Origin: Gemmatimonadaceae bacterium
GTDB taxonomy: Bacteria > Gemmatimonadota > Gemmatimonadetes > Gemmatimonadales > Gemmatimonadaceae
Direction: 5' to 3'
Assembly: GCA_013361335.1 (NCBI GenBank)
Contig: JABFYH010000040.1
Span: 1 to 63,043 of the forward strand
Length of the DNA stretch: 63,043 nt
Shown here: positions 1 through 63,043 of the stretch, piece by piece
Position numbering within the stretch: position 1 is the stretch's first letter
Layout: each line of letters opens with the position of its first letter
Program-made: the position numbers and the translations under genes
Notes under the pieces: generated by a model
The model's database searches: none
What the model was told of the DNA's origin: nothing
Seen by the model: the letters and a program-made list of their open reading frames with translations, nothing else

Positions 1-141
1 CGCGATGATGACGTTCGCGACGTCGTCGTCCACCGGCGCACCCAGGAAGATGATGCGGTCCATGAGGAGGCGCGAGAACACGTCGTAGATGCGCTCGCCG
101 CGGCTGGTCCGTTCGATGACGGACGGCATGTAGACGGTCAT
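1..141 (-). CDS. clpP: ClpP protease subunit, 5' part only (gene runs off the window)
   Basis: Proteolytic subunit of the ATP-dependent Clp protease, a serine peptidase that degrades unfolded or tagged cytosolic proteins with ClpX or ClpA. Only the first 47 codons are present. The segment [10 protein letters not shown] followed by [11 protein letters not shown] and VDDDVANVI matches the conserved N-terminus of ClpP; the Ser-His-Asp triad lies outside the window. The ATG at 141 overlaps the TGA of the upstream gene (ATGA), so translation may be coupled. A second in-frame ATG at 129 is closer to the usual ClpP start. No separate promoter is visible before the gene, which is odd for clpP and suggests co-transcription with the ArsR/AHSA1 pair. 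Confidence 0.9.
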
Positions 142-659
142 CGGGCGACTCCGAAAAGGGTGCGGGGCGAGACCCACGCGCCGAGGCGCGCGAGGATCGC
201 CGGCCACTCGCTGGCGCTGCTTCGCGAGGCCATCGCGGTGACGCGCAGGCGACCGCCGGCGCGCGTGTGGGTGACGGTCAGCCTGGTTCTCGCGCCGCCA
301 GGGACCGGAATGGGGGTGAGCTCGAAGCAGACGCGGTCGGGGGCGAAGCCATCCCAGCTCGCGCGCCAGGTGCTCTCCAGCCGGTGCGGCCGGTCGACGA
401 GGAGGAACTCTCCTTCGATCGTGCCTCGCGATCCGTCGGGGGCGAGGGCGCCGACGCGCCAGGGCTGGCCGGGGATGGCGACGGCCGGCGCGTAGAAGGA
501 CGGCTGCCGCTCGGCCGGCGATGCGGCGTCGCCGCCGAGCCACGCGGCGAGCTCACGCTCGTCGGAGAGGGCGGTGAACACGGCGTCGGGGGGCGCGGCG
601 ATCTCGACGATCGTGCGCAGCGAGCCGTGTGCGTCGGGAAATTCCATCGGAGCGGTCAT
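138..659 (-). CDS. AHSA1/SRPBCC-domain protein
   Basis: 173-residue protein of the START-like fold seen in activator-of-Hsp90-ATPase homologues. The N-terminal [17 protein letters not shown] and the mid-protein [12 protein letters not shown] are typical of the family, which forms a hydrophobic ligand-binding cavity; the ligand is unknown. A GGAGG ribosome site lies about 10 bases before the ATG. It follows an ArsR-type repressor by 21 bases, the standard arrangement in which the regulator controls a downstream AHSA1 gene. Its stop overlaps the clpP start. The fold assignment is firm; the physiological role is not predictable. Confidence 0.8.
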
Positions 660-680
660 CGGTGACTACCTCCGCGTCCG

Positions 681-1016
681 TCAGCGGACGCCCTGTTCGA
701 CGTGGCGCTTGAGGCGCGCCAGACTGTCCTGCCAGAAGATCTCGTAGCTCTGCGCCCAGCGCGCCACCTCGCGCATCGGACCGGGGGTGAGCTGGTAGAT
801 GCGCTGCCGGCCGTCCTCCCCGCCGCGATGCTCCCGCACCAGCCGTGCTTCGCGCAGCACGCGCAGGTGCCGCGAGATCGCGGGGCGTGTCATGTCGAAC
901 CCCGCGGCGAGCTGCGCCACCGGCGCGTCGCCGTCACGGAGCCGGTCGAGGATCGCCCGGCGGGTGGGATCGGCGACGGCGAGGAAGGGATCGGCGCTGG
1001 CAGAGGGTCTTGGCAT
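681..1016 (-). CDS. ArsR-family transcriptional repressor
   Basis: 111-residue winged-helix regulator. DPTRRAILDRLRDGD forms the first helices, MTRPAISRHLRVLREARLV the recognition helix and EHRGGEDGRQRIYQL the wing. No Cys pair of the arsenic or metal type is present, which places it in the SdpR-like group usually paired with AHSA1 proteins rather than with metal sensors. The C-terminus (RWAQSYEIFWQDSLARL) is typical of this group. It probably represses itself and the downstream AHSA1 gene through the inverted repeat just upstream of its start. Confidence 0.88.
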   Translation of the reverse strand: MPRPSASADPFLAVADPTRRAILDRLRDGDAPVAQLAAGFDMTRPAISRHLRVLREARLVREHRGGEDGRQRIYQLTPGPMREVARWAQSYEIFWQDSLARLKRHVEQGVR

Positions 1017-1018
1017 GA

Positions 1019-1047
1019 ATATAGGTAAACGAAACGTTATATAACCT
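1019..1047 (-). promoter_or_regulatory. Probable ArsR promoter/operator
   Basis: An AT-rich patch in very GC-rich DNA directly before the arsR start. It holds the perfect inverted repeat AACG-AAA-CGTT at 1028-1038 and a TATATAAC run usable as a -10 on the minus strand. There is no clear Shine-Dalgarno sequence between it and the ATG, so the message may have a very short leader. Autoregulation is inferred from ArsR family habit. Confidence 0.5.
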
Positions 1048-1225
1048 ACGGGGCAGCTCGGGGGCCGTCAAGGCGTGGACGGCGGACGGGCGCGTGAGGC
1101 GGGGGCGCGACAGTTTCGCTCGGCGCGCAACGCGGCGATATTCCGCACCCTTCCCGCACCGCTGCCCGGCGCGGGCTTTGCACCGGCGGTGCTCGCCGGA
1201 CGCGCCACTCCGACGCCTGGACACC

Positions 1226-1603
1226 ATGAGCGGTCGCACCGAGGTACGCCGAGTCTCGAAGCCCTGGGGCCACGAGACGATCTGGGCGGCGAACGACCTC
1301 TACGTTGGCAAGATCATTCACATCACCGCGGGGCACGCGCTCTCGAAGCAGTACCATCGGGTGAAGGACGAGACCGTGTATCTGCTCTCGGGGCAGCTGA
1401 AGTACTGCGTGCAGCTGGAGGGAAGCGATCGTCCGGAAGACGTGATGCTGAAGGTCGGCGAGGCCTTCCGGATCACCCCCGGCACGATTCACTACATGGA
1501 GGCGGTCACCGATTGCGACGTGCTCGAGGCGAGCACCCCGCACCTCGACGACGTCGTGCGCCTCCAGGACCGATACGGACGCGAGGGAACGAGCGCACCA
1601 TGA
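1226..1603 (+). CDS. Cupin-domain protein, mannose-6-phosphate isomerase-like
   Basis: 125-residue single-cupin protein. VSKPWGHETIW at the N-terminus and the metal-site segments KQYHRVKDETVYLLSG and ITPGTIHYMEA resemble the C-terminal cupin of type II phosphomannose isomerases. The stop overlaps the next start as ATGA, so it is co-translated with a sugar-1-phosphate nucleotidyltransferase, which supports a role in activated-sugar supply. The ATG at 1226 is chosen because residues before it are not conserved-looking; the open frame itself runs further upstream. Actual isomerase activity is not proven by the sequence. Confidence 0.8.
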   Translation: MSGRTEVRRVSKPWGHETIWAANDLYVGKIIHITAGHALSKQYHRVKDETVYLLSGQLKYCVQLEGSDRPEDVMLKVGEAFRITPGTIHYMEAVTDCDVLEASTPHLDDVVRLQDRYGREGTSAP

Positions 1604-2598
1604 AAGTCATCATCCCGTTGGCGGGGAAGGGCACGCGGCTGCGGCCGCACACGCATCTCGTCCCGAAGCCGATGTTGAAGATCGCCGGCAAGCCGGTGAT
1701 GGCCTACATCCTCGAGGACCTGGTGAAGCTCGGCACCGTGACCGAGGTCATCTACGTCACCGGGCATCTCAAGGAGAAGGTCGAGGACTACGCCCGGACG
1801 CAGTTCCCCTCGCTGCCCGCCAAGTTCGTCGAGCAGACGGTGCAGGACGGGACGGCGGGCGCGGTGAAGCTCGCCGAGCCGTTCGTGAAGGGCGAGGACG
1901 TGCTGATCATCTTCGTCGACACGATCTTCGAGACGGACCTGACCCAGATCCGCAAGACCACCGCCGACGGGATCATCTGGGTGAAGGAGGTCGAGGATTA
2001 CCAGCGCTTCGGCGTGGTGGTCACCGACAAGGACGGCAACATGACGAAGATCGTCGAGAAGCCGTCGACGCCGATCTCCAAGCGCGCGAACATCGGCCTG
2101 TACTACATCAAGAACTCGCCGCTGCTGTTCGAGGGGATCGACTACACTCTCACGCAACCCAAGCACAAGGGCGAGTACTACCTGACCGACGCCTTCCAGT
2201 ACATGATCGACAAGGGAGCCAAGCTCCAGGTGGTGGACGTCGAGGGCTGGTACGACGCGGGGAAGCTGGACACGCTGCTCGAGACCAACGAGACGGTGCT
2301 GTCCAAGATGGGCCGGGCCCGCCGGCCGAAGGCGGTGCCGGAGGGGGTGACGATCAAGGATCCGGTATACATCGAGGACGACGTCACCCTCTCGAAGTCC
2401 ACCGTGGGCCCCAACGTCTCCATCGGCGCGGGGAGCCGGATCGAGGGCTCGACGCTGTCGCACACGATCGTCGGCAAGAAAGCCAACGTGAAGGGGTCGA
2501 CGCTCAAGAACTCCCTCATCGGCGACGACGTGACGATCGAGGGGCTCAAGGGCGAGCTCACGGTGACCGATCACTCCGAGATCCGCGGCACCGCATGA
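1600..2598 (+). CDS. Sugar-1-phosphate nucleotidyltransferase with left-handed beta-helix tail
   Basis: 332 residues. It would join an NTP to a sugar-1-phosphate to make an NDP-sugar for surface polysaccharide. The signature IIPLAGKGTRLRPHT with VPKPML is the nucleotide-binding loop. EGWYDAGKLDTLLETN is typical of glucose-1-phosphate thymidylyl- or uridylyltransferases, and the last 90 residues carry hexapeptide-like repeats (VYIEDDVTLSKSTVGPNVSIG). This long form with a beta-helix tail is common outside the classic RmlA enzymes. Substrate cannot be fixed from sequence. It overlaps the upstream cupin gene by four bases. Confidence 0.85.
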   Translation: MKVIIPLAGKGTRLRPHTHLVPKPMLKIAGKPVMAYILEDLVKLGTVTEVIYVTGHLKEKVEDYARTQFPSLPAKFVEQTVQDGTAGAVKLAEPFVKGEDVLIIFVDTIFETDLTQIRKTTADGIIWVKEVEDYQRFGVVVTDKDGNMTKIVEKPSTPISKRANIGLYYIKNSPLLFEGIDYTLTQPKHKGEYYLTDAFQYMIDKGAKLQVVDVEGWYDAGKLDTLLETNETVLSKMGRARRPKAVPEGVTIKDPVYIEDDVTLSKSTVGPNVSIGAGSRIEGSTLSHTIVGKKANVKGSTLKNSLIGDDVTIEGLKGELTVTDHSEIRGTA

Positions 2599-2599
2599 C

Positions 2600-2625
2600 G
2601 GCCGTGCGGCGGAGGGCATACGGCC
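2600..2625. terminator. Possible bidirectional terminator hairpin
   Basis: GGCCGT (2600-2605) pairs with ACGGCC (2620-2625) across a 14-base loop, between two convergent genes. There is no T-run on either side, so this is weak. Confidence 0.25.
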
Positions 2626-2631
2626 TGGTGG

Positions 2632-3867
2632 TCAGCCGGCCAGCCCCGCCGCGGCGACGAGCACGGTGAGCGCGCGGGCGACGCCCAGCGCGCCATCGGT
2701 GTTGTCGTACCACTCGGCCGGCGTGTGCACGCCGCCACCACGTCCGCCGGCGCCGATCGCGATCGCCGGCACGCCGAGGCTGATCGGGATGTTGGCGTCG
2801 GTCGAGGCGGTCACGAGCTCCGGCGTGCGACCGATGGCGTAGGTCGCCTCCGCGGCGGCGCGCACGAGCGGATGCTCCTTGGGCAGCTCGCCGCAGGGCC
2901 GGTCGCCGATCGTCTCCACCAGGAAGCCGAGGGGGGTGGTGCCAGGTGCGCGGCGGAGATTCTCCTCGCGCACCGCGGCGCGAAGGACCAGCTCGATCTC
3001 CGCCGAGGTGCGCTCGAGGACCTCGCTCGATGACGATCGCAGGTCGATCTCGATCCAGGCATCTTCGGGAATGGCATTGACGCTGATCCCGCCGCCGATG
3101 CGGCAGACCGAGAGCGTCGTGCGCGGCGTGCGCGGGAGCGGGAGCGCGGCGAGCTTCGCCGCGGCGGCGCCCGCGGCGTGCACGGGGTTCGGGACGCCGA
3201 AGGCCGCCCAACTGTGTCCGCCGACGCCCTGGAAGGTCACGCGCAGCCGGCGGGCGCCGAGGGCGCGGTGCACGATCCGGTCGTCGCCGGCGCCGTCGAG
3301 GGCGATGCAGGCCGCCGGCATGCCGTCGAGCTGCGCGAACAGATGCTTCGCGCCGCGGAGATCGCCGGCGCCCTCTTCGCCGACGGTCGCGGCGAAGATG
3401 ATCGGGCGCCGCGTGCGCAGCGTCGTGCCGTCGACCGCCTCCGCCAGCGCGAGCATCGCGGCGAGCCCGCGCGAGTTGTCGACGATGCCCGGCCCCGCGA
3501 GCTGACGGCCGTCGCGCGCGACGCCCACGGCGGTGCCCTCGGGGAAGACCGTGTCGAGATGCGCGCACACCAGCACCGGGGCGTCGTCCGTGGTGCCGCT
3601 CCGCTGGGCGACGATGTTGCCGACGTCGTCGGTGTAGACGTTGTCGAGCCCCAGCGCGCGGAACCGCGCCGCCACCGAGGCGCCACGAGCCTTCTCGCCA
3701 CCGGTCGGCGCGGGAATCTCCGAGATGGCGATCTGGGTGCGCAGCAGGCGCTCGTCACCCTGTGCGAGTCGCGCGCGCGCCGGCGCCAACAGGTCGAACA
3801 GCAGCGCCCCGTCGAGGGACGCCGACGGCTCGGCGGAGGCGGGCAGGTCGCGGAAGGTGGCGCGCAT
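2632..3867 (-). CDS. M20-family zinc peptidase
   Basis: 411 residues, usual length for peptidase T/ArgE-type M20 hydrolases, which cut small peptides or N-acyl amino acids with two metals. Seen motifs: VCAHLDTVFPEG (metal His and Asp), GPGIVDNSRGLAAML (bridging Asp), ATVGEEGAGDLRG (catalytic Glu pair) and the dimerisation region VGGHSWAAFG. No signal peptide, so probably cytosolic. It stands alone, convergent with the nucleotidyltransferase and divergent from an MFS carrier. The exact substrate is unknown. Confidence 0.85.
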   Translation of the reverse strand: MRATFRDLPASAEPSASLDGALLFDLLAPARARLAQGDERLLRTQIAISEIPAPTGGEKARGASVAARFRALGLDNVYTDDVGNIVAQRSGTTDDAPVLVCAHLDTVFPEGTAVGVARDGRQLAGPGIVDNSRGLAAMLALAEAVDGTTLRTRRPIIFAATVGEEGAGDLRGAKHLFAQLDGMPAACIALDGAGDDRIVHRALGARRLRVTFQGVGGHSWAAFGVPNPVHAAGAAAAKLAALPLPRTPRTTLSVCRIGGGISVNAIPEDAWIEIDLRSSSSEVLERTSAEIELVLRAAVREENLRRAPGTTPLGFLVETIGDRPCGELPKEHPLVRAAAEATYAIGRTPELVTASTDANIPISLGVPAIAIGAGGRGGGVHTPAEWYDNTDGALGVARALTVLVAAAGLAG

Positions 3868-3952
3868 CCGCTATCTATGGCGTGTTCGGGGTGCGCCGCG
3901 CAAGCTCCCCGCTCACGAACCGACCACATCTCCTGCTCACACCCCGCCTCTG

Positions 3953-5137
3953 ATGCCCTCCGCCGAACAGCCGAAGCTGGGCCGAAACGTGATGGCGCTC
4001 TCCGCGGTCAGCTTTCTGACGGACGTGTCGAGCGAGATGATCTATCCACTTCTGCCGGTGTTTCTGACGACAGTGCTGGGGGCGAACGCGAGCTTCATCG
4101 GCGCGATCGAGGGCGCAGCCGAAACCACCGCGGCGCTGCTCAAGCTGGCGAGCGGGTGGTGGTCGGACCGGGTGCGGCGACGTAAGCCGCTCGTGGTGCT
4201 CGGCTACGGCATCGCGACTTTCATGCGACCGCTCGTCGCCATCGCCCAGTCGGCGGTGCAGGTGCTGCTCATCCGCGTCGCCGATCGCGTGGGGAAGGGG
4301 ATCCGCAACGCGCCGCGCGATGCGCTGATCGCGGAATCGGTCGACCCGAGCATTCGCGGCAAGGCATTCGGCTTTCACCGGGCGGCGGATCATGCCGGGG
4401 GTGTGCTCGGTCCGCTCATCGCCTTCGCGGCGCTCACGTACCAGTGGGCGCCCATCCGCACGGTGTTCTGGCTGGCCGCGATCCCGGGTGTGCTGTCGTT
4501 CGTCGTGCTGGTGGTGTTCGTGCGCGAGATTGAACGCTCTCACGTGGCGCCGGTGAGTACGGGCCCCGACCTCTCGCTCCCGCTGGGGGCGCGCTTCTGG
4601 CGGGTGCTCGGCGTGATCTTCGTCTTCACGCTGGGCAACTCCACGGATGCCTTCCTACTGCTCCGGGCGAATCAGCTGGGGGTAGCGGTGGCGCTCGCCC
4701 CGATCCTCTGGGCGGCGCTGCACGTCGTGAAGTCGCTCTCGAGCACTCCCGGGGGCGCGTTGTCCGACCGCATCGGCCGCCGGCCGACGCTGATCATGGG
4801 ATGGACGCTGTACGCGCTGGTGTACTTTGGCTTCGCGCGCGCGACCGCGGCGTGGCAGGCCTGGGCGCTGTTCGCGGTCTACGGCGTGTTCTTCGGCCTG
4901 ACCGAGGGGGCCGAGCGGGCGTTGATGGCCGATCTCGTGGCGCCGGAGCGGCGGGGGACGGCCTTCGGGTGGTACAATCTGTCGATCGGGCTCGGGGCGC
5001 TGCCGGCGTCGCTGCTCTTCGGATGGGTGTGGGATCACGCCGGCGCGCCGACGGCGTTCATCATGGGGGCATCGCTTGCCCTCGCCGCCGCAGTCGGCAT
5101 GCTTCTCGTGGTTCCACGACGAACGCTCGTGCGATGA
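3953..5137 (+). CDS. MFS transporter
   Basis: 394-residue major-facilitator carrier with about 12 hydrophobic helices. The loop between helices 2 and 3 has the family motif GWWSDRVRRRKP, and the second half repeats it as GALSDRIGRRPT. RVADRVGKGIRNAPRDALI is typical of a subgroup of uncharacterised efflux-type MFS proteins. The ATG at 3953 puts the first helix at a normal distance. The stop overlaps the next gene (ATGA), so the two are probably translated together. Substrate unknown. Confidence 0.88.
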   Translation: MPSAEQPKLGRNVMALSAVSFLTDVSSEMIYPLLPVFLTTVLGANASFIGAIEGAAETTAALLKLASGWWSDRVRRRKPLVVLGYGIATFMRPLVAIAQSAVQVLLIRVADRVGKGIRNAPRDALIAESVDPSIRGKAFGFHRAADHAGGVLGPLIAFAALTYQWAPIRTVFWLAAIPGVLSFVVLVVFVREIERSHVAPVSTGPDLSLPLGARFWRVLGVIFVFTLGNSTDAFLLLRANQLGVAVALAPILWAALHVVKSLSSTPGGALSDRIGRRPTLIMGWTLYALVYFGFARATAAWQAWALFAVYGVFFGLTEGAERALMADLVAPERRGTAFGWYNLSIGLGALPASLLFGWVWDHAGAPTAFIMGASLALAAAVGMLLVVPRRTLVR

Positions 5138-6111
5138 CCCAGCACGAAGGAGAGAAGCCAGCCATCACGCCGGCGACGGTCGGCCCCGCGGCACGGAAGG
5201 GGATTCTCGCGCACGCGCGCGGATTCCTCGGCCTGCTGTGGGCCACGATCTTCAAGTTCTTCAGCGACAGCTGCGGGACGATGGCGGCGGCGCTCTCCTT
5301 CTACACCTTCTTCTCGCTGCCCGCGCTGCTCACGCTCCTGCTCACGCTCATCGGCAAGGCGATGGACCCGACGCGCGTGCAGGAGGCGATCATCGCGCAG
5401 GTGGGTGGATTGATCGGCGCCGCGGGCTCGGAGCAGGTCGGCGCGATCCTCAGCCACGCCAAGCAGGGCGACGGTCCGGCGTCGGTCGCGACGCTGCTGA
5501 GCGTGCTCGCTCTGGCGTTCGGCGCCACGACGACCTTCGCGCAGCTCCAGGATGCCCTCAACCGCATCTGGGGAGTGAAGCCGGATCCCCGACGCAATCA
5601 GCTTCGCGTCTTCCTCGTCAAGCGGGTCTTCTCGTTCGGCATCGTCATCACGGTGTCGTTCCTTCTGCTCGTGTCGCTCGTGCTCAGCACCGCGTTCGCG
5701 GCGGCGGCGGGCCGCGTGACGACGATGCTCGGCACCCCGCCGATGGCGCTCGACATCCTGACGTCCATCGTCGGGTTCGGGTTCATCACCGGCCTCTTCG
5801 CCGTGATGTACCGCTACCTCCCGGACGCGCGCATCGCCTGGCGTGACGTGCGAGCGGGCGCCGTCGGGAGCGCCCTCCTCTTCGTCCTTGGCAAGACGGT
5901 CCTCAGCCAATACCTGGGCGGCACGAACCCCGGCAGCGCGTATGGCGCAGCGGGGTCCCTCGCCGTGGTGCTCATCTGGGTCTATTACACGTCGATGATC
6001 CTCCTCTTCGGGGCGGAGTTCACCGAGCTGTGGGCGGAGCGGTTCGGGCGGGGGGTGGTGCCGGAGCGCGGAGCGATCGCGTACGAGGAAGCCGAGCGTC
6101 GCGTGAAATAG
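5134..6111 (+). CDS. YihY/BrkB-family membrane protein
   Basis: 325-residue inner-membrane protein with six predicted helices, of the family once mislabelled ribonuclease BN. Characteristic segments are AALSFYTFFSLPALLTLLL, the motif LNRIWGVKPDP, and YGAAGSLAVVLIWVYYTSMILLFGAEFTE near the end. The biological role of the family remains unsettled. It overlaps the preceding MFS gene by four bases, and its C-terminal tail after the last helix is short and charged. Confidence 0.87.
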   Translation: MTQHEGEKPAITPATVGPAARKGILAHARGFLGLLWATIFKFFSDSCGTMAAALSFYTFFSLPALLTLLLTLIGKAMDPTRVQEAIIAQVGGLIGAAGSEQVGAILSHAKQGDGPASVATLLSVLALAFGATTTFAQLQDALNRIWGVKPDPRRNQLRVFLVKRVFSFGIVITVSFLLLVSLVLSTAFAAAAGRVTTMLGTPPMALDILTSIVGFGFITGLFAVMYRYLPDARIAWRDVRAGAVGSALLFVLGKTVLSQYLGGTNPGSAYGAAGSLAVVLIWVYYTSMILLFGAEFTELWAERFGRGVVPERGAIAYEEAERRVK

Positions 6112-6124
6112 CGAGGCTCGGCCG

Positions 6125-6664
6125 TCAGAGCATCAGCCCCACCGTGATCGGGAAGAACTGGACGGTGCTTCCCGAGCGTTTCGTGCGATGATACCGCGCC
6201 TCGAGAAAGGTCTGCGCGCCGAGCAGGTTCAACTTCGTGCCGAGTCCGACGTTCCAGCCGTACCGCGTCGTCGCGCCGCAGGCGAGCGCCCCCGAGCAAT
6301 CGGTGCGATATGCACCGAGCCCGGAGATCACATAGGGCGAGAGGGGCGAGTCGGTCATCGGGAGGCGATAGCTGGCGTTCAGCGTCGCCGATCCTACCGA
6401 GAGATTGCCGGATGCCCCCGCCGCCGGAATGCCGCGCCCGCCGAATCGGTTGTAGGCCACGTCCAGCCGGAGCCCGATGGGCTGCATGAGCGAACCCAGT
6501 GCCACGGTTCCGAGGGCGTTCCATCCCGTGTTCGCGTTCGTGCGCAGGTCGCCGGTGGGAATCGTGGCGCCGCCACCCAGGCCGATCGAGAGTGGGCGCT
6601 GCGCTTCGACTGCCACGGGCGCGAACAGCATCGCGCAGGCTGCCGTGAGAAGCCACCGTCGCAT
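6125..6664 (-). CDS. Outer-membrane beta-barrel protein
   Basis: 179 residues with a clear signal peptide (RRWLLTAACAMLFAPVAVEA, cut after AxA). The mature part has alternating polar/hydrophobic strands and ends in FFPITVGLML, a plausible terminal strand, so a small porin-like barrel of about eight strands is likely. Two Cys residues (DCSGALACG) could form an exposed disulphide. It lies 37 bases after the cytochrome c gene on the same strand and may share its transcript. No specific function is recognisable. Confidence 0.7.
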   Translation of the reverse strand: MRRWLLTAACAMLFAPVAVEAQRPLSIGLGGGATIPTGDLRTNANTGWNALGTVALGSLMQPIGLRLDVAYNRFGGRGIPAAGASGNLSVGSATLNASYRLPMTDSPLSPYVISGLGAYRTDCSGALACGATTRYGWNVGLGTKLNLLGAQTFLEARYHRTKRSGSTVQFFPITVGLML

Positions 6665-6701
6665 GGACGTCGTCCTCGTTCGAGTGATGGTCGATCGCGG
6701 G

Positions 6702-7883
<1,182 letters not shown>

Positions 7884-8024
7884 TCGCGGCGGCGGTAGCT
7901 TCCCCCCGGTACCCTCGGCGGCGGCTGCGCCACCAGCTCTATAGGGGAGTTAGTGAAGATTTTCTTTAAGTTTCTGCAATATCCGATCCCGCGGTTCCCG
8001 TCGCGGCCGACCGGACCGTGACCG
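7884..8024. promoter_or_regulatory. Divergent control region between cytochrome c and SufR-like regulator
   Basis: The 141 bases between two divergent genes contain an AT-rich core at about 7951-7983, unlike the surrounding GC-rich DNA, so promoters for both genes probably lie here. No CAAC-N6-GTTG site of the known SufR type was found. Confidence 0.4.
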
Positions 8025-8705
8025 ATGCGTGATTCCTCACGAGGGTCCCGCGCCCTGAAGGGCACCCGCGAGCGCATCGTCGCGGTGCTCCGCCGCAAGG
8101 CGTCGACGGCCAACGAGATCGCGGCCCAGCTGGGGCTGACCCACAACGCCGTGCGCAGCCATCTGACGGTCCTCCAGCGCGACGGTGTGATCCGACAGGC
8201 GAGCCTGCAGCCGAGCGCGAGCCGACCGGCGGTCGTCTATGAGCTGCTGCCGGAGGCGGAGGCGGTGTTCTCGCACGCCTACATCCCCTTCGTCGCGCAG
8301 CTCGTGCAGGTGTTGCAGCAGCGCCTCGCCGAAGGCGAGCTGGACGAAGTGATGCGCACGGTCGGTCGACGTCTTGGCGCGGAGTGGCCGCGGCTGCGCG
8401 GGCCACTCGGCCACCGCGTCAAGGAGGCGTCGCGACTCCTGGAGGAGCTCGGCGCGGTGAACGAGGTGGAGACGCTCGATGGCGGCTTCGTCATCCGCGG
8501 CCACGGCTGCCTGCTCGCGGAGGCGATCCATGGCCGGCCGGAGGTATGCCGCGCGATGGAGAGTCTCCTCGCCGAGCTGCTCGAGTCGTCGGTGCGGGAA
8601 TGCTGCGACCGCCGCGCGCGGCCACGGTGCTGCTTCGCGATCGCGGCCGACGGATCGACGAGCGGCGCCTCAGCTCAGCAGCAGCGGGAGCCTGGTCGGT
8701 CGTAG
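8025..8705 (+). CDS. HTH regulator with SufR-like Fe-S cysteine motif
   Basis: 226 residues. An N-terminal winged helix (STANEIAAQLGLTHNAVRSHL, residues about 27-48) is followed by a helical middle and a Cys-rich end. Cysteines are at 162, 175, 193, 194, 202 and 203; Cys162 and Cys175 are separated by exactly 12 residues, as in SufR-type repressors that bind a [4Fe-4S] or [2Fe-2S] cluster, and a third ligand could be Cys202 or Cys203. It may sense redox or Fe-S status and control the divergent di-haem cytochrome. Regulation of suf genes is not implied, since none are nearby. Confidence 0.72.
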   Translation: MRDSSRGSRALKGTRERIVAVLRRKASTANEIAAQLGLTHNAVRSHLTVLQRDGVIRQASLQPSASRPAVVYELLPEAEAVFSHAYIPFVAQLVQVLQQRLAEGELDEVMRTVGRRLGAEWPRLRGPLGHRVKEASRLLEELGAVNEVETLDGGFVIRGHGCLLAEAIHGRPEVCRAMESLLAELLESSVRECCDRRARPRCCFAIAADGSTSGASAQQQREPGRS

Positions 8706-8881
8706 CGCCGGGCCAGCGCGTCGCGCGCGAAGGCGTCGGCCGTGAGGGGCGTGCGATCCGGATGGACGCGGTGCACATGTTCGACGTACGCCGCGTAGTC
8801 CGGCGCGCCGAGCACGCGCCGGATCACCCACCCCGCGCGGGCGAGGAGGTCAGCGATCCGCCGGAAGCGACGGGGTCGCAT
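8675..8881 (-). CDS. ybdD: YbdD/YjiX-family small protein
   Basis: 68-residue protein. APDYAAYVEHVHRVHPDRTPLT and the C-terminal double Cys match the YbdD/YjiX family, which is encoded next to CstA-type peptide or pyruvate transporters and is needed for their function in enterobacteria. Its ATG at 8881 shares one base with the cstA stop (TGATG), indicating coupled translation. The frame is open further upstream but that part overlaps cstA. The 3' end overlaps the convergent regulator gene by 31 bases. Confidence 0.85.
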   Translation of the reverse strand: MRPRRFRRIADLLARAGWVIRRVLGAPDYAAYVEHVHRVHPDRTPLTADAFARDALARRYDRPGSRCC

Positions 8882-10974
8882 CAGTCGCCGGCGACGACGC
8901 GAGAGTCGAACGGCGTCTCGGTCGACCGTGCCGGCTTGCCACCGAGGACGGCGCGCCACTCTCGGGCGCTATCGGCGATCACCACGAGCACCGACACCAG
9001 GAAGAAGGCCGCGACCGCCGCGTCCAGATAGTCGTTCGCGATGAGGCGGGCGAGCTCGCCGCTGGAATGAATTCCCGGTGGAAGGGTGCCTGCTGCGCTC
9101 GCGGCCTGCAGAGCACGTGCATGGGCGAGGAAGCCGAGCTTGGGGAGGGGTGAGAAGAGCTTGTGCCACCCCGCGGTCATCGTGACGATGGCGAGCCATG
9201 CCAGTGGAAGCAGTGTGGTCCAGGCGTAGCGCGCCTTGCCCATCTTGACGATGACGGTCGTCGCGACGCAGAGGGCGACGGCGGCGAGGAGCTGGTTCGA
9301 GATGCCGAACAGCGGCCAGAGGGAATTGATCCCGCCGAGCGGATCCACCACGCCCTGCCAGAGGAACCAGCCCCACATCGCGACGAACAACGCGCTCGAC
9401 AGCACGACGATCGGCCCGGACGACGTGCTGCCGAAGCGAGGCCACAGGTGCCGGCCGATATCCTGGAGCATGAACCGTCCGACGCGAGTGCCCGCATCGA
9501 GAGTGGTGAGGATGAACAGCGCCTCGAACATGATGGCGAAGTGGTACCACAGCGCCATCGCGCCGCCGCCCCCCAGCATGCCGGAGAAGATGTGCGCCAT
9601 GCCGACGGCGAGGCTGGGCGCCCCTCCCGTGCGCGACAGCAGCGACGTCTCCCCGACCTGTCGCGCGAGCTCGATCATCTCCGCCGGCGTGACGGTGAAC
9701 CCCCAGCTCGCGATGGTGGTGGCCGCGCTCTGCGCCGACGTGCCGAGCGCGCCGGCCGGCGCATTGATCGCGAAGTACACGCCGGGCGTGAGCGCGCAGG
9801 CGGCGATGAGCGCCATCACCGCCACGAACGACTCGACGAGCATTGCGCCGTAGCCCACGAGCCTGGCGTCGGTCTCGCGTTCGACCAGCTTCGGCGTCGT
9901 CCCCGAGGCGATCAGGGCGTGGAAGCCGGAGATCGCCCCGCAGGCGATGGTGATGAACCCGAAGGGAAAGAGCTTCCCGGCGAACACGGGTCCGGTGCCG
10001 TCGGTGAACCGGGTGAGGGCCGGCATCTGCAGGGGCGGAAGCGCGACGAGGATCCCGATCGCGAGCGCCACGACGACGCCGATCTTGACGAACGCCGAGA
10101 GGTAGTCGCGCGGCGCGAGGAGCAGCCACACCGGCAGCACCGACGCGGCGAAGCTGTACACCATGATCAGCACGGCCAGCGTCCGCCCGTCCAACGTGAA
10201 CAGCTGGGCGAGCGACAAATGCTCGGCGACCCACCGGCCAGCGAACAGCGACGCCATCAGGAGCACGAGCCCGATCGCGCTCGTCTCGAGCACGCGGCCA
10301 GGCCGCAGCCAGCGCATGTAGAGGCCCATCAGCATCGCGATCGGGATCGTGAGGCCGATCGTCACCGTGCCCCACGGGCTGGAGCGCAGCGCGTTGACCA
10401 CCACCAGCCCGAGCACGGCGATGAGGACGATCATGATGCCGAGCACCGCGACCATGCCGGTGAAGCCGGCGATCGGACCGATCTCCTCCTTCGCCATCTG
10501 GCCGAGCGACTTGCCGTCGCGCCGCATGGAGGCGCAGAGGATCACGAAGTCCTGTACCGCGCCGCCGAGCACGACCCCGACGACGATCCACAGGATGCCG
10601 GGCAGGTAGCCGAACTGGGCGGCGAGGGTGGGGCCGACCAGCGGCCCCGGGCCGGCGATCGCCGCGAAGTGGTGGCCGAAGACGATCCAGCGGTTGGTGG
10701 GCACGAAATCCCGGCCGTCGGAGAGGCGCACCGCGGGGGTGGCGCGCCGGTCGTCGAGGGCGAAGATGCGGGCGGCGATGAAGGCGCTGTAGAAGCGATA
10801 GCCGATGGCGTAGATGCACAGCGCGGCGACGAGGAGCCAGATGGCGCTGACCGGCTCGCCCCGCGACAGGGCGACCAGGGCCAGCGCGCCGGCACCGGAC
10901 ACCGCGACGAGGGCCCAGCCGAGCGCGGCCAGAGGGGTGCGCGGCGCGAGGGAGCGAGGGGCGAGCGAAGGCAT
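8881..10974 (-). CDS. cstA: Carbon starvation protein CstA, membrane transporter
   Basis: 697 residues, close to E. coli CstA (about 700), with around 16-18 hydrophobic helices. Family segments include FVPTNRWIVFGHHFAAIAGPGPLVGP, QDFVILCASMRRDGKSLG, FGFITIACGAISGFHALIASGTTPK and FGISNQLLAA. The family imports peptides or pyruvate during carbon limitation. The ATG at 10974 is preferred because upstream residues are not membrane-like or conserved. It forms a two-gene unit with ybdD. Confidence 0.93.
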   Translation of the reverse strand: MPSLAPRSLAPRTPLAALGWALVAVSGAGALALVALSRGEPVSAIWLLVAALCIYAIGYRFYSAFIAARIFALDDRRATPAVRLSDGRDFVPTNRWIVFGHHFAAIAGPGPLVGPTLAAQFGYLPGILWIVVGVVLGGAVQDFVILCASMRRDGKSLGQMAKEEIGPIAGFTGMVAVLGIMIVLIAVLGLVVVNALRSSPWGTVTIGLTIPIAMLMGLYMRWLRPGRVLETSAIGLVLLMASLFAGRWVAEHLSLAQLFTLDGRTLAVLIMVYSFAASVLPVWLLLAPRDYLSAFVKIGVVVALAIGILVALPPLQMPALTRFTDGTGPVFAGKLFPFGFITIACGAISGFHALIASGTTPKLVERETDARLVGYGAMLVESFVAVMALIAACALTPGVYFAINAPAGALGTSAQSAATTIASWGFTVTPAEMIELARQVGETSLLSRTGGAPSLAVGMAHIFSGMLGGGGAMALWYHFAIMFEALFILTTLDAGTRVGRFMLQDIGRHLWPRFGSTSSGPIVVLSSALFVAMWGWFLWQGVVDPLGGINSLWPLFGISNQLLAAVALCVATTVIVKMGKARYAWTTLLPLAWLAIVTMTAGWHKLFSPLPKLGFLAHARALQAASAAGTLPPGIHSSGELARLIANDYLDAAVAAFFLVSVLVVIADSAREWRAVLGGKPARSTETPFDSRVVAGD

Positions 10975-11080
10975 GGGCGCCAAGTTGGAATCCCGCACGG
11001 GACGCCGGAAGTGGAGGCGCGAGGCGTCGCCCCCCTCCGGTCTGCCGTTTAGCTTTCGAGACCACCTCAACGCTCCCGCC

Positions 11081-11734
11081 GTGCGCCCGCCCTTTCGCCT
11101 CCTCTACAGCCTGTTGATCGTCCTGGGTGCCTGCCGACCGTCGGGTGGCGCGGAGCAGTCGGCGCCGGTCGCCGAGCCCGCGCGGCCGCTGGCCTTTCTC
11201 GCCACGCAGCAGCTCGTCGTCGCCCCGCTGAACCGGTTGCGCGAGGCGGACGCGCTGGGCTGGACGCAGCAGATCCCGCGGTCGCGTGAGTTCATGCGCG
11301 CCTTCGACGAAGCGCTGCAGGCGGAGCTGGGCGCCCGGGGCCTCTCGTCGCGGTGGGTGTATCCGCCGGCGCTGGTGCAGGCGGGACGGAACAGCCCGTC
11401 GTACGCGGTGGACCCGTACGCGCTGGCTGCGGGGCCGCTGCGGAGCCCGTCGGCGGCGGTGGGCGTCCGGGTGGCCGATCCGCTCGCCGGGCAGCTGCGC
11501 ACGATGGTCGCGCTGCAGGAGTCGGCGCGCGCGGTGCTCATTCCGGCGGAGCTCTGGTTCGACCGGACGCCGGACGGCCAGGGCGTCGCCGTCGTCCGGC
11601 TCGCGCTCGTGGACGGGCGCACGACCGAGATCCGCTGGATCGGCGACGTGCGCGGCACGCCGCAGGCCAGCTTTTCGCGCGAGCTCGTGACGAGTCTCGT
11701 CGCGCACACCGCAGACCTGTTCGCGGCCCCCTGA
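11081..11734 (+). CDS. Lipoprotein of unknown function
   Basis: 217 residues from a GTG start. The N-terminus is a type II signal with the lipobox VLGAC, so the protein is probably anchored to a membrane facing the periplasm. The mature part has no domain I recognise; AELWFDRTPDGQGVAVVRLALVDGRTTEIRWIGDVRG reads like a beta-rich domain, and ELVTSLVAHTADLF closes the chain. The GTG is chosen because it begins the signal peptide; no ATG fits. It is divergent from cstA and 20 bases upstream of isocitrate dehydrogenase. Confidence 0.68.
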   Translation: MRPPFRLLYSLLIVLGACRPSGGAEQSAPVAEPARPLAFLATQQLVVAPLNRLREADALGWTQQIPRSREFMRAFDEALQAELGARGLSSRWVYPPALVQAGRNSPSYAVDPYALAAGPLRSPSAAVGVRVADPLAGQLRTMVALQESARAVLIPAELWFDRTPDGQGVAVVRLALVDGRTTEIRWIGDVRGTPQASFSRELVTSLVAHTADLFAAP

Positions 11735-11754
11735 GGCCGAGCAAGGCATACGAC

Positions 11755-12765
11755 ATGGGAACACCCGTCACACTCATCTCCGGCGACGGCATCGGTCCGT
11801 CGATCAGCAGCGCCACCGTCCGCGTCCTCGAGGCGGCGGGCGCCCAGATCGATTGGGACGTGCAGTACGCGGGACAGGCTGGCGTCGCCAAGCACGGCGA
11901 CCCGATCCCCGACGCGACGCTCGACTCGATCAAGCGCACGCGCCTCGCCCTCAAGGGGCCACTGGAGACCCCTGTCGGGGAGGGGTTCCGCTCGATCAAC
12001 GTCGCCCTGCGAAAGACCTTCGATCTGTATGCCAACGTCCGCCCCGCGCACACGATCGTCCAGGGCGGGCGGTACGAGGACATCGACCTCGTGCTCGTGC
12101 GCGAGAACACCGAGGGGCTCTACGTCGGCATCGAGCATTACATCAAGATGGGGAGCGATCCACGCGCGGCGGCGGAGTCGGTCGCGATCATCACCCGCGC
12201 CGGTTCGGAGCGCATCGTCCGCTACGCGTTCGATTACGCCTGCAAGCACGGCCGGAAGAAGGTGACGCTCGTCCACAAGGCGAACATCCTCAAGTTCTCG
12301 CAGGGGCTCTTCCTCGACGTGGGGCGGCAGATCGCGCAGGAGTACGACGGGATCGAGTTCGACGAGGTGATCGTCGACGCGATGGCGATGAACCTCGTGC
12401 TCAAGCCGCAGCGCTACGACGTCATCGTGACCACCAACCTGTTCGGTGACATCCTGTCGGATCTCATCTCCGGGCTGGTCGGCGGGCTGGGGCTCGCGCC
12501 GGGTGCGAACATCGGCCTCGGCGGCGCGATCTTCGAGGCGGTGCACGGCACCGCCCCCGACATCGCGGGGAAGGGAATCGCCAATCCGAGCGCGTTGATC
12601 CTCGCCGCGTGCATGATGCTGGAGTACATGACCGATGGTGAGCGGGCGCGGCGGATCCGCGACGCCCTGGAGTCGACGATCCGCGAGCGGAAGACGGTGA
12701 CGCGCGATCTCGGCGGCTCCGCGTCGACGGACCAGTTCACCGACGCGATCATCGCGCGGTTGTGA
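11755..12765 (+). CDS. NAD-type isocitrate dehydrogenase (beta-decarboxylating family)
   Basis: 336 residues, the length of NAD-dependent isocitrate or homoisocitrate/isopropylmalate dehydrogenases rather than the longer NADP enzyme. LISGDGIGPSI starts the fold, LALKGPLETPVGEGFRSIN and RENTEGLYVGIEH are substrate-binding segments, VTTNLFGDILSDLISGLVGGLG binds metal, and HGTAPDIAGKGIANP binds the cofactor. The Ser/Asn pattern around FRSIN favours isocitrate. It would make 2-oxoglutarate in the TCA cycle. A leucine-pathway role is less likely because no leu genes are adjacent. Confidence 0.83.
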   Translation: MGTPVTLISGDGIGPSISSATVRVLEAAGAQIDWDVQYAGQAGVAKHGDPIPDATLDSIKRTRLALKGPLETPVGEGFRSINVALRKTFDLYANVRPAHTIVQGGRYEDIDLVLVRENTEGLYVGIEHYIKMGSDPRAAAESVAIITRAGSERIVRYAFDYACKHGRKKVTLVHKANILKFSQGLFLDVGRQIAQEYDGIEFDEVIVDAMAMNLVLKPQRYDVIVTTNLFGDILSDLISGLVGGLGLAPGANIGLGGAIFEAVHGTAPDIAGKGIANPSALILAACMMLEYMTDGERARRIRDALESTIRERKTVTRDLGGSASTDQFTDAIIARL

Positions 12766-12772
12766 GCCCGCC

Positions 12773-13600
12773 GTGACGACCGTAACCGTCTTCCACTGCT
12801 CCGACCTGCACTTCGGGCATCCCGCGGTGCCCGCGCAGTACGAGGCGATGGAGACGCTGATCGCCGAGCGGCGCTACGACGTCGTGGCGATCTCCGGCGA
12901 TCTGACGCAGCGGGCGCGGTCGGGGGAGTTCCAGCGCGCGCGCGCCTTCATCCGGCACGCCGAGCGGACGAGCAAGGTCCTCTGCATTCCCGGGAACCAT
13001 GACGTGCAATGGTGGAAGGCGCCGCTCGGCCTGGGCGACGACGGAGCGATCCTCGCGTCGTACCGGCGGTGGGTGAACGCGGACATCGAGCCCGTGCTGC
13101 GCGTGCCCGGTGCAGTGTTCGCGGGGCTCAACACCTCGCACGGCGTCACGCGACAGACGCTCACCTGGCGGCTGCGGGACATCTCGATCATCGGGATCGT
13201 CCGGCGCGCGCAGATCGAGCGCCTCCGGAAAGTCTTCACCGACGTTCGGCCCGATGACGCCCGTGTGATCGTCATGCATCACAATCCCATGAAAGGCGAG
13301 CTCTCGCAGCGGCACGGGCTCAAGGACACGGCGCGTGCGCTGGGAGCGTTCGCCGATCTCCAGGCCGACCTCGTGCTCTGCGGGCACGATCATCAGGACG
13401 CGATCCACTACATCGAGCACACCCGCAAGGGCACGGTCATCTCAACCGCGGGGACGCTGTCGAACCGCATGCGCGGCGGCCGCCCCTCGTCCGTGAACAG
13501 CATTCGTATCTCGCCGGACCAGATCGAGGTCTCGACCCTCGTCTGGTCCGACTCGGATTCCGCATTCGTCGCTGGTCCTGTCAAATGCTTCAAGCGCTGA
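12773..13600 (+). CDS. Calcineurin-like metallophosphoesterase
   Basis: 275 residues from a GTG start 5 bases after the previous stop. Metal-binding motifs of the family are all present: DLHFGH near the start, AISGDLTQRARSGE, IPGNHDV, MHHNP and GHDHQD. This arrangement resembles cyclic-nucleotide or related phosphodiesterases but the substrate cannot be named. The 3' end overlaps the SprT-like gene by 16 bases, so the two are likely co-expressed. Confidence 0.85.
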   Translation: MTTVTVFHCSDLHFGHPAVPAQYEAMETLIAERRYDVVAISGDLTQRARSGEFQRARAFIRHAERTSKVLCIPGNHDVQWWKAPLGLGDDGAILASYRRWVNADIEPVLRVPGAVFAGLNTSHGVTRQTLTWRLRDISIIGIVRRAQIERLRKVFTDVRPDDARVIVMHHNPMKGELSQRHGLKDTARALGAFADLQADLVLCGHDHQDAIHYIEHTRKGTVISTAGTLSNRMRGGRPSSVNSIRISPDQIEVSTLVWSDSDSAFVAGPVKCFKR

Positions 13601-14349
13601 CCCGCTTCTTCCGTCCGCGCCGCGATCTCGCCCAGCTGGAGCTGGCGTTCAGCGGCGGGACGCCGCACAACGCCGACGAGCTGCTCGAGCGGTTGCGACA
13701 GCTCGGCCTGCGGCGCATCACGTGCTGCCGGCTCACCCGCAATCGAAACGTGATGGTGAGCTTCGCCGGCGGCACGCTCCGCGTGCACGAGGGCTACCTG
13801 GCCGCGCCGGAGTCCGTGCTCCGCGCGATCGTGACGTTCGTCGAAGGGCGCACGCGGGCCGACCGGCGGGAGGCGCAGCGGGCGATCGTCGCCTTTCCGG
13901 TGCGCTCGCCGCGGCCGGCGTCGCGGCGCGAGCGTACCCACCCCGACGACGTCGAGATGGCGGCGCAGCTCACGGGCTGGCATGCGCGGTACAACGCGCG
14001 CCACTTCGATGGCGGGCTCAAACCGATCGAGATTCGCGTGTCGCGCCGGATGAAGACGCGGCTCGGCCACTACACCGCGGCGACCGCCGGGGGCGAAGCG
14101 GCCGAGATCGCGATCAGCCGCGCGCACGTCCGGCGCCACGGCTGGCCGGAGGCGCTCCACACCCTGCTGCACGAGATGGTGCATCAGTGGCAGGACGAAA
14201 CCGGCCACACCATCGACCACGGCGCGACCTTCCGCGCCAAGGCGCGTGCGGTCGGGATCGCGCCCTACGCGCGCCGCGTGCTCGCGACGCGGCCGGGCCG
14301 CGGCGAGGGCTCGACGACCCTCGGGCGCCGGGCAGCGAGAAAGGGATAG
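13585..14349 (+). CDS. SprT-like zinc-metalloprotease domain protein
   Basis: 254 residues. The zinc motif HEMVHQWQD (HExxH) with a downstream His in TIDHGATFRAKA is the SprT/SprT-like signature. The N-terminal 110 residues have no domain I recognise. Eukaryotic relatives cut DNA-protein cross-links, but bacterial members are mostly uncharacterised, so no role is claimed. No signal peptide is seen. It starts inside the 3' end of the phosphoesterase gene. Confidence 0.78.
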   Translation: MLQALTRFFRPRRDLAQLELAFSGGTPHNADELLERLRQLGLRRITCCRLTRNRNVMVSFAGGTLRVHEGYLAAPESVLRAIVTFVEGRTRADRREAQRAIVAFPVRSPRPASRRERTHPDDVEMAAQLTGWHARYNARHFDGGLKPIEIRVSRRMKTRLGHYTAATAGGEAAEIAISRAHVRRHGWPEALHTLLHEMVHQWQDETGHTIDHGATFRAKARAVGIAPYARRVLATRPGRGEGSTTLGRRAARKG

Positions 14350-14361
14350 GTTGGACGAGCG

Positions 14362-16404
14362 CTACCGACCGGCGGCGGCGGTGGCCGCCGGCTTCAGGAA
14401 CCGGTCGTACCACGCCACATACCGCCGCAACCGATCGACGCGATAGCTCGGCACCGTGATGCCGTGATACTGGCTCGGGTAGATGACGAGCTGCGTCTCG
14501 ACGCCGAGCGTGCGCAGCGCCTGGTACATCTGCTCGCCGCCGATGATCGGGACGTTGAAATCGCTCTGCCCACCCATGAACAGCGTCGGCGTGCGAATGC
14601 GGTCGGCGTGGAAGAAGGGGTACGAGATCCTGATCCAGGTGTCCTGCGCCTTCCACGGCGCGCCGATCTCCAGGTCGTACTGCGCGATGTACTGATCGGT
14701 GCCGTACATCGCGAGCTGGAGCGCGCTCCCCGCACCACTCACCGCCGCCTTGAAGCGCGCTGTCGTGGCGATTGTGTAGTCGGTGAGGATGCCGCCGTAG
14801 CTCCAGCCACCGATGCCCAGCCGCTCCGGATCGGCGATCCCCTGCCGCACCGCTTCGTCCACGGCGCCGAGCAGATCCTTCACCTCCTTGTTGCCCCAGT
14901 CCGCGAAGATGGCCTTCTGGTACGCGGACCCCCGGCCGTTCGATCCGCGGTAGTTCACCGCGAGCACGGCGTATCCGTTCGCCGCAAAGAGCTGCCGCTC
15001 GAAGTCGAACCGGTACGCATCCTGACCGTTCGGGCCGCCGTGGATGAAGAGCACGAGCGGCAGCCGCGCCGCCGCGGCGGCACCGGCCGGACGATAGAGC
15101 AGTGAGTGCACCTCGGTGCCGTCGTCGCTCCTCGACGTGAAGTCGCTCACGCTCGCGAGCTGGAGCTGCGCGAACAGCGAGTCGTTGTGGTGCGAGAGCT
15201 GGCGCACGGCGCCCGTCGCGGCGTCGCGGGCGAACACCTCGGGCGCGCGATCGGGCGACGCGAGCAGCAGCGCCGTGCGGCCATCCGGCAGCGCGCTGTA
15301 GCCGGCGACGACACGACGGCCCTCGACGACGCGCTCGATCGCGCCGTCGGCGACACGCACGCGCACCAGCTGCTCCTGCCGGTCGTCGGCGACGATGGCC
15401 GAGACGGAGCGCCCGTCGGCGAGGAAGCGCACCTGCGATAGCGGGCGATCGAAGGCGGACGTCACCACCCGCGCCGGCGCGCTCCCGTCGCTCGGCACGA
15501 CGGCGAGGCGATTCAGGTGGTAGGCCGAGTACTTCGGCTCGTCGCCGCGGGTGAAGGCGAGCCACTTCCCGTCGGGAGACCAGGAGGGGCGGCCACCGTC
15601 GGGGCCATCGAAGTCGGTGAGCGCCCTGGCGCGCGCTCCCGCCCGCGCCTCGATCACGTAAATGTCCGAGTCGCGCGCCTTCCCGGGCTCGGCGGGATCC
15701 TCCCGCACGAAGGCGATGCGCGTACCGTCGGGGGACCAGCTCGGCGACTCGTCGTCGTGCAGCTCGCTGGTGAGGGTGTCGAGCTTCTTCGTCGCCACGT
15801 CGAAGAGCGCGAGATGCGTGCGCTTCGTCCCCAGATAGCCCGCGATGTCCCGCTTGAAGTTGTAGCGGTCGATGACGACCGGCTTCGGCGTCTTCTTCTC
15901 CGCCGTGTCCTTGCGCGCGACGGAGTCGGTCTCCTCCTCGAGCACGAGGACGAGCCGCTTCGAGTCCGGGGACCACGCGAACTCCTCGATGCCCCCCTTG
16001 ACCATCGTCAGGCGTTGTGCCTCGCCGCCGCGCCGGTCGAGCAGCCACACCTGCCCGCCCTTGGCCTCCTGCCGGCCGGACACGAAGGCGAGATACCGGT
16101 TGTCGGGACTCCAGCGCGGTGTGCTCTCCCCGTCCGGCGACGACGTGAGGCGGATCGTCTGCGAGCCGTCCCAGCTCGTCATCCACACGTCGCTGTCCGA
16201 CTTGTCCTTCGCCGAGTCGGCGGTGGTGACGCTGTACGCCACCCAGGCACCGTCGGGGGAGAGCTGCGGATCGCTGACCGTGCGGAGCTGATAGACGTCG
16301 TTTGGGCGCAGGACACGGCGCGCCGGCGCCTGCGCAAGGACCGGCCCGGCGACCAGTGCGAACCAGACACCACGAACGGCGCGGGAAGAGATACGTAGCA
16401 GCAT
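14362..16404 (-). CDS. S9-family serine peptidase, exported (DPP/acylaminoacyl-peptidase-like)
   Basis: 680 residues. A signal peptide (GVWFALVAGPVLAQA) is followed by a WD40-like beta-propeller of about 370 residues with repeated SPDGxW motifs, then an alpha/beta hydrolase domain. The nucleophile lies in GGWSYGG, the acid in GQSDFNVP and the His in QYHGI; HGGPNGQ forms the oxyanion region. Such enzymes trim peptides, often after proline, in the periplasm. The ATG at 16404 is taken because it starts the signal peptide. Confidence 0.9.
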   Translation of the reverse strand: MLLRISSRAVRGVWFALVAGPVLAQAPARRVLRPNDVYQLRTVSDPQLSPDGAWVAYSVTTADSAKDKSDSDVWMTSWDGSQTIRLTSSPDGESTPRWSPDNRYLAFVSGRQEAKGGQVWLLDRRGGEAQRLTMVKGGIEEFAWSPDSKRLVLVLEEETDSVARKDTAEKKTPKPVVIDRYNFKRDIAGYLGTKRTHLALFDVATKKLDTLTSELHDDESPSWSPDGTRIAFVREDPAEPGKARDSDIYVIEARAGARARALTDFDGPDGGRPSWSPDGKWLAFTRGDEPKYSAYHLNRLAVVPSDGSAPARVVTSAFDRPLSQVRFLADGRSVSAIVADDRQEQLVRVRVADGAIERVVEGRRVVAGYSALPDGRTALLLASPDRAPEVFARDAATGAVRQLSHHNDSLFAQLQLASVSDFTSRSDDGTEVHSLLYRPAGAAAAARLPLVLFIHGGPNGQDAYRFDFERQLFAANGYAVLAVNYRGSNGRGSAYQKAIFADWGNKEVKDLLGAVDEAVRQGIADPERLGIGGWSYGGILTDYTIATTARFKAAVSGAGSALQLAMYGTDQYIAQYDLEIGAPWKAQDTWIRISYPFFHADRIRTPTLFMGGQSDFNVPIIGGEQMYQALRTLGVETQLVIYPSQYHGITVPSYRVDRLRRYVAWYDRFLKPAATAAAGR

Positions 16405-16518
16405 GGGCGGACTCGATGTCTGGAGAGGCGGGACCGACGCGGTGGCTAGCCAATATGACCGCAGTGCCGGGCGAATATCCAGCCATTTTGGGCCTCGTCG
16501 GCCGCGCGGGGTGGCGTA

Positions 16519-16524
16519 TATACT
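16519..16524 (+). promoter_or_regulatory. Possible -10 element for the beta-propeller gene
   Basis: TATACT preceded by TG-like context sits in GC-rich DNA 53 bases before the lipoprotein start. No convincing -35 at the right distance was found. Confidence 0.35.
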
Positions 16525-16576
16525 GGGGCGCGCGTCGACTGCGCGCGCGCCCTCCCTCACCCCCGTTCCCTTGCGT

Positions 16577-17551
16577 ATGCGCCTGCGCGCCGCCCGAGTC
16601 CTCGCCGCCGTCGTTGCCCCGCTCGTGGCCTGTCACAGCGGGCCGACCGGACCAGGTTCCGCCACCGCGACACATCCGACGGGAACTGCCATGTCTCGCC
16701 GGCCGGATCTGGCCGGCCGGCCGTTCGGCATTCGCGTCTCGATCGGTGGCGACGTGTACGTCACGCAACAGGATTTGAACTCCGTCGCGCGCTACCGCCT
16801 CGATGATCCCGCTCCCAGTCAGGCCATAGTCGTCGGTGGCGATCCTGGTGACGTGGTCTTTTCCCGCGGTGGGGCGACGGCGTTCGTGAGCAACTTCTAC
16901 GACGGCACCGTGAACGTGCTCGACGTCGCCGCCGGTCGATCCATCAAGCTGCTTCACGTCGACCCCGGAAATGCGTATCGGCTTGCCCTGTCATCCGACG
17001 ACTCGCTGCTCTACGTCACGTCGACGAGTGGTCGGCTCTATGCCGTCGATGTACGTGGGTCGACGCCGACCCGATCGATCCAGCTCGGAGGCGCGTTGCA
17101 GGGCATCGCGCTCCAGCCCGACGCGGGGAGCGTGGTGGTGAGCAATACCGCGGGGTTGGCTTGGCGACTCGATGCGCGCACGCTGGACGTTCTGGCATCC
17201 CGACAGGTCGGCGCGGGCGCGCAGGATGTCGCCGCGTCCCCCGATGGAACGCGGCTCTTCGTGGCCATTGAGTCCGGGACCATTCGAGTCCTCGACGCGA
17301 CCACGCTGCAGACGCTTGAGAGCGTGGTGACTACGGGTCTGTCTCCGTTCGGGCTCGCGGTCACTCCGGACGGTGCGCAGCTCTATGTCACGTCGCCGAC
17401 CAACGGGCTGGTCGGCGTGTACGACCGCGCGGCCGGCGCCTCGATCAAGCTCTACCCCGTCGGCGGGGTACCGCGGCGGATCGCCTTCGATGCGTCGGGC
17501 GCCACGGCTCTCATCTCGAACGAGGGCAACTGGGTGGATGTGATTCGATGA
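16577..17551 (+). CDS. YVTN/NHL-type beta-propeller lipoprotein
   Basis: 324 residues. MRLRAARVLAAVVAPLVAC is a lipoprotein signal with lipobox PLVAC. The mature chain is a beta-propeller made of YncE-like repeats of about 40 residues, seen in GDVYVTQQDLNSVARY, DSLLYVTSTSGRLYAVD, GTRLFVAIESGTIRVLD and GAQLYVTSPTNGLVGVYD. Such propellers usually bind partners or ligands in the periplasm; no catalytic motif is visible. The ATG at 16577 is preferred over upstream in-frame codons because it begins the signal. Confidence 0.78.
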   Translation: MRLRAARVLAAVVAPLVACHSGPTGPGSATATHPTGTAMSRRPDLAGRPFGIRVSIGGDVYVTQQDLNSVARYRLDDPAPSQAIVVGGDPGDVVFSRGGATAFVSNFYDGTVNVLDVAAGRSIKLLHVDPGNAYRLALSSDDSLLYVTSTSGRLYAVDVRGSTPTRSIQLGGALQGIALQPDAGSVVVSNTAGLAWRLDARTLDVLASRQVGAGAQDVAASPDGTRLFVAIESGTIRVLDATTLQTLESVVTTGLSPFGLAVTPDGAQLYVTSPTNGLVGVYDRAAGASIKLYPVGGVPRRIAFDASGATALISNEGNWVDVIR

Positions 17552-17576
17552 GGCGGTCGGCCGCCCGTTAGCTCTC

Positions 17577-17614
17577 GCTCCTTACGGAGCCGATCGCCGA
17601 GCGGCTTTCGATCC
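17577..17614 (+). terminator. Two small hairpins after the propeller gene
   Basis: GCTCC-TTAC-GGAGC at 17577-17590 is followed by a second small stem, GAGCGG pairing with CCGCTC. There is no T-run. They may act as a factor-dependent terminator; weak evidence. Confidence 0.22.
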
Positions 17615-17727
17615 GCTCCGCGTCGACCACCTCGTACGGACAGCTCAGGAAGACGCGTTGCCGTACGCACGACGCGCCGCCGAAGATTACCTTTCCCGGG
17701 CCTTCCCATCCTCCCGGAACTCTCGAA

Positions 17728-18900
17728 ATGCTCGACTTCTATCACATCGACAGCGTTCTCTCGGAAGAAGAGCGCGCCGTGCGCGACAGCGTGCGCCGCT
17801 TCGTGGACGAGCGCGTGCTTCCCCTCATCGGCGACGCCTACGTCCAGGGTCGCTTCCCCAAGGAGCTCATCCCCGAGATGGGCGAGCTGGGGGTGTTCGG
17901 GGCGAACCTGCCGGAGAAGTACGGCTGCGCGGGGCTCAACAATGTGCAGTACGGGCTGATCATGCAGGAGCTGGAGCGCGGCGACTCGGGCGTCCGGTCG
18001 TTCGCCAGCGTCCAGGGCGCGCTCGCGATGTATCCCATCTACGCGTTCGGCTCCGAGGAGCAGAAGCAGAAGTACCTGCCGAAGATGGCGACGGGCGAGA
18101 TCATCGGCTGCTTCGGGCTCACGGAGCCCGACTACGGGTCCAACCCGAGCGGCATGATCACGATGGCGAAGGAGCAGCCGGACGGCAGCTGGATCCTCAA
18201 CGGCGCCAAGATGTGGATCACCAACGGCTCCACGGCGCATATCGCCGTGGTGTGGGCCAAGACCAATGGCGATCCCAGCGACAAGTCGATCCGCGGCTTC
18301 GTCGTCCCAACGGACAGCAAGGGCTTCACGGCCAAGGACCAGAAGGGGAAGCTCTCGCTGCGCGCGAGCGACACGAGCGAGCTGGTGTTCCAGGACGTGC
18401 ACCTGCCAAAGGACGCGATCCTGCCGTCGTCGGCGGGGCTCAAGAGCCCGCTGATGTGCCTGACGCAGGCGCGCTACGGGATCTCGTGGGGCGCGATGGG
18501 CGCCGCCATGGCGTGCTTCGAGGAGGCGTCGAGCTACGCGCAGCAGCGCGTGATGTTCGACAAGCCGATCGGCGGGTTCCAGATCCAGCAGGTGCGTCTC
18601 GCCGACATGCTGACCGAGATCGTGAAGGCGCAGCTCGTCTGTCTGCACCTGGGCCGCCTGAAGGACGCCGGCACGATGACGCCGCAGCAGGTGTCGCTCG
18701 CCAAGCGCAACAACGTGAGCATGGCGACGGACATCGCGCGGGAGGCGCGCCGCCTGCTCGGCGCGAACGGCATCCTCGCCGAGTATTCCGCCATGCGCCA
18801 CATGGCGAACCTCGAGAGCGTGTACACCTACGAGGGGACGCACGACGTCCACGCGCTCATCCTCGGTCAGGCGATCACCGGGATGAACGCCTTCAAGTGA
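17728..18900 (+). CDS. Acyl-CoA dehydrogenase, glutaryl-CoA dehydrogenase-like
   Basis: 390-residue flavoenzyme that passes electrons to ETF. CFGLTEPDYGSNPSGMIT and WITNGS bind FAD and substrate. The C-terminal YEGTHDVHALILGQAITGMNAF holds the catalytic Glu in the position and context of glutaryl-CoA dehydrogenase, which oxidises and decarboxylates glutaryl-CoA to crotonyl-CoA in lysine and tryptophan breakdown. Decarboxylation cannot be confirmed by sequence alone; another short acyl-CoA substrate is possible. etfB and etfA lie 1.6 kb downstream on the same strand. Confidence 0.85.
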   Translation: MLDFYHIDSVLSEEERAVRDSVRRFVDERVLPLIGDAYVQGRFPKELIPEMGELGVFGANLPEKYGCAGLNNVQYGLIMQELERGDSGVRSFASVQGALAMYPIYAFGSEEQKQKYLPKMATGEIIGCFGLTEPDYGSNPSGMITMAKEQPDGSWILNGAKMWITNGSTAHIAVVWAKTNGDPSDKSIRGFVVPTDSKGFTAKDQKGKLSLRASDTSELVFQDVHLPKDAILPSSAGLKSPLMCLTQARYGISWGAMGAAMACFEEASSYAQQRVMFDKPIGGFQIQQVRLADMLTEIVKAQLVCLHLGRLKDAGTMTPQQVSLAKRNNVSMATDIAREARRLLGANGILAEYSAMRHMANLESVYTYEGTHDVHALILGQAITGMNAFK

Positions 18901-19014
18901 CGGCGGGCCGGTAGCGCCCCGCCACCCCCGCAGAGGCGAACCAGGGCTCGGGATCCTCGCGCTTGCTGGCATTCGCTTTGCCGCCATCGGCCACGAAACC
19001 GACTGGAGGCATCG

Positions 19015-20088
19015 ATGGCAGGTACGGGGCGGTCTTCACAGGGCAGTGGTGCGGGATCCCGCGCCGGTTCCGGAAGTGCGCGCGCCGGGAGCAGCGCGAG
19101 CGCCGCGAACGCCGCACGCGGATCACGAGGGGAGTCGCAGGCAGGCGCTCGTGGCGCCAGCGCGCGTGAGGCGTCGTCGGGCGCGAGCGTGTCGGGGAGC
19201 GGCGGCGCCGGCGGCATCGAGATCGGCGGCTCGGCCAGCCTGAGCGGCGGCTCGGCTCGCGTGAGCGGATCGGCTGGTCTCGGCGCGTCGACCGGCTCGG
19301 CGGGCGCGAGCGCCACCGGCGGCGGCGCGTCGCCGTCGCGGCAGGACATCGGAGCACAGTCGTCGGCGAGCGGGATGGACGCCGAGCGTCAGGTGCCGAT
19401 CGGCCGCGAGGGGCAGCAGCAGAGCAGGGGATCGGCGCGATCGCCGAGCGCCTCGCAGAGCAGCCCGCAGGGAAGCATGCAGGCGAGCGGACAGGCATAC
19501 GGCACCCCCTTCGCCTTCATGCGCCGCTTCGGCGAGGAGATGGACCGGCTCTTCTCCGACTTCGGGTTCGGACCGCCGGGCATCGAGTCGCAGCTCAGCC
19601 TCCTCGGCTGGCCCGGGTCGAGTGGGCGCTCGTCGCTCTCGCTGAACGCGAATGCGCCACGCAGCGGCGGAAGCGGCGTCGAGGGGCGCAACCAGGCGGC
19701 TGGCGCGAGCGGCAGCGCGATGAGCCGTCCCCGGTCGTCGGGGGCGGTCGGCTCGCGCAGCAGCTGGATGCCGCAGGTGGAGGTGCTACAGCGCGGCAGT
19801 GACCTGGTGCTGCGCGCCGACCTGCCGGGGCTCCGGCGTGAGGACGTGCACGTCGAGATCGACGACGACCTGCTCACGATCAGCGGCGAGCGTCGCTACG
19901 AGTCCGAGAGCGAGGAGGAGGGGCTGTATCATTCCGAGCGCAGCTACGGCCGCTTCAGCCGATCGATCCCGCTGCCCCCCGGGACCGACGAGGAGGCGTG
20001 CCAGGCGCGCTTCACCGATGGCGTGCTCGAGGTGACGGTGCCGTTGCCGCAGGAGCGATCGCGGGCGCGGCGGATCGAGATCCGCTGA
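19015..20088 (+). CDS. Small heat-shock protein (Hsp20) with long Ser/Gly/Ala-rich arm
   Basis: 357 residues, about twice the family norm. The alpha-crystallin domain spans roughly 252-346, with DLVLRADLPGLRREDVHVEI, ISGERRYESE and the closing GVLEVTVPLP. Ahead of it lies an Hsp20-like lead-in FMRRFGEEMDRLFSDFG (168-184). Residues 1-120 are about 75% Ser, Gly and Ala and the linker 200-250 is similar, so both are probably disordered. ATP-independent holdase activity is expected. The arm has no recognised homologue and is rich in potential phosphorylation sites. Confidence 0.85.
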   Translation: MAGTGRSSQGSGAGSRAGSGSARAGSSASAANAARGSRGESQAGARGASAREASSGASVSGSGGAGGIEIGGSASLSGGSARVSGSAGLGASTGSAGASATGGGASPSRQDIGAQSSASGMDAERQVPIGREGQQQSRGSARSPSASQSSPQGSMQASGQAYGTPFAFMRRFGEEMDRLFSDFGFGPPGIESQLSLLGWPGSSGRSSLSLNANAPRSGGSGVEGRNQAAGASGSAMSRPRSSGAVGSRSSWMPQVEVLQRGSDLVLRADLPGLRREDVHVEIDDDLLTISGERRYESESEEEGLYHSERSYGRFSRSIPLPPGTDEEACQARFTDGVLEVTVPLPQERSRARRIEIR

Positions 20089-20173
20089 GCGGTGCGTCGA
20101 GCCCGGTGATCTGCCGCACGCCCGAACGGCACCGGGCTTGCCCTCTGTCGGAGCGAACCTCAGGAGGCGAGTG

Positions 20174-20395
20174 ATGGACGATCAGACGGGCGGCACCGAG
20201 CACGAAGAGATGGAGCGCACGCGGGAGTTGGGCGAGCGCCAGGCAGGTGCGCCGGGTGGGGCGCGGCAGAACGTGCGCATCGCGACCGAGCAGGGGGCAG
20301 TGGCGCGGCCTGGTGGCGCGACCCAGAACTCGGGTGGTGCGATCGAGGGGAATCAGGAGGAGGCGGGGGACGGTCCGGGTCGCGGGGCGGATTGA
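20174..20395 (+). CDS. Small hydrophilic protein of unknown function
   Basis: 73 residues beginning at an ATG six bases after a perfect AGGAGG ribosome site (20162-20167), which makes it a convincing gene despite its size. The composition is rich in Gly, Glu, Gln, Arg and Ala with almost no hydrophobic residues, so it is probably disordered, like stress-related hydrophilins. It follows the Hsp20 gene by 85 bases and ends just before a strong hairpin. No family is recognised. Confidence 0.6.
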   Translation: MDDQTGGTEHEEMERTRELGERQAGAPGGARQNVRIATEQGAVARPGGATQNSGGAIEGNQEEAGDGPGRGAD

Positions 20396-20402
20396 GGCGC
20401 AC

Positions 20403-20479
20403 GGTGAACGGGCGAAGGGCACGCCAGACCAAACCGGCGTGCCCTTTACCGTCTCACCGGTTCACCGTCTCACCGTCTA
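20403..20479. repeat. Composite repeat element, octamer variant, with terminator hairpin
   Basis: Intergenic element after the 73-residue gene. A short left word (ACGGTGA) is followed by a hairpin whose 11-base arms pair perfectly (20415-20425 with 20436-20446), then four inverted octamers related to ACCGTCTC (20448-20479). It belongs to the same family as the elements near 22278, 31916, 52220 and 58479. Confidence 0.65.
20415..20447 (+). terminator. Strong hairpin, probable terminator
   Basis: AAGGGCACGCC pairs without mismatch with GGCGTGCCCTT across a 10-base loop and is followed by a short T-run. It separates the heat-shock pair from the etf genes. Confidence 0.6.
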
Positions 20480-20507
20480 TCCCGCCACCAGCGCCGGCAT
20501 TACACTT

Positions 20508-20525
20508 ATGTGAACTTTTTCACAT
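20508..20525. promoter_or_regulatory. CRP/FNR-type palindrome upstream of etfB
   Basis: ATGTGAA-CTTT-TTCACAT is a perfect inverted repeat and contains TGTGA-N6-TCACA, the exact CRP consensus. It ends 12 bases before the etfB GTG and abuts the GGGAG ribosome site. A TACACT at 20501-20506 could be the -10, which would put the site at the start of transcription and favour repression. A hairpin in the leader is an alternative reading. Confidence 0.6.
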
Positions 20526-20537
20526 GGGAGACCGACG

Positions 20538-21287
20538 GTGAAGATTGCCGTCTGCATAAAGCGCACGCCCGACTCCGAGTCACGCTTCAAGGTCGCGGCC
20601 TCGGCCGCCGGCATCGACGAGACCGGGCTGAAGTTCGACCTCGACGACTTCGCCAGCTACGCCGTCGAAGCGGCGCTCCAGATCAACGAGAAGGGTGGCG
20701 GCGGTGAGACGGTCGTCTATGCCGTCGGGCCGGACTCGGTGCAGGAGTCGCTGCGCAAGGCCATGAGCATGGGCGCCGACCGCGCCGTGCAGCTCAAGGC
20801 CGATCCCGTCGCCGACGGCATCGCCGTCGCCCGCGCCCTGGCCGCGGAGCTCAAGAGCGGCGGCTACGACCTCGTGCTCTTCGGCAAGCACTCCTTCGAC
20901 AATTCCGCCGGCGTCGTCGGGACCGCGACGGCCGAGCTGCTCGGTCTCCCCTGCGTGACCGCGGCGTCGGAGCTGAACGTCAGCGCCGGCAAGGGCACGG
21001 CGCGCCGCGAGCTGGAAGGCGCGGCCGAGCTCGTGGAGTTTCCCCTGCCCGCCGTGGTGACGATCGACGAAGGGGTCGCCCGCCCGCGCTATCCGTCGCT
21101 CAAGGGCATCATGGCGGCGAAGAAGAAGCCGCTCGAGTCGAAGCCGGCGCAGCTCGGTGCCGTGCGCGTCACGATCGCCCGCATGGAGCTTCCCCCCGAA
21201 CGTCCCGCCGGCCGCATTCTCGGCGAAGGGACGGCCGCCATCCCGGAGCTCGTGCGGCTCCTGCAGAACGAAGCGAAGGTGCTCTGA
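20538..21287 (+). CDS. etfB: Electron transfer flavoprotein beta subunit
   Basis: 249 residues from a GTG start. KIAVCIKRTPD at the N-terminus, the AMP-binding region DLVLFGKHSFDNSAGVVG and the recognition-loop segment PRYPSLKGIMAAKKKP are characteristic of EtfB. With EtfA it forms a heterodimer that takes electrons from acyl-CoA dehydrogenases. The stop shares one base with the etfA start (TGATG). A CRP-type palindrome lies directly upstream. Confidence 0.95.
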   Translation: MKIAVCIKRTPDSESRFKVAASAAGIDETGLKFDLDDFASYAVEAALQINEKGGGGETVVYAVGPDSVQESLRKAMSMGADRAVQLKADPVADGIAVARALAAELKSGGYDLVLFGKHSFDNSAGVVGTATAELLGLPCVTAASELNVSAGKGTARRELEGAAELVEFPLPAVVTIDEGVARPRYPSLKGIMAAKKKPLESKPAQLGAVRVTIARMELPPERPAGRILGEGTAAIPELVRLLQNEAKVL

Positions 21288-22273
21288 TGGCGAACGTTCT
21301 GGTGGTTGCGGAGACGCGCAACGGCGAGCTCCGCAAGGTGGCCTTCGAAGCGGTGACGGCGGGCCGCAAGCTGGCCGACGCGAGCGGCGGCGGCGAGGTG
21401 CACGCGCTGCTCGCCGGTCCCGCGGGAATCGGCGGAAAGGCGGAGCAGCTCGCCCGCTACGGCGCCGACGTCGTCATCGTCGTGGAGAGCGCCGACTTCG
21501 CGCAGTTCGCGCGCGAGTCGCTCGCCGCCACGGCGGCCGACCGCGCCCGGGCGGGCCGCTATCGCGCCGTCGTGCTCGGCTTTTCGTCGCAGGGACGCGA
21601 CCTCGGTCCGCGCATCGCCGCGCGGCTCGACGCGCCGATCGCCGCCGACGTCACCGAGCTCGCCGTGACGGGCGACACGATCACGGCGAAGCATCCCGGC
21701 TACGCGAACAAGGTCATCGTGACGCTGACGCTCAGCGGCGCGCCGGTCGTGCTCAGCGTGCGGCCCAGCGCCTTCACCGCCGCCGAGACGCCCAAGGCGG
21801 GACGTGTGGAGCAGGGGCAGGCGACGCCGGCGTCGGGCCCGACGGTCCGCGTAACGGAAGTGAAGGAGGGGGCGAAGGGCCGCCCGGATCTCGGCGAGGC
21901 GTCGATCATCGTGTCCGGGGGCCGAGGGCTCAAGGCCAGGGAGAACTTCAAGCTGATCGAGGAGCTCGCCGACGCCTTCGGCAACGCCGCGGTCGGCGCC
22001 ACGCGCGCCGTGACCGACGACGGCTGGCGTCCGCACGCCGATCAGATCGGACAGACGGGCCGGCAGGTGAGCCCCCAGCTCTACGTCGCCGTCGGGATCA
22101 GCGGCGCGATCCAGCACCTCGCCGGCATGCGCACGTCGAAGACGATCGTCGCGATCAACAAGGACAAGGAGGCCCCGATCTTCAAGGTGGCCGACTACGG
22201 GATCGTGGGCGATGTTCTGGAGGTCGTGCCAGCGCTGACCGCGGCGGTGAAGGAGGCGCGGAAGGGGCACTGA
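21287..22273 (+). CDS. etfA: Electron transfer flavoprotein alpha subunit
   Basis: 328 residues. [27 protein letters not shown] is the usual start, and the C-terminal FAD domain carries [36 protein letters not shown] and [25 protein letters not shown] in this subunit receives electrons and passes them to a quinone reductase, here most likely the membrane Fe-S protein at 24364-26439. Its 3' end is followed after 4 bases by a tandem heptamer array. Confidence 0.95.
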
Positions 22274-22277
22274 ACCG

Positions 22278-22340
22278 CCGTGAACCGTGAACCGTGAACC
22301 GTGAGCCGTGAACCGTGAACGGTCAACCCTGAACGGTGAC
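22278..22340. repeat. Six-unit heptamer array (CCGTGAA), half element
   Basis: Six 7-base units, CCGTGAA with one CCGTGAG, occupy 22278-22319 and are followed by degenerate words and the small stem GTGAC-GGC-GTCAC. The array begins 4 bases after the etfA stop. The hairpin core and right arm of the full element are missing. Confidence 0.7.
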
Positions 22341-22384
22341 GGCGTCACGTCCCTGATCTCATCCTCAACGCACGGAGCTGGGCC

Positions 22385-23329
22385 ATGTGGCGCTTCCCGC
22401 TGGGCTTGATCGCGCTCGTCGTGTCGTCTTCCACAGCGTCGCGCGACTCGGCGCCGCGGCCGCCGGTCGCTCCGGCGTCCGTCGTCGGGCGGTGGGACAT
22501 CGCGATCGATGCCCCCGATCGACCGCTCCCGTCGTGGCTCGAGGTCCGGCCGTCCGGCAACGGCTACCTCGTCGGACAGTTCGTCGGCATCGTCGGGAGC
22601 GCGCGACCGATCGCGCGCGTCGAGTTCGCCGACGGCGCGCTGCGCTTCGCCATTCCGCCGCAGTGGGAGCAGGGCGCGGGCGACCTGCAGGTCGAGGGAC
22701 GGCTCACTGGTGACGTCCTCGCCGGCACGATGATCTTTCCCGACGGCACGCGCCGCACCTGGACGGGGAAGCGCGCGCCCGCGCTTCTTCGTACGGGGAC
22801 GCCGCGGTGGGGCGCCCCGATGCGGCTCTTCAACGGCACCGACCTCACGGGCTGGCACGCGCTGGGCCCGAATCAATGGCGGGCCGTGAACGGCGTGCTC
22901 CAGAGCCCGAAGTCGGGCTCCAACATCGTCACGGACCGTACCTTCACCGACTACCAGCTCCACCTGGAGTTCCGCTACCCGAAGGGGAGCAACAGCGGTG
23001 TGTACCAGCGCGGCCGGTACGAGGTGCAGATCGAGGACAGCGTCACGACCGAGCCGCAGAACGACCTGCTCGGGGGTGTGTACGGATTCATCGCGCCGAG
23101 CGTCGTGATGGCGAAGCAGCCCGGCGAGTGGCAGACGTACGACATCACGCTCGTCGGCCGGATGATCACCGTGGTGGCGAACGGGAAGACCGTGATCTGC
23201 AACCGTGAGATCCCCGGCATCACCGGCGGCGCGCTCGACAGCAACGAGGGCGAGCCGGGTCCGCTGCTCCTTCAGGGGGACCACGGACCGATCGAGTATC
23301 GGAACATCACGATCCGACCAGGGCGCTGA
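22385..23329 (+). CDS. DUF1080 (3-keto-disaccharide hydrolase-type) protein, exported
   Basis: 314 residues with a short hydrophobic N-terminus that can act as a signal peptide. The first 130 residues form a beta-rich domain I do not recognise. The C-terminal half is a typical DUF1080/concanavalin-like domain: MRLFNGTDLTGWHALG, SNIVTDRTFTDYQLHLEFRYPKGSNSGVYQRGRYEVQIED and LLLQGDHGPIEYRNITIRP. Some relatives hydrolyse 3-keto-glycosides. The adjacent isomerase-like gene, on the opposite strand, is a frequent partner in sugar catabolism clusters. Confidence 0.83.
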   Translation: MWRFPLGLIALVVSSSTASRDSAPRPPVAPASVVGRWDIAIDAPDRPLPSWLEVRPSGNGYLVGQFVGIVGSARPIARVEFADGALRFAIPPQWEQGAGDLQVEGRLTGDVLAGTMIFPDGTRRTWTGKRAPALLRTGTPRWGAPMRLFNGTDLTGWHALGPNQWRAVNGVLQSPKSGSNIVTDRTFTDYQLHLEFRYPKGSNSGVYQRGRYEVQIEDSVTTEPQNDLLGGVYGFIAPSVVMAKQPGEWQTYDITLVGRMITVVANGKTVICNREIPGITGGALDSNEGEPGPLLLQGDHGPIEYRNITIRPGR

Positions 23330-23362
23330 GCGCCGCGCCCCCGCCCACCTCGCGCCGCCCGG

Positions 23363-24223
23363 CTACACGTCGCAGATCTCGAATGCCTGACGGAGCGACG
23401 CGAGCGCCGGCTCCCGCGCCGGCACGAACTCCTGGGCGACGAAGCCGGTGAAGCCGAGGTCGGCGATCGTCTGCATGACGCGCCGGTAGTTGAGCTCCTG
23501 GGTGTCGTCGATCTCGTGACGCCCGGGAACGCCGCCGGTGTGGAAGTGCGCGATGTGAGCGATGTTCGCGCGGATCGTGGCGATGACGTCGCCCTCCATG
23601 ATCTGCATGTGGTAGATGTCGTACAGCACCTTGAGCCGCGGCGAGCCCACGCCCTGGACCACCTGCGCGCCCCACGCGGTGTGGTCGGCCTGATAGTCGG
23701 CGTGGTCGACCTTGCTGTTGAGGAGCTCGAGGCAGAGCGTGACACCATGGCGCTCCGCCACCGGCGTGATGCGCTTGAAGCCGGTGATGCAGTTGGCGAT
23801 CCCTTCGCCGTCCGACATGCCGCCGCGGTTGCCGCTGAAGCAGACGATGTTGGGCACGCCCGCGGCGGCAGCGCGCGGGATCATGCGCTCCGCGGCGGCG
23901 ACGAGCCGATCGTGCTGATCGGGACGGTTGAACCCGACCGGGATGGTGCCGAAGCCGTTGGCCATCGCGCACACCATGCCGTGGCGCGCAGGCACGGGCC
24001 AGTCGGCCTCGTCGAGCAGCTCCACCGACCGGTAGCCGATCCCCTTGGCGGCCTCGCACAGGTCGTCGATCGGGATCTTGCCGTAGCACCAGCGCGAGAC
24101 CGAGTGCTTGAGCCGTCCGGCATGGCGGCCGGGCCCGCGCCCGCCGCCGGCTCGCGCGGCGGGGGCCAACAGCTGTGCCGCCGCCGCGGCACCGAAGGCG
24201 CGCAGGATGTCTCGACGCTGCAT
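23363..24223 (-). CDS. Hydroxypyruvate isomerase-like TIM-barrel protein, Tat-exported
   Basis: 286 residues of the xylose-isomerase-like (AP endonuclease 2) family. The N-terminus MQRRDILRAFGAAAAAQLLAPAA has the twin Arg of a Tat signal, so it is probably folded with its metal before export. LKHSVSRWCYGKIPIDDLCEAAKGIGYRSVELL and LKVLYDIYHMQIMEGDVIATI, with IAHFHTGGVPGRHEID, match hydroxypyruvate isomerase-type barrels. The ATG at 24223 is chosen for the signal. Substrate is uncertain; export argues against a simple cytosolic hydroxypyruvate role. Confidence 0.82.
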   Translation of the reverse strand: MQRRDILRAFGAAAAAQLLAPAARAGGGRGPGRHAGRLKHSVSRWCYGKIPIDDLCEAAKGIGYRSVELLDEADWPVPARHGMVCAMANGFGTIPVGFNRPDQHDRLVAAAERMIPRAAAAGVPNIVCFSGNRGGMSDGEGIANCITGFKRITPVAERHGVTLCLELLNSKVDHADYQADHTAWGAQVVQGVGSPRLKVLYDIYHMQIMEGDVIATIRANIAHIAHFHTGGVPGRHEIDDTQELNYRRVMQTIADLGFTGFVAQEFVPAREPALASLRQAFEICDV

Positions 24224-24363
24224 GTCTCTCCTCGAAGTCGACGCCGACCATTCTACGCCATGGCCGGGCGCGGACAAGAGCGGTTGTACCCCTGACGTCA
24301 CGTCCGTAGCTTCCGCTCGCGTGCGCCACGAGGCGCGCGGCCCACCGCACGGAGCGCCAGCTG

Positions 24364-26439
24364 ATGACCGTAGGGAGCGTCGTTTTCCTCTTCGTCCTCA
24401 CCCTCGCCGCGGGGTTCTTCGCCCTGAACGTCCAGCGGCTCGTGAGCTACCTCCGGGTGGGCGTGGCGGAGAACCGGACGGACCACGCGCTGACGCGCAT
24501 CCGGAACGTGCTGACGATCGGCATCGCGCAGAAGAAGATTCTCCGCGATCCCGTGGCCGGTCCGATGCACGCGCTGATCTTCTGGGGCTTCATGGTACTG
24601 ACCGCCGGCACGGTGGAGATCCTGATCCAGGGAGTGTTCCCCAGCTTCTCGTACCGGCTGCTGCTCCCCGACGTGCTCTACCGCGGCTACTCCAACTCGC
24701 AGGACGTCTTCGCGCTGCTCGTCGTCGGCGCGGTCGGCTTCGCCCTCTACCGCCGGCTGGTGCTGCATCCGCGGCGGCTCGAGGGGGACAACCTCGAGCA
24801 CACCGACGCCCTGATCATCCTGAGCATGATCATGGGGCTGATGGTCACCCTGCTCCTCGCGACCGGCTGCCTGCTCGTGATCGAGCCCACGGCGTTCGGC
24901 AACGAGAAGGTCGTTTCGCGGCCGCTGGCGCTGGCGCTCGGCGCGGTGCTGTCGCCGACCGCGGCGACGACGGGTTTCCACGTCTTCTGGTGGGCCCATG
25001 CGCTGCTGATCCTCACCTTCCTCAACTACCTCCCCTACTCGAAGCACCTGCACGTCGCGTCGTCGCTCATCAACGTCTACTTCTCCAACACGAGTGGCCC
25101 CGGCATCCGCGGCGCGATGCGGCCAATGGATCTCGAGGCGGACGTCGAGCAGTTCGGCGCGAGCGACGTGGAGCACCTCTCCTGGAAGAACCTGCTCGAC
25201 GGCTACTCGTGCACAGAATGCGGGCGCTGCACCTCCGCCTGTCCGGCCAACATCACCGGGAAGCCGCTCAGCCCGCGCAAGATCATCGTCAACACGCGCC
25301 AGCGATTGATGGAGAAGGCGCCCGTCGTCACCGGCGACCGGATGGAGTTTCTCCGTCCCGCGCTGCTGCACGGCGAGGGTGCGGACGCCGGCGCGACGAC
25401 GGTCGAGGAGGTCATGGGCCACCGCCTGCTCGACACGTACATCACGGAGGACGAGCTCTGGGCCTGCACCAGCTGCCGCGCCTGCGTCGTCGAATGTCCG
25501 GTCTCGATCGACCAGCTCGACGTGATCAACGCGCTCCGGCGCGAGCTGGTCCTCACCGAGTCGCGCTTCCCCGAGGAGCTCCAGCCGGTGTTCCAGTCGC
25601 TCGAGCGCAACGGCTCGCCCTGGGCCTTCCAGGCGGCGGATCGTGCGGCGTGGGCTGAGGGGCTCGACATCCCGACGATGGCCGACCTGCACGCGCGCGG
25701 CGAGACGCCGGACGTCCTGTTCTGGGTCGGCTGCATGGGGTCGTTCGATGACCGGGCGAAGAAGATCACCGTCGCCGTCGCGCGGATCCTCCAGGCGTGC
25801 GGCGTACGGTTCGCCATCCTGGGGCAGGAGGAGACCTGCCACGGCGATCCGGCACGCCGCATGGGCAACGAATACCTCTACCAGATCCTCGCCAAGGGCA
25901 TGGTCGAGACGCTGGACCGCTACGAGGTGCGCACGATCATCACGCACTGCCCGCACTGCTTCCACCAGCTCGGCAACGAGTTCCCGCAGCTCGGCGGGCA
26001 CTACGAGGTGATCCATCACTCGACGTACATCGAGCGCCTGCTGCAGGAGGAGCGCGTGCCGCTCAAGTCCGCCGATGGCCAGCGCCTCACCGTCGCGTAC
26101 CACGACAGCTGCTATCTCGGCCGCTACAACGACGTCTACGACGCGCCCCGGCAGACGATGAAGCGCGCCTTGCCGGTGATCGATCTCGTCGAGCCGCCAC
26201 GGACGAAGGATCGCGGCCTGTGCTGCGGCGCCGGCGGCGGACGGATGTTCATGGAGGAGCGTACCGGCAAGCGCATCAACATCGAGCGCACGGAAGAGCT
26301 TCTCGCCACCGGCGCGGACACGATCGCCGTGGCCTGCCCCTTCTGCATGACGATGATGACCGATGGCGTCAAGGCGAGCGGGTCCGAGGTCCCCGTGCTC
26401 GACATCTCGGAGGTCGTCGCCGGACAACTGCGAGCCTAG
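24364..26439 (+). CDS. Membrane Fe-S oxidoreductase, EtfD/HdrD-like ETF:quinone oxidoreductase
   Basis: 691 residues. The first 240 form five or so helices of a NarI/HdrE-like haem b domain (His in the helices, [14 protein letters not shown]). Two 4Fe-4S motifs follow, [13 protein letters not shown] and [13 protein letters not shown]. Two CCG domains close the chain ([26 protein letters not shown]). This is the architecture of mycobacterial EtfD, which accepts electrons from EtfAB and reduces menaquinone. Location 2 kb after etfBA supports that role; it is still inference. Confidence 0.85.
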
Positions 26440-27137
26440 TCGGTCCCCCAGCGCAGCCGGTAGAGCGTGATCGTCTGTCGGATGTCACCCTCCGCATACG
26501 CGTGCGCCGCTGAACCGCTGACCACCAGACCGCGCGCCTGGCATTCCTTCAGGAAGTCCGCGCAGGCGATCCGCCCCGGATCCGCCACGATCGCTTCGCC
26601 GCCGCGCCGGAGCGTCCCGGCGATGGCGCCGGCGACCAGTGCCGCGTAGCGTGGCTCGTACAGCACGTCCGAGGTCAGCACGACGTCGAATCTGCCGAGG
26701 TCCTCCGGCAGCGCCGTCCAGTCGACCATGCGCGTCGCGATGGTCCTCCCGGTCGACTCGGCGACGTTCAGCGTGGCGAAGAGCAGCGCGTCGTCGTAAT
26801 AGTCGGTCGCCGTCACCAGCGCGCCGGCGAGCGTCGCCCCCACCGCGACGAGTCCGAGCCCGCATCCCAGCTCGAGCACGCGCAGGCCGGCCACCCGCAT
26901 CTCACGTACCTCGCGCGCGAGGATCTGCGCGGAGGGCCAGAGATCCGCCCAATACGGCAGCCGCTCGTCCTTCACGTAGTCGTCTTCGCTGATCAGCTCA
27001 TCGGCGTTGGCGGGACTCAGCAGCTCGATGTCCCGGCCGCCAAGCTGCAGAACGCGCCGCGTGGTGCGGAAGCGACGCTCGAGGTCGGCGCGCAACGCCT
27101 CGACGTCGACAGGCTGAGGCTTCACGACGTGCGTCAT
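26436..27137 (-). CDS. Class I SAM-dependent methyltransferase
   Basis: 233 residues. The SAM-binding motif I is [19 protein letters not shown], with [16 protein letters not shown] after it and [15 protein letters not shown] as motif IV. The preceding [18 protein letters not shown] is typical of the METTL21/nicotinamide-methyltransferase-like group, which often methylate protein lysines. Substrate unknown. It is convergent with the EtfD-like gene; the two stops share the palindrome CTAG at 26436-26439. Its start overlaps the moeA stop by 4 bases. Confidence 0.82.
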
Positions 27138-28402
27138 CCGGGAAAGCGGACGCTCCCCTTCAGGTCACCGTCCAACATCACCGCCGAGGCCAGCGTCCCC
27201 GCGGCGTAGCTCGCGCGGTCACCGGGCAGCACGAGCAGGCCATCCGCCAGCGCCATCGACGTCAGCATCCCCGAGCTCTGCGCACCGGTCAGCGTCGCCA
27301 CGAGACGCCCATCCTCCTCTACGGCGAACACGGCGCGAAGATAGTGGGTGAGCGGCGCCGCGAGCTCCACGTTCTGGCCGAGCACGACCTGCACGGTCGG
27401 CCGGTGCGGGCAGCGGTGACCGGCGAGGACGCGGAGCAGCGGCCGCGCGAACAGCTCGAAGGTCACGAGCGCCGACACCGGGTTCCCCGGAAGGCCGAGC
27501 CACGGCACGCTGAACAGCCGACCGAACCCGAGCGGCGCGCCTGGTCGCATGCGCACCCGCCAGAGCGACAGCTCCCCGCCGAGCGTGCCGACCACTGCGC
27601 GAGTATAGTCGAAGTCGCCGACCGACACCCCGCCTGACGTGAGCACCATGTCGCAACCGTCGGCCCTCCGCAGACAGTGCGCGAGCGCGCCGGGATCGTC
27701 GGGGGCGATGCCAAGGGGCACGGGCTCGCCTCCCGCCGCCTCGACGGCGGCGGCGAGCGAATAGCTGTTCGACGACACGATCCGCTCGCCGGCCTGCACC
27801 TCGGCGAACCGCTCGAGGGGAACCAGCTCGTCGCCGGTAGCCAGCACGGCCACACGCGGCCGCCGGTGCACGAAAGGCGCGGCACACCCGACGGAGGACA
27901 GCACGCCCACGTGTGCGGCCGCGATCGCCGTGCCCGCCGTGAGGACGACGCTGTCGGCACGAATGTCTTCTCCTCGCGCCCTCACGTTGCGGCCCGCGTC
28001 GCGGTCGTCGCGCACCATCACCGTCCCCGGGTCGGCGCCGCCGTCGGTGTCCTCGACGCGCACCACCGAGTCCGCACCCGGCGGCACCGGCGCGCCGGTC
28101 ATGATGCGCGTCGCCTCACCCGGTCCGACGTCGCGCGTGCCGCGCCGCCCTGCCGCGATCGTCTCCACCACCCGCAGTCGCACCGGGCGCTCGGCGGATG
28201 CGCCGGCTACGTCGGCGCCGCGAAGCGCGAAGCCGTCCATGCTCGCGTTGTTCCACGGCGGCAGCGTGATCGTCGAGACCACGTCTCGAGCGAGCACGCG
28301 GCCGAGCGCACGCTCCAGCGTCACCTCCTCTCCCGGCAGCGGCTCGACGCCGGCGAGCATGTGCCGGCTCGCGTCGGCGACGCCGAGTCGCGTGACGGTC
28401 AC
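27134..28402 (-). CDS. moeA: Molybdopterin molybdenumtransferase MoeA
   Basis: 422 residues from a GTG that overlaps the dacB stop (TAGTG). MoeA inserts molybdate into adenylylated molybdopterin. Conserved parts: LPPWNNASMDGFAL, ATRIMTGAPVPPGADSVVRVED, VAVLATGDELVP, MVLTSGGVSVGDFDYT, and WLGLPGNPVSALVTFELF. A longer reading frame exists upstream but would lie inside dacB, so the GTG is preferred. It shares the strand with mobA and fdhE but is separated from them by dacB. Confidence 0.92.
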   Translation of the reverse strand: MTVTRLGVADASRHMLAGVEPLPGEEVTLERALGRVLARDVVSTITLPPWNNASMDGFALRGADVAGASAERPVRLRVVETIAAGRRGTRDVGPGEATRIMTGAPVPPGADSVVRVEDTDGGADPGTVMVRDDRDAGRNVRARGEDIRADSVVLTAGTAIAAAHVGVLSSVGCAAPFVHRRPRVAVLATGDELVPLERFAEVQAGERIVSSNSYSLAAAVEAAGGEPVPLGIAPDDPGALAHCLRRADGCDMVLTSGGVSVGDFDYTRAVVGTLGGELSLWRVRMRPGAPLGFGRLFSVPWLGLPGNPVSALVTFELFARPLLRVLAGHRCPHRPTVQVVLGQNVELAAPLTHYLRAVFAVEEDGRLVATLTGAQSSGMLTSMALADGLLVLPGDRASYAAGTLASAVMLDGDLKGSVRFPG

Positions 28403-29919
28403 TACCGGTCCAGCCGGAGTCCGGCGAGCCACGCGCCGAGCGCGTCGGTCACCTGATCGACGCGCCGCGTCGGCACCGTGTAGTTGTTGGCGAGCGCGCT
28501 GAAGAGCAGCATCCGACCATCGGCGGTCGTGACGTAGCCGGAGAGTGAACGAGCCTTGTCCAGCGTCCCCGTCTTGGCGTGGAGGTTTCCCTCGGCCGGT
28601 GTGCCCTTCATGCGATTGCGGATCGTGCCGTCGACGCCGGCGATCGGCAGCGCGTCGTAGAAGAGCCGGAAGTCCGGAGACCGGCGCATCACGTCGAGCA
28701 CCGTGACGATGGTCCGCGGCGACACGTAGTCGTGCCGTGAGAGCCCACTCCCGTCGCGCACGACGAAGCCGTCGGGCGGCGCGCCCCACGCGAGCAGCTG
28801 GCGGCTCACGACCTGCTGCGCGCTGTCGGCCGTGCCCACGCCGGTCTTCGCGAGCGCGAGCGACTTGAAGAGGATCTCGCCGATCTGGTTCTGCGACGGC
28901 TTCTCGAACAGCGGCATGATGTCGCGCAGCGTCGGCGACCACATCCCGGCGAGCGAGTCGAGGCGCGCCGTGGTGTCCGATGGGGCCTCGTCGACGATGA
29001 TGCCCTGCGCGCGGAACGCCTCCCGCATCGCGGCGACGTAGGCGCCGCTCTGATCGCGGAAGGCGATCTCCTCGACCACGCTATCGCCGGCGGCGATCGT
29101 GCCGGCGACGAGCACGCCCGTGTGCGACGAGTCCTGTCCGACGGTGATCCTCGGCCGTGCCGCGAGGGAATCGGCGGCCGACGCGCCCGCGGGGGCACGG
29201 GCGACCGTCCGCGCGCGGACGATCAACGTCGGGTAGGTCGTCGCCGGCCGGGTGACGGCGCGGACGGAGTCGCCGGCCTTCGCGCCGCCGTACACGACGA
29301 CCTCGCTGAAGCCCTCGTTGAAGTACAGCGCGTCGACTCCGGCCGAATACGCCGCGTCGAGGTCGTCGAACGACCACCCGAATCCCAGCGGGGAATCGGT
29401 GAAGGGCGACGCCGCCGCCACGATGCGGCCCCTGATCCGCGTGATGCCGCGCGCGCGGAGCGAATCGCCGAGCGCACGCAGCGGAGCGAGAGCGTCGCCC
29501 GCGTGTGCGTGCGCGCTGACGGTCGGATCGCCCTGCCCGCGCACGACGAGATCGCCCTCGAGCACACCCTCGCGCACCGCACCGCGTGCCCAGAGCGTGG
29601 TGGGCCACCGATAGTCGGGGCCGAGCTGCGTCAGCGCGGTGGAGCCGGTGAGCAGCTTCTGGTTGGACGCGGGCATGAACAGCTTGTCCGCGTTGTGTGA
29701 GTACAGCGTCTCCCCGCGCCCCGGATCCACGATGAGGATCCCCCAGTGCATGCTGCGGAACTCTGGAGCGCTGATGAGCGAGTCGACCAGACGGCGCAAC
29801 GCGGCTCGACTGTCTGCCGGCGCGCCCGGGGTGGCGGTGGTCGCGACCGGTGCGAGCGATGCGCAGCCGGCCAGCGAAGTGAGCACTGCGAGACGAAGCA
29901 GCGGAAGAGAGCGGTGCAT
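28402..29919 (-). CDS. dacB: D-alanyl-D-alanine carboxypeptidase/endopeptidase (PBP4 type)
   Basis: 505-residue S13 penicillin-binding protein that trims peptidoglycan peptides in the periplasm. The lipoprotein signal ends LTSLAGC (Cys19). The catalytic tetrad SNQK has Ser85 and Lys88, the second motif is SGL in RDGSGLSRHDYVSP, and the third is HAKTGTL. Between the first two lies the large insert typical of PBP4. It sits between mobA and moeA, an unexpected place, and the moeA start overlaps its stop. Confidence 0.9.
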   Translation of the reverse strand: MHRSLPLLRLAVLTSLAGCASLAPVATTATPGAPADSRAALRRLVDSLISAPEFRSMHWGILIVDPGRGETLYSHNADKLFMPASNQKLLTGSTALTQLGPDYRWPTTLWARGAVREGVLEGDLVVRGQGDPTVSAHAHAGDALAPLRALGDSLRARGITRIRGRIVAAASPFTDSPLGFGWSFDDLDAAYSAGVDALYFNEGFSEVVVYGGAKAGDSVRAVTRPATTYPTLIVRARTVARAPAGASAADSLAARPRITVGQDSSHTGVLVAGTIAAGDSVVEEIAFRDQSGAYVAAMREAFRAQGIIVDEAPSDTTARLDSLAGMWSPTLRDIMPLFEKPSQNQIGEILFKSLALAKTGVGTADSAQQVVSRQLLAWGAPPDGFVVRDGSGLSRHDYVSPRTIVTVLDVMRRSPDFRLFYDALPIAGVDGTIRNRMKGTPAEGNLHAKTGTLDKARSLSGYVTTADGRMLLFSALANNYTVPTRRVDQVTDALGAWLAGLRLDR

Positions 29920-29987
29920 GGCAGCCGGCGGAAAGGAGTGCGCGCGAGAGCGGGAAAGATGGGTACCGCGCGCGCCCGGGTCGAGCG

Positions 29988-30608
29988 TCAGCCGGCAGAT
30001 GGATCGACGGTGCCGCCCAGCGCGGCCAGCGCGTCGCGCGTGTCGACGCTCGTGAACAGTCGCGTCGGCGAGCCGAAGCGGGCGAGCGCGCCCTCGCCGA
30101 GCACCTCAGCGCCTGGCAGGGTCTCGAGCATCGCGGCGGCTCGCCGCTCGCCCCGCTCGAGCAGGGCGAGGCAGGGGGCCAGCGCTTCGGGCCCGTACCA
30201 GGCGCACAGCGGCTCGGGCTGCCGTGCGGCGCCGTGCACCGGCACGACGGCGCTCGCCCCCCGTTCACCCCGGCGGCGTAGCTCGGCGAGCAGCTCGGCC
30301 GTCACGTACGGCATGTCCCAGGCGACGACGAGCACGGAAGCGCCGGCCGCGGCGGTGAGCGCGGTCGCGAGCCCGGCCAGCGGTCCGACGTCGCGCACCT
30401 CGTCGGCGACGATGCGCAGCCCCGGGAACCAGGCCGCCGCCCGTGGGTCGTTGGCGACGACGAGCTGGCTCGTCGTGGCGCCCCTCAGGGCGGCGAGAGC
30501 GAGATCGGCGATCCGGACGCCGCCCAGCCGCGCGAGCCCTTTGGGGTGTCCCCCAAAACGACGCGCGGCGCCCCCCGCCAGGAGGACGCCGACGCACGAC
30601 GAGCTCAC
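29988..30608 (-). CDS. mobA: Molybdenum cofactor guanylyltransferase
   Basis: 206 residues. VGVLLAGGAARRFGGHPKGL is the GTP-binding loop of MobA, with VADEVRDVGPLAGLATAL and VVAWDMPYV as further signatures. It adds GMP to the cofactor for DMSO-reductase-type enzymes such as formate dehydrogenase, which fits the adjacent fdhE. The start is taken as the GTG 12 bases after the fdhE stop, because the loop must lie near the N-terminus and no ATG fits. The second Arg-Phe-Gly replaces the more common Arg-Met-Gly. Confidence 0.85.
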   Translation of the reverse strand: MSSSCVGVLLAGGAARRFGGHPKGLARLGGVRIADLALAALRGATTSQLVVANDPRAAAWFPGLRIVADEVRDVGPLAGLATALTAAAGASVLVVAWDMPYVTAELLAELRRRGERGASAVVPVHGAARQPEPLCAWYGPEALAPCLALLERGERRAAAMLETLPGAEVLGEGALARFGSPTRLFTSVDTRDALAALGGTVDPSAG

Positions 30609-30619
30609 CGCCCGATCGG

Positions 30620-31384
30620 TCAGATCCGCAGCCCGCGCTGCTCGGCCGCGAGATCCAGCTCCGTCGTCAGGGCGCGCTCCACGATGAACGACTCCACCCC
30701 GCGGCGCGGACGCTCCTTGAGAAAGCGTCCGCAGGCGTTGCACATCACGAGGTCGTAGTCGAGCTCCGGGTTGCCGATGCGTGCGATCGCCGGAGAATCG
30801 TCGGTGTCGCAGCCCAGGCAGCCGTCGCGTCGGGCGCTCCACTGCGAATCGCAGCGGGCACACACGAGGATGCGCTGGGTGCCGCGCTCCACGAGCGCGA
30901 TGTCCGGCGAGCCGCCGCAGCATGGGCACGCGGTGCGCGTCCAGGCCTTCCACGTCGCCGCCGGACCGACGCGCGCGCTCGCCGCGCGGAGCAGCGCGTT
31001 GCCGACGACGATCGCCGCCTGGCGGGCGACGCGCCGGCGCGGATCGCGCGGCGTCCGATCTCCGGTGAACCACCCGCTCACCAGATCGTCCACGTCGAGG
31101 TCGCCGTCGAGCAGGGCCCGGCGGTCGTCGTTCGAGATGAACCCCGACACCTCGAAGGCGTCGACGACGCGGGCGAAGCGTGGGCGCAGGTCGCCGCACG
31201 ACCGAAGCACGCGGAGGGCGTCGTAGCCGATCTGGCCGTTGCGGATTCGTCGTTGCGCCTCGTCGGCATCGACGGCGGGGACACAGTCGGCGAGCAGCTC
31301 GGCGTGAACGTGCAGCACCGGCGCGAACTGCTCGGCGAGCGTCGTACGGACAGTGGTGGGGCGGGCGGGTGACGCGGTCGGCAA
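30620..31384 (-). CDS. fdhE: Formate dehydrogenase accessory protein FdhE
   Basis: 254 residues. Four Cys pairs of the FdhE rubredoxin-like fold are present: CPCCGGSP, VCARCDSQW, CLGC and MCNACGRFLK. FdhE helps maturation of respiratory formate dehydrogenases. Together with mobA it suggests a molybdenum or tungsten formate dehydrogenase elsewhere, since none is in this window. Its own stop is followed closely by mobA, indicating one transcript. Confidence 0.88.
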   Translation of the reverse strand: MPTASPARPTTVRTTLAEQFAPVLHVHAELLADCVPAVDADEAQRRIRNGQIGYDALRVLRSCGDLRPRFARVVDAFEVSGFISNDDRRALLDGDLDVDDLVSGWFTGDRTPRDPRRRVARQAAIVVGNALLRAASARVGPAATWKAWTRTACPCCGGSPDIALVERGTQRILVCARCDSQWSARRDGCLGCDTDDSPAIARIGNPELDYDLVMCNACGRFLKERPRRGVESFIVERALTTELDLAAEQRGLRI

Positions 31385-31410
31385 GGCTCCTCCAGAGGCG
31401 CGGGTACGTG

Positions 31411-31427
31411 GCGGGCCCTCTGCCCGC
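31411..31427 (-). other. Small hairpin between queD and fdhE
   Basis: GCGGGC pairs with GCCCGC across the 5-base loop CCTCT in the 98-base gap. No T-run follows; it may be a weak terminator or an attenuating hairpin. Confidence 0.22.
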
Positions 31428-31482
31428 GGTGCTCCGCGCCGCCTCTAGCACGACCGAGGTCGGTGAAGGTCACTCGCCGGCC

Positions 31483-31902
31483 TCAGCCGGGCTCGTACGT
31501 CGCGCTGAGCGTGGAATCCTCCGCGACCGTCACCCGCGTGACTCGTGCCGCGTTGCCAAGCGCACCCTGCACGCGCTCGGCGATGAAGCGCGCGAGATTC
31601 TCCCCCGTCGGCACCAGGCGTCCGTCGGCGAACTCGGGCACGTCGAGGTTGATGTTCGCGTGGTCGAGCCGAGCGCGCACCTCGCGCTGCAGCACGTCGT
31701 CGAGGACGCCGAGGTCGGCGACGAAGCCGGTCACCGGATCGACCGTGCCGGTGACCGTGACGTCGCAGACATAGCTGTGTCCATGGTAGTTCGGCCGCGC
31801 GCACAGCCCGAAGGTGGCCGCGTTGCGCTCCTCGCTCCACTCGGCGATGCGATAGCGGTGCGCCGCCGCGAAGGCGACGCGACGGGTGAGGAAGGTGGGC
31901 AT
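31483..31902 (-). CDS. queD: 6-carboxytetrahydropterin/6-pyruvoyl-tetrahydropterin synthase family
   Basis: 139 residues. Zinc ligands are visible in FAAAHRY and NYHGHSY, the catalytic Cys in FGLCARPNYHGH, the catalytic His in LDHANIN, and the Glu in PTGENLARFI. QueD makes carboxytetrahydropterin for queuosine. Human-type PTPS activity is an alternative, but no other pterin or queuosine gene is present here. A heptamer array sits 14 bases before its ATG and no ribosome site is visible. Confidence 0.83.
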   Translation of the reverse strand: MPTFLTRRVAFAAAHRYRIAEWSEERNAATFGLCARPNYHGHSYVCDVTVTGTVDPVTGFVADLGVLDDVLQREVRARLDHANINLDVPEFADGRLVPTGENLARFIAERVQGALGNAARVTRVTVAEDSTLSATYEPG

Positions 31903-31915
31903 CGAGAAAAGTTAA

Positions 31916-32036
31916 CCGTGATCCGTGATCCGTGATCCGTGAACCGTGATCCGTGACGACGAGGGGCACACCGGACTCGCTCCGATGTGCCCCTCACGTC
32001 CCTCGCCGCCCTTACGGTTCACCGTTCACGGTTCAC
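31916..32036. repeat. Full composite repeat element: 6 heptamers, hairpin, 3 inverted heptamers
   Basis: Six CCGTGAW units (31916-31957), a hairpin with 15-base arms (31961-31975 and 31981-31995, one mismatch), and three inverted words related to ACGGTTC (32014-32034), ending next to the stop of the BON-domain gene. The same plan is repeated at 58479-58600. Confidence 0.75.
31961..31995. terminator. 15-base hairpin core of repeat element
   Basis: GAGGGGCACACCGGA pairs with TCCGATGTGCCCCTC over the loop CTCGC. It could stop transcription coming from the BON gene before queD. A T-run is lacking. Confidence 0.5.
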
Positions 32037-32037
32037 G

Positions 32038-32556
32038 TCAGTGCGCTTCCCCCATCTCTTCGGGGCCGGCATCGCTGCCGCGATACCCCTCCGGCGTCGG
32101 TGACTCGGGCGGGTTCCAGCTCAACCCCTCGGAGATCGACCGCTGGAAGTCGGTCGTGCCGGCGAGGTCCTCGTCCGTCGATGCCGCCAGCGCGACCTCG
32201 TCGCTCTGCGGAACCGGAACGTCGCCGAGCAGCGTGCCGGCGCGCAGCTCCTCGTCAGCGAGGTGCTCGTCGATGTCGAGCGGGCTCTCGGCACGCCGCA
32301 GCGGATCGACGACCAGGTCGTTCGTGTAGTCGACGAGCCCCAGCACGTCGGTGAGCACGTGCTCCGCCACGCGCCGCTCGCCGTCGGTGCCGACCCGGCC
32401 GGCCAGCACGACGTTCCCGTCCTGGACCCGCACCGTGATGTCGTCGATGTCGAGCGCCGTATGCTCGGCGAGCCGCTCCCGTACCAGATCGCGCAGCTCG
32501 CGGTCATCCAGCTCGTCGATGTCGTCGATGTTTTCGTAGTCGCGCTCGCGTGCCAT
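32038..32556 (-). CDS. BON-domain protein
   Basis: 172 residues, very acidic. A single BON domain (LRDLVRERLAEHTALDIDDITVRVQDGNVVLAGRVGTDGERRVAEHVLTDVLGLVDYTNDLVV) lies at about 20-85; BON domains bind phospholipid or membranes. There is no signal peptide, and the C-terminal 85 residues are acidic and probably flexible. The domain call is firm, the role is unknown. Confidence 0.75.
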   Translation of the reverse strand: MARERDYENIDDIDELDDRELRDLVRERLAEHTALDIDDITVRVQDGNVVLAGRVGTDGERRVAEHVLTDVLGLVDYTNDLVVDPLRRAESPLDIDEHLADEELRAGTLLGDVPVPQSDEVALAASTDEDLAGTTDFQRSISEGLSWNPPESPTPEGYRGSDAGPEEMGEAH

Positions 32557-32601
32557 GATCGCCGCCGCCGTCGAGGGTGAATCGCCGGCGGCTCGGCCGG
32601 A

Positions 32602-33288
32602 TCAGCGCCCGAAGAGGTACGACACGCCCACCGTCAGCGCGGTGTGATGCGTGTAGAACGACCGGGGCGTGGGATCCGAGAGCACCGACGTGTTGTCGGA
32701 GGCCTTCCGATAGTACGAGTCCGGGTACGACACCTTGAACACGCGGTCGGTGACGTCGGCGCGCAGCTGCAGCCGTCCCCCGGGCACGAACTTCAGTCCG
32801 CCGCCGAAGGTGAATGCAAAGGGGGTGCCGAACGAGAACCCCGAGGAGTCGTCCTTGGCGCTGCTCGAGACCAGACCGAGTCCGCCACGGAGCTGCGGCA
32901 CGAGATGGTTCCAGCTCTTGCGGCCCGTGAGATCGAGCGCGAGCGCGACGTCCGCCGCATACACCGGCGCGCTCTCCGTCCCCAGACTTCTGGTGGCCAG
33001 CGGCTTCGCCGGGTCGAGCACGTTGCGCTCGGCGAAGAGTCGGGTGAAGTCCGCGCTCAGGGCGAGCGGGCCGGCGAGGTTGATCTCGTAGCGCAGGCCG
33101 GTCACCGCCGCGCTCCGCGGCTCCACCCCCGCGGGATCGTGGCGCGCCCGCGTGTAGCCGAACAGCCAGGTGAATTCCTGCTTGTGCTCGAGGTCCCGAT
33201 ACGGGCTGTGCGCGGGGTCGTGACCCACCTGCGCCGCCGCGGGACCAGCGGCCAGCAGTGCCACGACGCCGTACAGAAGTGCCTTCAC
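32602..33288 (-). CDS. Outer-membrane beta-barrel protein
   Basis: 228 residues with signal MKALLYGVVALLAAGPAAA. The mature protein alternates beta strands (LRYEINLAGPLALSADFTRLFAE, FAFTFGGGLKFVPGGRLQLRADVTDRVF) and ends ALTVGVSYLFGR, close to the aromatic-ended last strand of outer-membrane barrels. It sits 33 bases downstream of gpmI on the same strand. No specific transport or adhesion function is recognisable. Confidence 0.7.
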   Translation of the reverse strand: MKALLYGVVALLAAGPAAAQVGHDPAHSPYRDLEHKQEFTWLFGYTRARHDPAGVEPRSAAVTGLRYEINLAGPLALSADFTRLFAERNVLDPAKPLATRSLGTESAPVYAADVALALDLTGRKSWNHLVPQLRGGLGLVSSSAKDDSSGFSFGTPFAFTFGGGLKFVPGGRLQLRADVTDRVFKVSYPDSYYRKASDNTSVLSDPTPRSFYTHHTALTVGVSYLFGR

Positions 33289-33321
33289 GCGTTCACTCCG
33301 AATGAGCGGATGAAATGAGAA

Positions 33322-34875
33322 TCAGGCGAGACGCAGGTCGCGTCCCGTCATCTCGGCGGGCTGCTCGATGCCGAGCAGCCCGAGGATCGTCGGGCCGACG
33401 TCGCACAGCGCGCCGCCGGAGCGGAGCGCGTGCGCGCGGCCCTCGTCGACGACGAGGAAGGGAACCGGGTTCGTCGTGTGCGCGGTGTGGGGACCACCGG
33501 TCTCGGGATCGATCATCATCTCGCAGTTGCCATGATCGGCGGTGACGAGCAGCCGCGCGCCGACCTTCGTCGCCGCGTCGATCACGCGCGCCAGGCAGGC
33601 GTCGACCGTCTCCACCGCCTTCAACGTCGCCGGGATCGATCCCGTGTGTCCGACCATGTCGGCGTTCGCGTAGTTGCAGAGGATGAAGTCGTGCTCCCGC
33701 GCCGCGATCGCCCCGCAGAGGACCTCGGTGATGGCGTTGGCGCTCATCTCCGGCGCCAGATCGTACGTCGCCACCTTCTGGCTCGGCACGAGCCGGCGCT
33801 CTTCACCGGGAAAGGGCGCCTCGATCCCGCCGTTGAAGAAGTATGTCACATGCGCGTACTTCTCGGTTTCCGCCGTGCGCAGATTGGTCCGCCCCGCCGA
33901 CGACAGCACCTCGCCCACGATCCGCGCCATCGACTGCGGCGCGAAGGCGACCCGCACCCCCCAGTCGCCGAAGGCCTGGTCGTACAGCGTCATCGTCGCT
34001 ACCGTCACCCCCGGCCGCTGGCCCGCGGCGAACCCGGCGAAGTCGGGCTGCGCCAGCGCCCGCACGATCTGCCGCATCCGGTCCGAGCGATAGTTCACGC
34101 AGATCACGGCGTCGCCGTCGCGCATCGGCGCCACCGCCTTCCCCGCGGCGTCGACGATCGTCGTCGGCGTGATGAACTCGTCGGTCTCCCCCCGCTCGTA
34201 CGCCTCGCGCACCACCGCCACCGGATCGGTCGCGCTCGGCGGGGTGCCGAGCACCGCGGCGCGATACCACTTCTCGGTCCGGTCCCAGCGGTGGTCGCGG
34301 TCCATCCCGAAGTAGCGTCCGCCGACGCTGCCGATGACCGCGCGCCCGCGCGCCGAGGCCACGACCTGCTCCAGATATGCGAGCCCCGAGCGCGGCATGG
34401 TGTCGCGGCCGTCGAGCATCACCTGGATCGCCACCCGTGGCACGCCCTGCCGCTCCGCCAGGTCGAGCAGCGCGACGAGGTGCGTGTCGATGGCGTGCAC
34501 CCCGCCGGTGCCGATCAGCCCGACGAGATGCAGCGTGCCGCCGTTCTGCTTCACCGTCCGACAGGCGTCGACGAACACCGGGTTGGTGAAGAAGCTGCCG
34601 TCGGCGATCGACTGGGAGATGCGGACGAGATCCTGCTTCACCACCCGACCCGCGCCCAGGTTGAGATGCCCGACCTCGCTGTTGCCGATCTGGCCGCAGG
34701 GCAGGCCGACGGCCTCGCCCGACGCCTCGAGCAGGGTGCGCGGTGCGCGCGCCCACAGCCGGTCCCAGGTCGGCACCGTCGCCATCGCGATCGCGTTCCC
34801 CTCTCGTTCGGCACGGTAGCCCCAGCCGTCGAGGACCAGGAGCACGACGGGAGCGGAACGTGGAGCTGCGGCCAT
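33322..34875 (-). CDS. gpmI: 2,3-bisphosphoglycerate-independent phosphoglycerate mutase
   Basis: 517 residues, normal for GpmI. It interconverts 3- and 2-phosphoglycerate in glycolysis with two manganese ions. Seen: VVLLVLDGWGYR, the phospho-serine site QIGNSEVGHLNLGAG, VMLDGRDTMPRSG, CVNYRSDRMRQI, NYANADMVGHTG and VTADHGNCE. The ATG at 34875 begins just before the first strand; the open frame further upstream is not conserved-looking and overlaps the divergent gene. Confidence 0.94.
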   Translation of the reverse strand: MAAAPRSAPVVLLVLDGWGYRAEREGNAIAMATVPTWDRLWARAPRTLLEASGEAVGLPCGQIGNSEVGHLNLGAGRVVKQDLVRISQSIADGSFFTNPVFVDACRTVKQNGGTLHLVGLIGTGGVHAIDTHLVALLDLAERQGVPRVAIQVMLDGRDTMPRSGLAYLEQVVASARGRAVIGSVGGRYFGMDRDHRWDRTEKWYRAAVLGTPPSATDPVAVVREAYERGETDEFITPTTIVDAAGKAVAPMRDGDAVICVNYRSDRMRQIVRALAQPDFAGFAAGQRPGVTVATMTLYDQAFGDWGVRVAFAPQSMARIVGEVLSSAGRTNLRTAETEKYAHVTYFFNGGIEAPFPGEERRLVPSQKVATYDLAPEMSANAITEVLCGAIAAREHDFILCNYANADMVGHTGSIPATLKAVETVDACLARVIDAATKVGARLLVTADHGNCEMMIDPETGGPHTAHTTNPVPFLVVDEGRAHALRSGGALCDVGPTILGLLGIEQPAEMTGRDLRLA

Positions 34876-34962
34876 GGACAGTGAGGGGCTGACGGGCTTG
34901 CGCGCCCGCGCGCGGGCGAGAGCTTGGACGCGGGAAATGTAGCTCGCGACCCTCCTACCTGC

Positions 34963-35727
34963 ATGACCAACCCACCACCGCACGACGAGCCAGACTGGGA
35001 CCCGGGGCGCCGACGGGACCTTCTGCGCCCGCGCACCGACCGCCGCCGCGTCGGCTGGCGCGAGTTCCGCCGCAGCTACCCGGGCATCATCGCCACGATG
35101 GTGATCGCGATCGCCGCCCTCCTCGCCGCCGACGGTTGGTTGTATCTGCGCTATCGCCGGTACGTTCGAGAGACCGCGGCGCTGCGCGCGTCGATGACGG
35201 ACGTGGAGCGCAAGCGCACAGACGCGCTCCTCGCGCAGGAGGAGAACCGCGTCAGGGTCATGGTAGCGCTGTTCAAGCGGCAGGCGAAGCTCGACCCGTC
35301 GCTCCATCTGAGCGTCTCGCTCGACAGCGGCGTCATGTACCTCGAGCGCGACGGTGCGCTGCTGCGCGAGATGCCGATCACCATCGGACCGGAGCGACGC
35401 GTCGGCACGCCGCCCGACACCCTCCACATCGCCGCCCCGCGCGGCAAGCGCACCGTGGAGCGACTCCTCGGCGAGGCCGACCCATGGCCGCTTCCCGCCT
35501 GGGTCTTCCAGGATCGCGGCGTCGCCCCCGCCTCCACGGCGCTCACCGGCGCGCTGGGTCCGGCGGCGCTCGCCCTCGACGGCGGCACCGTCATCTACTC
35601 CCTGCCGAGCGTGGGCCCGCTCAACGATTCGGCGTACGTGATGCCCGGCGCGATCCGGGTACGGGCGTCCGACCTCAAGGCCATCGCACCGAACCTGCAC
35701 CCTGGTGTAGCAGTGTACTTCTACTGA
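34963..35727 (+). CDS. L,D-transpeptidase-fold protein lacking catalytic residues
   Basis: 254 residues. One membrane helix (residues about 40-62) anchors a periplasmic domain. The end of the chain aligns without gaps to the next gene product over its last 27 residues, nine identical, but where the neighbour has HGCVRL this protein has PGAIRV, so the active Cys is Ala and the adjoining His is Pro. The upstream HGT of the family is also absent (IYS). Probably an inactive paralogue that binds peptidoglycan or regulates its partner. The ATG at 34963 is used; an earlier ATG exists. Confidence 0.7.
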   Translation: MTNPPPHDEPDWDPGRRRDLLRPRTDRRRVGWREFRRSYPGIIATMVIAIAALLAADGWLYLRYRRYVRETAALRASMTDVERKRTDALLAQEENRVRVMVALFKRQAKLDPSLHLSVSLDSGVMYLERDGALLREMPITIGPERRVGTPPDTLHIAAPRGKRTVERLLGEADPWPLPAWVFQDRGVAPASTALTGALGPAALALDGGTVIYSLPSVGPLNDSAYVMPGAIRVRASDLKAIAPNLHPGVAVYFY

Positions 35728-35786
35728 CGGGGTTGCGACGCGGCGCCCACGCCGTCCTGGCAGACACCATGAACTCGAGGAGCTGA

Positions 35787-36653
35787 ATGGGCGTCGTGAG
35801 ATTCTTCCGCAGCGGCGGCGTGCTGGCCTGGGCGCTGATCGGCGCGCTCCTCCTGCTGATGGCCGGCAGCAGCGCGCTCTTCGCGCGCACGGCGCTGGTG
35901 CGCCACGAGCGCGACGTGAGCCGGATGGTGTTCAACGACAACCTCCAGCTCCTCGACGAGGTTCGGAAGAGCAGCGGAGCCCTCGACGACAGCCTCGCCT
36001 CGACCATGGTGGCCACGGCGACGGCCGCGCCGCCGGCGACGACCCCCTACATCGTCGTCAGCATCGAAGACCATCGGCTCTGGTACAAGCTGCGCGACAG
36101 CGTGCTGTTCACCACCGAGGTGGCCACGGGGAGCGGCAAGGTGCTCGAGAGCGGCCCCGCCGGCGCACAGTGGAAGTTCGAGACGCCACGCGGCCGCCTC
36201 GTCGTCCAGGCCAAGGAGCAGGATCCCGCCTGGATCCCCCCGGACTGGCACTTCGTCGAACAGGCACGCAAGCGCGGGCTGGGCATCGTCCGTCTCAATC
36301 GCGGGCAGTCGATCCCGGCGGGGGACGGCTCGGAGATCATCGTGTCCGGCGCCGACATCGTGCGCCGATACGCCGACGGACGCGAGCAATCGATGGGGGA
36401 GGGGAAGGAGGGGCATGAGATCGTGCTCGGCGGGAACCTGCTGATTCCCCCCTTCGGCACCAACCAGCGGAAGTACAAGGGGGTGCTGGGCACCCACCGC
36501 CTCGTCCTGGGCGACGGCTACGCCCTTCACGGGACGGACAAACCCGAATCTATTGGCCGATCGGTCAGCCACGGCTGCGTGCGACTCCGGAACGAGGACA
36601 TCGCGGCGCTTTATGGCATGGTCGAGGTCGGAACACCTGTTTATATCTACTAG
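35787..36653 (+). CDS. L,D-transpeptidase (YkuD domain), membrane-anchored
   Basis: 288 residues. An N-terminal helix (LAWALIGALLLLMAGSSALF) is followed by a linker and a YkuD domain. Active residues are His in YALHGTDK and Cys in SVSHGCVRL. Such enzymes make 3-3 peptidoglycan cross-links or attach proteins to the wall. The ribosome site GAGGAG lies five bases before the ATG. It follows its degenerate paralogue by 59 bases and precedes two M15 peptidases. Confidence 0.88.
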   Translation: MGVVRFFRSGGVLAWALIGALLLLMAGSSALFARTALVRHERDVSRMVFNDNLQLLDEVRKSSGALDDSLASTMVATATAAPPATTPYIVVSIEDHRLWYKLRDSVLFTTEVATGSGKVLESGPAGAQWKFETPRGRLVVQAKEQDPAWIPPDWHFVEQARKRGLGIVRLNRGQSIPAGDGSEIIVSGADIVRRYADGREQSMGEGKEGHEIVLGGNLLIPPFGTNQRKYKGVLGTHRLVLGDGYALHGTDKPESIGRSVSHGCVRLRNEDIAALYGMVEVGTPVYIY

Positions 36654-36918
36654 CCTGGAATTCGAACTCGGCAATTGACAACGGGATGGGCGGTTCCTGG
36701 CTATTCGGTCAGTACTGGAGGAGCGAGTTGCCCGGCACCGCTTCCGTTCGTCCGCTTCATGGATATGTTCGTCTGATCGTTCGTCGCACCACCGCCTCCG
36801 CTCCCCGCGGAGGTTTGTCGTCGTACGGCACCCCCAAGTCCGGTCCCCGGGGGTCGGAGCGCCGAAAGGCGCCGGCGTCCCGTCATCGTCCGTCTGTTGC
36901 CAGGGAGGGCACTCCGCA
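36654..36918 (+). other. 265-base gap: hairpin plus possibly structured leader
   Basis: Longest gap in the window, with no gene. The perfect hairpin CCTCCGC-TCCCC-GCGGAGG then TTT at 36795-36816 is a probable terminator for the transpeptidase. Further on, ACCCCC can pair with GGGGGT, and GCGCC-GAAA-GGCGC (36859-36872) has a GNRA tetraloop, so the 5' leader of the M15 gene may be folded. No known riboswitch class was recognised. Confidence 0.4.
36795..36816 (+). terminator. Hairpin with T-run after L,D-transpeptidase
   Basis: Seven perfect pairs, a 5-base loop and three T bases; the likeliest intrinsic terminator of the transpeptidase pair. Confidence 0.5.
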
Positions 36919-37845
36919 ATGTCGAAGCGCATGTCGCGCGGCCGCCGCCTTGGTCGCGTCCTCATCGTTTGCGCTCTGAGCGCGCCCGTCGCCGCCTTCC
37001 GCGACGCGGCCCCACGCCCGCGCGTCGTGGAGCGCGAGCGCCTGTCCGCGGCCATCGACTCGCTCCGCGGGCGCAGCGGGAAGCTTCTCGCCCGGCAGGT
37101 GGCTCGCTCGTCCTGGCGGTTCCCGCTCTTCGCGCGGCTGTTCGACGGCGATACCACCGTGCGCATCCCCGGCGTGCACGACCTGAGGGACAGCGCGGGC
37201 ACGGCGCGCTTCGCCGTCATCACCATGCGCGATTTCGCCGACAAGCGCGACGGCCGCATCGGCGGCTATCACATCGGCTACTGGCCGGCGGAGCAGGGTC
37301 AGCCCCTCGGCGGCAGCTACGGCAACCCGGCCGGGTTCATCGAGGTCACTCCGGAGAACGCGGCGACGCAGGTCTCCGAGCACTTTCGCCTGAGCGATTT
37401 CCTCACCCACGACCAGGCGAGCGTGTGGCCGAAATACCTCGTGCTGCGCGAGGATCTCGTGGACAAGCTGGAGCTCGTGATCGCCCAGCTCGAGGCGAGC
37501 GGCCATCCGGTGCGCCACATGAGCGTGATGAGCGGCTTCCGGACCCCGCAGTACAACGCCACCGGGGGCGAGACCGGCGGGCGCGCTTCCCTGAGCCGGC
37601 ACATGTACGGCGACGCGGCGGACGTGTTCGTCGACAACGACGGCGACGGCCGCATGGACGACCTCAATGGAGACGGGCGCGTGGACTACCGTGACGCCCA
37701 GGTCATCCTCGACGCAGCGGAGCGGGTCGAGCGCGCGCACCCTGACGTCGCCGGCGGGGTCGGCGTCTATCGCGCCACCTCCTCGCACGGCCCCTTCGCC
37801 CACGTCGACGTTCGCGGCCGCCGCGCCCGGTGGGGGCTGTTATGA
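36919..37845 (+). CDS. M15-family D,D-peptidase-like protein with EF-hand-like insert
   Basis: 308 residues with an N-terminal signal or anchor (VLIVCALSAPVAAF). The zinc site of the M15 fold is SRHMYGDAAD (His228, Asp235) and HVDVRG (His295). Between them lie two calcium-loop-like stretches, starting at Asp239 and Asp248; the second (D248, N250, D252, D256, D259) fits a 12-residue EF loop. The middle SGFRTPQYN is typical of YcbK-like peptidases. A cell-wall D,D-carboxypeptidase role is likely. Calcium binding is inferred. Confidence 0.8.
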   Translation: MSKRMSRGRRLGRVLIVCALSAPVAAFRDAAPRPRVVERERLSAAIDSLRGRSGKLLARQVARSSWRFPLFARLFDGDTTVRIPGVHDLRDSAGTARFAVITMRDFADKRDGRIGGYHIGYWPAEQGQPLGGSYGNPAGFIEVTPENAATQVSEHFRLSDFLTHDQASVWPKYLVLREDLVDKLELVIAQLEASGHPVRHMSVMSGFRTPQYNATGGETGGRASLSRHMYGDAADVFVDNDGDGRMDDLNGDGRVDYRDAQVILDAAERVERAHPDVAGGVGVYRATSSHGPFAHVDVRGRRARWGLL

Positions 37846-38903
37846 CCGCGCCGGCCCGGGCCTCGTACGTCGAGCGGCGACGTCCGCCGCGCGGCGCGCG
37901 CCGGTCGCGCACCGGCATCGGTGCCGTGGTGCTGCTCGGCCTCTCCGCCGTCGGCGGGATGCAGCTGGTCCGGGACTCGCACGACGTCACCACCGAATCC
38001 TTCGCCAACCTCTCCGCCGCCATCGCGCCGGAGCTCGCACCCTCGGCCGAGCCGACTCCCGACGCCTTCGGACGGAGCGGCGAGGTCAAGGTGCGCTTCA
38101 CCCTGCCCGGCGAGCCCATCGAGTTTCCCCTCGCCATCGGCGGCAACGCCGACGCGCTCCAGTACCAGTGGGTCACGGTGAGCGATTCGGTCGCGGTGGG
38201 CGAGCCCCGCCCGCTCACGACCGAGCGCCCGATCGCACCCAAGCTGCCCGGCTTCTACCGCATCGCGATCGTCCGCGACTCCGCGCGCACGATCGTCAGC
38301 GAGCCGGCGCTCGCGGTGATGGTGCCCTTCGACCGGAAGCTCGGCAACTGGCTCAACGGCTATCGCATCGGCACCTACCTCTCCGAGCGCATCGGCCATA
38401 CGCGCGGGCGTCCCGAGGTGCCGGTGGGCTTCGTCGAAGTGAAGCCGGAGCTGCTCGACCTGCCGCTGAGCAAGCACCTCAAGCTCGCCGACTTCGTGAC
38501 CCACGACGATCAGGACAACGTGTGGCCGAAGTACGTCGCGCTGAATCCGCGACTGCTCGACAAGCTGGAGCTCGTCCTCTCCGACCTCGGCGGCGCGGCG
38601 CGCCCGGAGCTCGCGATCGACGTGCACTCCGGCTTCCGCTCGCCCTCGCACAACCGCGAGGTCCGGCGCGCCGCCAGCGACAGCCGTCACCAGTACGGCG
38701 ATGCCGCCGACGTGCAGATCGACGCGAACGGCGACGGCAAGATCACGTTGACCGACGAGATCCGGGTGATGCTGGCCGTGGACCGCGTCGAGCGTGCGCA
38801 TCCCGACCTCGTGGGCGGGCTCGGGATCTACACCTCGCGCCGCTACCGCACGCCCTACCTGCACATCGACACCCGGGGCAAACGGTCGCGCTGGACGGGA
38901 TGA
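37842..38903 (+). CDS. M15-family peptidase paralogue with EF-hand-like insert
   Basis: 353 residues; its ATG overlaps the previous stop (ATGA). A membrane helix (GIGAVVLLGLSAVGGM) anchors an extra beta-rich domain of about 100 residues (EVKVRFTLPGEPIEFPLAIG), followed by a peptidase domain paralogous to the preceding protein. Zinc ligands: His283 and Asp290 in SRHQYGDAAD, His341 in HIDTRG. The loop DANGDGKITLTD (294-305) is a canonical EF pattern at the same place as in the neighbour. Together they form a tandem duplicate pair. Confidence 0.8.
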   Translation: MTAPARASYVERRRPPRGARRSRTGIGAVVLLGLSAVGGMQLVRDSHDVTTESFANLSAAIAPELAPSAEPTPDAFGRSGEVKVRFTLPGEPIEFPLAIGGNADALQYQWVTVSDSVAVGEPRPLTTERPIAPKLPGFYRIAIVRDSARTIVSEPALAVMVPFDRKLGNWLNGYRIGTYLSERIGHTRGRPEVPVGFVEVKPELLDLPLSKHLKLADFVTHDDQDNVWPKYVALNPRLLDKLELVLSDLGGAARPELAIDVHSGFRSPSHNREVRRAASDSRHQYGDAADVQIDANGDGKITLTDEIRVMLAVDRVERAHPDLVGGLGIYTSRRYRTPYLHIDTRGKRSRWTG

Positions 38904-38973
38904 CGGATCAGGCTGGCGCGGGAGCCTGACCCTGCCGAGCTTTGAGTGGTCAGCCCCCATTCAAGAGCTCCCG

Positions 38974-39438
38974 ATGAACGCCTATCTCCGCGACAAGCTC
39001 CTCCAGAAGCTCGACTCCCTCTCCGACGAGCGCGGGTATCAGGTGCTCGACTACGTCGAGTTCCTCGAGTCGAAGTACGCCGAGCGCGCGGCGGCGGCCG
39101 CCGCGGGCAATCCGCTGTCGCGCTTCGCCGACGCAGTGGAGGAGCGCCTGCGCGCCGGAAAGGTGAGCGCCACGGCGGTCGCCGAGACGATGGGCCTCAT
39201 GAACAAGGCGATGGGGGTGTTGAGCGGCGCCGCGGCCGCCGGGAAATCGGTGGCGAACGATCTCATGAGCGCCACGTCGCGCGTCGTCGACGCCGCGACC
39301 ACCGCCGCCAGCACACCGGCGGCCCCCCGGCCCGGGACCGGGCCAGCGGCCCCAAACGGCACGAGTGGTGCGACTGGCGGTGGCACGGCGGGATCGAACA
39401 CGACTCCCGGCGGCACTCCACCGGCCCCCGGCAACTAG
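38974..39438 (+). CDS. Conserved small protein with low-complexity tail
   Basis: 154 residues. The N-terminal LRDKLLQKLDSLSDERGYQVLDYVEFLESKYAER resembles the helical DUF2281-type motif, but not strongly. A helical middle follows, then about 50 residues rich in Ala, Gly, Thr, Pro and Asn that look disordered. No signal peptide. It is 39 bases upstream of the DUF1232 gene, possibly in one transcript. Confidence 0.55.
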   Translation: MNAYLRDKLLQKLDSLSDERGYQVLDYVEFLESKYAERAAAAAAGNPLSRFADAVEERLRAGKVSATAVAETMGLMNKAMGVLSGAAAAGKSVANDLMSATSRVVDAATTAASTPAAPRPGTGPAAPNGTSGATGGGTAGSNTTPGGTPPAPGN

Positions 39439-39477
39439 GCGAGGCCGGCACCACCACCAGGCAACGGGAGCACACGA

Positions 39478-39951
39478 GTGGCAACGACGACGGGAAGCCG
39501 GGCGCGCGCCAAGCGGGCCAGCGCGAGCGCGAGCGGATCCACGGCGCGGGCGCGTCCCATGGAATCGCCACGGACGGGCGCTCGGCGCACCGTGATCTAT
39601 TACATGAAACAGCTGCCCGCCTATCTGCGCCTGCTGGGCGGGCTCTTGACCGACCGCCGGGTGAGCGCCGTGGACAAGCTTCTGGTCGCCGGGGCGATGG
39701 CGTACATCGCTCTTCCGACCGACCTGATCCCCGACTTCATCCCCTTCATCGGCGAGGTGGACGACGTCTTCATCCTCGTCATGGCGCTGCAACGGCTCGT
39801 GGCCAACGCAGGCCGGAACGTGCTCCTGGCCCACTGGACTGGGGCGTTGGAGGACCTGGCGGATCTCAACCTCAAAGAGGCGCTGGCGGCCGCCGCGTTC
39901 TTCCTCCCGCGGGGCATTCGCCGCCGTCTGAAGGTGATAGGGCGCGGATAG
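39478..39951 (+). CDS. DUF1232 (YkvA-like) membrane protein
   Basis: 157 residues from a GTG. The N-terminal 38 residues are Ser/Ala/Arg-rich and probably disordered. DKLLVAGAMAYIALPTDLIPDFIPFIGEVDDVFILVMAL is the DUF1232 core, in which the Asp/Pro motif is invariant. The function of the family is unknown. An in-frame ATG at 39559 would remove only the low-complexity part, so the start is uncertain. Confidence 0.72.
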   Translation: MATTTGSRARAKRASASASGSTARARPMESPRTGARRTVIYYMKQLPAYLRLLGGLLTDRRVSAVDKLLVAGAMAYIALPTDLIPDFIPFIGEVDDVFILVMALQRLVANAGRNVLLAHWTGALEDLADLNLKEALAAAAFFLPRGIRRRLKVIGRG

Positions 39952-39996
39952 CGGCGGGGCGCTGGCGCAAAGCGGCGGCGGCGCCTACGTTTCGCT

Positions 39997-41541
39997 ATGG
40001 CGACCACATTTCGTTCCGATTCGCCCAATGCCACCCGGCCCGCTGCCCAGACCTCGTCTGAGCGCGGGCCGTCGCGCAATGGGGCCTCCCGCGTGCGCGA
40101 CGACGTCGCGCTGACCTTCGACGACGTCCTGCTCACCCCGCGGCACTCGGTGACGCACCCGAAGGACGTTTCCACCCGGTCCCGTTTCTCCCGCCGCATC
40201 GAGCTCAACATTCCGCTCGTCTCGGCGGCCATGGACACCGTGACGGAAGCGGAGATGGCCATCGCCATGGCGCGCGCCGGCGGCATCGGGGTCCTGCACA
40301 AGAACATGTCCATCGACCGGCAGGGGATGCAGGTGGACATCGTGAAGCGCAGCGAGAGCGGGATGATCATCAACCCGTACACGCTTCCGGAGACGGCCTC
40401 GCTGCGCGAGGCCAGCAACCTGATGACGCGCTTCCGCGTGAGCGGCGTGCCGATCGTGGACGGCGACGGACGGCTGGTAGGGATCATCACGAACCGCGAC
40501 CTGCAGTTCGAGAAGAGCCTCGACCGCCCGCTCGCCGAGGCGATGACGCGCGACCGGCTCGTCACCGCACCTGTCGGGACCACGCTCGACGAAGCGGAGC
40601 GGATCCTGGCGAAGCATCGGGTGGAGAAGCTGCCGGTCGTCGACGGCGAGCGGCGGCTGAAGGGGTTGATCACCGTCAAGGACATCCACAAGCGCCGTCA
40701 ATACCCCACGGCGAACAAGGACTCGCATGGGCGCCTGCGCGTCGCCGCGGCCATCGGCGCGGCGGGCGACTATCTCGCGCGGGCGAAGGCGCTCGTCGAC
40801 GCCGGTGTGGACGCGCTGATCATCGACACCGCGCATGGCCACGCCGAGGGAGTGCTCGAGGCGACGGCTCGGGTGCGTGAAGCGTTCCCTGACATCGAGC
40901 TCGTCGTCGGCAACGTCGCGAGCCGAGAGGGGGCTCGGGCGCTCGTCGAGCGCGGCGTCGACGCGGTGAAGGTCGGCGTCGGGCCGGGCTCGATCTGCAC
41001 GACGCGCGTCGTGACGGGGGTCGGCGTTCCGCAGCTCACTGCGGTGTTCGACGCCGTCGAAGGCGCCGGCGACGTGCCGGTCATCGCCGACGGCGGCATC
41101 AAGTACTCCGGCGATGCCGTCAAGGCGCTCGCGGCCGGCGCGTGCAGCGTGATGATGGGGAGCATGCTCGCCGGCACGGAGGAGAGCCCGGGCGAGACTT
41201 TCCTGCTCGAGGGGCGGCGGTTCAAGATGGTGCGCGGGATGGGGTCGCTGAGCGCGATGCAGGACGGAAGCGCCGACCGCTACTTCCAGGAGGGCGAGCT
41301 CTCGCCGAAGAAGCTCGTTCCCGAGGGGATCGAGGGGCGCGTGCCCTACCGCGGCCCGGTGGCGGACGTGCTCTTCCAGGTGGTGGGTGGCCTGCGCAGC
41401 GGCATGGGCTACGTGGGGTGCGGCACGATCGACGAGCTGCGCACGAACACGGACTTCGTCCGCATCACGGCTGCGGGGCTGCGGGAGTCCCACCCGCACG
41501 ACGTGACGATCACCCGAGAAGCGCCGAATTACAGCTTGTAG
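39997..41541 (+). CDS. guaB: Inosine-5'-monophosphate dehydrogenase
   Basis: 514 residues, about 25 longer than usual because of an unconserved N-terminal stretch. IMPDH makes XMP for GMP synthesis. The core barrel starts [13 protein letters not shown]; two CBS domains lie at about 115-230; the active-site loop [13 protein letters not shown] carries the catalytic Cys; and RYFQEG plus [10 protein letters not shown] are flap and C-terminal signatures. No other purine gene adjoins; purD is 13 kb away. Confidence 0.95.
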
Positions 41542-41544
41542 GGT

Positions 41545-41640
41545 CGGACGAACGAGCAGCGGATGAGCGGATGAGCGTGACTGCGGTTGACGCGGCACCG
41601 CTCGTCCGTTCCTCCGTTCATCCGCTCCGCCGACAGTTCT
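41545..41640. repeat. Imperfect inverted words (GCGGATGA / TCATCCGC)
   Basis: GCGGATGAGCGGATGAGCG on the left and TTCATCCGC with CCGTTC words on the right flank about 30 bases. The plan resembles the heptamer elements but with different words; related status is uncertain. Confidence 0.35.
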
Positions 41641-41641
41641 T

Positions 41642-41671
41642 GACAAGCTCGCCTCGCGCGACGAAGTTGTC
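41642..41671 (+). promoter_or_regulatory. Inverted repeat upstream of amino-acid permease
   Basis: GACAAGCTCG (41642-41651) and CGAAGTTGTC (41662-41671) match at 8 of 10 positions with a 10-base gap. A TACAAT (41688-41693) follows and could be a -10. The repeat could be an operator for the permease. Confidence 0.4.
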
Positions 41672-41733
41672 GCGTCCATTTTCTGTATACAATCTCGGGT
41701 CATTTCAGCACCACCGACGGCGGAGACTCCCCG

Positions 41734-43209
41734 ATGGGTTTGTGGTCGAGAAAGAGTATTGCGGTGCTCCAGCGCGAGGCCGCGGAAGAGGGTGAGCAGG
41801 GGCTTCGGCGTACGCTGTCCGCGGCCAACCTGACGTTGCTCGGTATCGGCGCCATCATCGGCGCCGGGATCTTCGTCCTCACCGGCAACGCCGCGGCGCA
41901 GTACGCGGGTCCGGCCGTGGTGCTCTCCATGCTCGCCGCCGGCATCGCCTGCGGCTTCGCGGGGCTCTGCTACGCGGAGTTCGCGAGCATGATCCCGATC
42001 GCCGGCTCCGCCTACACCTACGGCTACGCCACGCTGGGCGAGTTCGTCGCCTGGATCATCGGGTGGGACCTGATGCTCGAGTACCTCTTCGGCGCGGCGA
42101 CGGTGGCCGTGGGGTGGTCGGGCAACTTCGTCCCCTTCCTGAAGGAGTTCGGCATCACCTTCCCGGCGGCGTACGCCAATGCGCCCTTCGCCGTGGACGC
42201 CGCCAACAACTTCTCCCGCGTTCCCGGCGCCGTGTTCAACGTGCCGGCGATGGTGCTCGTCGCGCTGATGACCTGGATCCTCGTCATCGGGATCAAGGAG
42301 TCGGCGCGCTTCAACAACGTGATCGTGTTCCTCAAGATGGCGATCATCTTCCTGGTGATCGGCTTCGGCTTCATGTACGTGAACACCGCCAACTGGCACC
42401 CGTTCATCCCGCCCAATGCGGGCCGCTTCGGCGAGTTCGGGTGGAGCGGCATCCTGCGCGGCGCCGGCGTGATCTTCTTCGCCTACATCGGCTTCGATGC
42501 GGTGAGCACCGCGGCGCAGGAGGCGCGCAATCCCCAGAAGGACATGCCGATCGGCATCCTGGGCTCGCTCTTCATCTGCACGATCCTCTACGTCCTCATG
42601 GCGCTCGTCATGACCGGGATGGTGCACTACTCCAAGCTCAACGATCCGGCCCCGATCCTCGTCGCCGTCGCGGCGGCGGGCCCGTCGCTCGCCTGGCTCC
42701 GCTACGCCGTCGAAGTCGGCTCGCTGCTCGGGCTCGCATCGGTGGTGCTGGTCATGCTCATGGGCCAGCCGCGCGTCTTCTTCTCCATGGCGCGCGACGG
42801 CCTGCTGCCGCCGGTGTTCGGCAAGGTGCACCCACGCTACAAGACGCCGTACATCACGACGATCATGACGGGCACCATCGCCGCCATCGTCGCCGGTCTC
42901 TTCCCGATCGGCCTGCTCGGTCAGCTCGTCAGCATCGGAACGCTGCTGGCGTTCGTGATCGTCTGCGCCGGCGTCTGGATCCTCCGCGTCCGCTCGCCGG
43001 AGATCCCGCGTGCCTTCAAGACGCCACTCGTGCCCATCGTGCCGCTCCTCGGCATCGTGAGCTGCTTCGGCCTGATGGCCGGCCTTCCCAAGGACACCTG
43101 GATCCGCCTCATCGTCTGGTTGGCGCTCGGCCTCATCGTGTACTTCATGTACAGCCGGAAGCACTCGCACATCGGACGCGGCGGCACCGCGCACAGCATG
43201 GGCGACTGA
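41734..43209 (+). CDS. APC-family amino-acid permease (CAT type)
   Basis: 491 residues with about 12-13 helices. The opening ANLTLLGIGAIIGAGIFVLTG is the substrate-binding first helix of APC transporters, and EFASMIPIAGSAYTYGYATLGEFVAWIIGWDLMLEY is typical of the cationic-amino-acid (CAT/YfnA) branch. FFAYIGFDAVSTAAQEARNPQKDMPIGI is the other family hallmark. It probably imports amino acids with protons. It ends just before a UUCG-loop hairpin. Confidence 0.9.
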   Translation: MGLWSRKSIAVLQREAAEEGEQGLRRTLSAANLTLLGIGAIIGAGIFVLTGNAAAQYAGPAVVLSMLAAGIACGFAGLCYAEFASMIPIAGSAYTYGYATLGEFVAWIIGWDLMLEYLFGAATVAVGWSGNFVPFLKEFGITFPAAYANAPFAVDAANNFSRVPGAVFNVPAMVLVALMTWILVIGIKESARFNNVIVFLKMAIIFLVIGFGFMYVNTANWHPFIPPNAGRFGEFGWSGILRGAGVIFFAYIGFDAVSTAAQEARNPQKDMPIGILGSLFICTILYVLMALVMTGMVHYSKLNDPAPILVAVAAAGPSLAWLRYAVEVGSLLGLASVVLVMLMGQPRVFFSMARDGLLPPVFGKVHPRYKTPYITTIMTGTIAAIVAGLFPIGLLGQLVSIGTLLAFVIVCAGVWILRVRSPEIPRAFKTPLVPIVPLLGIVSCFGLMAGLPKDTWIRLIVWLALGLIVYFMYSRKHSHIGRGGTAHSMGD

Positions 43210-43231
43210 GCCGCCCCGCACTAGATTTGAG

Positions 43232-43261
43232 ACGGCGTCCTTCGGGACGCCGTTCTCGTTT
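43232..43261 (+). terminator. Intrinsic terminator with TTCG tetraloop
   Basis: ACGGCGTCC-TTCG-GGACGCCGT is nine perfect pairs on an exceptionally stable loop, followed by TTCTCGTTT. It lies 22 bases after the permease stop. Confidence 0.7.
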
Positions 43262-43278
43262 CCCACCGTCCCGACGTC

Positions 43279-44301
43279 GTGTCCGCCGATCTCCTCGCCG
43301 TCCCCGCCGCGCGCCGCGCCGCGATCGCGTCGCTGGCCCCGCACCTCGTGCCGGGCCGGCGCGTGGCCCTCAGCACGCACCTGAACGCCGACGGCGACGG
43401 CTGCGGCTCGGAGACCGCGCTCGCGCGCATGCTCACCGCGCAGGGTCTGACCCCGCGCATCGTCAATCCCACCCCGTGGCCGGAGATGTTCGACTTTCTC
43501 CTCGGCGACGACGTGGACGACCAGACCGCTCGGGGCTCGAAGGCGCTGCGCGACGTCGACCTGTTGATCGTGCTCGACATCAGCGACGTGAAGCGGCTCG
43601 GCGTGCTCACGGAGGCCGTGCGCGCCCTCACCGTTCCCAAGCTGGTGATCGACCACCACATCGATTCGGACGAGCCGGCGGGGCCGATCGTCGTCGCGGA
43701 CACGAGCGCCTGCGCGACGGCCGAGCTGGTGTACGACGTCGCCGCGGTGCTGGGCTGGCCGCTGAACGCGGCGATGGCCCGCTCGCTCTACACCGGGATG
43801 CTGACCGACACCGGAGGCTTCCGCTTCAGCAACACCACGCCGCGGTGTCTGGCCGTCGCGGCGCAGCTCCTGGCTTGCGGCGTCGATCCCGAGGACATGT
43901 ACACGCGCATCTACGCGTCGGCGCCGGCGGGACGCGTTCGCCTCATGGCTGACGTCCTGGGGACGCTGCAGGTGGACGAGTCGGTGGGACTCTCCTGGCT
44001 GTCCATGGGACCGGACGCCCTCGACCGCCACAATGTCCGCGCCGAGGATCTCGACGGCATCGTCGAGCACGCGCGGTCGATCGCGGGGACGCGCATGGCG
44101 CTCTTCTTCCGCGACCTCGGCCACGGGAAGGTGAAGGTGTCCTTTCGCAGCACGGGCCGCACCGACGTCAACGCCTTCGCGCGGCAGTTCGGCGGCGGCG
44201 GCCACGCGAAAGCCGCGGGGGCGCTGATCACCGGTTCGCTCGGCGAGGTGCGCGACCGGGTCGTGGACGCGGCACGCACGCTGCTCGCCGCTCAGGAGTG
44301 A
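43279..44301 (+). CDS. DHH/DHHA1 phosphoesterase (NrnA-like)
   Basis: 340 residues from a GTG. DHH motifs are HLNADGDGCGSE, VLDISD and VIDHHIDSDEP; the DHHA1 part ends RQFGGGGHAKAAGALI. NrnA-type enzymes degrade short RNA fragments and dephosphorylate pAp, and relatives cut cyclic-di-AMP breakdown products. Length and motif spacing favour NrnA. The start codon is GTG because the fold begins close to it and no ATG is near. Confidence 0.85.
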   Translation: MSADLLAVPAARRAAIASLAPHLVPGRRVALSTHLNADGDGCGSETALARMLTAQGLTPRIVNPTPWPEMFDFLLGDDVDDQTARGSKALRDVDLLIVLDISDVKRLGVLTEAVRALTVPKLVIDHHIDSDEPAGPIVVADTSACATAELVYDVAAVLGWPLNAAMARSLYTGMLTDTGGFRFSNTTPRCLAVAAQLLACGVDPEDMYTRIYASAPAGRVRLMADVLGTLQVDESVGLSWLSMGPDALDRHNVRAEDLDGIVEHARSIAGTRMALFFRDLGHGKVKVSFRSTGRTDVNAFARQFGGGGHAKAAGALITGSLGEVRDRVVDAARTLLAAQE

Positions 44302-44302
44302 G

Positions 44303-44326
44303 GTCATCCCGCGCCTGCGGGATGAC
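44303..44326. terminator. Perfect 10-base hairpin GTCATCCCGC / GCGGGATGAC
   Basis: Ten perfect pairs over the loop GCCT between nrnA-like and mrp genes. Half of it, CTGCGGGATGAC, recurs at 47599-47610, where it supplies the stop of the SAM-hydrolase gene. It could be a small dispersed repeat serving as terminator; no T-run. Confidence 0.5.
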
Positions 44327-44349
44327 ACGGGGGTGGCTAGATTCCGCGC

Positions 44350-45444
44350 ATGGCCACGACGCTGCAAGAGCGCCTCGCGACGGCGCTTTCACAAATACGT
44401 AATCCGCGCACCGGCGCCGGCGTGTACGAGAGCCAGCAGTTGCGCGACATCGCGACCACCGTGGACGGCAAGGTCCGCGCGACGCTCCAGCTCGACGCGA
44501 GCGACGACCCCACGCTCGCACGACAGGTGCGTCGCGCGATCGAGAGCGTGGCCGGCGTGACGGACATCCAGCTCGAGGTGCGCAGCGCGTCGACGCCCCC
44601 TCGTGGACGCAGCCTGCCGGTGATGGATCAGGCGCCGCGGGCGCCCGCCCGCCCCGCTGCGCCCACCCCGAAGCACTTCGCCAACCTGGGCAAGGTGATC
44701 GCCATCTCGTCGGGCAAGGGCGGGGTGGGGAAGTCCACCGTCGCCGTCAACCTCGCGGTCGCGCTCGCGGCAAGCGGTGCGCGCGTGGGCCTGATGGACG
44801 CCGACATCTATGGGCCGAACATCCCCAGAATGATGGGGGTGACCGGCGCGCCGCCGGTGGTGAACGAGAAGATCCTGCCGCTCGAGGCGCACGGCGTGAA
44901 GCTGATCTCGCTCGGGATGATGATCGAGCCCGATCAGCCGGCGATCTGGCGTGGCCCGATCGTCATGAAGATCATCAACCAGTTCCTGCAGGACGTGGCG
45001 TGGGGGCAGCTCGACTACCTCATCGTCGATATGCCGCCGGGCACGGGTGACGCGCAGCTCTCGCTCGTGCAGGCGACGCAGGTGGACGGCGCGGTGATCG
45101 TGACGACGCCGCAGGCGGTCAGCGTGGGAGACGCGCTCCGCGGTGTGAAGATGTTCCAGCGCGTCGGCGTGCCGGTGCTCGGCATCGTGGAGAACATGAG
45201 CTGGTTCGAGTGCCCGCACTGCGGGAAGCCGAGCGCCATCTTCGGGTCGGGCGGCGGCGAACGGCTCGCCGAGTCGCTGGAGCTGCCGCTGCTCGGCCAG
45301 GTCCCGCTGTATCCGCGGGTCATGGAGGGAGGGGACGACGGTCGACCCATCGTGACCGCGGACGCCGGCTCCTCCGCCGCGCGCGCGCTCACGGCGGTCG
45401 CCGGCCGCATCGCCGAGGCGATCGGCGCCGTTCCCGCGGCCTGA
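44350..45444 (+). CDS. mrp: Mrp/ApbC Fe-S cluster carrier ATPase
   Basis: 364 residues. An N-terminal MIP18 domain (residues 1-80) precedes a deviant P-loop, SGKGGVGKST at 121-130. Switch motifs are DADIYGPNIP and LIVDMPPGTGDAQLSL, and the C-terminal CPHC binds the cluster. The protein transfers Fe-S clusters to apoproteins in the cytosol. It is followed after 4 bases by the MATE gene. Confidence 0.92.
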   Translation: MATTLQERLATALSQIRNPRTGAGVYESQQLRDIATTVDGKVRATLQLDASDDPTLARQVRRAIESVAGVTDIQLEVRSASTPPRGRSLPVMDQAPRAPARPAAPTPKHFANLGKVIAISSGKGGVGKSTVAVNLAVALAASGARVGLMDADIYGPNIPRMMGVTGAPPVVNEKILPLEAHGVKLISLGMMIEPDQPAIWRGPIVMKIINQFLQDVAWGQLDYLIVDMPPGTGDAQLSLVQATQVDGAVIVTTPQAVSVGDALRGVKMFQRVGVPVLGIVENMSWFECPHCGKPSAIFGSGGGERLAESLELPLLGQVPLYPRVMEGGDDGRPIVTADAGSSAARALTAVAGRIAEAIGAVPAA

Positions 45445-45448
45445 CGCG

Positions 45449-46846
45449 ATGGCCGTAGGCGGATCGCTACCGGTCGAGCCGCACGAAGGGCTCGCCCCGG
45501 TCGCGATCACGAACGAGTGGGAGGCGGCGCAGCTCATCGCCGACCCGCTGCCCCGCACCATCGCTCGCGTCGCCCTCCCCGCCGTGGCGTCATCGCTCCT
45601 GATGACGCTGTTCTTCTCCGTCGACACGTACTGGATCGGCACGCGGGTCGGCGCATCGGCGCTCGCGGCGGCGTCGACGGCGGTGTTCTGGATCTGGCTG
45701 CTCGTGTCGATCGCCGAGATGGTGAGCGTGGGGCTCACGGCGGTCGCGTCGCGCCGCCATGGCGAAGGGCGCGGCGCGGACGCCGCCCGCATCGCCGGCG
45801 ACGCGCTGATGCTCGCGCTGGTGCTGGGCACCATCTGTGGGGCGGGCGGCCTGGTGCTGCTGCCGGACCTGTTCGCGGTCATGCACACGCCGCCGGAGGT
45901 CAGCGCGCTCGGCATCCGCTATCTCGGCACCTACCTCTTCGGTGCACCGCTGATCTTCGGCTTCTTCGCCGTCGATGCCGCATTCCGCGCCGCCGGCGAC
46001 ACCCGGACGTCGTTCCTGCTGCTCAGCGCATCGGTCGCCGTGACGCTCGTGCTCGATCCGGTGCTCATCGTCGGGTGGGGTCCGATCCCACCGCTCGGTG
46101 TCGCGGGCGCGGCGATCGCGACCGTCTCGACGCGCGCCGTCGCTTTCGCGCTGGGGCTGGCGATCGTCGGGCGGCGCGGCGTGCTGAAGCTCGGCCCCCC
46201 GGACTGGCGCGTGCTGGCGGCGATCGTCCGCATCGGTCTGCCGACCGCCGTGACCGGCGTCGTGTTCTCGCTCATCTACGTCCTCGTGACGCGGACGGCC
46301 ACGCAGTTCGGCACACCGGCGCTCGCGGCGCTCGGCATCGGGCATCGCGTGGAGAGCTGGCTGTTCATGATCGGCGTCGGCTTCGGCGCCGCCACGGCGG
46401 CGATCGTCGGGCAGAACCTCGGCGCGGGCCGTACCGACCGCGCGGCCCGCGCCGGCTGGATCTCGATGGGCTTCTGCAGCGTCTTCGGGATCGTGGCGTG
46501 CGTGTGCGAGCTGATCGCGCCGCGCTGGTTCGCGTCGATCTTCAGCCACGATCCGGCCGTGATCGTCGAAGCGGCTACCTACCTGCGGATTGCGGCGGTG
46601 TCGCAGCTCGGGATCTGCGCCGAGATCGTCCTCGAGGGTGCTCTGGGCGGCGCCGGCTACACGCTGGCCCCGATGCTGACCTCGACCCTGATCACGGCGA
46701 GCCGCATCCCGTTGGCGGCGTGGGCGGCCGCCCGTTTCGGGAGCGCAGGGCTGTGGTGGACGATCGCGCTCACCGCGCTGGGACGCGCCGTCGGGATGGT
46801 GGCCATCTGGCGCTCAGGGCGATGGAAGCGTAGCTCCGTCGGATGA
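45449..46846 (+). CDS. MATE-family efflux transporter
   Basis: 465 residues with 12 hydrophobic helices in two homologous halves. Landmarks: LPAVASSLLMTLFFSVDTYWIGTRVG for the first half and GLPTAVTGVVFSLIYVLVTRTATQFG for the second. SVGLTAVASRRHGEGR and AAIVGQNLGAGRTDRA are the loop motifs of MATE exporters. Driven by sodium or protons; drug or metabolite specificity unknown. It follows the Mrp ATPase by 4 bases and precedes the SAM hydrolase by 10. Confidence 0.88.
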   Translation: MAVGGSLPVEPHEGLAPVAITNEWEAAQLIADPLPRTIARVALPAVASSLLMTLFFSVDTYWIGTRVGASALAAASTAVFWIWLLVSIAEMVSVGLTAVASRRHGEGRGADAARIAGDALMLALVLGTICGAGGLVLLPDLFAVMHTPPEVSALGIRYLGTYLFGAPLIFGFFAVDAAFRAAGDTRTSFLLLSASVAVTLVLDPVLIVGWGPIPPLGVAGAAIATVSTRAVAFALGLAIVGRRGVLKLGPPDWRVLAAIVRIGLPTAVTGVVFSLIYVLVTRTATQFGTPALAALGIGHRVESWLFMIGVGFGAATAAIVGQNLGAGRTDRAARAGWISMGFCSVFGIVACVCELIAPRWFASIFSHDPAVIVEAATYLRIAAVSQLGICAEIVLEGALGGAGYTLAPMLTSTLITASRIPLAAWAAARFGSAGLWWTIALTALGRAVGMVAIWRSGRWKRSSVG

Positions 46847-46856
46847 GCGAGCGCCA

Positions 46857-47609
46857 ATGACCCGCGTCGTCACGCTGCTGACCGACTTCGGTACCGCCGA
46901 CGGCTACGTGGGCGAGATGAAGGGTGTCCTCGCAAGCGGAGCGGCTGGCGCGTCGCTCGTGGACATCGCGCACGACCTCGCGCCGCAGGACGTCGACGGC
47001 GCCCGGCTGGCCCTCGCGCGCTACTGGCGTCGCTTTCCCGCGGGAACGGTGCACATCGTGATCGTCGATCCCGGCGTCGGCGGCGACCGGGCGGCGCTCG
47101 CCGTGGAGAGCGAAGGGCGCTTTCTGGTCGGCCCGGACAACGGTGTGCTCTCGCCGGCGCTGCTCCATGCGGGGATGCGCTGCGTCTCGCTGCCGATTCC
47201 GCCTGGCGCCTCCGCCACCTTTCATGGCCGCGACGTGTTCGCCCCTGCCGCCGCGGCGCTGGCGCAGGGCATCGCGCTCGACGCGCTCGGCGAGCCGCTG
47301 GCGCATCCCGTCGTTCGGCGCACTCCCGAAGCCACGCGCCGGGACGACGGTGCCGTGGAGGGCGTGGTCATCACCATCGACCGCTTCGGCAACGCGGTCA
47401 CGAACCTGATGGCATGGCGGGGCGGCGTGGTGACGGTCGGCGAGCGGCGCCTGCCGCTCGCGCGCACCTACGGCGACGTGGCGCGCGGCACGCCGATCGC
47501 GCTCGTGGGCTCGAGCGGCCTCGTGGAAATCGCGCTGCGGGAGGGGAATGCCGCGAAAGAGCTCGGCCTCACCCGCGGCTCCGCGGTCGTCCTGCTCCCT
47601 GCGGGATGA
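46857..47609 (+). CDS. S-adenosyl-L-methionine hydrolase (DUF62, fluorinase fold)
   Basis: 250 residues. TLLTDFGTADGYVGEMKGV opens the fold. The water-activating triad of the hydrolase branch is visible as Asp and Arg in VDPGVGGDR and His in FHGRD. Such enzymes split SAM into adenosine and methionine. Fluorination is ruled out by absence of the halide-binding loop. The final residues LLPAG end in a piece of the dispersed GCGGGATGAC repeat, which provides the TGA. Confidence 0.85.
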   Translation: MTRVVTLLTDFGTADGYVGEMKGVLASGAAGASLVDIAHDLAPQDVDGARLALARYWRRFPAGTVHIVIVDPGVGGDRAALAVESEGRFLVGPDNGVLSPALLHAGMRCVSLPIPPGASATFHGRDVFAPAAAALAQGIALDALGEPLAHPVVRRTPEATRRDDGAVEGVVITIDRFGNAVTNLMAWRGGVVTVGERRLPLARTYGDVARGTPIALVGSSGLVEIALREGNAAKELGLTRGSAVVLLPAG

Positions 47610-47619
47610 CAGAGGGTGA

Positions 47620-48495
47620 TCAGCGCGTCCCGCGCTGAATCTCGATCTTTCCGAAGAAGGTCTCGGCGCGCAGACGCAGCCGGCGCGGCGCGTGGTCGTA
47701 GTTCTCGGAATACCAGGCGTCATCGCGCTTGGTGAACCCCTCGTGCTCGAAGCCGGCGGCGACGCGCTGCACCTCGAGCCGCACGCCGACGTCGCCAGGA
47801 ACGCGCAGCATCAGCTTGCCCACCGCGAGTCGCGTCGACACGGTCATGTCCTGGGTCCAGGTTCCACCGAAATCCAGATCCACGACGCCGATCCCGCCCT
47901 GCAGGCGGATCTGATCGGCGTTGGCGTTGCCGAGATTCACCGCCGAGAAGTCCGCGGCGCCGACGTCGATCTCGAGGTCGCGCATCCGCGTCCGATTCGG
48001 CGCCGAGAAGCGCAGCGTCGCGTCGGTCGCCCCGCACTCGAGGCGGACCGAGTGCAACGACAGGCCACCCAGCTCGAGCACCGACTGCGTACCACCCAGC
48101 TCGAGGTCGAGCTCCAGCGGGATGCGAGACGGCACCTGCAGCTTGAGCTCTCCGGTCTCGTCGCCGTCGTCGCCCGACGAGGCGCGAAGGCCGCGGCCGA
48201 GGGACTCCACGCCGAGCAGCGCGCTGCGCTGCTCCGCATCGTACCGGTGGAGCGGAATGGCGCGGGTCTCGTCGTAGCGCAGGTGCATCGCGTAGAGGAG
48301 CGGGTCGCTCGTACCGCGGACGTCGAGCTTCCCGGCGGCGTACTGCACGCGAATGCGCTGCGGCAGGGTGTCGCGCAGCTGGCGCGAGAGATCGACCGAC
48401 CGCCACCGGGCACCGCTCTGCGCGGTGGCAACCGGCGCGTACACCGTGAGCGCGACGAGCGCCGCGGCGCGCAACGCCGCATGAATGCGGCGCAT
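47620..48495 (-). CDS. Exported beta-rich protein, DUF4097/toast-rack-like
   Basis: 291 residues with signal ending APVATAQ. The mature part is a long run of short beta strands with repeated LELGG/LDVRG phrases (VLELGGLSLHSVRLECGATDATLRFS, GGIGVVDLDFGG), like the parallel beta structures of the DUF4097 or toast-rack group. No catalytic motif is visible. It is the last gene of an operon led by an ECF sigma factor, overlapping the preceding gene by one base (TGATG). Confidence 0.7.
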   Translation of the reverse strand: MRRIHAALRAAALVALTVYAPVATAQSGARWRSVDLSRQLRDTLPQRIRVQYAAGKLDVRGTSDPLLYAMHLRYDETRAIPLHRYDAEQRSALLGVESLGRGLRASSGDDGDETGELKLQVPSRIPLELDLELGGTQSVLELGGLSLHSVRLECGATDATLRFSAPNRTRMRDLEIDVGAADFSAVNLGNANADQIRLQGGIGVVDLDFGGTWTQDMTVSTRLAVGKLMLRVPGDVGVRLEVQRVAAGFEHEGFTKRDDAWYSENYDHAPRRLRLRAETFFGKIEIQRGTR

Positions 48496-49580
48496 CACCG
48501 CTCCGCCACCGCGGCGGCAGGGCGTCGCGCCGCGACGACCCCGGTGAGCGGCGTGGGCGTCTGCCACGACGCCAACTCGACCGGGCGCGTGCCAGCCGCG
48601 ACGCGGCGATGCGTGCCGGCGCGCGAGAGGATCGCGGCGCCGAGGCCAAGCGTCATTGCGGCCCAGCTCGCGGCGAGGGCAGCCGCCCGGACGACCGTCG
48701 CGGCCAGCGGCGCCCAGGCGAGAGCGGCGGCGACCATCCAGAGAGCGAAGAAGATCGCCAGACCCACGGCGAGCCCGGCGAGGGCGCGCGAGCGGGGAGT
48801 CGTGTCAGTTGCGGAGTGCCAGACCGCGCCGCCAACGAGCCGCGCGACGGCCAGAAAGCCCAGGGTCACGAGACCGGCGATGGCGATCGCGTACGCGACC
48901 ACGGCGAAGGGGATGAGCAGGATGCCGATCACGCTCACCGCGAGCGCGACGAGCAGGACGACGAGCGCGGGGAGGATCAACAGCTGCCCCATCACGCCGA
49001 CCAGGAACGCCCGGCCGAAGCGGAGCTCCAGCGTGGCGACGACCTCGTCGAGATTCCGTCCGGCGAAGAGGAGGACGCCCACGGCCACGATGAGCAGCAC
49101 CCCGAAGGTCCCCGCGACGACGCGCATCGCGTCGTAAGTGCGCTGGACCGGCGTCCGGAGATCGGCGGTCGCGACGCCCGCTGCCGGCCGGTCGGGGATG
49201 CTGCTCATGGCGTGCATCTCGCCCACGACATCGCCGTCGGCCAGCACTCGGCCGCCGACGGCGACGGCGTCGCCGGTGACGACCCCGCCCCTGGCCACCG
49301 TGACGTCACCCGCGAGGCTGACGGCGGCCCCCTCGACGCGGCCGGCGACGGTCACCGGCCCCAGGGCGACGACGGGCCCCTTGACCGTGGTGCCGGCCGG
49401 CACCGTGCGGGGGCCGGCGGTCACGCTGTCGGCGGGCGGTAGCCCGGCGATCCCCTCGTCGCGGCTCAGCCGCTCCAGGCTCCGTGCAACTGACCCCGGT
49501 TTGGGGTCCTGGGCGTGGAGGGCGGCGGGGAGGAGGACCGGGACGAACAGCGCGACGAGGAGGCGGGTCGGCGCGCGCAT
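48495..49580 (-). CDS. Membrane protein with bactofilin-like N-terminal domain
   Basis: 361 residues. A signal peptide (LLVALFVPVLLPAALHA) precedes a right-handed beta-repeat of bactofilin type (VKGPVVALGPVTVAGRVEGAAVSLAGDVTVARGGVVTGDAVAVGGRV). After that come about six hydrophobic helices (VGVLLIVAVGVLLFAG to LALAWAPLAATVV). Bactofilins polymerise in the cytosol, so the exported placement is unusual. It belongs to the sigma/anti-sigma operon and may help sense envelope stress; that is inference. Confidence 0.72.
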   Translation of the reverse strand: MRAPTRLLVALFVPVLLPAALHAQDPKPGSVARSLERLSRDEGIAGLPPADSVTAGPRTVPAGTTVKGPVVALGPVTVAGRVEGAAVSLAGDVTVARGGVVTGDAVAVGGRVLADGDVVGEMHAMSSIPDRPAAGVATADLRTPVQRTYDAMRVVAGTFGVLLIVAVGVLLFAGRNLDEVVATLELRFGRAFLVGVMGQLLILPALVVLLVALAVSVIGILLIPFAVVAYAIAIAGLVTLGFLAVARLVGGAVWHSATDTTPRSRALAGLAVGLAIFFALWMVAAALAWAPLAATVVRAAALAASWAAMTLGLGAAILSRAGTHRRVAAGTRPVELASWQTPTPLTGVVAARRPAAAVAER

Positions 49581-49581
49581 C

Positions 49582-50166
49582 CTAGGCGCGCCGCCCTGCC
49601 GTGGCCAACCGCCGGATGCCCGCCACCGTGCCGACGGCGGTGAGCAGGAAGCCCAGGAGCAGGAGGGTGACGCCCAGCGCCCCCGTAGCCTGGAGGGTGG
49701 TCAGCGCGGACTCGCCGAGCAGGGCGACGGCGAAGTCGCGGGCGGCGGCGGCCACCGCGCCGCGGACCCGGTCCCCGAGCAGGCCGCTGATGAAGAGGAC
49801 GGCGTCGCTCTGGGTCGCCAGCCAGATCATGGCGAGGGTGAGCGCGCCGGCCACCGAGGTGCCGACCGCCACGGCGGCGGTTCGCGCCGCGGCCGACTGG
49901 GGAAGCCACCGGCGCACCGAGTCGCGGGCGGCGACGTGGGCCGGCACGAAGACCGGGACCTGAGCCATGACCCGATCGGCGAGTCGCGAATCGGGAGCGA
50001 AATGGGGGAGCGACTCCAGCGCGTCCACGACGACCCGGGCGTCCTCGACGCGCTCGCGGCACTCGGCGCACTCGAGGATATGTGCACGAAGCGGGGCGAC
50101 GCCGAAGCCGGCCTCGCCGTCGACCAACAGGTCGATCTCGTTGGGGAGGAGGTGTCTGTGATTCAT
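49582..50166 (-). CDS. Anti-sigma factor with zinc-finger (zf-HC2) domain
   Basis: 194 residues. The N-terminal ZAS domain has the metal motif H-x3-C-x2-C in RAHILECAECRERV. Two or three hydrophobic helices follow (LTLAMIWLATQSDAVLFISGLL and GALGVTLLLLGFLLTAVGTVAG). It would hold the upstream-encoded sigma factor at the membrane until a signal arrives. It lies 67 bases after the sigma gene and one base before the bactofilin-like gene. Confidence 0.85.
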   Translation of the reverse strand: MNHRHLLPNEIDLLVDGEAGFGVAPLRAHILECAECRERVEDARVVVDALESLPHFAPDSRLADRVMAQVPVFVPAHVAARDSVRRWLPQSAAARTAAVAVGTSVAGALTLAMIWLATQSDAVLFISGLLGDRVRGAVAAAARDFAVALLGESALTTLQATGALGVTLLLLGFLLTAVGTVAGIRRLATAGRRA

Positions 50167-50233
50167 AGTCTCGCACCCTTGTACGGGTGGGGGTGGGGCG
50201 GGGTTTCATCCCCGATCCGGATGGATTCGGGGG

Positions 50234-50836
50234 TCATTCTCGGGTGTGCTCCAGCGCACGGCGCAGCTCGTGCCGGGCGCGGTGGATGTAGGTCTTGACG
50301 GTCCCCAGCGGGAGGTCCAGGGTGGTGGCGATCTCCTCGTAGGAGCGCCCCTCGACGTGCCGGAGCATGATGCAGGCCCGATACTCGGGGCGAAGGCGGC
50401 CGATGGCCTGCTCGATCGCCGAGCCGAGCTCCCTGGCTTCCATCTCGTCGAGCGCGTTCTCGGCGACGTCGGCGACATCGAATCGCGTCGACTCGACGGC
50501 CTCGGCGGTCATGGCGTGCGGCGAGCCGTCCATGCTGACGGTGTCGAGCTGCCGCCGGCGCAGATGATCGATCGCGACGTTGTTGGCGATCTTGAACAGC
50601 CACGACGAGAACTTGAAGTCCGCGCGATAGCGGTCGAGGTGCGAGAGCACCTTCACGAAGGTATCCTGCGTCAGGTCCTCGGCCAGCTCACGGTCGCGCA
50701 CCATGCGAAACACGAGCGAGAAGACGGGCCGCTCGTATCGCTTGATCAGCTCACGGTGCGCCGCGTCGCGTCCCTCGAGGGCGAGGGCGACGACGTCGGC
50801 ATCGGGCAGATTCGCGAGGTCGAGGGCTCGGAGCAC
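50234..50836 (-). CDS. ECF-type RNA polymerase sigma factor
   Basis: 200 residues from a GTG. Region 2 is YERPVFSLVFRMVRDRELAEDLTQDTFVKVLSHLDRY plus FSSWLFKIANNVAIDHLRRR; region 4 is LRPEYRACIMLRHVEGRSYEEIATTLDLPLGTVKTYIHRAR. This is a group IV sigma factor of RpoE type. The open frame runs much further upstream but would overlap the divergent ubiE, so the GTG just before LPDADVVALAL is chosen. It heads the operon with its anti-sigma factor. Confidence 0.88.
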   Translation of the reverse strand: MLRALDLANLPDADVVALALEGRDAAHRELIKRYERPVFSLVFRMVRDRELAEDLTQDTFVKVLSHLDRYRADFKFSSWLFKIANNVAIDHLRRRQLDTVSMDGSPHAMTAEAVESTRFDVADVAENALDEMEARELGSAIEQAIGRLRPEYRACIMLRHVEGRSYEEIATTLDLPLGTVKTYIHRARHELRRALEHTRE

Positions 50837-50969
50837 AGCGGGGTGACGGGGTCGCCGCGCGCGCAATGCGATCGAGTGGAATGCGCGGCTGGTGGTAAGG
50901 TACGTAGCGCCACTGGTGCAATCCAGCCACGCGCTTGCCCGCCCATCCGCGGGCGGCGAGCTTTCGCCG

Positions 50970-51719
50970 ATGCACGACATGGAGATCGAGGCGCGCCACA
51001 CAGCGGCAGCCGCGGCGGGCGGACGCGACAAGCGCGCCGTCGTGCGCGCGATGTTCGAGCGCATCGCGCCGCGCTACGATCTGCTCAATCACCTGCTCAG
51101 CTTCGGGCTGGATCGCTGGTGGCGGCGCCGCGCGCTGCGCGCGCTCGACTGGACGCGCGTACCCGACGGCGACTATCTCGACCTGTGCGCCGGCACGTTG
51201 GACGTCGCCGCGCAGCTCGCGCGACAGCGTGGCTTTCGCGGATTCGTGGTCGGGGCCGACTTCGCCGCGCCGATGCTCGCCGCGGGAGCGGGGAAGGCAC
51301 CGGCGGGCAGCGTGTCGCCGGTGGCGGCGGATGCGCAGCAACTTCCCCTGCGCGACGGCAGCATGGCGGGCGCGATCGTCGCCTTCGGCATCCGCAACGT
51401 GGCGTCGCTGGAGGCGGCGCTGTCCGAGGCGCACCGCGTGCTCGCGCGAGGTGCGCCGCTCGTGATCCTGGAGTTCACGACACCGCGCCGGTGGCTCGTT
51501 CGCGCGGCGTATCACCTGTATTTCCATCGTGTGGTGCCGATCGTGGGTGGCGCGATCAGCGGTCATCCGCCGGCGTACCGGTATCTTCCCGAGTCGGTGG
51601 CGCACTTTCCGCCGGAACGCGAGCTGGCCGCGCGGATGCGTGCGGCGGGATTCGCCGATGTCCGCTGGACGTCGCTCACCTTCGGGGTGGTCGCCGTTCA
51701 CTCGGGGCGTCGCGCATGA
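50970..51719 (+). CDS. ubiE: UbiE/MenG-type demethylmenaquinone methyltransferase
   Basis: 249 residues. The opening RAMFERIAPRYDLLNHLLSFGLDRWWRR, the SAM motif YLDLCAGTLDVAAQLAR and the later VAFGIRNV with FHRVVPIVGGAISG are the family signatures. It would put the last methyl group on menaquinone (or ubiquinone), the likely acceptor of the EtfD-like protein in this window. Usual LDVACGTGD is changed to LDLCAGTLD. The stop overlaps the next gene (ATGA). The start could be the Met three codons later. Confidence 0.85.
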   Translation: MHDMEIEARHTAAAAAGGRDKRAVVRAMFERIAPRYDLLNHLLSFGLDRWWRRRALRALDWTRVPDGDYLDLCAGTLDVAAQLARQRGFRGFVVGADFAAPMLAAGAGKAPAGSVSPVAADAQQLPLRDGSMAGAIVAFGIRNVASLEAALSEAHRVLARGAPLVILEFTTPRRWLVRAAYHLYFHRVVPIVGGAISGHPPAYRYLPESVAHFPPERELAARMRAAGFADVRWTSLTFGVVAVHSGRRA

Positions 51720-52204
51720 GCAGCGCCACCACCACGACGCACGTCATCGGTCTGATCTCGGACACGCACGGCCTCGTCCGTCCACGGGTGCACGAGGCAC
51801 TCGCCGGGGTGGAGCTCATACTGCACGCGGGCGACGTCGGGGGGGACGAGGTGCTCGACGAGCTGGCGCTGATCGCGCCGGTGCTCGCCGTCTACGGCAA
51901 CACCGATCCGCCGGGCCAGCCGCGGCTCGCCGAATCGATCGAGCGGATGGTCGACGGCGTGTCGATCCATGTGAGCCACGGTCACGAGGTCGGCAGCCCG
52001 ACGCCGGCGCGTCTGCTCGCGCGCTATGCGGCGCAGGTGATCGTGTACGGACACACGCACCGGCAGCACGTCGCGCACGTCGACGGCCGGCTCGTCGTCA
52101 ATCCGGGGGCGGCGGGCGCCAGGCGATTCAAGCTCGAGCCGAGCGTGGCGCGGCTGACGATCACGAACGGCCGCGGCGAGGTGGAGCTGCTGGCGCTGGA
52201 GTGA
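51716..52204 (+). CDS. YfcE/MJ0936-type phosphodiesterase
   Basis: 162 residues. GLISDTHG, ILHAGDVGG, AVYGNTD, VSHGHEVG and YGHTHRQ are the metal-binding motifs of the small calcineurin-like phosphodiesterases. They act on phosphodiesters in vitro; the true substrate is unknown. It overlaps ubiE by four bases, so both are translated together. It ends just before a tandem octamer repeat. Confidence 0.85.
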   Translation: MSSATTTTHVIGLISDTHGLVRPRVHEALAGVELILHAGDVGGDEVLDELALIAPVLAVYGNTDPPGQPRLAESIERMVDGVSIHVSHGHEVGSPTPARLLARYAAQVIVYGHTHRQHVAHVDGRLVVNPGAAGARRFKLEPSVARLTITNGRGEVELLALE

Positions 52205-52219
52205 GAGACGGACGACAGA

Positions 52220-52258
52220 CCGTCAATCCGTCAGACCGTCAGACCGTCAGACCGTCTT
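52220..52258. repeat. Tandem octamer array (CCGTCAGA)
   Basis: Four 8-base units, CCGTCAAT then CCGTCAGA three times, plus a partial fifth, between two convergent genes. The array contributes the stop codon of the 72-residue gene on the minus strand. It is related to the CCGTGAW arrays. Confidence 0.7.
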
Positions 52259-52465
52259 GAAGTGTGAGGCCGGGTAGAGATAATCCTCGCCGGAATCGTC
52301 GAGGATGCGATAGAAGCTGCCGCGCGCCTCGACGCCGAGCATCTCGTAGATGCGCCCCAGCGTGAGGTCGTGGCAGCCGCCGGGCTCGTCGCATCCCGGA
52401 TAGGTCAGCCATGGCTTCACACTGATGCACTGCACCAGCGTCGTCGGTTGCCACGAGGTGGTCAT
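52247..52465 (-). CDS. Small SH3-like protein
   Basis: 72 residues. LTLGRIYEMLGVEARGSFYRILDDSGEDYLYPASHF matches a family of short SH3-like proteins of about 70 residues found in many bacteria and phages, whose role is unknown. An unusual feature is the Cys-rich first half (VQCISVKP, YPGCDEPGGCHD), which could bind metal. Its last codons and TGA come from the octamer array. No signal peptide is seen. Confidence 0.7.
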   Translation of the reverse strand: MTTSWQPTTLVQCISVKPWLTYPGCDEPGGCHDLTLGRIYEMLGVEARGSFYRILDDSGEDYLYPASHFKTV

Positions 52466-52569
52466 TGCGTCGGCCGCTGCTGCCCGTTCATCGGGCCGCA
52501 GGGGGAGAGGTTGCAAGAGACTCGCCACCGAGCGCCCGCCGTCGTCCCGTGTGACGCAGGACACCAGAC

Positions 52570-53763
52570 CTACGCGGCCGGCGACGCCACGGCCTCCCCG
52601 AAGAGCGGATCGGACGAGGGGTCGTAATCGAGCGCGGGCGGGGCGGCGACGAAGTCGGCCGCCTGGCGCGAGCGCGCCAGCTCGGCCGGGAAGCGCCGGA
52701 ACCAGGACGAGAGCAGCAACAGCTCGTCCACCTCGTGCGACGGCACCTGCGCCGAATCGCGCTCGGCCGGGTTGAACACGTCCTCGACCATCTCGAGCAG
52801 ACGCATGCGGTCCGCCTCGCTGCGCGGCATCGCGTACTCGCCGCGCACGCGGCCGCGGCGGATCAGATAGCAGCGATCCTCGCCGTCGTGGCCGGGCACG
52901 GTGTAAATGAACGACAGCGTCTCCACCGCGAAGCGAAAGCGGATGAACTGCTCGCGCAGCCCCTCGAGCCGATGGAGCTTGTCGCGCAGCACCGCCGCGC
53001 GCTCGAAGTCGAGCTGATCGCTCGCCTGCTGCATCTCCCCGCGCAGCAGCGCCATGGGCGCGTCGTCGGCGCCGTCGAGGAAGCCGCGCACGAGCGCGAC
53101 CCGCTCGTCGTACTCGCGCGCCGTGCACCCGCCCACGCAGGGGCCCAGGCACTTCCTGATCTCGTGGCGGATGCAGCCGGGCGTGCGCGGGAAGATCTGG
53201 AACAGCTCGGGCTGATCGGCGAAGTGCATCGGCTGATCGAGCCGGCAGTCGCGGAGCCCGAGCGCATCGTTCAGCTCGCGCACCGCCTCCGACACGCGCT
53301 GCGCGCCGTGGAAGGGGCCGTAGTAGATCTGGGCGTCGTCGGCGCCGGCGCCGCGGACGACGAGCAGCTTGGGCGCGGGGCTGCGCGTCAGCTTGATGAA
53401 GCAGAAGTGCCGCGCATCGCGCTTCATGGCGACGTTGAGGCGCGGGCGGAAGCGCTTGATCAGCCGCAGCTCCTCGAGCAGCGCGGCGAACTCGCTGGGG
53501 GTGTACTCCCACTCCACGCGCGTCGCCTCGCGCACGATGCGCGATCCCTTCTCCTCCGAGCCGCAGCGGAAGTAGCTCAACAGCCGCGTGCGCAGCCGCT
53601 TCGACTTGCCGACGTACACCACCTCGCCCTCGGGGGAGAGCCACCGGTACACGCCCGGCCGGTCCTTCGCCGACGCGCGCACGTGCGCGCGCATGTCGGC
53701 GACGATCTCGTCCGGCGTCTTCGGCGTGAGGAGCAGCTTCTTTACTTTTGACAGCCTGCGCAC
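52570..53763 (-). CDS. UvrC-like protein with GIY-YIG and UVR domains, no RNase H domain
   Basis: About 397 residues, against about 610 for UvrC. The GIY-YIG nuclease (RPGVYRWLSPEGEVVYVGKSKRLRTRL) is complete, followed by CLGPCVGGCT with its four Cys residues and a UVR motif (RAAVLRDKLHRLEGLREQFI). The C-terminal endonuclease and helix-hairpin-helix parts of UvrC are missing. It may make only the 3' incision, like Cho, or act with another protein. GTG at 53763 (overlapping mutM by 22) and ATG at 53694 are both possible starts. Confidence 0.75.
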   Translation of the reverse strand: MRRLSKVKKLLLTPKTPDEIVADMRAHVRASAKDRPGVYRWLSPEGEVVYVGKSKRLRTRLLSYFRCGSEEKGSRIVREATRVEWEYTPSEFAALLEELRLIKRFRPRLNVAMKRDARHFCFIKLTRSPAPKLLVVRGAGADDAQIYYGPFHGAQRVSEAVRELNDALGLRDCRLDQPMHFADQPELFQIFPRTPGCIRHEIRKCLGPCVGGCTAREYDERVALVRGFLDGADDAPMALLRGEMQQASDQLDFERAAVLRDKLHRLEGLREQFIRFRFAVETLSFIYTVPGHDGEDRCYLIRRGRVRGEYAMPRSEADRMRLLEMVEDVFNPAERDSAQVPSHEVDELLLLSSWFRRFPAELARSRQAADFVAAPPALDYDPSSDPLFGEAVASPAA

Positions 53764-54569
53764 AGTACCGTGGTTCGTCCGTCGATTGCGTGGGTTTCCA
53801 CCAGGCGGGCACCGCACCGGAGACAGGGCTCGCCGCCACGTCCGTAGGCGGCGAGCGAGCGCTCGAAGTCGCCACGCCCACCGGAGGCGTCGCGGTAATC
53901 GCGGAAGGAGGTGCCGCGCGCGGCAATGGATTCGGTGAGCACGTCCCGGATCGCGTCGCGCAGGCGAACCGCCTCGGCGACGTCCACGGCGCGCGCGGAA
54001 CGGGAAGGATCGATCCCGGCGCGCCAGCAGGCTTCGTTCGCGTAGATGTTGCCGATCCCGACGAGCACGCGCTGGTCCATCAACACCTTCTTCACCGGTT
54101 GCCGAGACCCCCGAAGAAGGCCCGATAGATGCTCGGCGGAAAAGCCCGGGTCAAGGGGCTCGATGCCCAGCCCGGCATCGTATGCGGCGAAGGCCGGCTC
54201 GTCCATCAACGCGACCGTTCCGAGGCGTCGGATGTCGCGGTAGTGAAGGTCGCGCCCGTCGTCGAGGGTGAAGTGCAGCGTGGAGTACGGCGCTTCCTCG
54301 GCGGGGAGCGGGCCGCGGCTCAGCAGCAGCGCGCCGGTGAAGCGGGGCTGGACGACGATGCGATCGCCGCGGTCGAGGTCGATGACGACGAGCTTGGCCC
54401 GGCGCCAGCAGCGTTCGATCCGGGCGTCGACGGTGCGCGCCGCGAGGGCGGCGGCATCGACCCCGCGCAGCACGTCGGGGCGGCGCACGACGACGGCGAC
54501 GATGACGCGCCCGCGGATCTCGCGATCGAGATCCCGCGCGATCGTTTCAGTCTCCGGCAGCTCCGGCAT
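53742..54569 (-). CDS. mutM: Formamidopyrimidine-DNA glycosylase
   Basis: 275 residues. The catalytic proline is in MPELPETETIA, with the lesion loop and helix-two-turn-helix motif VLVGIGNIYANEACWRAGIDP. The C-terminal zinc finger is CLRCGARL to CAGC. It removes 8-oxoguanine from DNA. Its start overlaps purD by 23 bases and its end overlaps the UvrC-like gene, so three genes form one compact unit. Confidence 0.94.
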   Translation of the reverse strand: MPELPETETIARDLDREIRGRVIVAVVVRRPDVLRGVDAAALAARTVDARIERCWRRAKLVVIDLDRGDRIVVQPRFTGALLLSRGPLPAEEAPYSTLHFTLDDGRDLHYRDIRRLGTVALMDEPAFAAYDAGLGIEPLDPGFSAEHLSGLLRGSRQPVKKVLMDQRVLVGIGNIYANEACWRAGIDPSRSARAVDVAEAVRLRDAIRDVLTESIAARGTSFRDYRDASGGRGDFERSLAAYGRGGEPCLRCGARLVETHAIDGRTTVLCAGCQK

Positions 54570-55848
54570 CGACGGAGGCGTGGCGGGCCAGCTCGCGCCA
54601 GCCGATGTCCGAGCGGTGGTGGCTTCCCGCGAAGCGGACGCGCTCGGCGGCGCGGAGACTCGCTCGGTGGGCGTCGGCGATCGTCGGCGCGACCGCGCTC
54701 ACGGCCAGCACGCGCCCACCCGCGGTCACGAGGCGGCCGGCCGCGTCGCGGGCGGTACCGGCCTGGAAGATCACCGTCTCGCTCGTCGTGTCGGGCAGGG
54801 TGATGGGATCGCCGGTCCGCGGCGCCTCGGGGTAGCCCGCCGCGGCGACGACAGTGGTGATGCACGCGCCCGACGTCCGTCCCGCCGTTCGAGGCAGTGG
54901 CTCATCTCGCGCCGCGGCGCTCATGAGCGCGAGGAGCGGCGGGTCGACGTCGAGCACCGGCATGAGCGCCTGGGTCTCCGGATCGCCGAAGCGGCAGTTG
55001 AACTCCACGACCTTCGCCCCGTCGGACGTCAGCATGAGGCCGGCATAGAGCAGCCCCGTGAACGGGCGCCCCTGGGCGTGCAGCGCGTCGAGGGTGCGTC
55101 GCACGATGCGCGAGACCTCGGCCTCGACGTCGGCGGTGGCGAGACCGACGGGGAGGTACGCACCCATGCCCCCGGTGTTCGGCCCGCGATCCCCGTCCAG
55201 GAGCCGTTTGTGATCCTGCAGACCGGGGAGGAGGACGAAGTCGGTACCGTTGGTGATGGCGAAGACGGAGAGCTCTTCGCCCTCCATGAACTCCTCCACC
55301 ACTACCTCCGCGCCGGCCGCGCCGAAGCGGTTGCCCTCCAGCATGTCGTTGATCGCGCGGTCCGCCTCGTCCAGGCTCCGGCAGACGATGACCCCCTTGC
55401 CGGCGGCGAGGCCGGACGCCTTGACGACGACCGGCGCCCCGAAGCGCCGCGCGGCAGCGCGGGCGTCCGCCACCCGGGTGTGGATCTCGGCGCGGGCGGT
55501 GGGGACGCCGGCCTCCACCATGAGGTGCTTGGCGAACGCCTTGGAGGTCTCGATCTCGGCTGCCGCTCTGGTCGGGCCGAAGACGGGGAGTCCGGCGGCC
55601 CGGAACCGGTCGACGATCCCCGCAGCGAGCGGAGCCTCCGGGCCCACGACCGTGAGGTCGACGGTCCGCTCTCGCGCCAGCTGCTCGAGGGCGGCGAGAT
55701 CGCCGACCGCGATCGGCACGCACTCGGCCAGCTCGGCGATCCCAGGATTGCCCGGGGCGGCGATCAGCTCGAGGGTCGGGTCGTCTCGGCGGAGCTTCCA
55801 GGCGAGCGCATGCTCGCGACCCCCTCCCCCCACGATCAGGACGCGCAT
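54547..55848 (-). CDS. purD: Phosphoribosylamine-glycine ligase
   Basis: 433 residues, normal. RVLIVGGGGREHALAWKL starts the fold; the ATP-grasp part has VVVKASGLAAGKGVIV, VVVEEFMEGEELSVFAI, LQDHKRLLDGDRGPNTGGMGAY and FNCRFGDPETQ. PurD makes GAR in the second step of purine synthesis. The ATG at 55848 is used; one three codons upstream is less likely. It leads a unit with mutM and the UvrC-like gene. Confidence 0.95.
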   Translation of the reverse strand: MRVLIVGGGGREHALAWKLRRDDPTLELIAAPGNPGIAELAECVPIAVGDLAALEQLARERTVDLTVVGPEAPLAAGIVDRFRAAGLPVFGPTRAAAEIETSKAFAKHLMVEAGVPTARAEIHTRVADARAAARRFGAPVVVKASGLAAGKGVIVCRSLDEADRAINDMLEGNRFGAAGAEVVVEEFMEGEELSVFAITNGTDFVLLPGLQDHKRLLDGDRGPNTGGMGAYLPVGLATADVEAEVSRIVRRTLDALHAQGRPFTGLLYAGLMLTSDGAKVVEFNCRFGDPETQALMPVLDVDPPLLALMSAAARDEPLPRTAGRTSGACITTVVAAAGYPEAPRTGDPITLPDTTSETVIFQAGTARDAAGRLVTAGGRVLAVSAVAPTIADAHRASLRAAERVRFAGSHHRSDIGWRELARHASVDAGAAGD

Positions 55849-55925
55849 GGGGAGCAATATAGCCGCGCGCCGAGCCGCCTCTGGCGGCCCATCCCGAAAC
55901 CCGTAAGTTCGTCTCGGACCTCACG

Positions 55926-58484
55926 ATGCCGGGAGGAGCTGTGCAGCTCGACTCACTCACGATCGCGCTGCCGGACCGCTATCGCATTCAGCGCGAGATC
56001 GGCCGCGGTGGGATGGCGGTAGTCTATCTCGCCGAAGACGTGCCGCACGGGCGGGACGTCGCGGTGAAGGTGCTGAGCCCGGAGCTCACGTCGTCGATCG
56101 ACGCCGAGCGCTTTCGCCGCGAGATCCAGATCGCGGCGCGGCTCAGCCACCCGAACATCCTGCCGGCGTACGATTCGGGGAGCGCCAACGGCGCCCTCTT
56201 CTACGTCATGCCGTTCGTGCAGGGCGAGTCCCTGCGGTCCCGGCTGGACCGCGAGTCGCAGCTCCCGATCGAGGAGGCGATCGCGATCACCTGCGAGGTG
56301 GCGGACGCGCTCTCGTACGCGCACTCGCAGGGTGTGGTGCATCGCGACATCAAGCCGGAGAACATCCTGATCCAGAGCGGGCATGCCGTGGTCGCCGACT
56401 TCGGCATCGCGCGCATCGTGGAGGATTCGGGGGCGCAGAAGCTCACGGCGACGGGACTGTCCATCGGGACGGCGGCGTACATGAGCCCCGAGCAGTTCGT
56501 CGGCGAGAAGCTCGATGGCCGGAGCGACATGTACTCGCTCGCCTGCGTGCTGTACGAGATGCTCGTGGGGCAGGTGCCCTTCACCGGGCCGAACGCGATG
56601 GCGATCATGGCGCGCGCGACGATGCAGGCGGTCCCGTCGATCCGCCTCGTCCGGAGCACGGTGCCCGAGGACGTCGAGGCGGTGATCTTCCACGCCCTGG
56701 AGAAGACGCCGGCCGACCGCTTCGCGACGATCGACGAGTTCAAGGACGCGCTGCTGAGCGGCAATCGCGGCATGACCTCCGCCTTCGCGAAGAGCACCAA
56801 CATGTACACGGCGGCGTACCGCGCCGCGCATGGCCGGCCGGCCTGGAACCGCCGCCGCAGCATGATGGGCGCGGCCGTGGTCGTGCTCCTCGCCGCGAGC
56901 AGCGTCGTGGCGGCGCGCGGGATCCTCGGCAAGCAGTCCAACACGGCGGCGGGGATCATCAATCCTGACGCCGATCCGAACCACCTCGGCGTGCTCTACT
57001 TCGCCGACGAGAGCAAAGACGGGTCGCTGCGCTTCCTCGCCGACGGGCTGACGGAGTCGCTGATCGACGAGCTATCGCGGGTGCCGGCGCTCGACGTCGT
57101 GTCGAAGAACGGCGTGCGGCAATACCGGAGCCTGTCGTTCGACGGCGTGCCCGATTCGATCCAGCGGACGCTGAAGATCGGCACGGTGGTGCGCGGCGAG
57201 GTGGAACCGACCGCCACGGGGGCGCGGGTGACGGTGCGGCTCATCGAGGCGCTGAGCGGCAGCGAGATCACGCGCGACCGGTTCGACGTCGACACGGCGA
57301 ACGCGATGGCGGCGCAGGGCGAGCTCTCGCGCCGGGTGGCCGAGTTCCTCCGCAAGCATCTCGGCGAGGACGTCAAGCTGCGTGAGTCGAGGGCGGGCGC
57401 GAGCAGCCCGGAAGCGTGGACGCTCGTGCAGCGCGCCGAGAAGACGCGGAAGGACGCGGATTCGCTGCTCGCGGCGCGCCAGGACTCGGCGGCGCTCGCG
57501 CGGCTCACCGACGCGGACCACCAGCTCGCCCGCGCCGCGCAGCTCGACGCGCGCTGGGTGCAGCCGTGGCTCACGCGTGCGGCGATCGCGTATCAGCGGG
57601 CGCGGGCGACGCGCGAGCAGCCCGCGCTCGCGGAGGCCGCGGTGGACAGCGGGATGGCGTTCGTCGATCGCGCGCTGCAGGTGGACGTCCGGTCAGCGGA
57701 TGCGCTGGAGCTCCGCGGCAAGCTCGAGTTCCTGCGCGTGGACCAGCGCATGGTGCCGGAGGGCCCGCAGTACGCCCGACTGCTCGACGCGGCCGAGAAG
57801 GATCTGCGGGCGGCGGTGCAGGAGAACTCCTCGCAGGCGGGTGCCTGGGCGACGTTGAGCCGGCTCGCGTACAAGCGACAGAGCCCGCAGGAGGCGCTGC
57901 TCGCGGCGCAGGCGGCGTACAAGGCGGACGCCTATCTCTCGAACGCGCGCGAGATTCTCGCGCGGCTGTTCTGGACGTCGCACGACACCGAGAACTTCCC
58001 CGACGCGGCGCGCTGGTGTGCCGAGGGGCGTCGGCGCTTCCCGGCCGACGTGTTCTTCGTGGAGTGCCGGCTCTGGATGCTGACGACAAAGAACATGCAG
58101 CCGGTGCCCGCGGACGCGTGGCGGTGGGTCGATACGCTGAAGGCGATCACGCCCCCGAACCGGTGGGAGTACGAGCGGCGAATGGGCGAGATGCTCGTCG
58201 CCGGCGTGCTGGCGAAGGCGGGGATGCGCGACAGCGCGGCGCACGTGCTCGACCGCGCCAAGCCGACGCCGGATCTCGATCCGGAGCGGGAGCTGCTGGG
58301 GACGCAGGTGGTGGTCCGACTCTTCCTCAAGGACTACGACCGCGCGATGGACGACCTGACGGCCTATCTCGCCGCGCATCCCGATCATCGCAAGGGGCTG
58401 GCGACGAACACGTCGCCCTGGTGGCGCGATCCGGCGGTGCAGGAGAATCGACGGTTCAAGGCGCTGATCGCGGGGGCACGGTGA
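55926..58484 (+). CDS. Membrane Ser/Thr protein kinase with TolB-like and helical repeat region
   Basis: 852 residues. The kinase domain has the glycine loop GRGGMAVVYLAED, Lys48, HRDIKPEN (Asp141), DFG (158-160) and YMSPEQ. A membrane helix lies at about 313-332. The outer half starts with a TolB-like segment (LGVLYFADES, LADGLTESLIDELSRV) then TPR-like helices to the end. Such receptor kinases are numerous in Gemmatimonadota. A GTG five codons in, preceded by GGAGG, is an alternative start. Its stop lies inside the first unit of a heptamer array. Confidence 0.88.
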   Translation: MPGGAVQLDSLTIALPDRYRIQREIGRGGMAVVYLAEDVPHGRDVAVKVLSPELTSSIDAERFRREIQIAARLSHPNILPAYDSGSANGALFYVMPFVQGESLRSRLDRESQLPIEEAIAITCEVADALSYAHSQGVVHRDIKPENILIQSGHAVVADFGIARIVEDSGAQKLTATGLSIGTAAYMSPEQFVGEKLDGRSDMYSLACVLYEMLVGQVPFTGPNAMAIMARATMQAVPSIRLVRSTVPEDVEAVIFHALEKTPADRFATIDEFKDALLSGNRGMTSAFAKSTNMYTAAYRAAHGRPAWNRRRSMMGAAVVVLLAASSVVAARGILGKQSNTAAGIINPDADPNHLGVLYFADESKDGSLRFLADGLTESLIDELSRVPALDVVSKNGVRQYRSLSFDGVPDSIQRTLKIGTVVRGEVEPTATGARVTVRLIEALSGSEITRDRFDVDTANAMAAQGELSRRVAEFLRKHLGEDVKLRESRAGASSPEAWTLVQRAEKTRKDADSLLAARQDSAALARLTDADHQLARAAQLDARWVQPWLTRAAIAYQRARATREQPALAEAAVDSGMAFVDRALQVDVRSADALELRGKLEFLRVDQRMVPEGPQYARLLDAAEKDLRAAVQENSSQAGAWATLSRLAYKRQSPQEALLAAQAAYKADAYLSNAREILARLFWTSHDTENFPDAARWCAEGRRRFPADVFFVECRLWMLTTKNMQPVPADAWRWVDTLKAITPPNRWEYERRMGEMLVAGVLAKAGMRDSAAHVLDRAKPTPDLDPERELLGTQVVVRLFLKDYDRAMDDLTAYLAAHPDHRKGLATNTSPWWRDPAVQENRRFKALIAGAR

Positions 58485-58600
58485 ACCGTGAACCGTGAAC
58501 CGTGATCCGTGATCCGTAACGGCGAAGGGCACACCGGACTGGGTCCGATGTCCCCTTCCCGCTTCCAAACGCCACTTCTGTTCACCGTTCACGGTTCACG
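58479..58600. repeat. Full composite repeat element: 6 heptamers, hairpin, 3 inverted heptamers
   Basis: Six units (CGGTGAA, CCGTGAA twice, CCGTGAT twice, CCGTAAC) at 58479-58520, a hairpin with 15-base arms (58524-58538, 58544-58558, two mismatches), and three inverted units GTTCACS at 58580-58600. The first unit overlaps the kinase stop and the last touches the convergent M48 stop. Confidence 0.75.
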
Positions 58601-58601
58601 A

Positions 58602-59609
58602 TCATACTGGGGGAATCGGCTCTCCCGTGGGCGCAGAGGGCGGAGCGTCGGGGCCGCGGAAGGCATCGCGAAAGGCATCGGCGGCGCGGCGGGCGGCGTC
58701 GGACACGTTGTCGAAGCCGCGGCGGACCTTGCTCGAGTAGTAGCTCGTCGCTTCGGCGTAGTCGTCGCTGAGCCGGGGGCCCGGCTCCGTGCGGCGCGGA
58801 TAGATCCCGCCGACGATCGCGTCGTACTCGCCCGCCGTGCGCCAGCGCTCGAGGGCGCCGGCGCGGACCGTGTTGAAGGGATGGTCTCGGAATGCGGTGT
58901 TGACCAGCTTGAGGATCTCGTCCCAGGTGTCGCCCCCTGACTCGTAGGTGGCGGCCTGCCGCATGAACTCCTCGACGCTGGCGGCGTCCCCGTACTCCGG
59001 GCCGCCGGCGAGCTTCATGAACCCGCGCTGCGCGACGACCGCGTCCTGCACTGCCAGCAGGCCGGCGCGGTCCGTGGACAGCTCGCTCTTGCGATGCCAC
59101 TCGAGGAGAGCGAGCTGGAAGGGGAGGAGCGCGAGGCCGACGGGGAAGAGCGCCATCGTGCCGATGGTGAGGATCACGAGGGCCACGGTGCGATACAGCA
59201 TGTGGCCACTCATGATGTGGCCGAGCTCGTGCGCGAGGAGGAAGCGGCGCTCGTCGTCGGCGTCGAGCAGCTCGAGCGCGCCCGAGGTGATGACGATGAA
59301 CGGACGCTCGAAGCCGATCGCGTAGGCGTTCACCTTGGGCGACTGGGTGACATAGAGCTCCGGGCGGTCGGGCCAGTCGAGGGTGGTGCAGACGTCATTG
59401 AGCAGGGCATGCAGCCTGGGGCGCTGGGCCGGCGTGACCTGGACGGCGTTGGCGAGGAAGAGCTGCCGCACGCCGCGTTCGGTGATGAAGCCGGCGACCT
59501 TGCGCACGACCTCGTCGAACCCGGGGATCGCGCGCAGGGTGTCGAGCGCGGCGCGGTCGGCGGGATGCTCCCAGGCGCGGGAGGAGATTTGCGGAAGGGG
59601 CGTCGGCAC
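58602..59609 (-). CDS. M48-family metalloprotease
   Basis: 335 residues. The zinc motif is LAHELGHIMSGH, with the third ligand in SELSTDRAG. Two hydrophobic helices follow the HExxH (LVILTIGTMALFPVGLALL), as in HtpX-type membrane proteases that cut misfolded membrane proteins. The N-terminal helices (GFITERGVRQLFLANAVQVT) and PKVNAYAIGFERPFIVIT match the cytosol-facing branch seen in several bacteria. Convergent with the kinase gene across the repeat element. Confidence 0.85.
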   Translation of the reverse strand: MPTPLPQISSRAWEHPADRAALDTLRAIPGFDEVVRKVAGFITERGVRQLFLANAVQVTPAQRPRLHALLNDVCTTLDWPDRPELYVTQSPKVNAYAIGFERPFIVITSGALELLDADDERRFLLAHELGHIMSGHMLYRTVALVILTIGTMALFPVGLALLPFQLALLEWHRKSELSTDRAGLLAVQDAVVAQRGFMKLAGGPEYGDAASVEEFMRQAATYESGGDTWDEILKLVNTAFRDHPFNTVRAGALERWRTAGEYDAIVGGIYPRRTEPGPRLSDDYAEATSYYSSKVRRGFDNVSDAARRAADAFRDAFRGPDAPPSAPTGEPIPPV

Positions 59610-59681
59610 GTGGGCTCCTGGCGATGGATGACCCGAACTACGGAGTCGTCCTCGGGAAAGTGTCAGGAACCGTTCACCGGC

Positions 59682-60851
59682 TCACACCACGTGAAACGCG
59701 TGCTCGAGGTCGGCGAGGAGATCGCTCACGTCCTCCACGCCGCAGCTCAGACGGATCAAGCCTTCGGTGATGCCGAGCTGGGCGCGCCGGGCCGGGTCGA
59801 CGCTGGCGTGGGTCATCGAGGCCGGGTGGCTGATGAGGCTCTCGACTCCGCCCAGCGACTCGGCGAGCGAGAAGAGGCGGCAGCGGCTGAGCACCGCGTT
59901 CGCGCGCTCCTTGGTCCCCAGCTCCACCGAGATCATCCCGCCGAAGCCGGTCATCTGGCGCTTCGCGAGCGCGTGCTGTGGATGCGAGGGAAGCCCCGGG
60001 TAGATCACCTTGTCCTCGCCCAGCCGCTCGACCAGCCAGGCGGCGATCTGCCGGCCGTTCTCGTCGTGGCGCGGCATGCGGAGGTGGAGCGTCTTGGTGC
60101 CGCGCAGCGCGAGCCAGGCGTCGAAGGGGCCCGGGTTGGTGCCGGCCGAGTTGAGGTTGAACTGGAGGCGCGCCGCGAGATCGTCGTCGTTGAGGACGCA
60201 GATCCCGCCGATCATGTCGGAGTGGCCGTTCAGATACTTCGTCGTCGAGTGGTAGATCATGTCCGCGCCGAACTGGAACGGGCGCTGGAAGTAGGGCGAC
60301 GAGAAGGTGTTGTCGACCAGCAGCAGTGCGCCGCCCCGGTGGGCGACGTCGGCCGCCGCGCGCAGATCGGTGATGCGCATGAGCGGATTCGACGGCGTCT
60401 CCACGAACACGAGCCGCGTCTTCGGCGTCATCGCGTCGGCGATGCGCTGCGGGTCGCGCGTGTCGACCCACGAGAAGGTCAGCCCGAAGTTCTGGAGAAT
60501 CTTGTCGAAGAGGCGGAAGACGCCGCCGTACATGTTCTCGCTGCACACGACGTGGTCGCCCGCCTTGAACAGCATCATGATGGCGGTGACGCACCCCATC
60601 CCCGACGAGAAAGCGAAGCCGTGGCGGCCCCCCTCCAGGGCGGCGACGTTGCGCTCCAGGGCCTCTCGCGTCGGGTTCTTGCCCCGCGCGTACTCGTAGC
60701 CCTTGTTCTCGCCCAGGGCGTCCTGCACGTAGGTCGAGGTCAGGTAGACCGGCGTCATGATCGCACCGGCCAGAGGCTCGGGGCGCTGGCCGGCATGGAT
60801 GGCGCGGGTTGCAAACCCGGCCTCGAGATCGTCGTCGTAAACACGCGTCAT
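59682..60851 (-). CDS. PLP-dependent trans-sulfuration enzyme (cystathionine gamma-synthase/lyase)
   Basis: 389 residues of the Cys/Met-metabolism PLP family. The cofactor Lys is in IYHSTTKYLNGHSDMIGG, the aromatic loop is YEYARGKNPTREALERN, and VETPSNPLMRITDL and AESLGGVESLISHPASMTH are usual. It links cysteine and homocysteine synthesis; which direction it favours cannot be read from sequence. A partial CCGTTCA repeat lies at its 3' end (59668-59684). Confidence 0.88.
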   Translation of the reverse strand: MTRVYDDDLEAGFATRAIHAGQRPEPLAGAIMTPVYLTSTYVQDALGENKGYEYARGKNPTREALERNVAALEGGRHGFAFSSGMGCVTAIMMLFKAGDHVVCSENMYGGVFRLFDKILQNFGLTFSWVDTRDPQRIADAMTPKTRLVFVETPSNPLMRITDLRAAADVAHRGGALLLVDNTFSSPYFQRPFQFGADMIYHSTTKYLNGHSDMIGGICVLNDDDLAARLQFNLNSAGTNPGPFDAWLALRGTKTLHLRMPRHDENGRQIAAWLVERLGEDKVIYPGLPSHPQHALAKRQMTGFGGMISVELGTKERANAVLSRCRLFSLAESLGGVESLISHPASMTHASVDPARRAQLGITEGLIRLSCGVEDVSDLLADLEHAFHVV

Positions 60852-60963
60852 GCCGATACTGCTCCAGGTCGGGGCGTGCCGGGCAAGTTAACGGGAGGGC
60901 TGGTGGTGGGCGAGGACGCCCGCCGCGCTCGGCTCGTCACGCGATGTCCGCAACGTACCAGCC

Positions 60964-62076
60964 ATGTCCACAGCGCAGTCCCCGACCACTCCATTCTGTC
61001 TCGTCGTCGACGACGAGCCGCGCCTCCGTCAGGTGCTCGTCCACCTGATGAAGAGCGACGGCTTCACCTGCGTCGAGGCGGGGAATGGAGAGGATGCGCT
61101 GGCGCTGCTGCAGCAGCATCCGATCACGCTGATGATGAGCGACCTGCGGATGCCGAAGATGGACGGGCTGGAGCTGCTGCGGCAGACACGCGCGCGCTGG
61201 CCCGACGTGGCGGTCGTGATGATCACCGCCGTGGCCGACGTCGAGGTCGCGGTCGGCTGTCTGGCGATCGGCGCGATGGACTACCTCACCAAGCCCTTCC
61301 ATCTGGAGGAGGTGCGCGCCCGGGTGGCGCAGGCGATGGAGAACCGGCGCCTGGTGATCGAGAACCGCGGCTATCAGGAGAGCCTGCAGGAAAAGGTGGC
61401 GGTCCAGGCCCGACGCCTCGAGGAGCTGTTCATGGCGAGCATCCAGTCGCTCGCCGAGGTGCTCGAGCTGAAGGACCCCTACACCCGCGGCCATTCCGTG
61501 CGAGTGAGCAACTACTCGGCGGTGATCGCGCGGGAGCTCGGGATCGACGGCGAGATGCTTCGCCAGGTCGAGCTGGGCGGCCACGTGCACGACATCGGCA
61601 AGATCGGCGTGCGGGAAGAGGTGCTCAACAAGCCCGGCAAGCTCACTGACGCCGAGTACGAGCACATCATGACGCATCCGGTGGTGGGCTGGCGGATCCT
61701 CGCCCCGCTTCTCGCGGATACGCCCGTGGCGCTCAACATCGTGCGGTCGCATCACGAGCGCTTCGACGGCCGCGGCGTGCCCGACCGGCTGGAGGGAGCG
61801 GCGATCCCGCTCGAGGCGCGCATCGTCGCCGCGGCGGATGCCTTCGACGCGATGACGAGCGATCGTCCCTATCGCCCCGACGGTCTCTCGGTGGCGGAGG
61901 CCCTCGCCGACATCGTCCGCTGTGCGGGCACGCAGTTCGACCCCGAGGTCGTGGCCGCGCTGGTGCGCGCCGTCGAGGGAGGCCGGCTCACGGTGGTCCG
62001 GCGCCCCACCATGCCGTACGGCATGCCGGTGGTGGAGCGCGCCGGCGGGCAATCCGCGGCGCGGCGAATCTCGTAG
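60964..62076 (+). CDS. Response regulator with HD-GYP c-di-GMP phosphodiesterase domain
   Basis: 370 residues. The receiver domain has acidic residues VVDDEP, phospho-acceptor Asp60 (MMSDLRMPKMDG) and Lys110 (LTKPF). A helical linker leads to the HD-GYP domain: His177 in RGHSVR, the HD pair 209-210 in VHDIGKIGV, His238, HH at 263-264 and Asp292. The GYP triplet reads GRGVP (269-273), a deviation seen in some active members. It would cut c-di-GMP when phosphorylated. No histidine kinase is adjacent. Confidence 0.88.
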   Translation: MSTAQSPTTPFCLVVDDEPRLRQVLVHLMKSDGFTCVEAGNGEDALALLQQHPITLMMSDLRMPKMDGLELLRQTRARWPDVAVVMITAVADVEVAVGCLAIGAMDYLTKPFHLEEVRARVAQAMENRRLVIENRGYQESLQEKVAVQARRLEELFMASIQSLAEVLELKDPYTRGHSVRVSNYSAVIARELGIDGEMLRQVELGGHVHDIGKIGVREEVLNKPGKLTDAEYEHIMTHPVVGWRILAPLLADTPVALNIVRSHHERFDGRGVPDRLEGAAIPLEARIVAAADAFDAMTSDRPYRPDGLSVAEALADIVRCAGTQFDPEVVAALVRAVEGGRLTVVRRPTMPYGMPVVERAGGQSAARRIS

Positions 62077-62095
62077 CTGCGCGAGCGGCCCGCCG

Positions 62096-63043
62096 TCAGA
62101 CGATCTCCACCACCGCCGGCTGCTTGTAGACGCTGAGCCGCCGCGCGCACCAGGCGCGCACCTCCGCTTCCGTGACGGCGCCGGTCACCTGCAGGGCGAT
62201 GGCGTGCTCGCGCTCCGCGTCGGGCAGCGCACGCACGGTCGCGCGCGAGACGCCGGCCAGCTCCTCGACCGCGCGCTCGATCTCCCGCGGATAGATGTTG
62301 AAGCCGTTGCGCGTGAACATGGGCTTGAGGAGGCCGTGAAAGGACACCGTGCCGTCTTCCGCACGCGCACCGCGGTCGCCGGTGCACAGCCAATCGCCCC
62401 GGCGAGGCAGACCAGCCGATCCGTCACGCACATAGCCGCGAAACACGTTCTCCCCGCGCACGCAGATCTCGCCGACCGTGCCGTCCGGGAGCGGTGCCTC
62501 GCCCACCGACGGTGGACCGCCGAGCCAGGGCGCCGGCGGGAAAACGCCGACCTCGACCCCTGGATACGCGATGCCGAGGGTGCCACGGGCGTTGGGGCGA
62601 TCGATGCGATTGAACAGGCATACCGGCCCCGCCTCGGTGAGCCCGTATCCCTGACGCAGCTCGACGCCGGTGACGTCGGCCCACCGGTCCTGGAGCTCGC
62701 GCGGAAGAGGTGCGCCACCGCAGATGCAGACCCGCAGCGCATCCGAGCGGACGTCGAGCCCGCGGCGTTCGATCATCTGCAGCAACGCGTGGAAGACGGA
62801 GGGTACGCCGACGACCTCGGTGACGCCGTCAACGAGCAGCTCGGCGGCCCGCCCGGGATGAAAGCGGTCCATCGTCGTCACGCGCGCGCCGGCGAGAAGT
62901 GGCGCCGATGCCGTGACGGTGAGACCGAAGAGGTGTGAGAAGGGGAGGAGCGCGAGCACGTGATCGTTCGCCGAGTTGGCGACCGCCGATACGGTGGAGC
63001 GCGCATTGGCGAGCAGGTTGGCGTGCGTCAGGACCGCGCCGAG
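62096..63043 (-). CDS. AMP-dependent acyl-CoA synthetase/ligase, 3' part (gene runs off the window)
   Basis: The last 315 codons of an ANL-superfamily enzyme. GAVLTHANLLANARSTV is the segment after the phosphate-binding loop. LLPFSHLFG, ICGGAPLP, RQGYGLTEAGPVC, WLCTGDRGARAEDGTVSFHGLLKPMFTRNGFNIYPREIE and the C-terminal catalytic Lys region YKQPAVV are typical. It would activate a fatty or aromatic acid to its CoA ester. The loop itself and the N-terminal domain are outside the window. Substrate unknown. Confidence 0.88.
   Translation of the reverse strand, partial: LGAVLTHANLLANARSTVSAVANSANDHVLALLPFSHLFGLTVTASAPLLAGARVTTMDRFHPGRAAELLVDGVTEVVGVPSVFHALLQMIERRGLDVRSDALRVCICGGAPLPRELQDRWADVTGVELRQGYGLTEAGPVCLFNRIDRPNARGTLGIAYPGVEVGVFPPAPWLGGPPSVGEAPLPDGTVGEICVRGENVFRGYVRDGSAGLPRRGDWLCTGDRGARAEDGTVSFHGLLKPMFTRNGFNIYPREIERAVEELAGVSRATVRALPDAEREHAIALQVTGAVTEAEVRAWCARRLSVYKQPAVVEIV

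Follow-up and report, generated by a model that had tools for sequence, protein, structure and literature searches.

Tens of gene ends in the genome of a soil bacterium of the Gemmatimonadaceae carry short tandem arrays of the heptamer CCGTGAW, often set as inverted pairs around a palindromic hairpin. In related species the corresponding gene ends are empty, hold the hairpin bare, or are filled by arrays of other units. We lean slightly towards reading this as a two-layer 3'-end element, in which an old bidirectional stem would have been overlaid by recently spread, species-private inverted arrays.

The stretch of DNA analysed here (the window; 63,043 nucleotides) is contig 1 of a 230-contig draft Gemmatimonadaceae MAG, G000, of 3.75 Mb and 84% completeness. 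About 1.17 Mb of the 3.75 Mb was examined in stretches partly chosen around arrays, and a home-made codon-usage caller found 1069 genes in this ~1.17 Mb (91% coding).

Copies in the window and across the genome

A preliminary description of the window had picked out two composites, each made of six heptamers, a hairpin and three inverted units, together with a six-unit half copy after etfA. All three are present as described, the composites at 31916-32037 and 58479-58601 with a linker between hairpin and inverted units (Table 1). A further hairpin copy beside ACCGTCTC octamers had been overlooked. The CCGTGAW dimer pattern matches 20 times in the window with at most two mismatches, against 1.9 expected in shuffles. 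Octamers also occur elsewhere in the window. At 52216-52256, an array of CAGACCGT (CCGTCAGA) fills a convergent gap directly behind a stop codon and represents a further family of such arrays. At 41558-41577, AGCGGATG octamers and their inverted partners occupy a tandem gap; they belong to the ATGAGCGG family, which at other G000 sites encloses the same core hairpin.

Table 1. Arrays, hairpins and linkers in the window (plain positions) and core sites elsewhere (contig or locus given)
Feature	Location	Strand	Remarks
Left array, six CCGTGAW units, last CCGTGAC	31916..31957	+	dimer pattern matches
Core hairpin GAGGGGCACACCGGAC-TCG-CTCCGATGTGCCCCTC, 16-nt arms, 3-nt loop	31961..31995	.	covariance model 65.9 bits
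Long linker ACGTCCCTCGCCGCCCTTACGG, 22 nt, a form of dispersed ACGCYTTCRRACGCCYYTACGG	31996..32017	+	
Right array, three inverted heptamers	32018..32037	-	abuts TGA 32038-32040 (- strand), stop of BON-domain gene 32038-32556
Left array, six units	58479..58520	+	first unit CGGTGAA provides TGA stop of kinase gene 55941-58484
Core hairpin GAAGGGCACACCGGAC-TGG-GTCCGATGTCCCCTTC	58524..58558	.	covariance model 65.7 bits
Long linker CCGCTTCCAAACGCCACTTCTG	58559..58580	+	
Right array, three inverted heptamers	58581..58601	-	abuts stop of M48 peptidase gene 58602-59609 (-)
Six-unit array 3' of etfA (stop 22271-22273)	22278..22319	+	without hairpin or inverted partner; degenerate units continue to 22339
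Fourth window hairpin copy GAAGGGCACGCCAGAC-CA-AACCGGCGTGCCCTTT	20414..20447	.	gap between HSP20 gene and etfB; fold z -7.1
Mixed octamer/heptamer array ACCGTCTC..GGTTCACC	20448..20478	+	adjoins the 20414 hairpin
Hairpin in GGTGAGAC arrays	C17:4149		
Hairpin in ATGAGCGG-type octamers	C38:16765, C38:27676, C139:7449, C6:53024, C13:53754		
Hairpin in GGACAGTC/CCGTCTGA octamers	C154:7034		
Hairpin bare, no arrays	C208:10170		
GTCATCCC...GGGATGAC core	L074 2967-3279; L069 360-536; L310, L315, L316 (G002)		

Exact CCGTGAW dimers match 121 times genome-wide, while a reversed control pattern gives no match, and the ~1.17 Mb examined holds about 65 heptamer-array clusters and about 40 hairpin copies. 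The true copy number is probably higher, because contigs C15, C26, C27, C64, C85 and C6 end inside or just past an array and the element thus seems to break the assembly. The left part of the consensus, from about 60 places read, is (CCGTGAW)n - CCGTRACGRC - GAAGGGCACACCGGAC NNN GTCCGRTGTGCCCTTC. The right part follows the hairpin as ACGCYTTCRRACGCCYYTACGG - (TTCACSG)n, and the full element is found in either orientation. A constant plan of six plus three units had been proposed. It is ruled out by the arrays of 52 intergenic regions, which run from 2 to 9 units, mostly 4-6 (5 units, 30; 4 units, 22; 6 units, 18), with left and right counts that differ by locus. The preliminary description had also suggested searching the genome and its relatives; that search yielded many further copies which kept their position at stop codons but not their unit number.

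Some palindromic CCGTGAW arrays have no hairpin, and others enclose a different core, such as the GTCATCCC...GGGATGAC of L074. This second, interchangeable core (~100-170 nt) is found in CCGTGAW arrays of G000 and in ACGAGTA arrays of the relative G002. At C6:38591-38705 of G000 (L034 2992-3106), CCGTGAT heptamers run straight into TCTCACTG octamers, a hybrid of two families.

Position at gene ends and stop-codon register

The contact with stop codons noted earlier is stronger than had been claimed. The 52 intergenic arrays comprise 25 in convergent, 26 in tandem and 1 in divergent gaps, whereas 135, 722 and 140 such gaps are available (Fisher p 5e-10). Since some stretches had been selected for arrays, the comparison was rerun on whole contigs not picked for them, where 8 arrays are convergent, 5 tandem and 0 divergent (p 5e-5). 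Within tandem gaps the median distance from the array to the stop of the preceding gene is 1 nt and to the start of the following gene 42 nt (p 0.0014). The TGA of the gene falls in the heptamer register in 37 of 52 cases, where one in seven is expected (p 3e-20), and still in 21 of 35 when stops inside the first perfect dimer are excluded (p 5e-10). A G directly precedes the TGA in 35 of the 37 in-register cases, as against 219 of 695 overall. The typical junction is thus ...GTGA followed by WCCGTGAW. The generality of the register was checked in G008, where one of seven stops in a small sample is in register, so the register may be a property of the recent spread in G000. A bias of core orientation relative to transcription in tandem gaps (~10 against 3) was not significant and was dropped.

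The unit contains TGA and its length is not a multiple of three, so three or more units place a stop in every reading frame of each of the two converging genes, from which translation termination may benefit. Stop triplets occur in the units of 8 of ~14 families, with ~14% expected, a post hoc comparison on our own grouping, and a tendency of array units to contain a stop triplet is only suggestive. The arrays could also lie where they do because insertions at 3' ends are tolerated, not because they have a function there.

The hairpin and its orthologous slots

The hairpin is separable from any one kind of array. Most of its 45 matches in the DNA scanned (~40 in G000, a few in G008) lie inside CCGTGAW arrays, and in G000 it occurs in at least four array families or bare, so these heptamers are not obligatory. 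The same hairpin is present in the Gemmatimonadaceae/Gemmatimonadetes MAGs CAN_BIN14 (G008), RYN_356 (G005) and RYN_358 (G018), within arrays of GGTAGGTC in G008, GAAGACAG in G005, and TGCAGTGA and GGAATCAG in G018. In G018 (L246, L250) it is also enclosed by longer inverted repeats that are not tandem, GGTTCCTCGG...CTTCAGTCCGCG, which seem to be a further carrier element. A covariance model finds matches in all ten genomes of the genus and in G018, which belongs to another genus; beyond these, each genome yields a few single hairpins that resemble terminators. Two-sided changes affect 8 of 16 stem pairs, against 2.3 in shuffles, which suggests that pairing is maintained, with the caveat that the copies are related and that palindrome correction could give the same pattern.

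Orthologous gene ends show how variable the arrays are. At the 58479 slot, between the kinase and M48 peptidase genes, the two stops are 3 bp apart in G008, an empty site at which the kinase C-terminus (LIAGAR-stop) is identical. The queD slot (31903-32037) measures ~22 bp in G008 and is filled by inverted ACGAGTA heptamers in G002, inverted CGGTTNN heptamers in G007 and inverted GACAGGAG octamers in G005; in G000, G002 and G007 the array ends ~13 nt before the queD start, with similar flanking bases. The hairpin at C4:2155 is orthologous in three species and lies within CCGTGAW arrays in G000, within GGTAGGTC arrays in G008 and bare in G001. It is likewise bare in G008 at the C121:8529 slot, and at C140:5219 the G005 hairpin has a different outer inverted repeat. 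The C6:38591 slot of G002 holds ACGAGTA arrays around the GTCATCCC core, and the C13:55712 slot has GGAATCAG arrays plus hairpin in G018 and a short palindromic CCGTGAA array in G000. Because orthologous gene ends keep the hairpin bare or within different arrays, and because the covariance model matches every genome of the genus, it is older than the arrays.

CCGTGAW trimers number 42 in G000, 111 in G008 and 0 in the other eight congeners, with one match each in two further relatives (149 genomes searched). ACGAGTA trimers number 137 in G002 and 0 in its nine congeners. Dimers of GGTAGGTC are found in G008 (29) and G003 (4), those of GGGGATGA in G007 (14) and G002 (3), and neither in the rest of the genus. 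By these counts each tested unit is for the most part restricted to one or two species. A dominant unit that is missing from most sister species calls for exchange between loci, and similar hairpins with different short repeats at the same gene ends make the repeats appear rewritten genome-wide around gene ends. The view that the element is a selected or mobile piece of non-coding DNA at 3' ends is thus well supported by its many copies, convergent bias, stop junctions, empty orthologous sites and compensatory stem changes.

Possible function, spread and precedent

A terminator or RNA 3'-end role, guessed at in the preliminary description, is plausible. A GC-rich stem is present at gene 3' ends, as in intrinsic terminators. 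The segment 31912-32040 folds at -75.8 kcal/mol on the transcribed strand (z -8.3) and at -67.6 kcal/mol on the other, and in 12 of 16 tandem copies the hairpin is more stable when read in sense than in antisense (p 0.018; the copies are related and the counts not independent). A U-tract is not present after the stem, where CCCTTCGTCGTT or CCCTTCACGC follows instead, and neither the 20414 nor the 31961 hairpin was called when 20000-33000 was scanned for consensus terminators. A bidirectional 3'-end stem is suggested because the element sits in convergent gaps that its arrays often fill, has terminator-like single relatives, retains pairing and, in those 12 of 16 tandem copies, folds better on the transcribed strand. 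An empty orthologous slot counts against such a role, since the species that has it evidently needs no element there.

In the two-layer reading, an old palindromic hairpin, GAAGGGCACACCGGAC-N3-GTCCGGTGTGCCCTTC, would form a bidirectional 3'-end stem between convergent or tandem genes and would act as a transcription terminator and/or an mRNA 3' protector. The second layer would be paired inverted short tandem arrays with a 7-8 nt unit largely private to the species, which would have reached tens of gene ends per genome in recent times, usually around such stems. The array would join the gene at the stop codon (...G-TGA, then ACCGTGAACC), so that the stop lies within its first unit or overlaps it, and left and right arrays would pair into a longer stem. 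For the spreading, we propose template switching: cores that are conserved while their arrays are exchanged, linkers common to many loci and junctions at GTGA are the traces it would leave. A strand stalled at the palindrome might switch to another copy through hairpin or array homology, copy the flanking array and resolve at GTGA microhomology at the stop codon, which would replace the arrays in concert and leave the core in place.

The main rival to template switching is an enzyme that moves the whole unit. On this account, which we hold to be somewhat unlikely, the element would be a dispersed repeat of MITE-like or SDR-like type, either neutral or selfish and served by an enzyme in trans; it would insert widely, be purged everywhere except behind stops and have no role of its own. 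It would fit the ~25 near-identical composites of ~110 nt, linkers included, the empty orthologous sites, and the single array in divergent gaps, as purging from promoters would leave it. The inverted arrays also amount to terminal inverted repeats like those of MITEs; array length varies, some copies have one arm missing, and no clear target duplication was seen beside the empty sites. Purging alone, however, is not expected to yield a stop-codon register, and at orthologous slots the arrays change but the hairpin persists. The transposase search covered PF01797 (RAYT-type Y1), which has no match in the 84% complete genome although controls were detected. On that result a REP/RAYT identity was rejected; the element resembles REP/BIME in being palindromic, dispersed, 3' of genes and structured as RNA, but differs in its 7-mer arrays and its sequence.

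Inverted pairs at gene ends are known from neisserial uptake sequences, as in uptake-sequence terminators. Arrays that were binding sites for a nucleoid protein, an RNA-binding protein or uptake machinery could explain a unit that is uniform within a species and inverted at gene ends. Unrelated units in the same kind of place in G000, and a unit that can be missing from sister species, make this very unlikely. Purely local replication slippage, with heptamers expanding at each stop and inverted partners arising by fold-back copying, is highly improbable and already disfavoured. Arrays do often begin on the gene's own TGA, and among long simple repeats heptamers are the most frequent in many bacterial genomes (Mrazek, 2007, cited in PMC4679880), but local events without exchange between loci are insufficient for a unit that one species carries at tens of loci and its congeners lack, with linkers and core common to many loci.

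The preliminary description knew of no named family for the element. This agrees with an Rfam search, which gave no family at gathering score, but the closest known kind, the GGGAATC heptamer arrays of Xanthomonas, stands near to it: these have many copies, form inverted pairs near stops and are rare in divergent gaps (Rehm et al., 2015, PMC4692102). Number, 7-nt intergenic unit, inverted pairing, stop proximity and scarcity in divergent gaps are all shared. The G-rich Xanthomonas arrays are discussed as G-quadruplex sequences, their proposed rationale (PMC4692102), a reading ruled out here since the CCGTGAW unit has no G-run (no GGG). Unlike them, the Gemmatimonadaceae arrays also enclose a conserved hairpin, have units private within one genus and keep a stop register. 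The next closest kind is the small dispersed repeats (SDRs) of Nostoc, the nearest precedent for a short dispersed hairpin inside tandem heptamers. Elhai et al. (cited in PMC4390886) reportedly described them in 2008 as short dispersed hairpins embedded in tandem heptamers, and they are said to be cyanobacterial and 21-27 nt long. By that description they differ from the G000 element, which has a 35-nt core plus linkers and arrays inverted around that core at gene 3' ends. TAACTGA heptamers of Beggiatoaceae, Cyanobacteria and Bacteroidetes are dispersed intergenic arrays limited to some species too, but are direct repeats, mostly just upstream of starts in the genome studied (PMC4679880), whereas CCGTGAW arrays are inverted and lie at gene 3' ends. 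Bidirectional intrinsic terminators share the GC-rich stem between convergent genes, and the bare one-locus relatives of the hairpin look terminator-like; the hairpin differs in being without a U-tract, conserved in sequence and multi-copy. No Gemmatimonadota precedent for such arrays was found in the literature searched, which likewise does not describe a conserved core with swapped arrays, private units at orthologous slots or a stop register.

Taken further, and with considerable doubt on our part, gene 3' ends in this genus might be docking slots for fast-replaced 'stop cassettes'. The palindromic core would direct homology-driven, transposase-free copying of species-private 7-8 nt arrays from locus to locus, with resolution at the stop codon. 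The arrays of a genome would thereby all be rewritten together, each giving all-frame stops on both strands and a longer 3' stem. The geometry of the Xanthomonas arrays recurs in a distant phylum with units that have no G-runs, which suggests that what matters is the length of the unit, the pairing of inverted arrays and the junction at the stop codon. Orthologous slots whose arrays differ between sister species provide a bacterial example in which dispersed short repeats undergo concerted evolution, and the spread of tiny non-coding repeats without a known transposase becomes testable by comparing closely related isolates.
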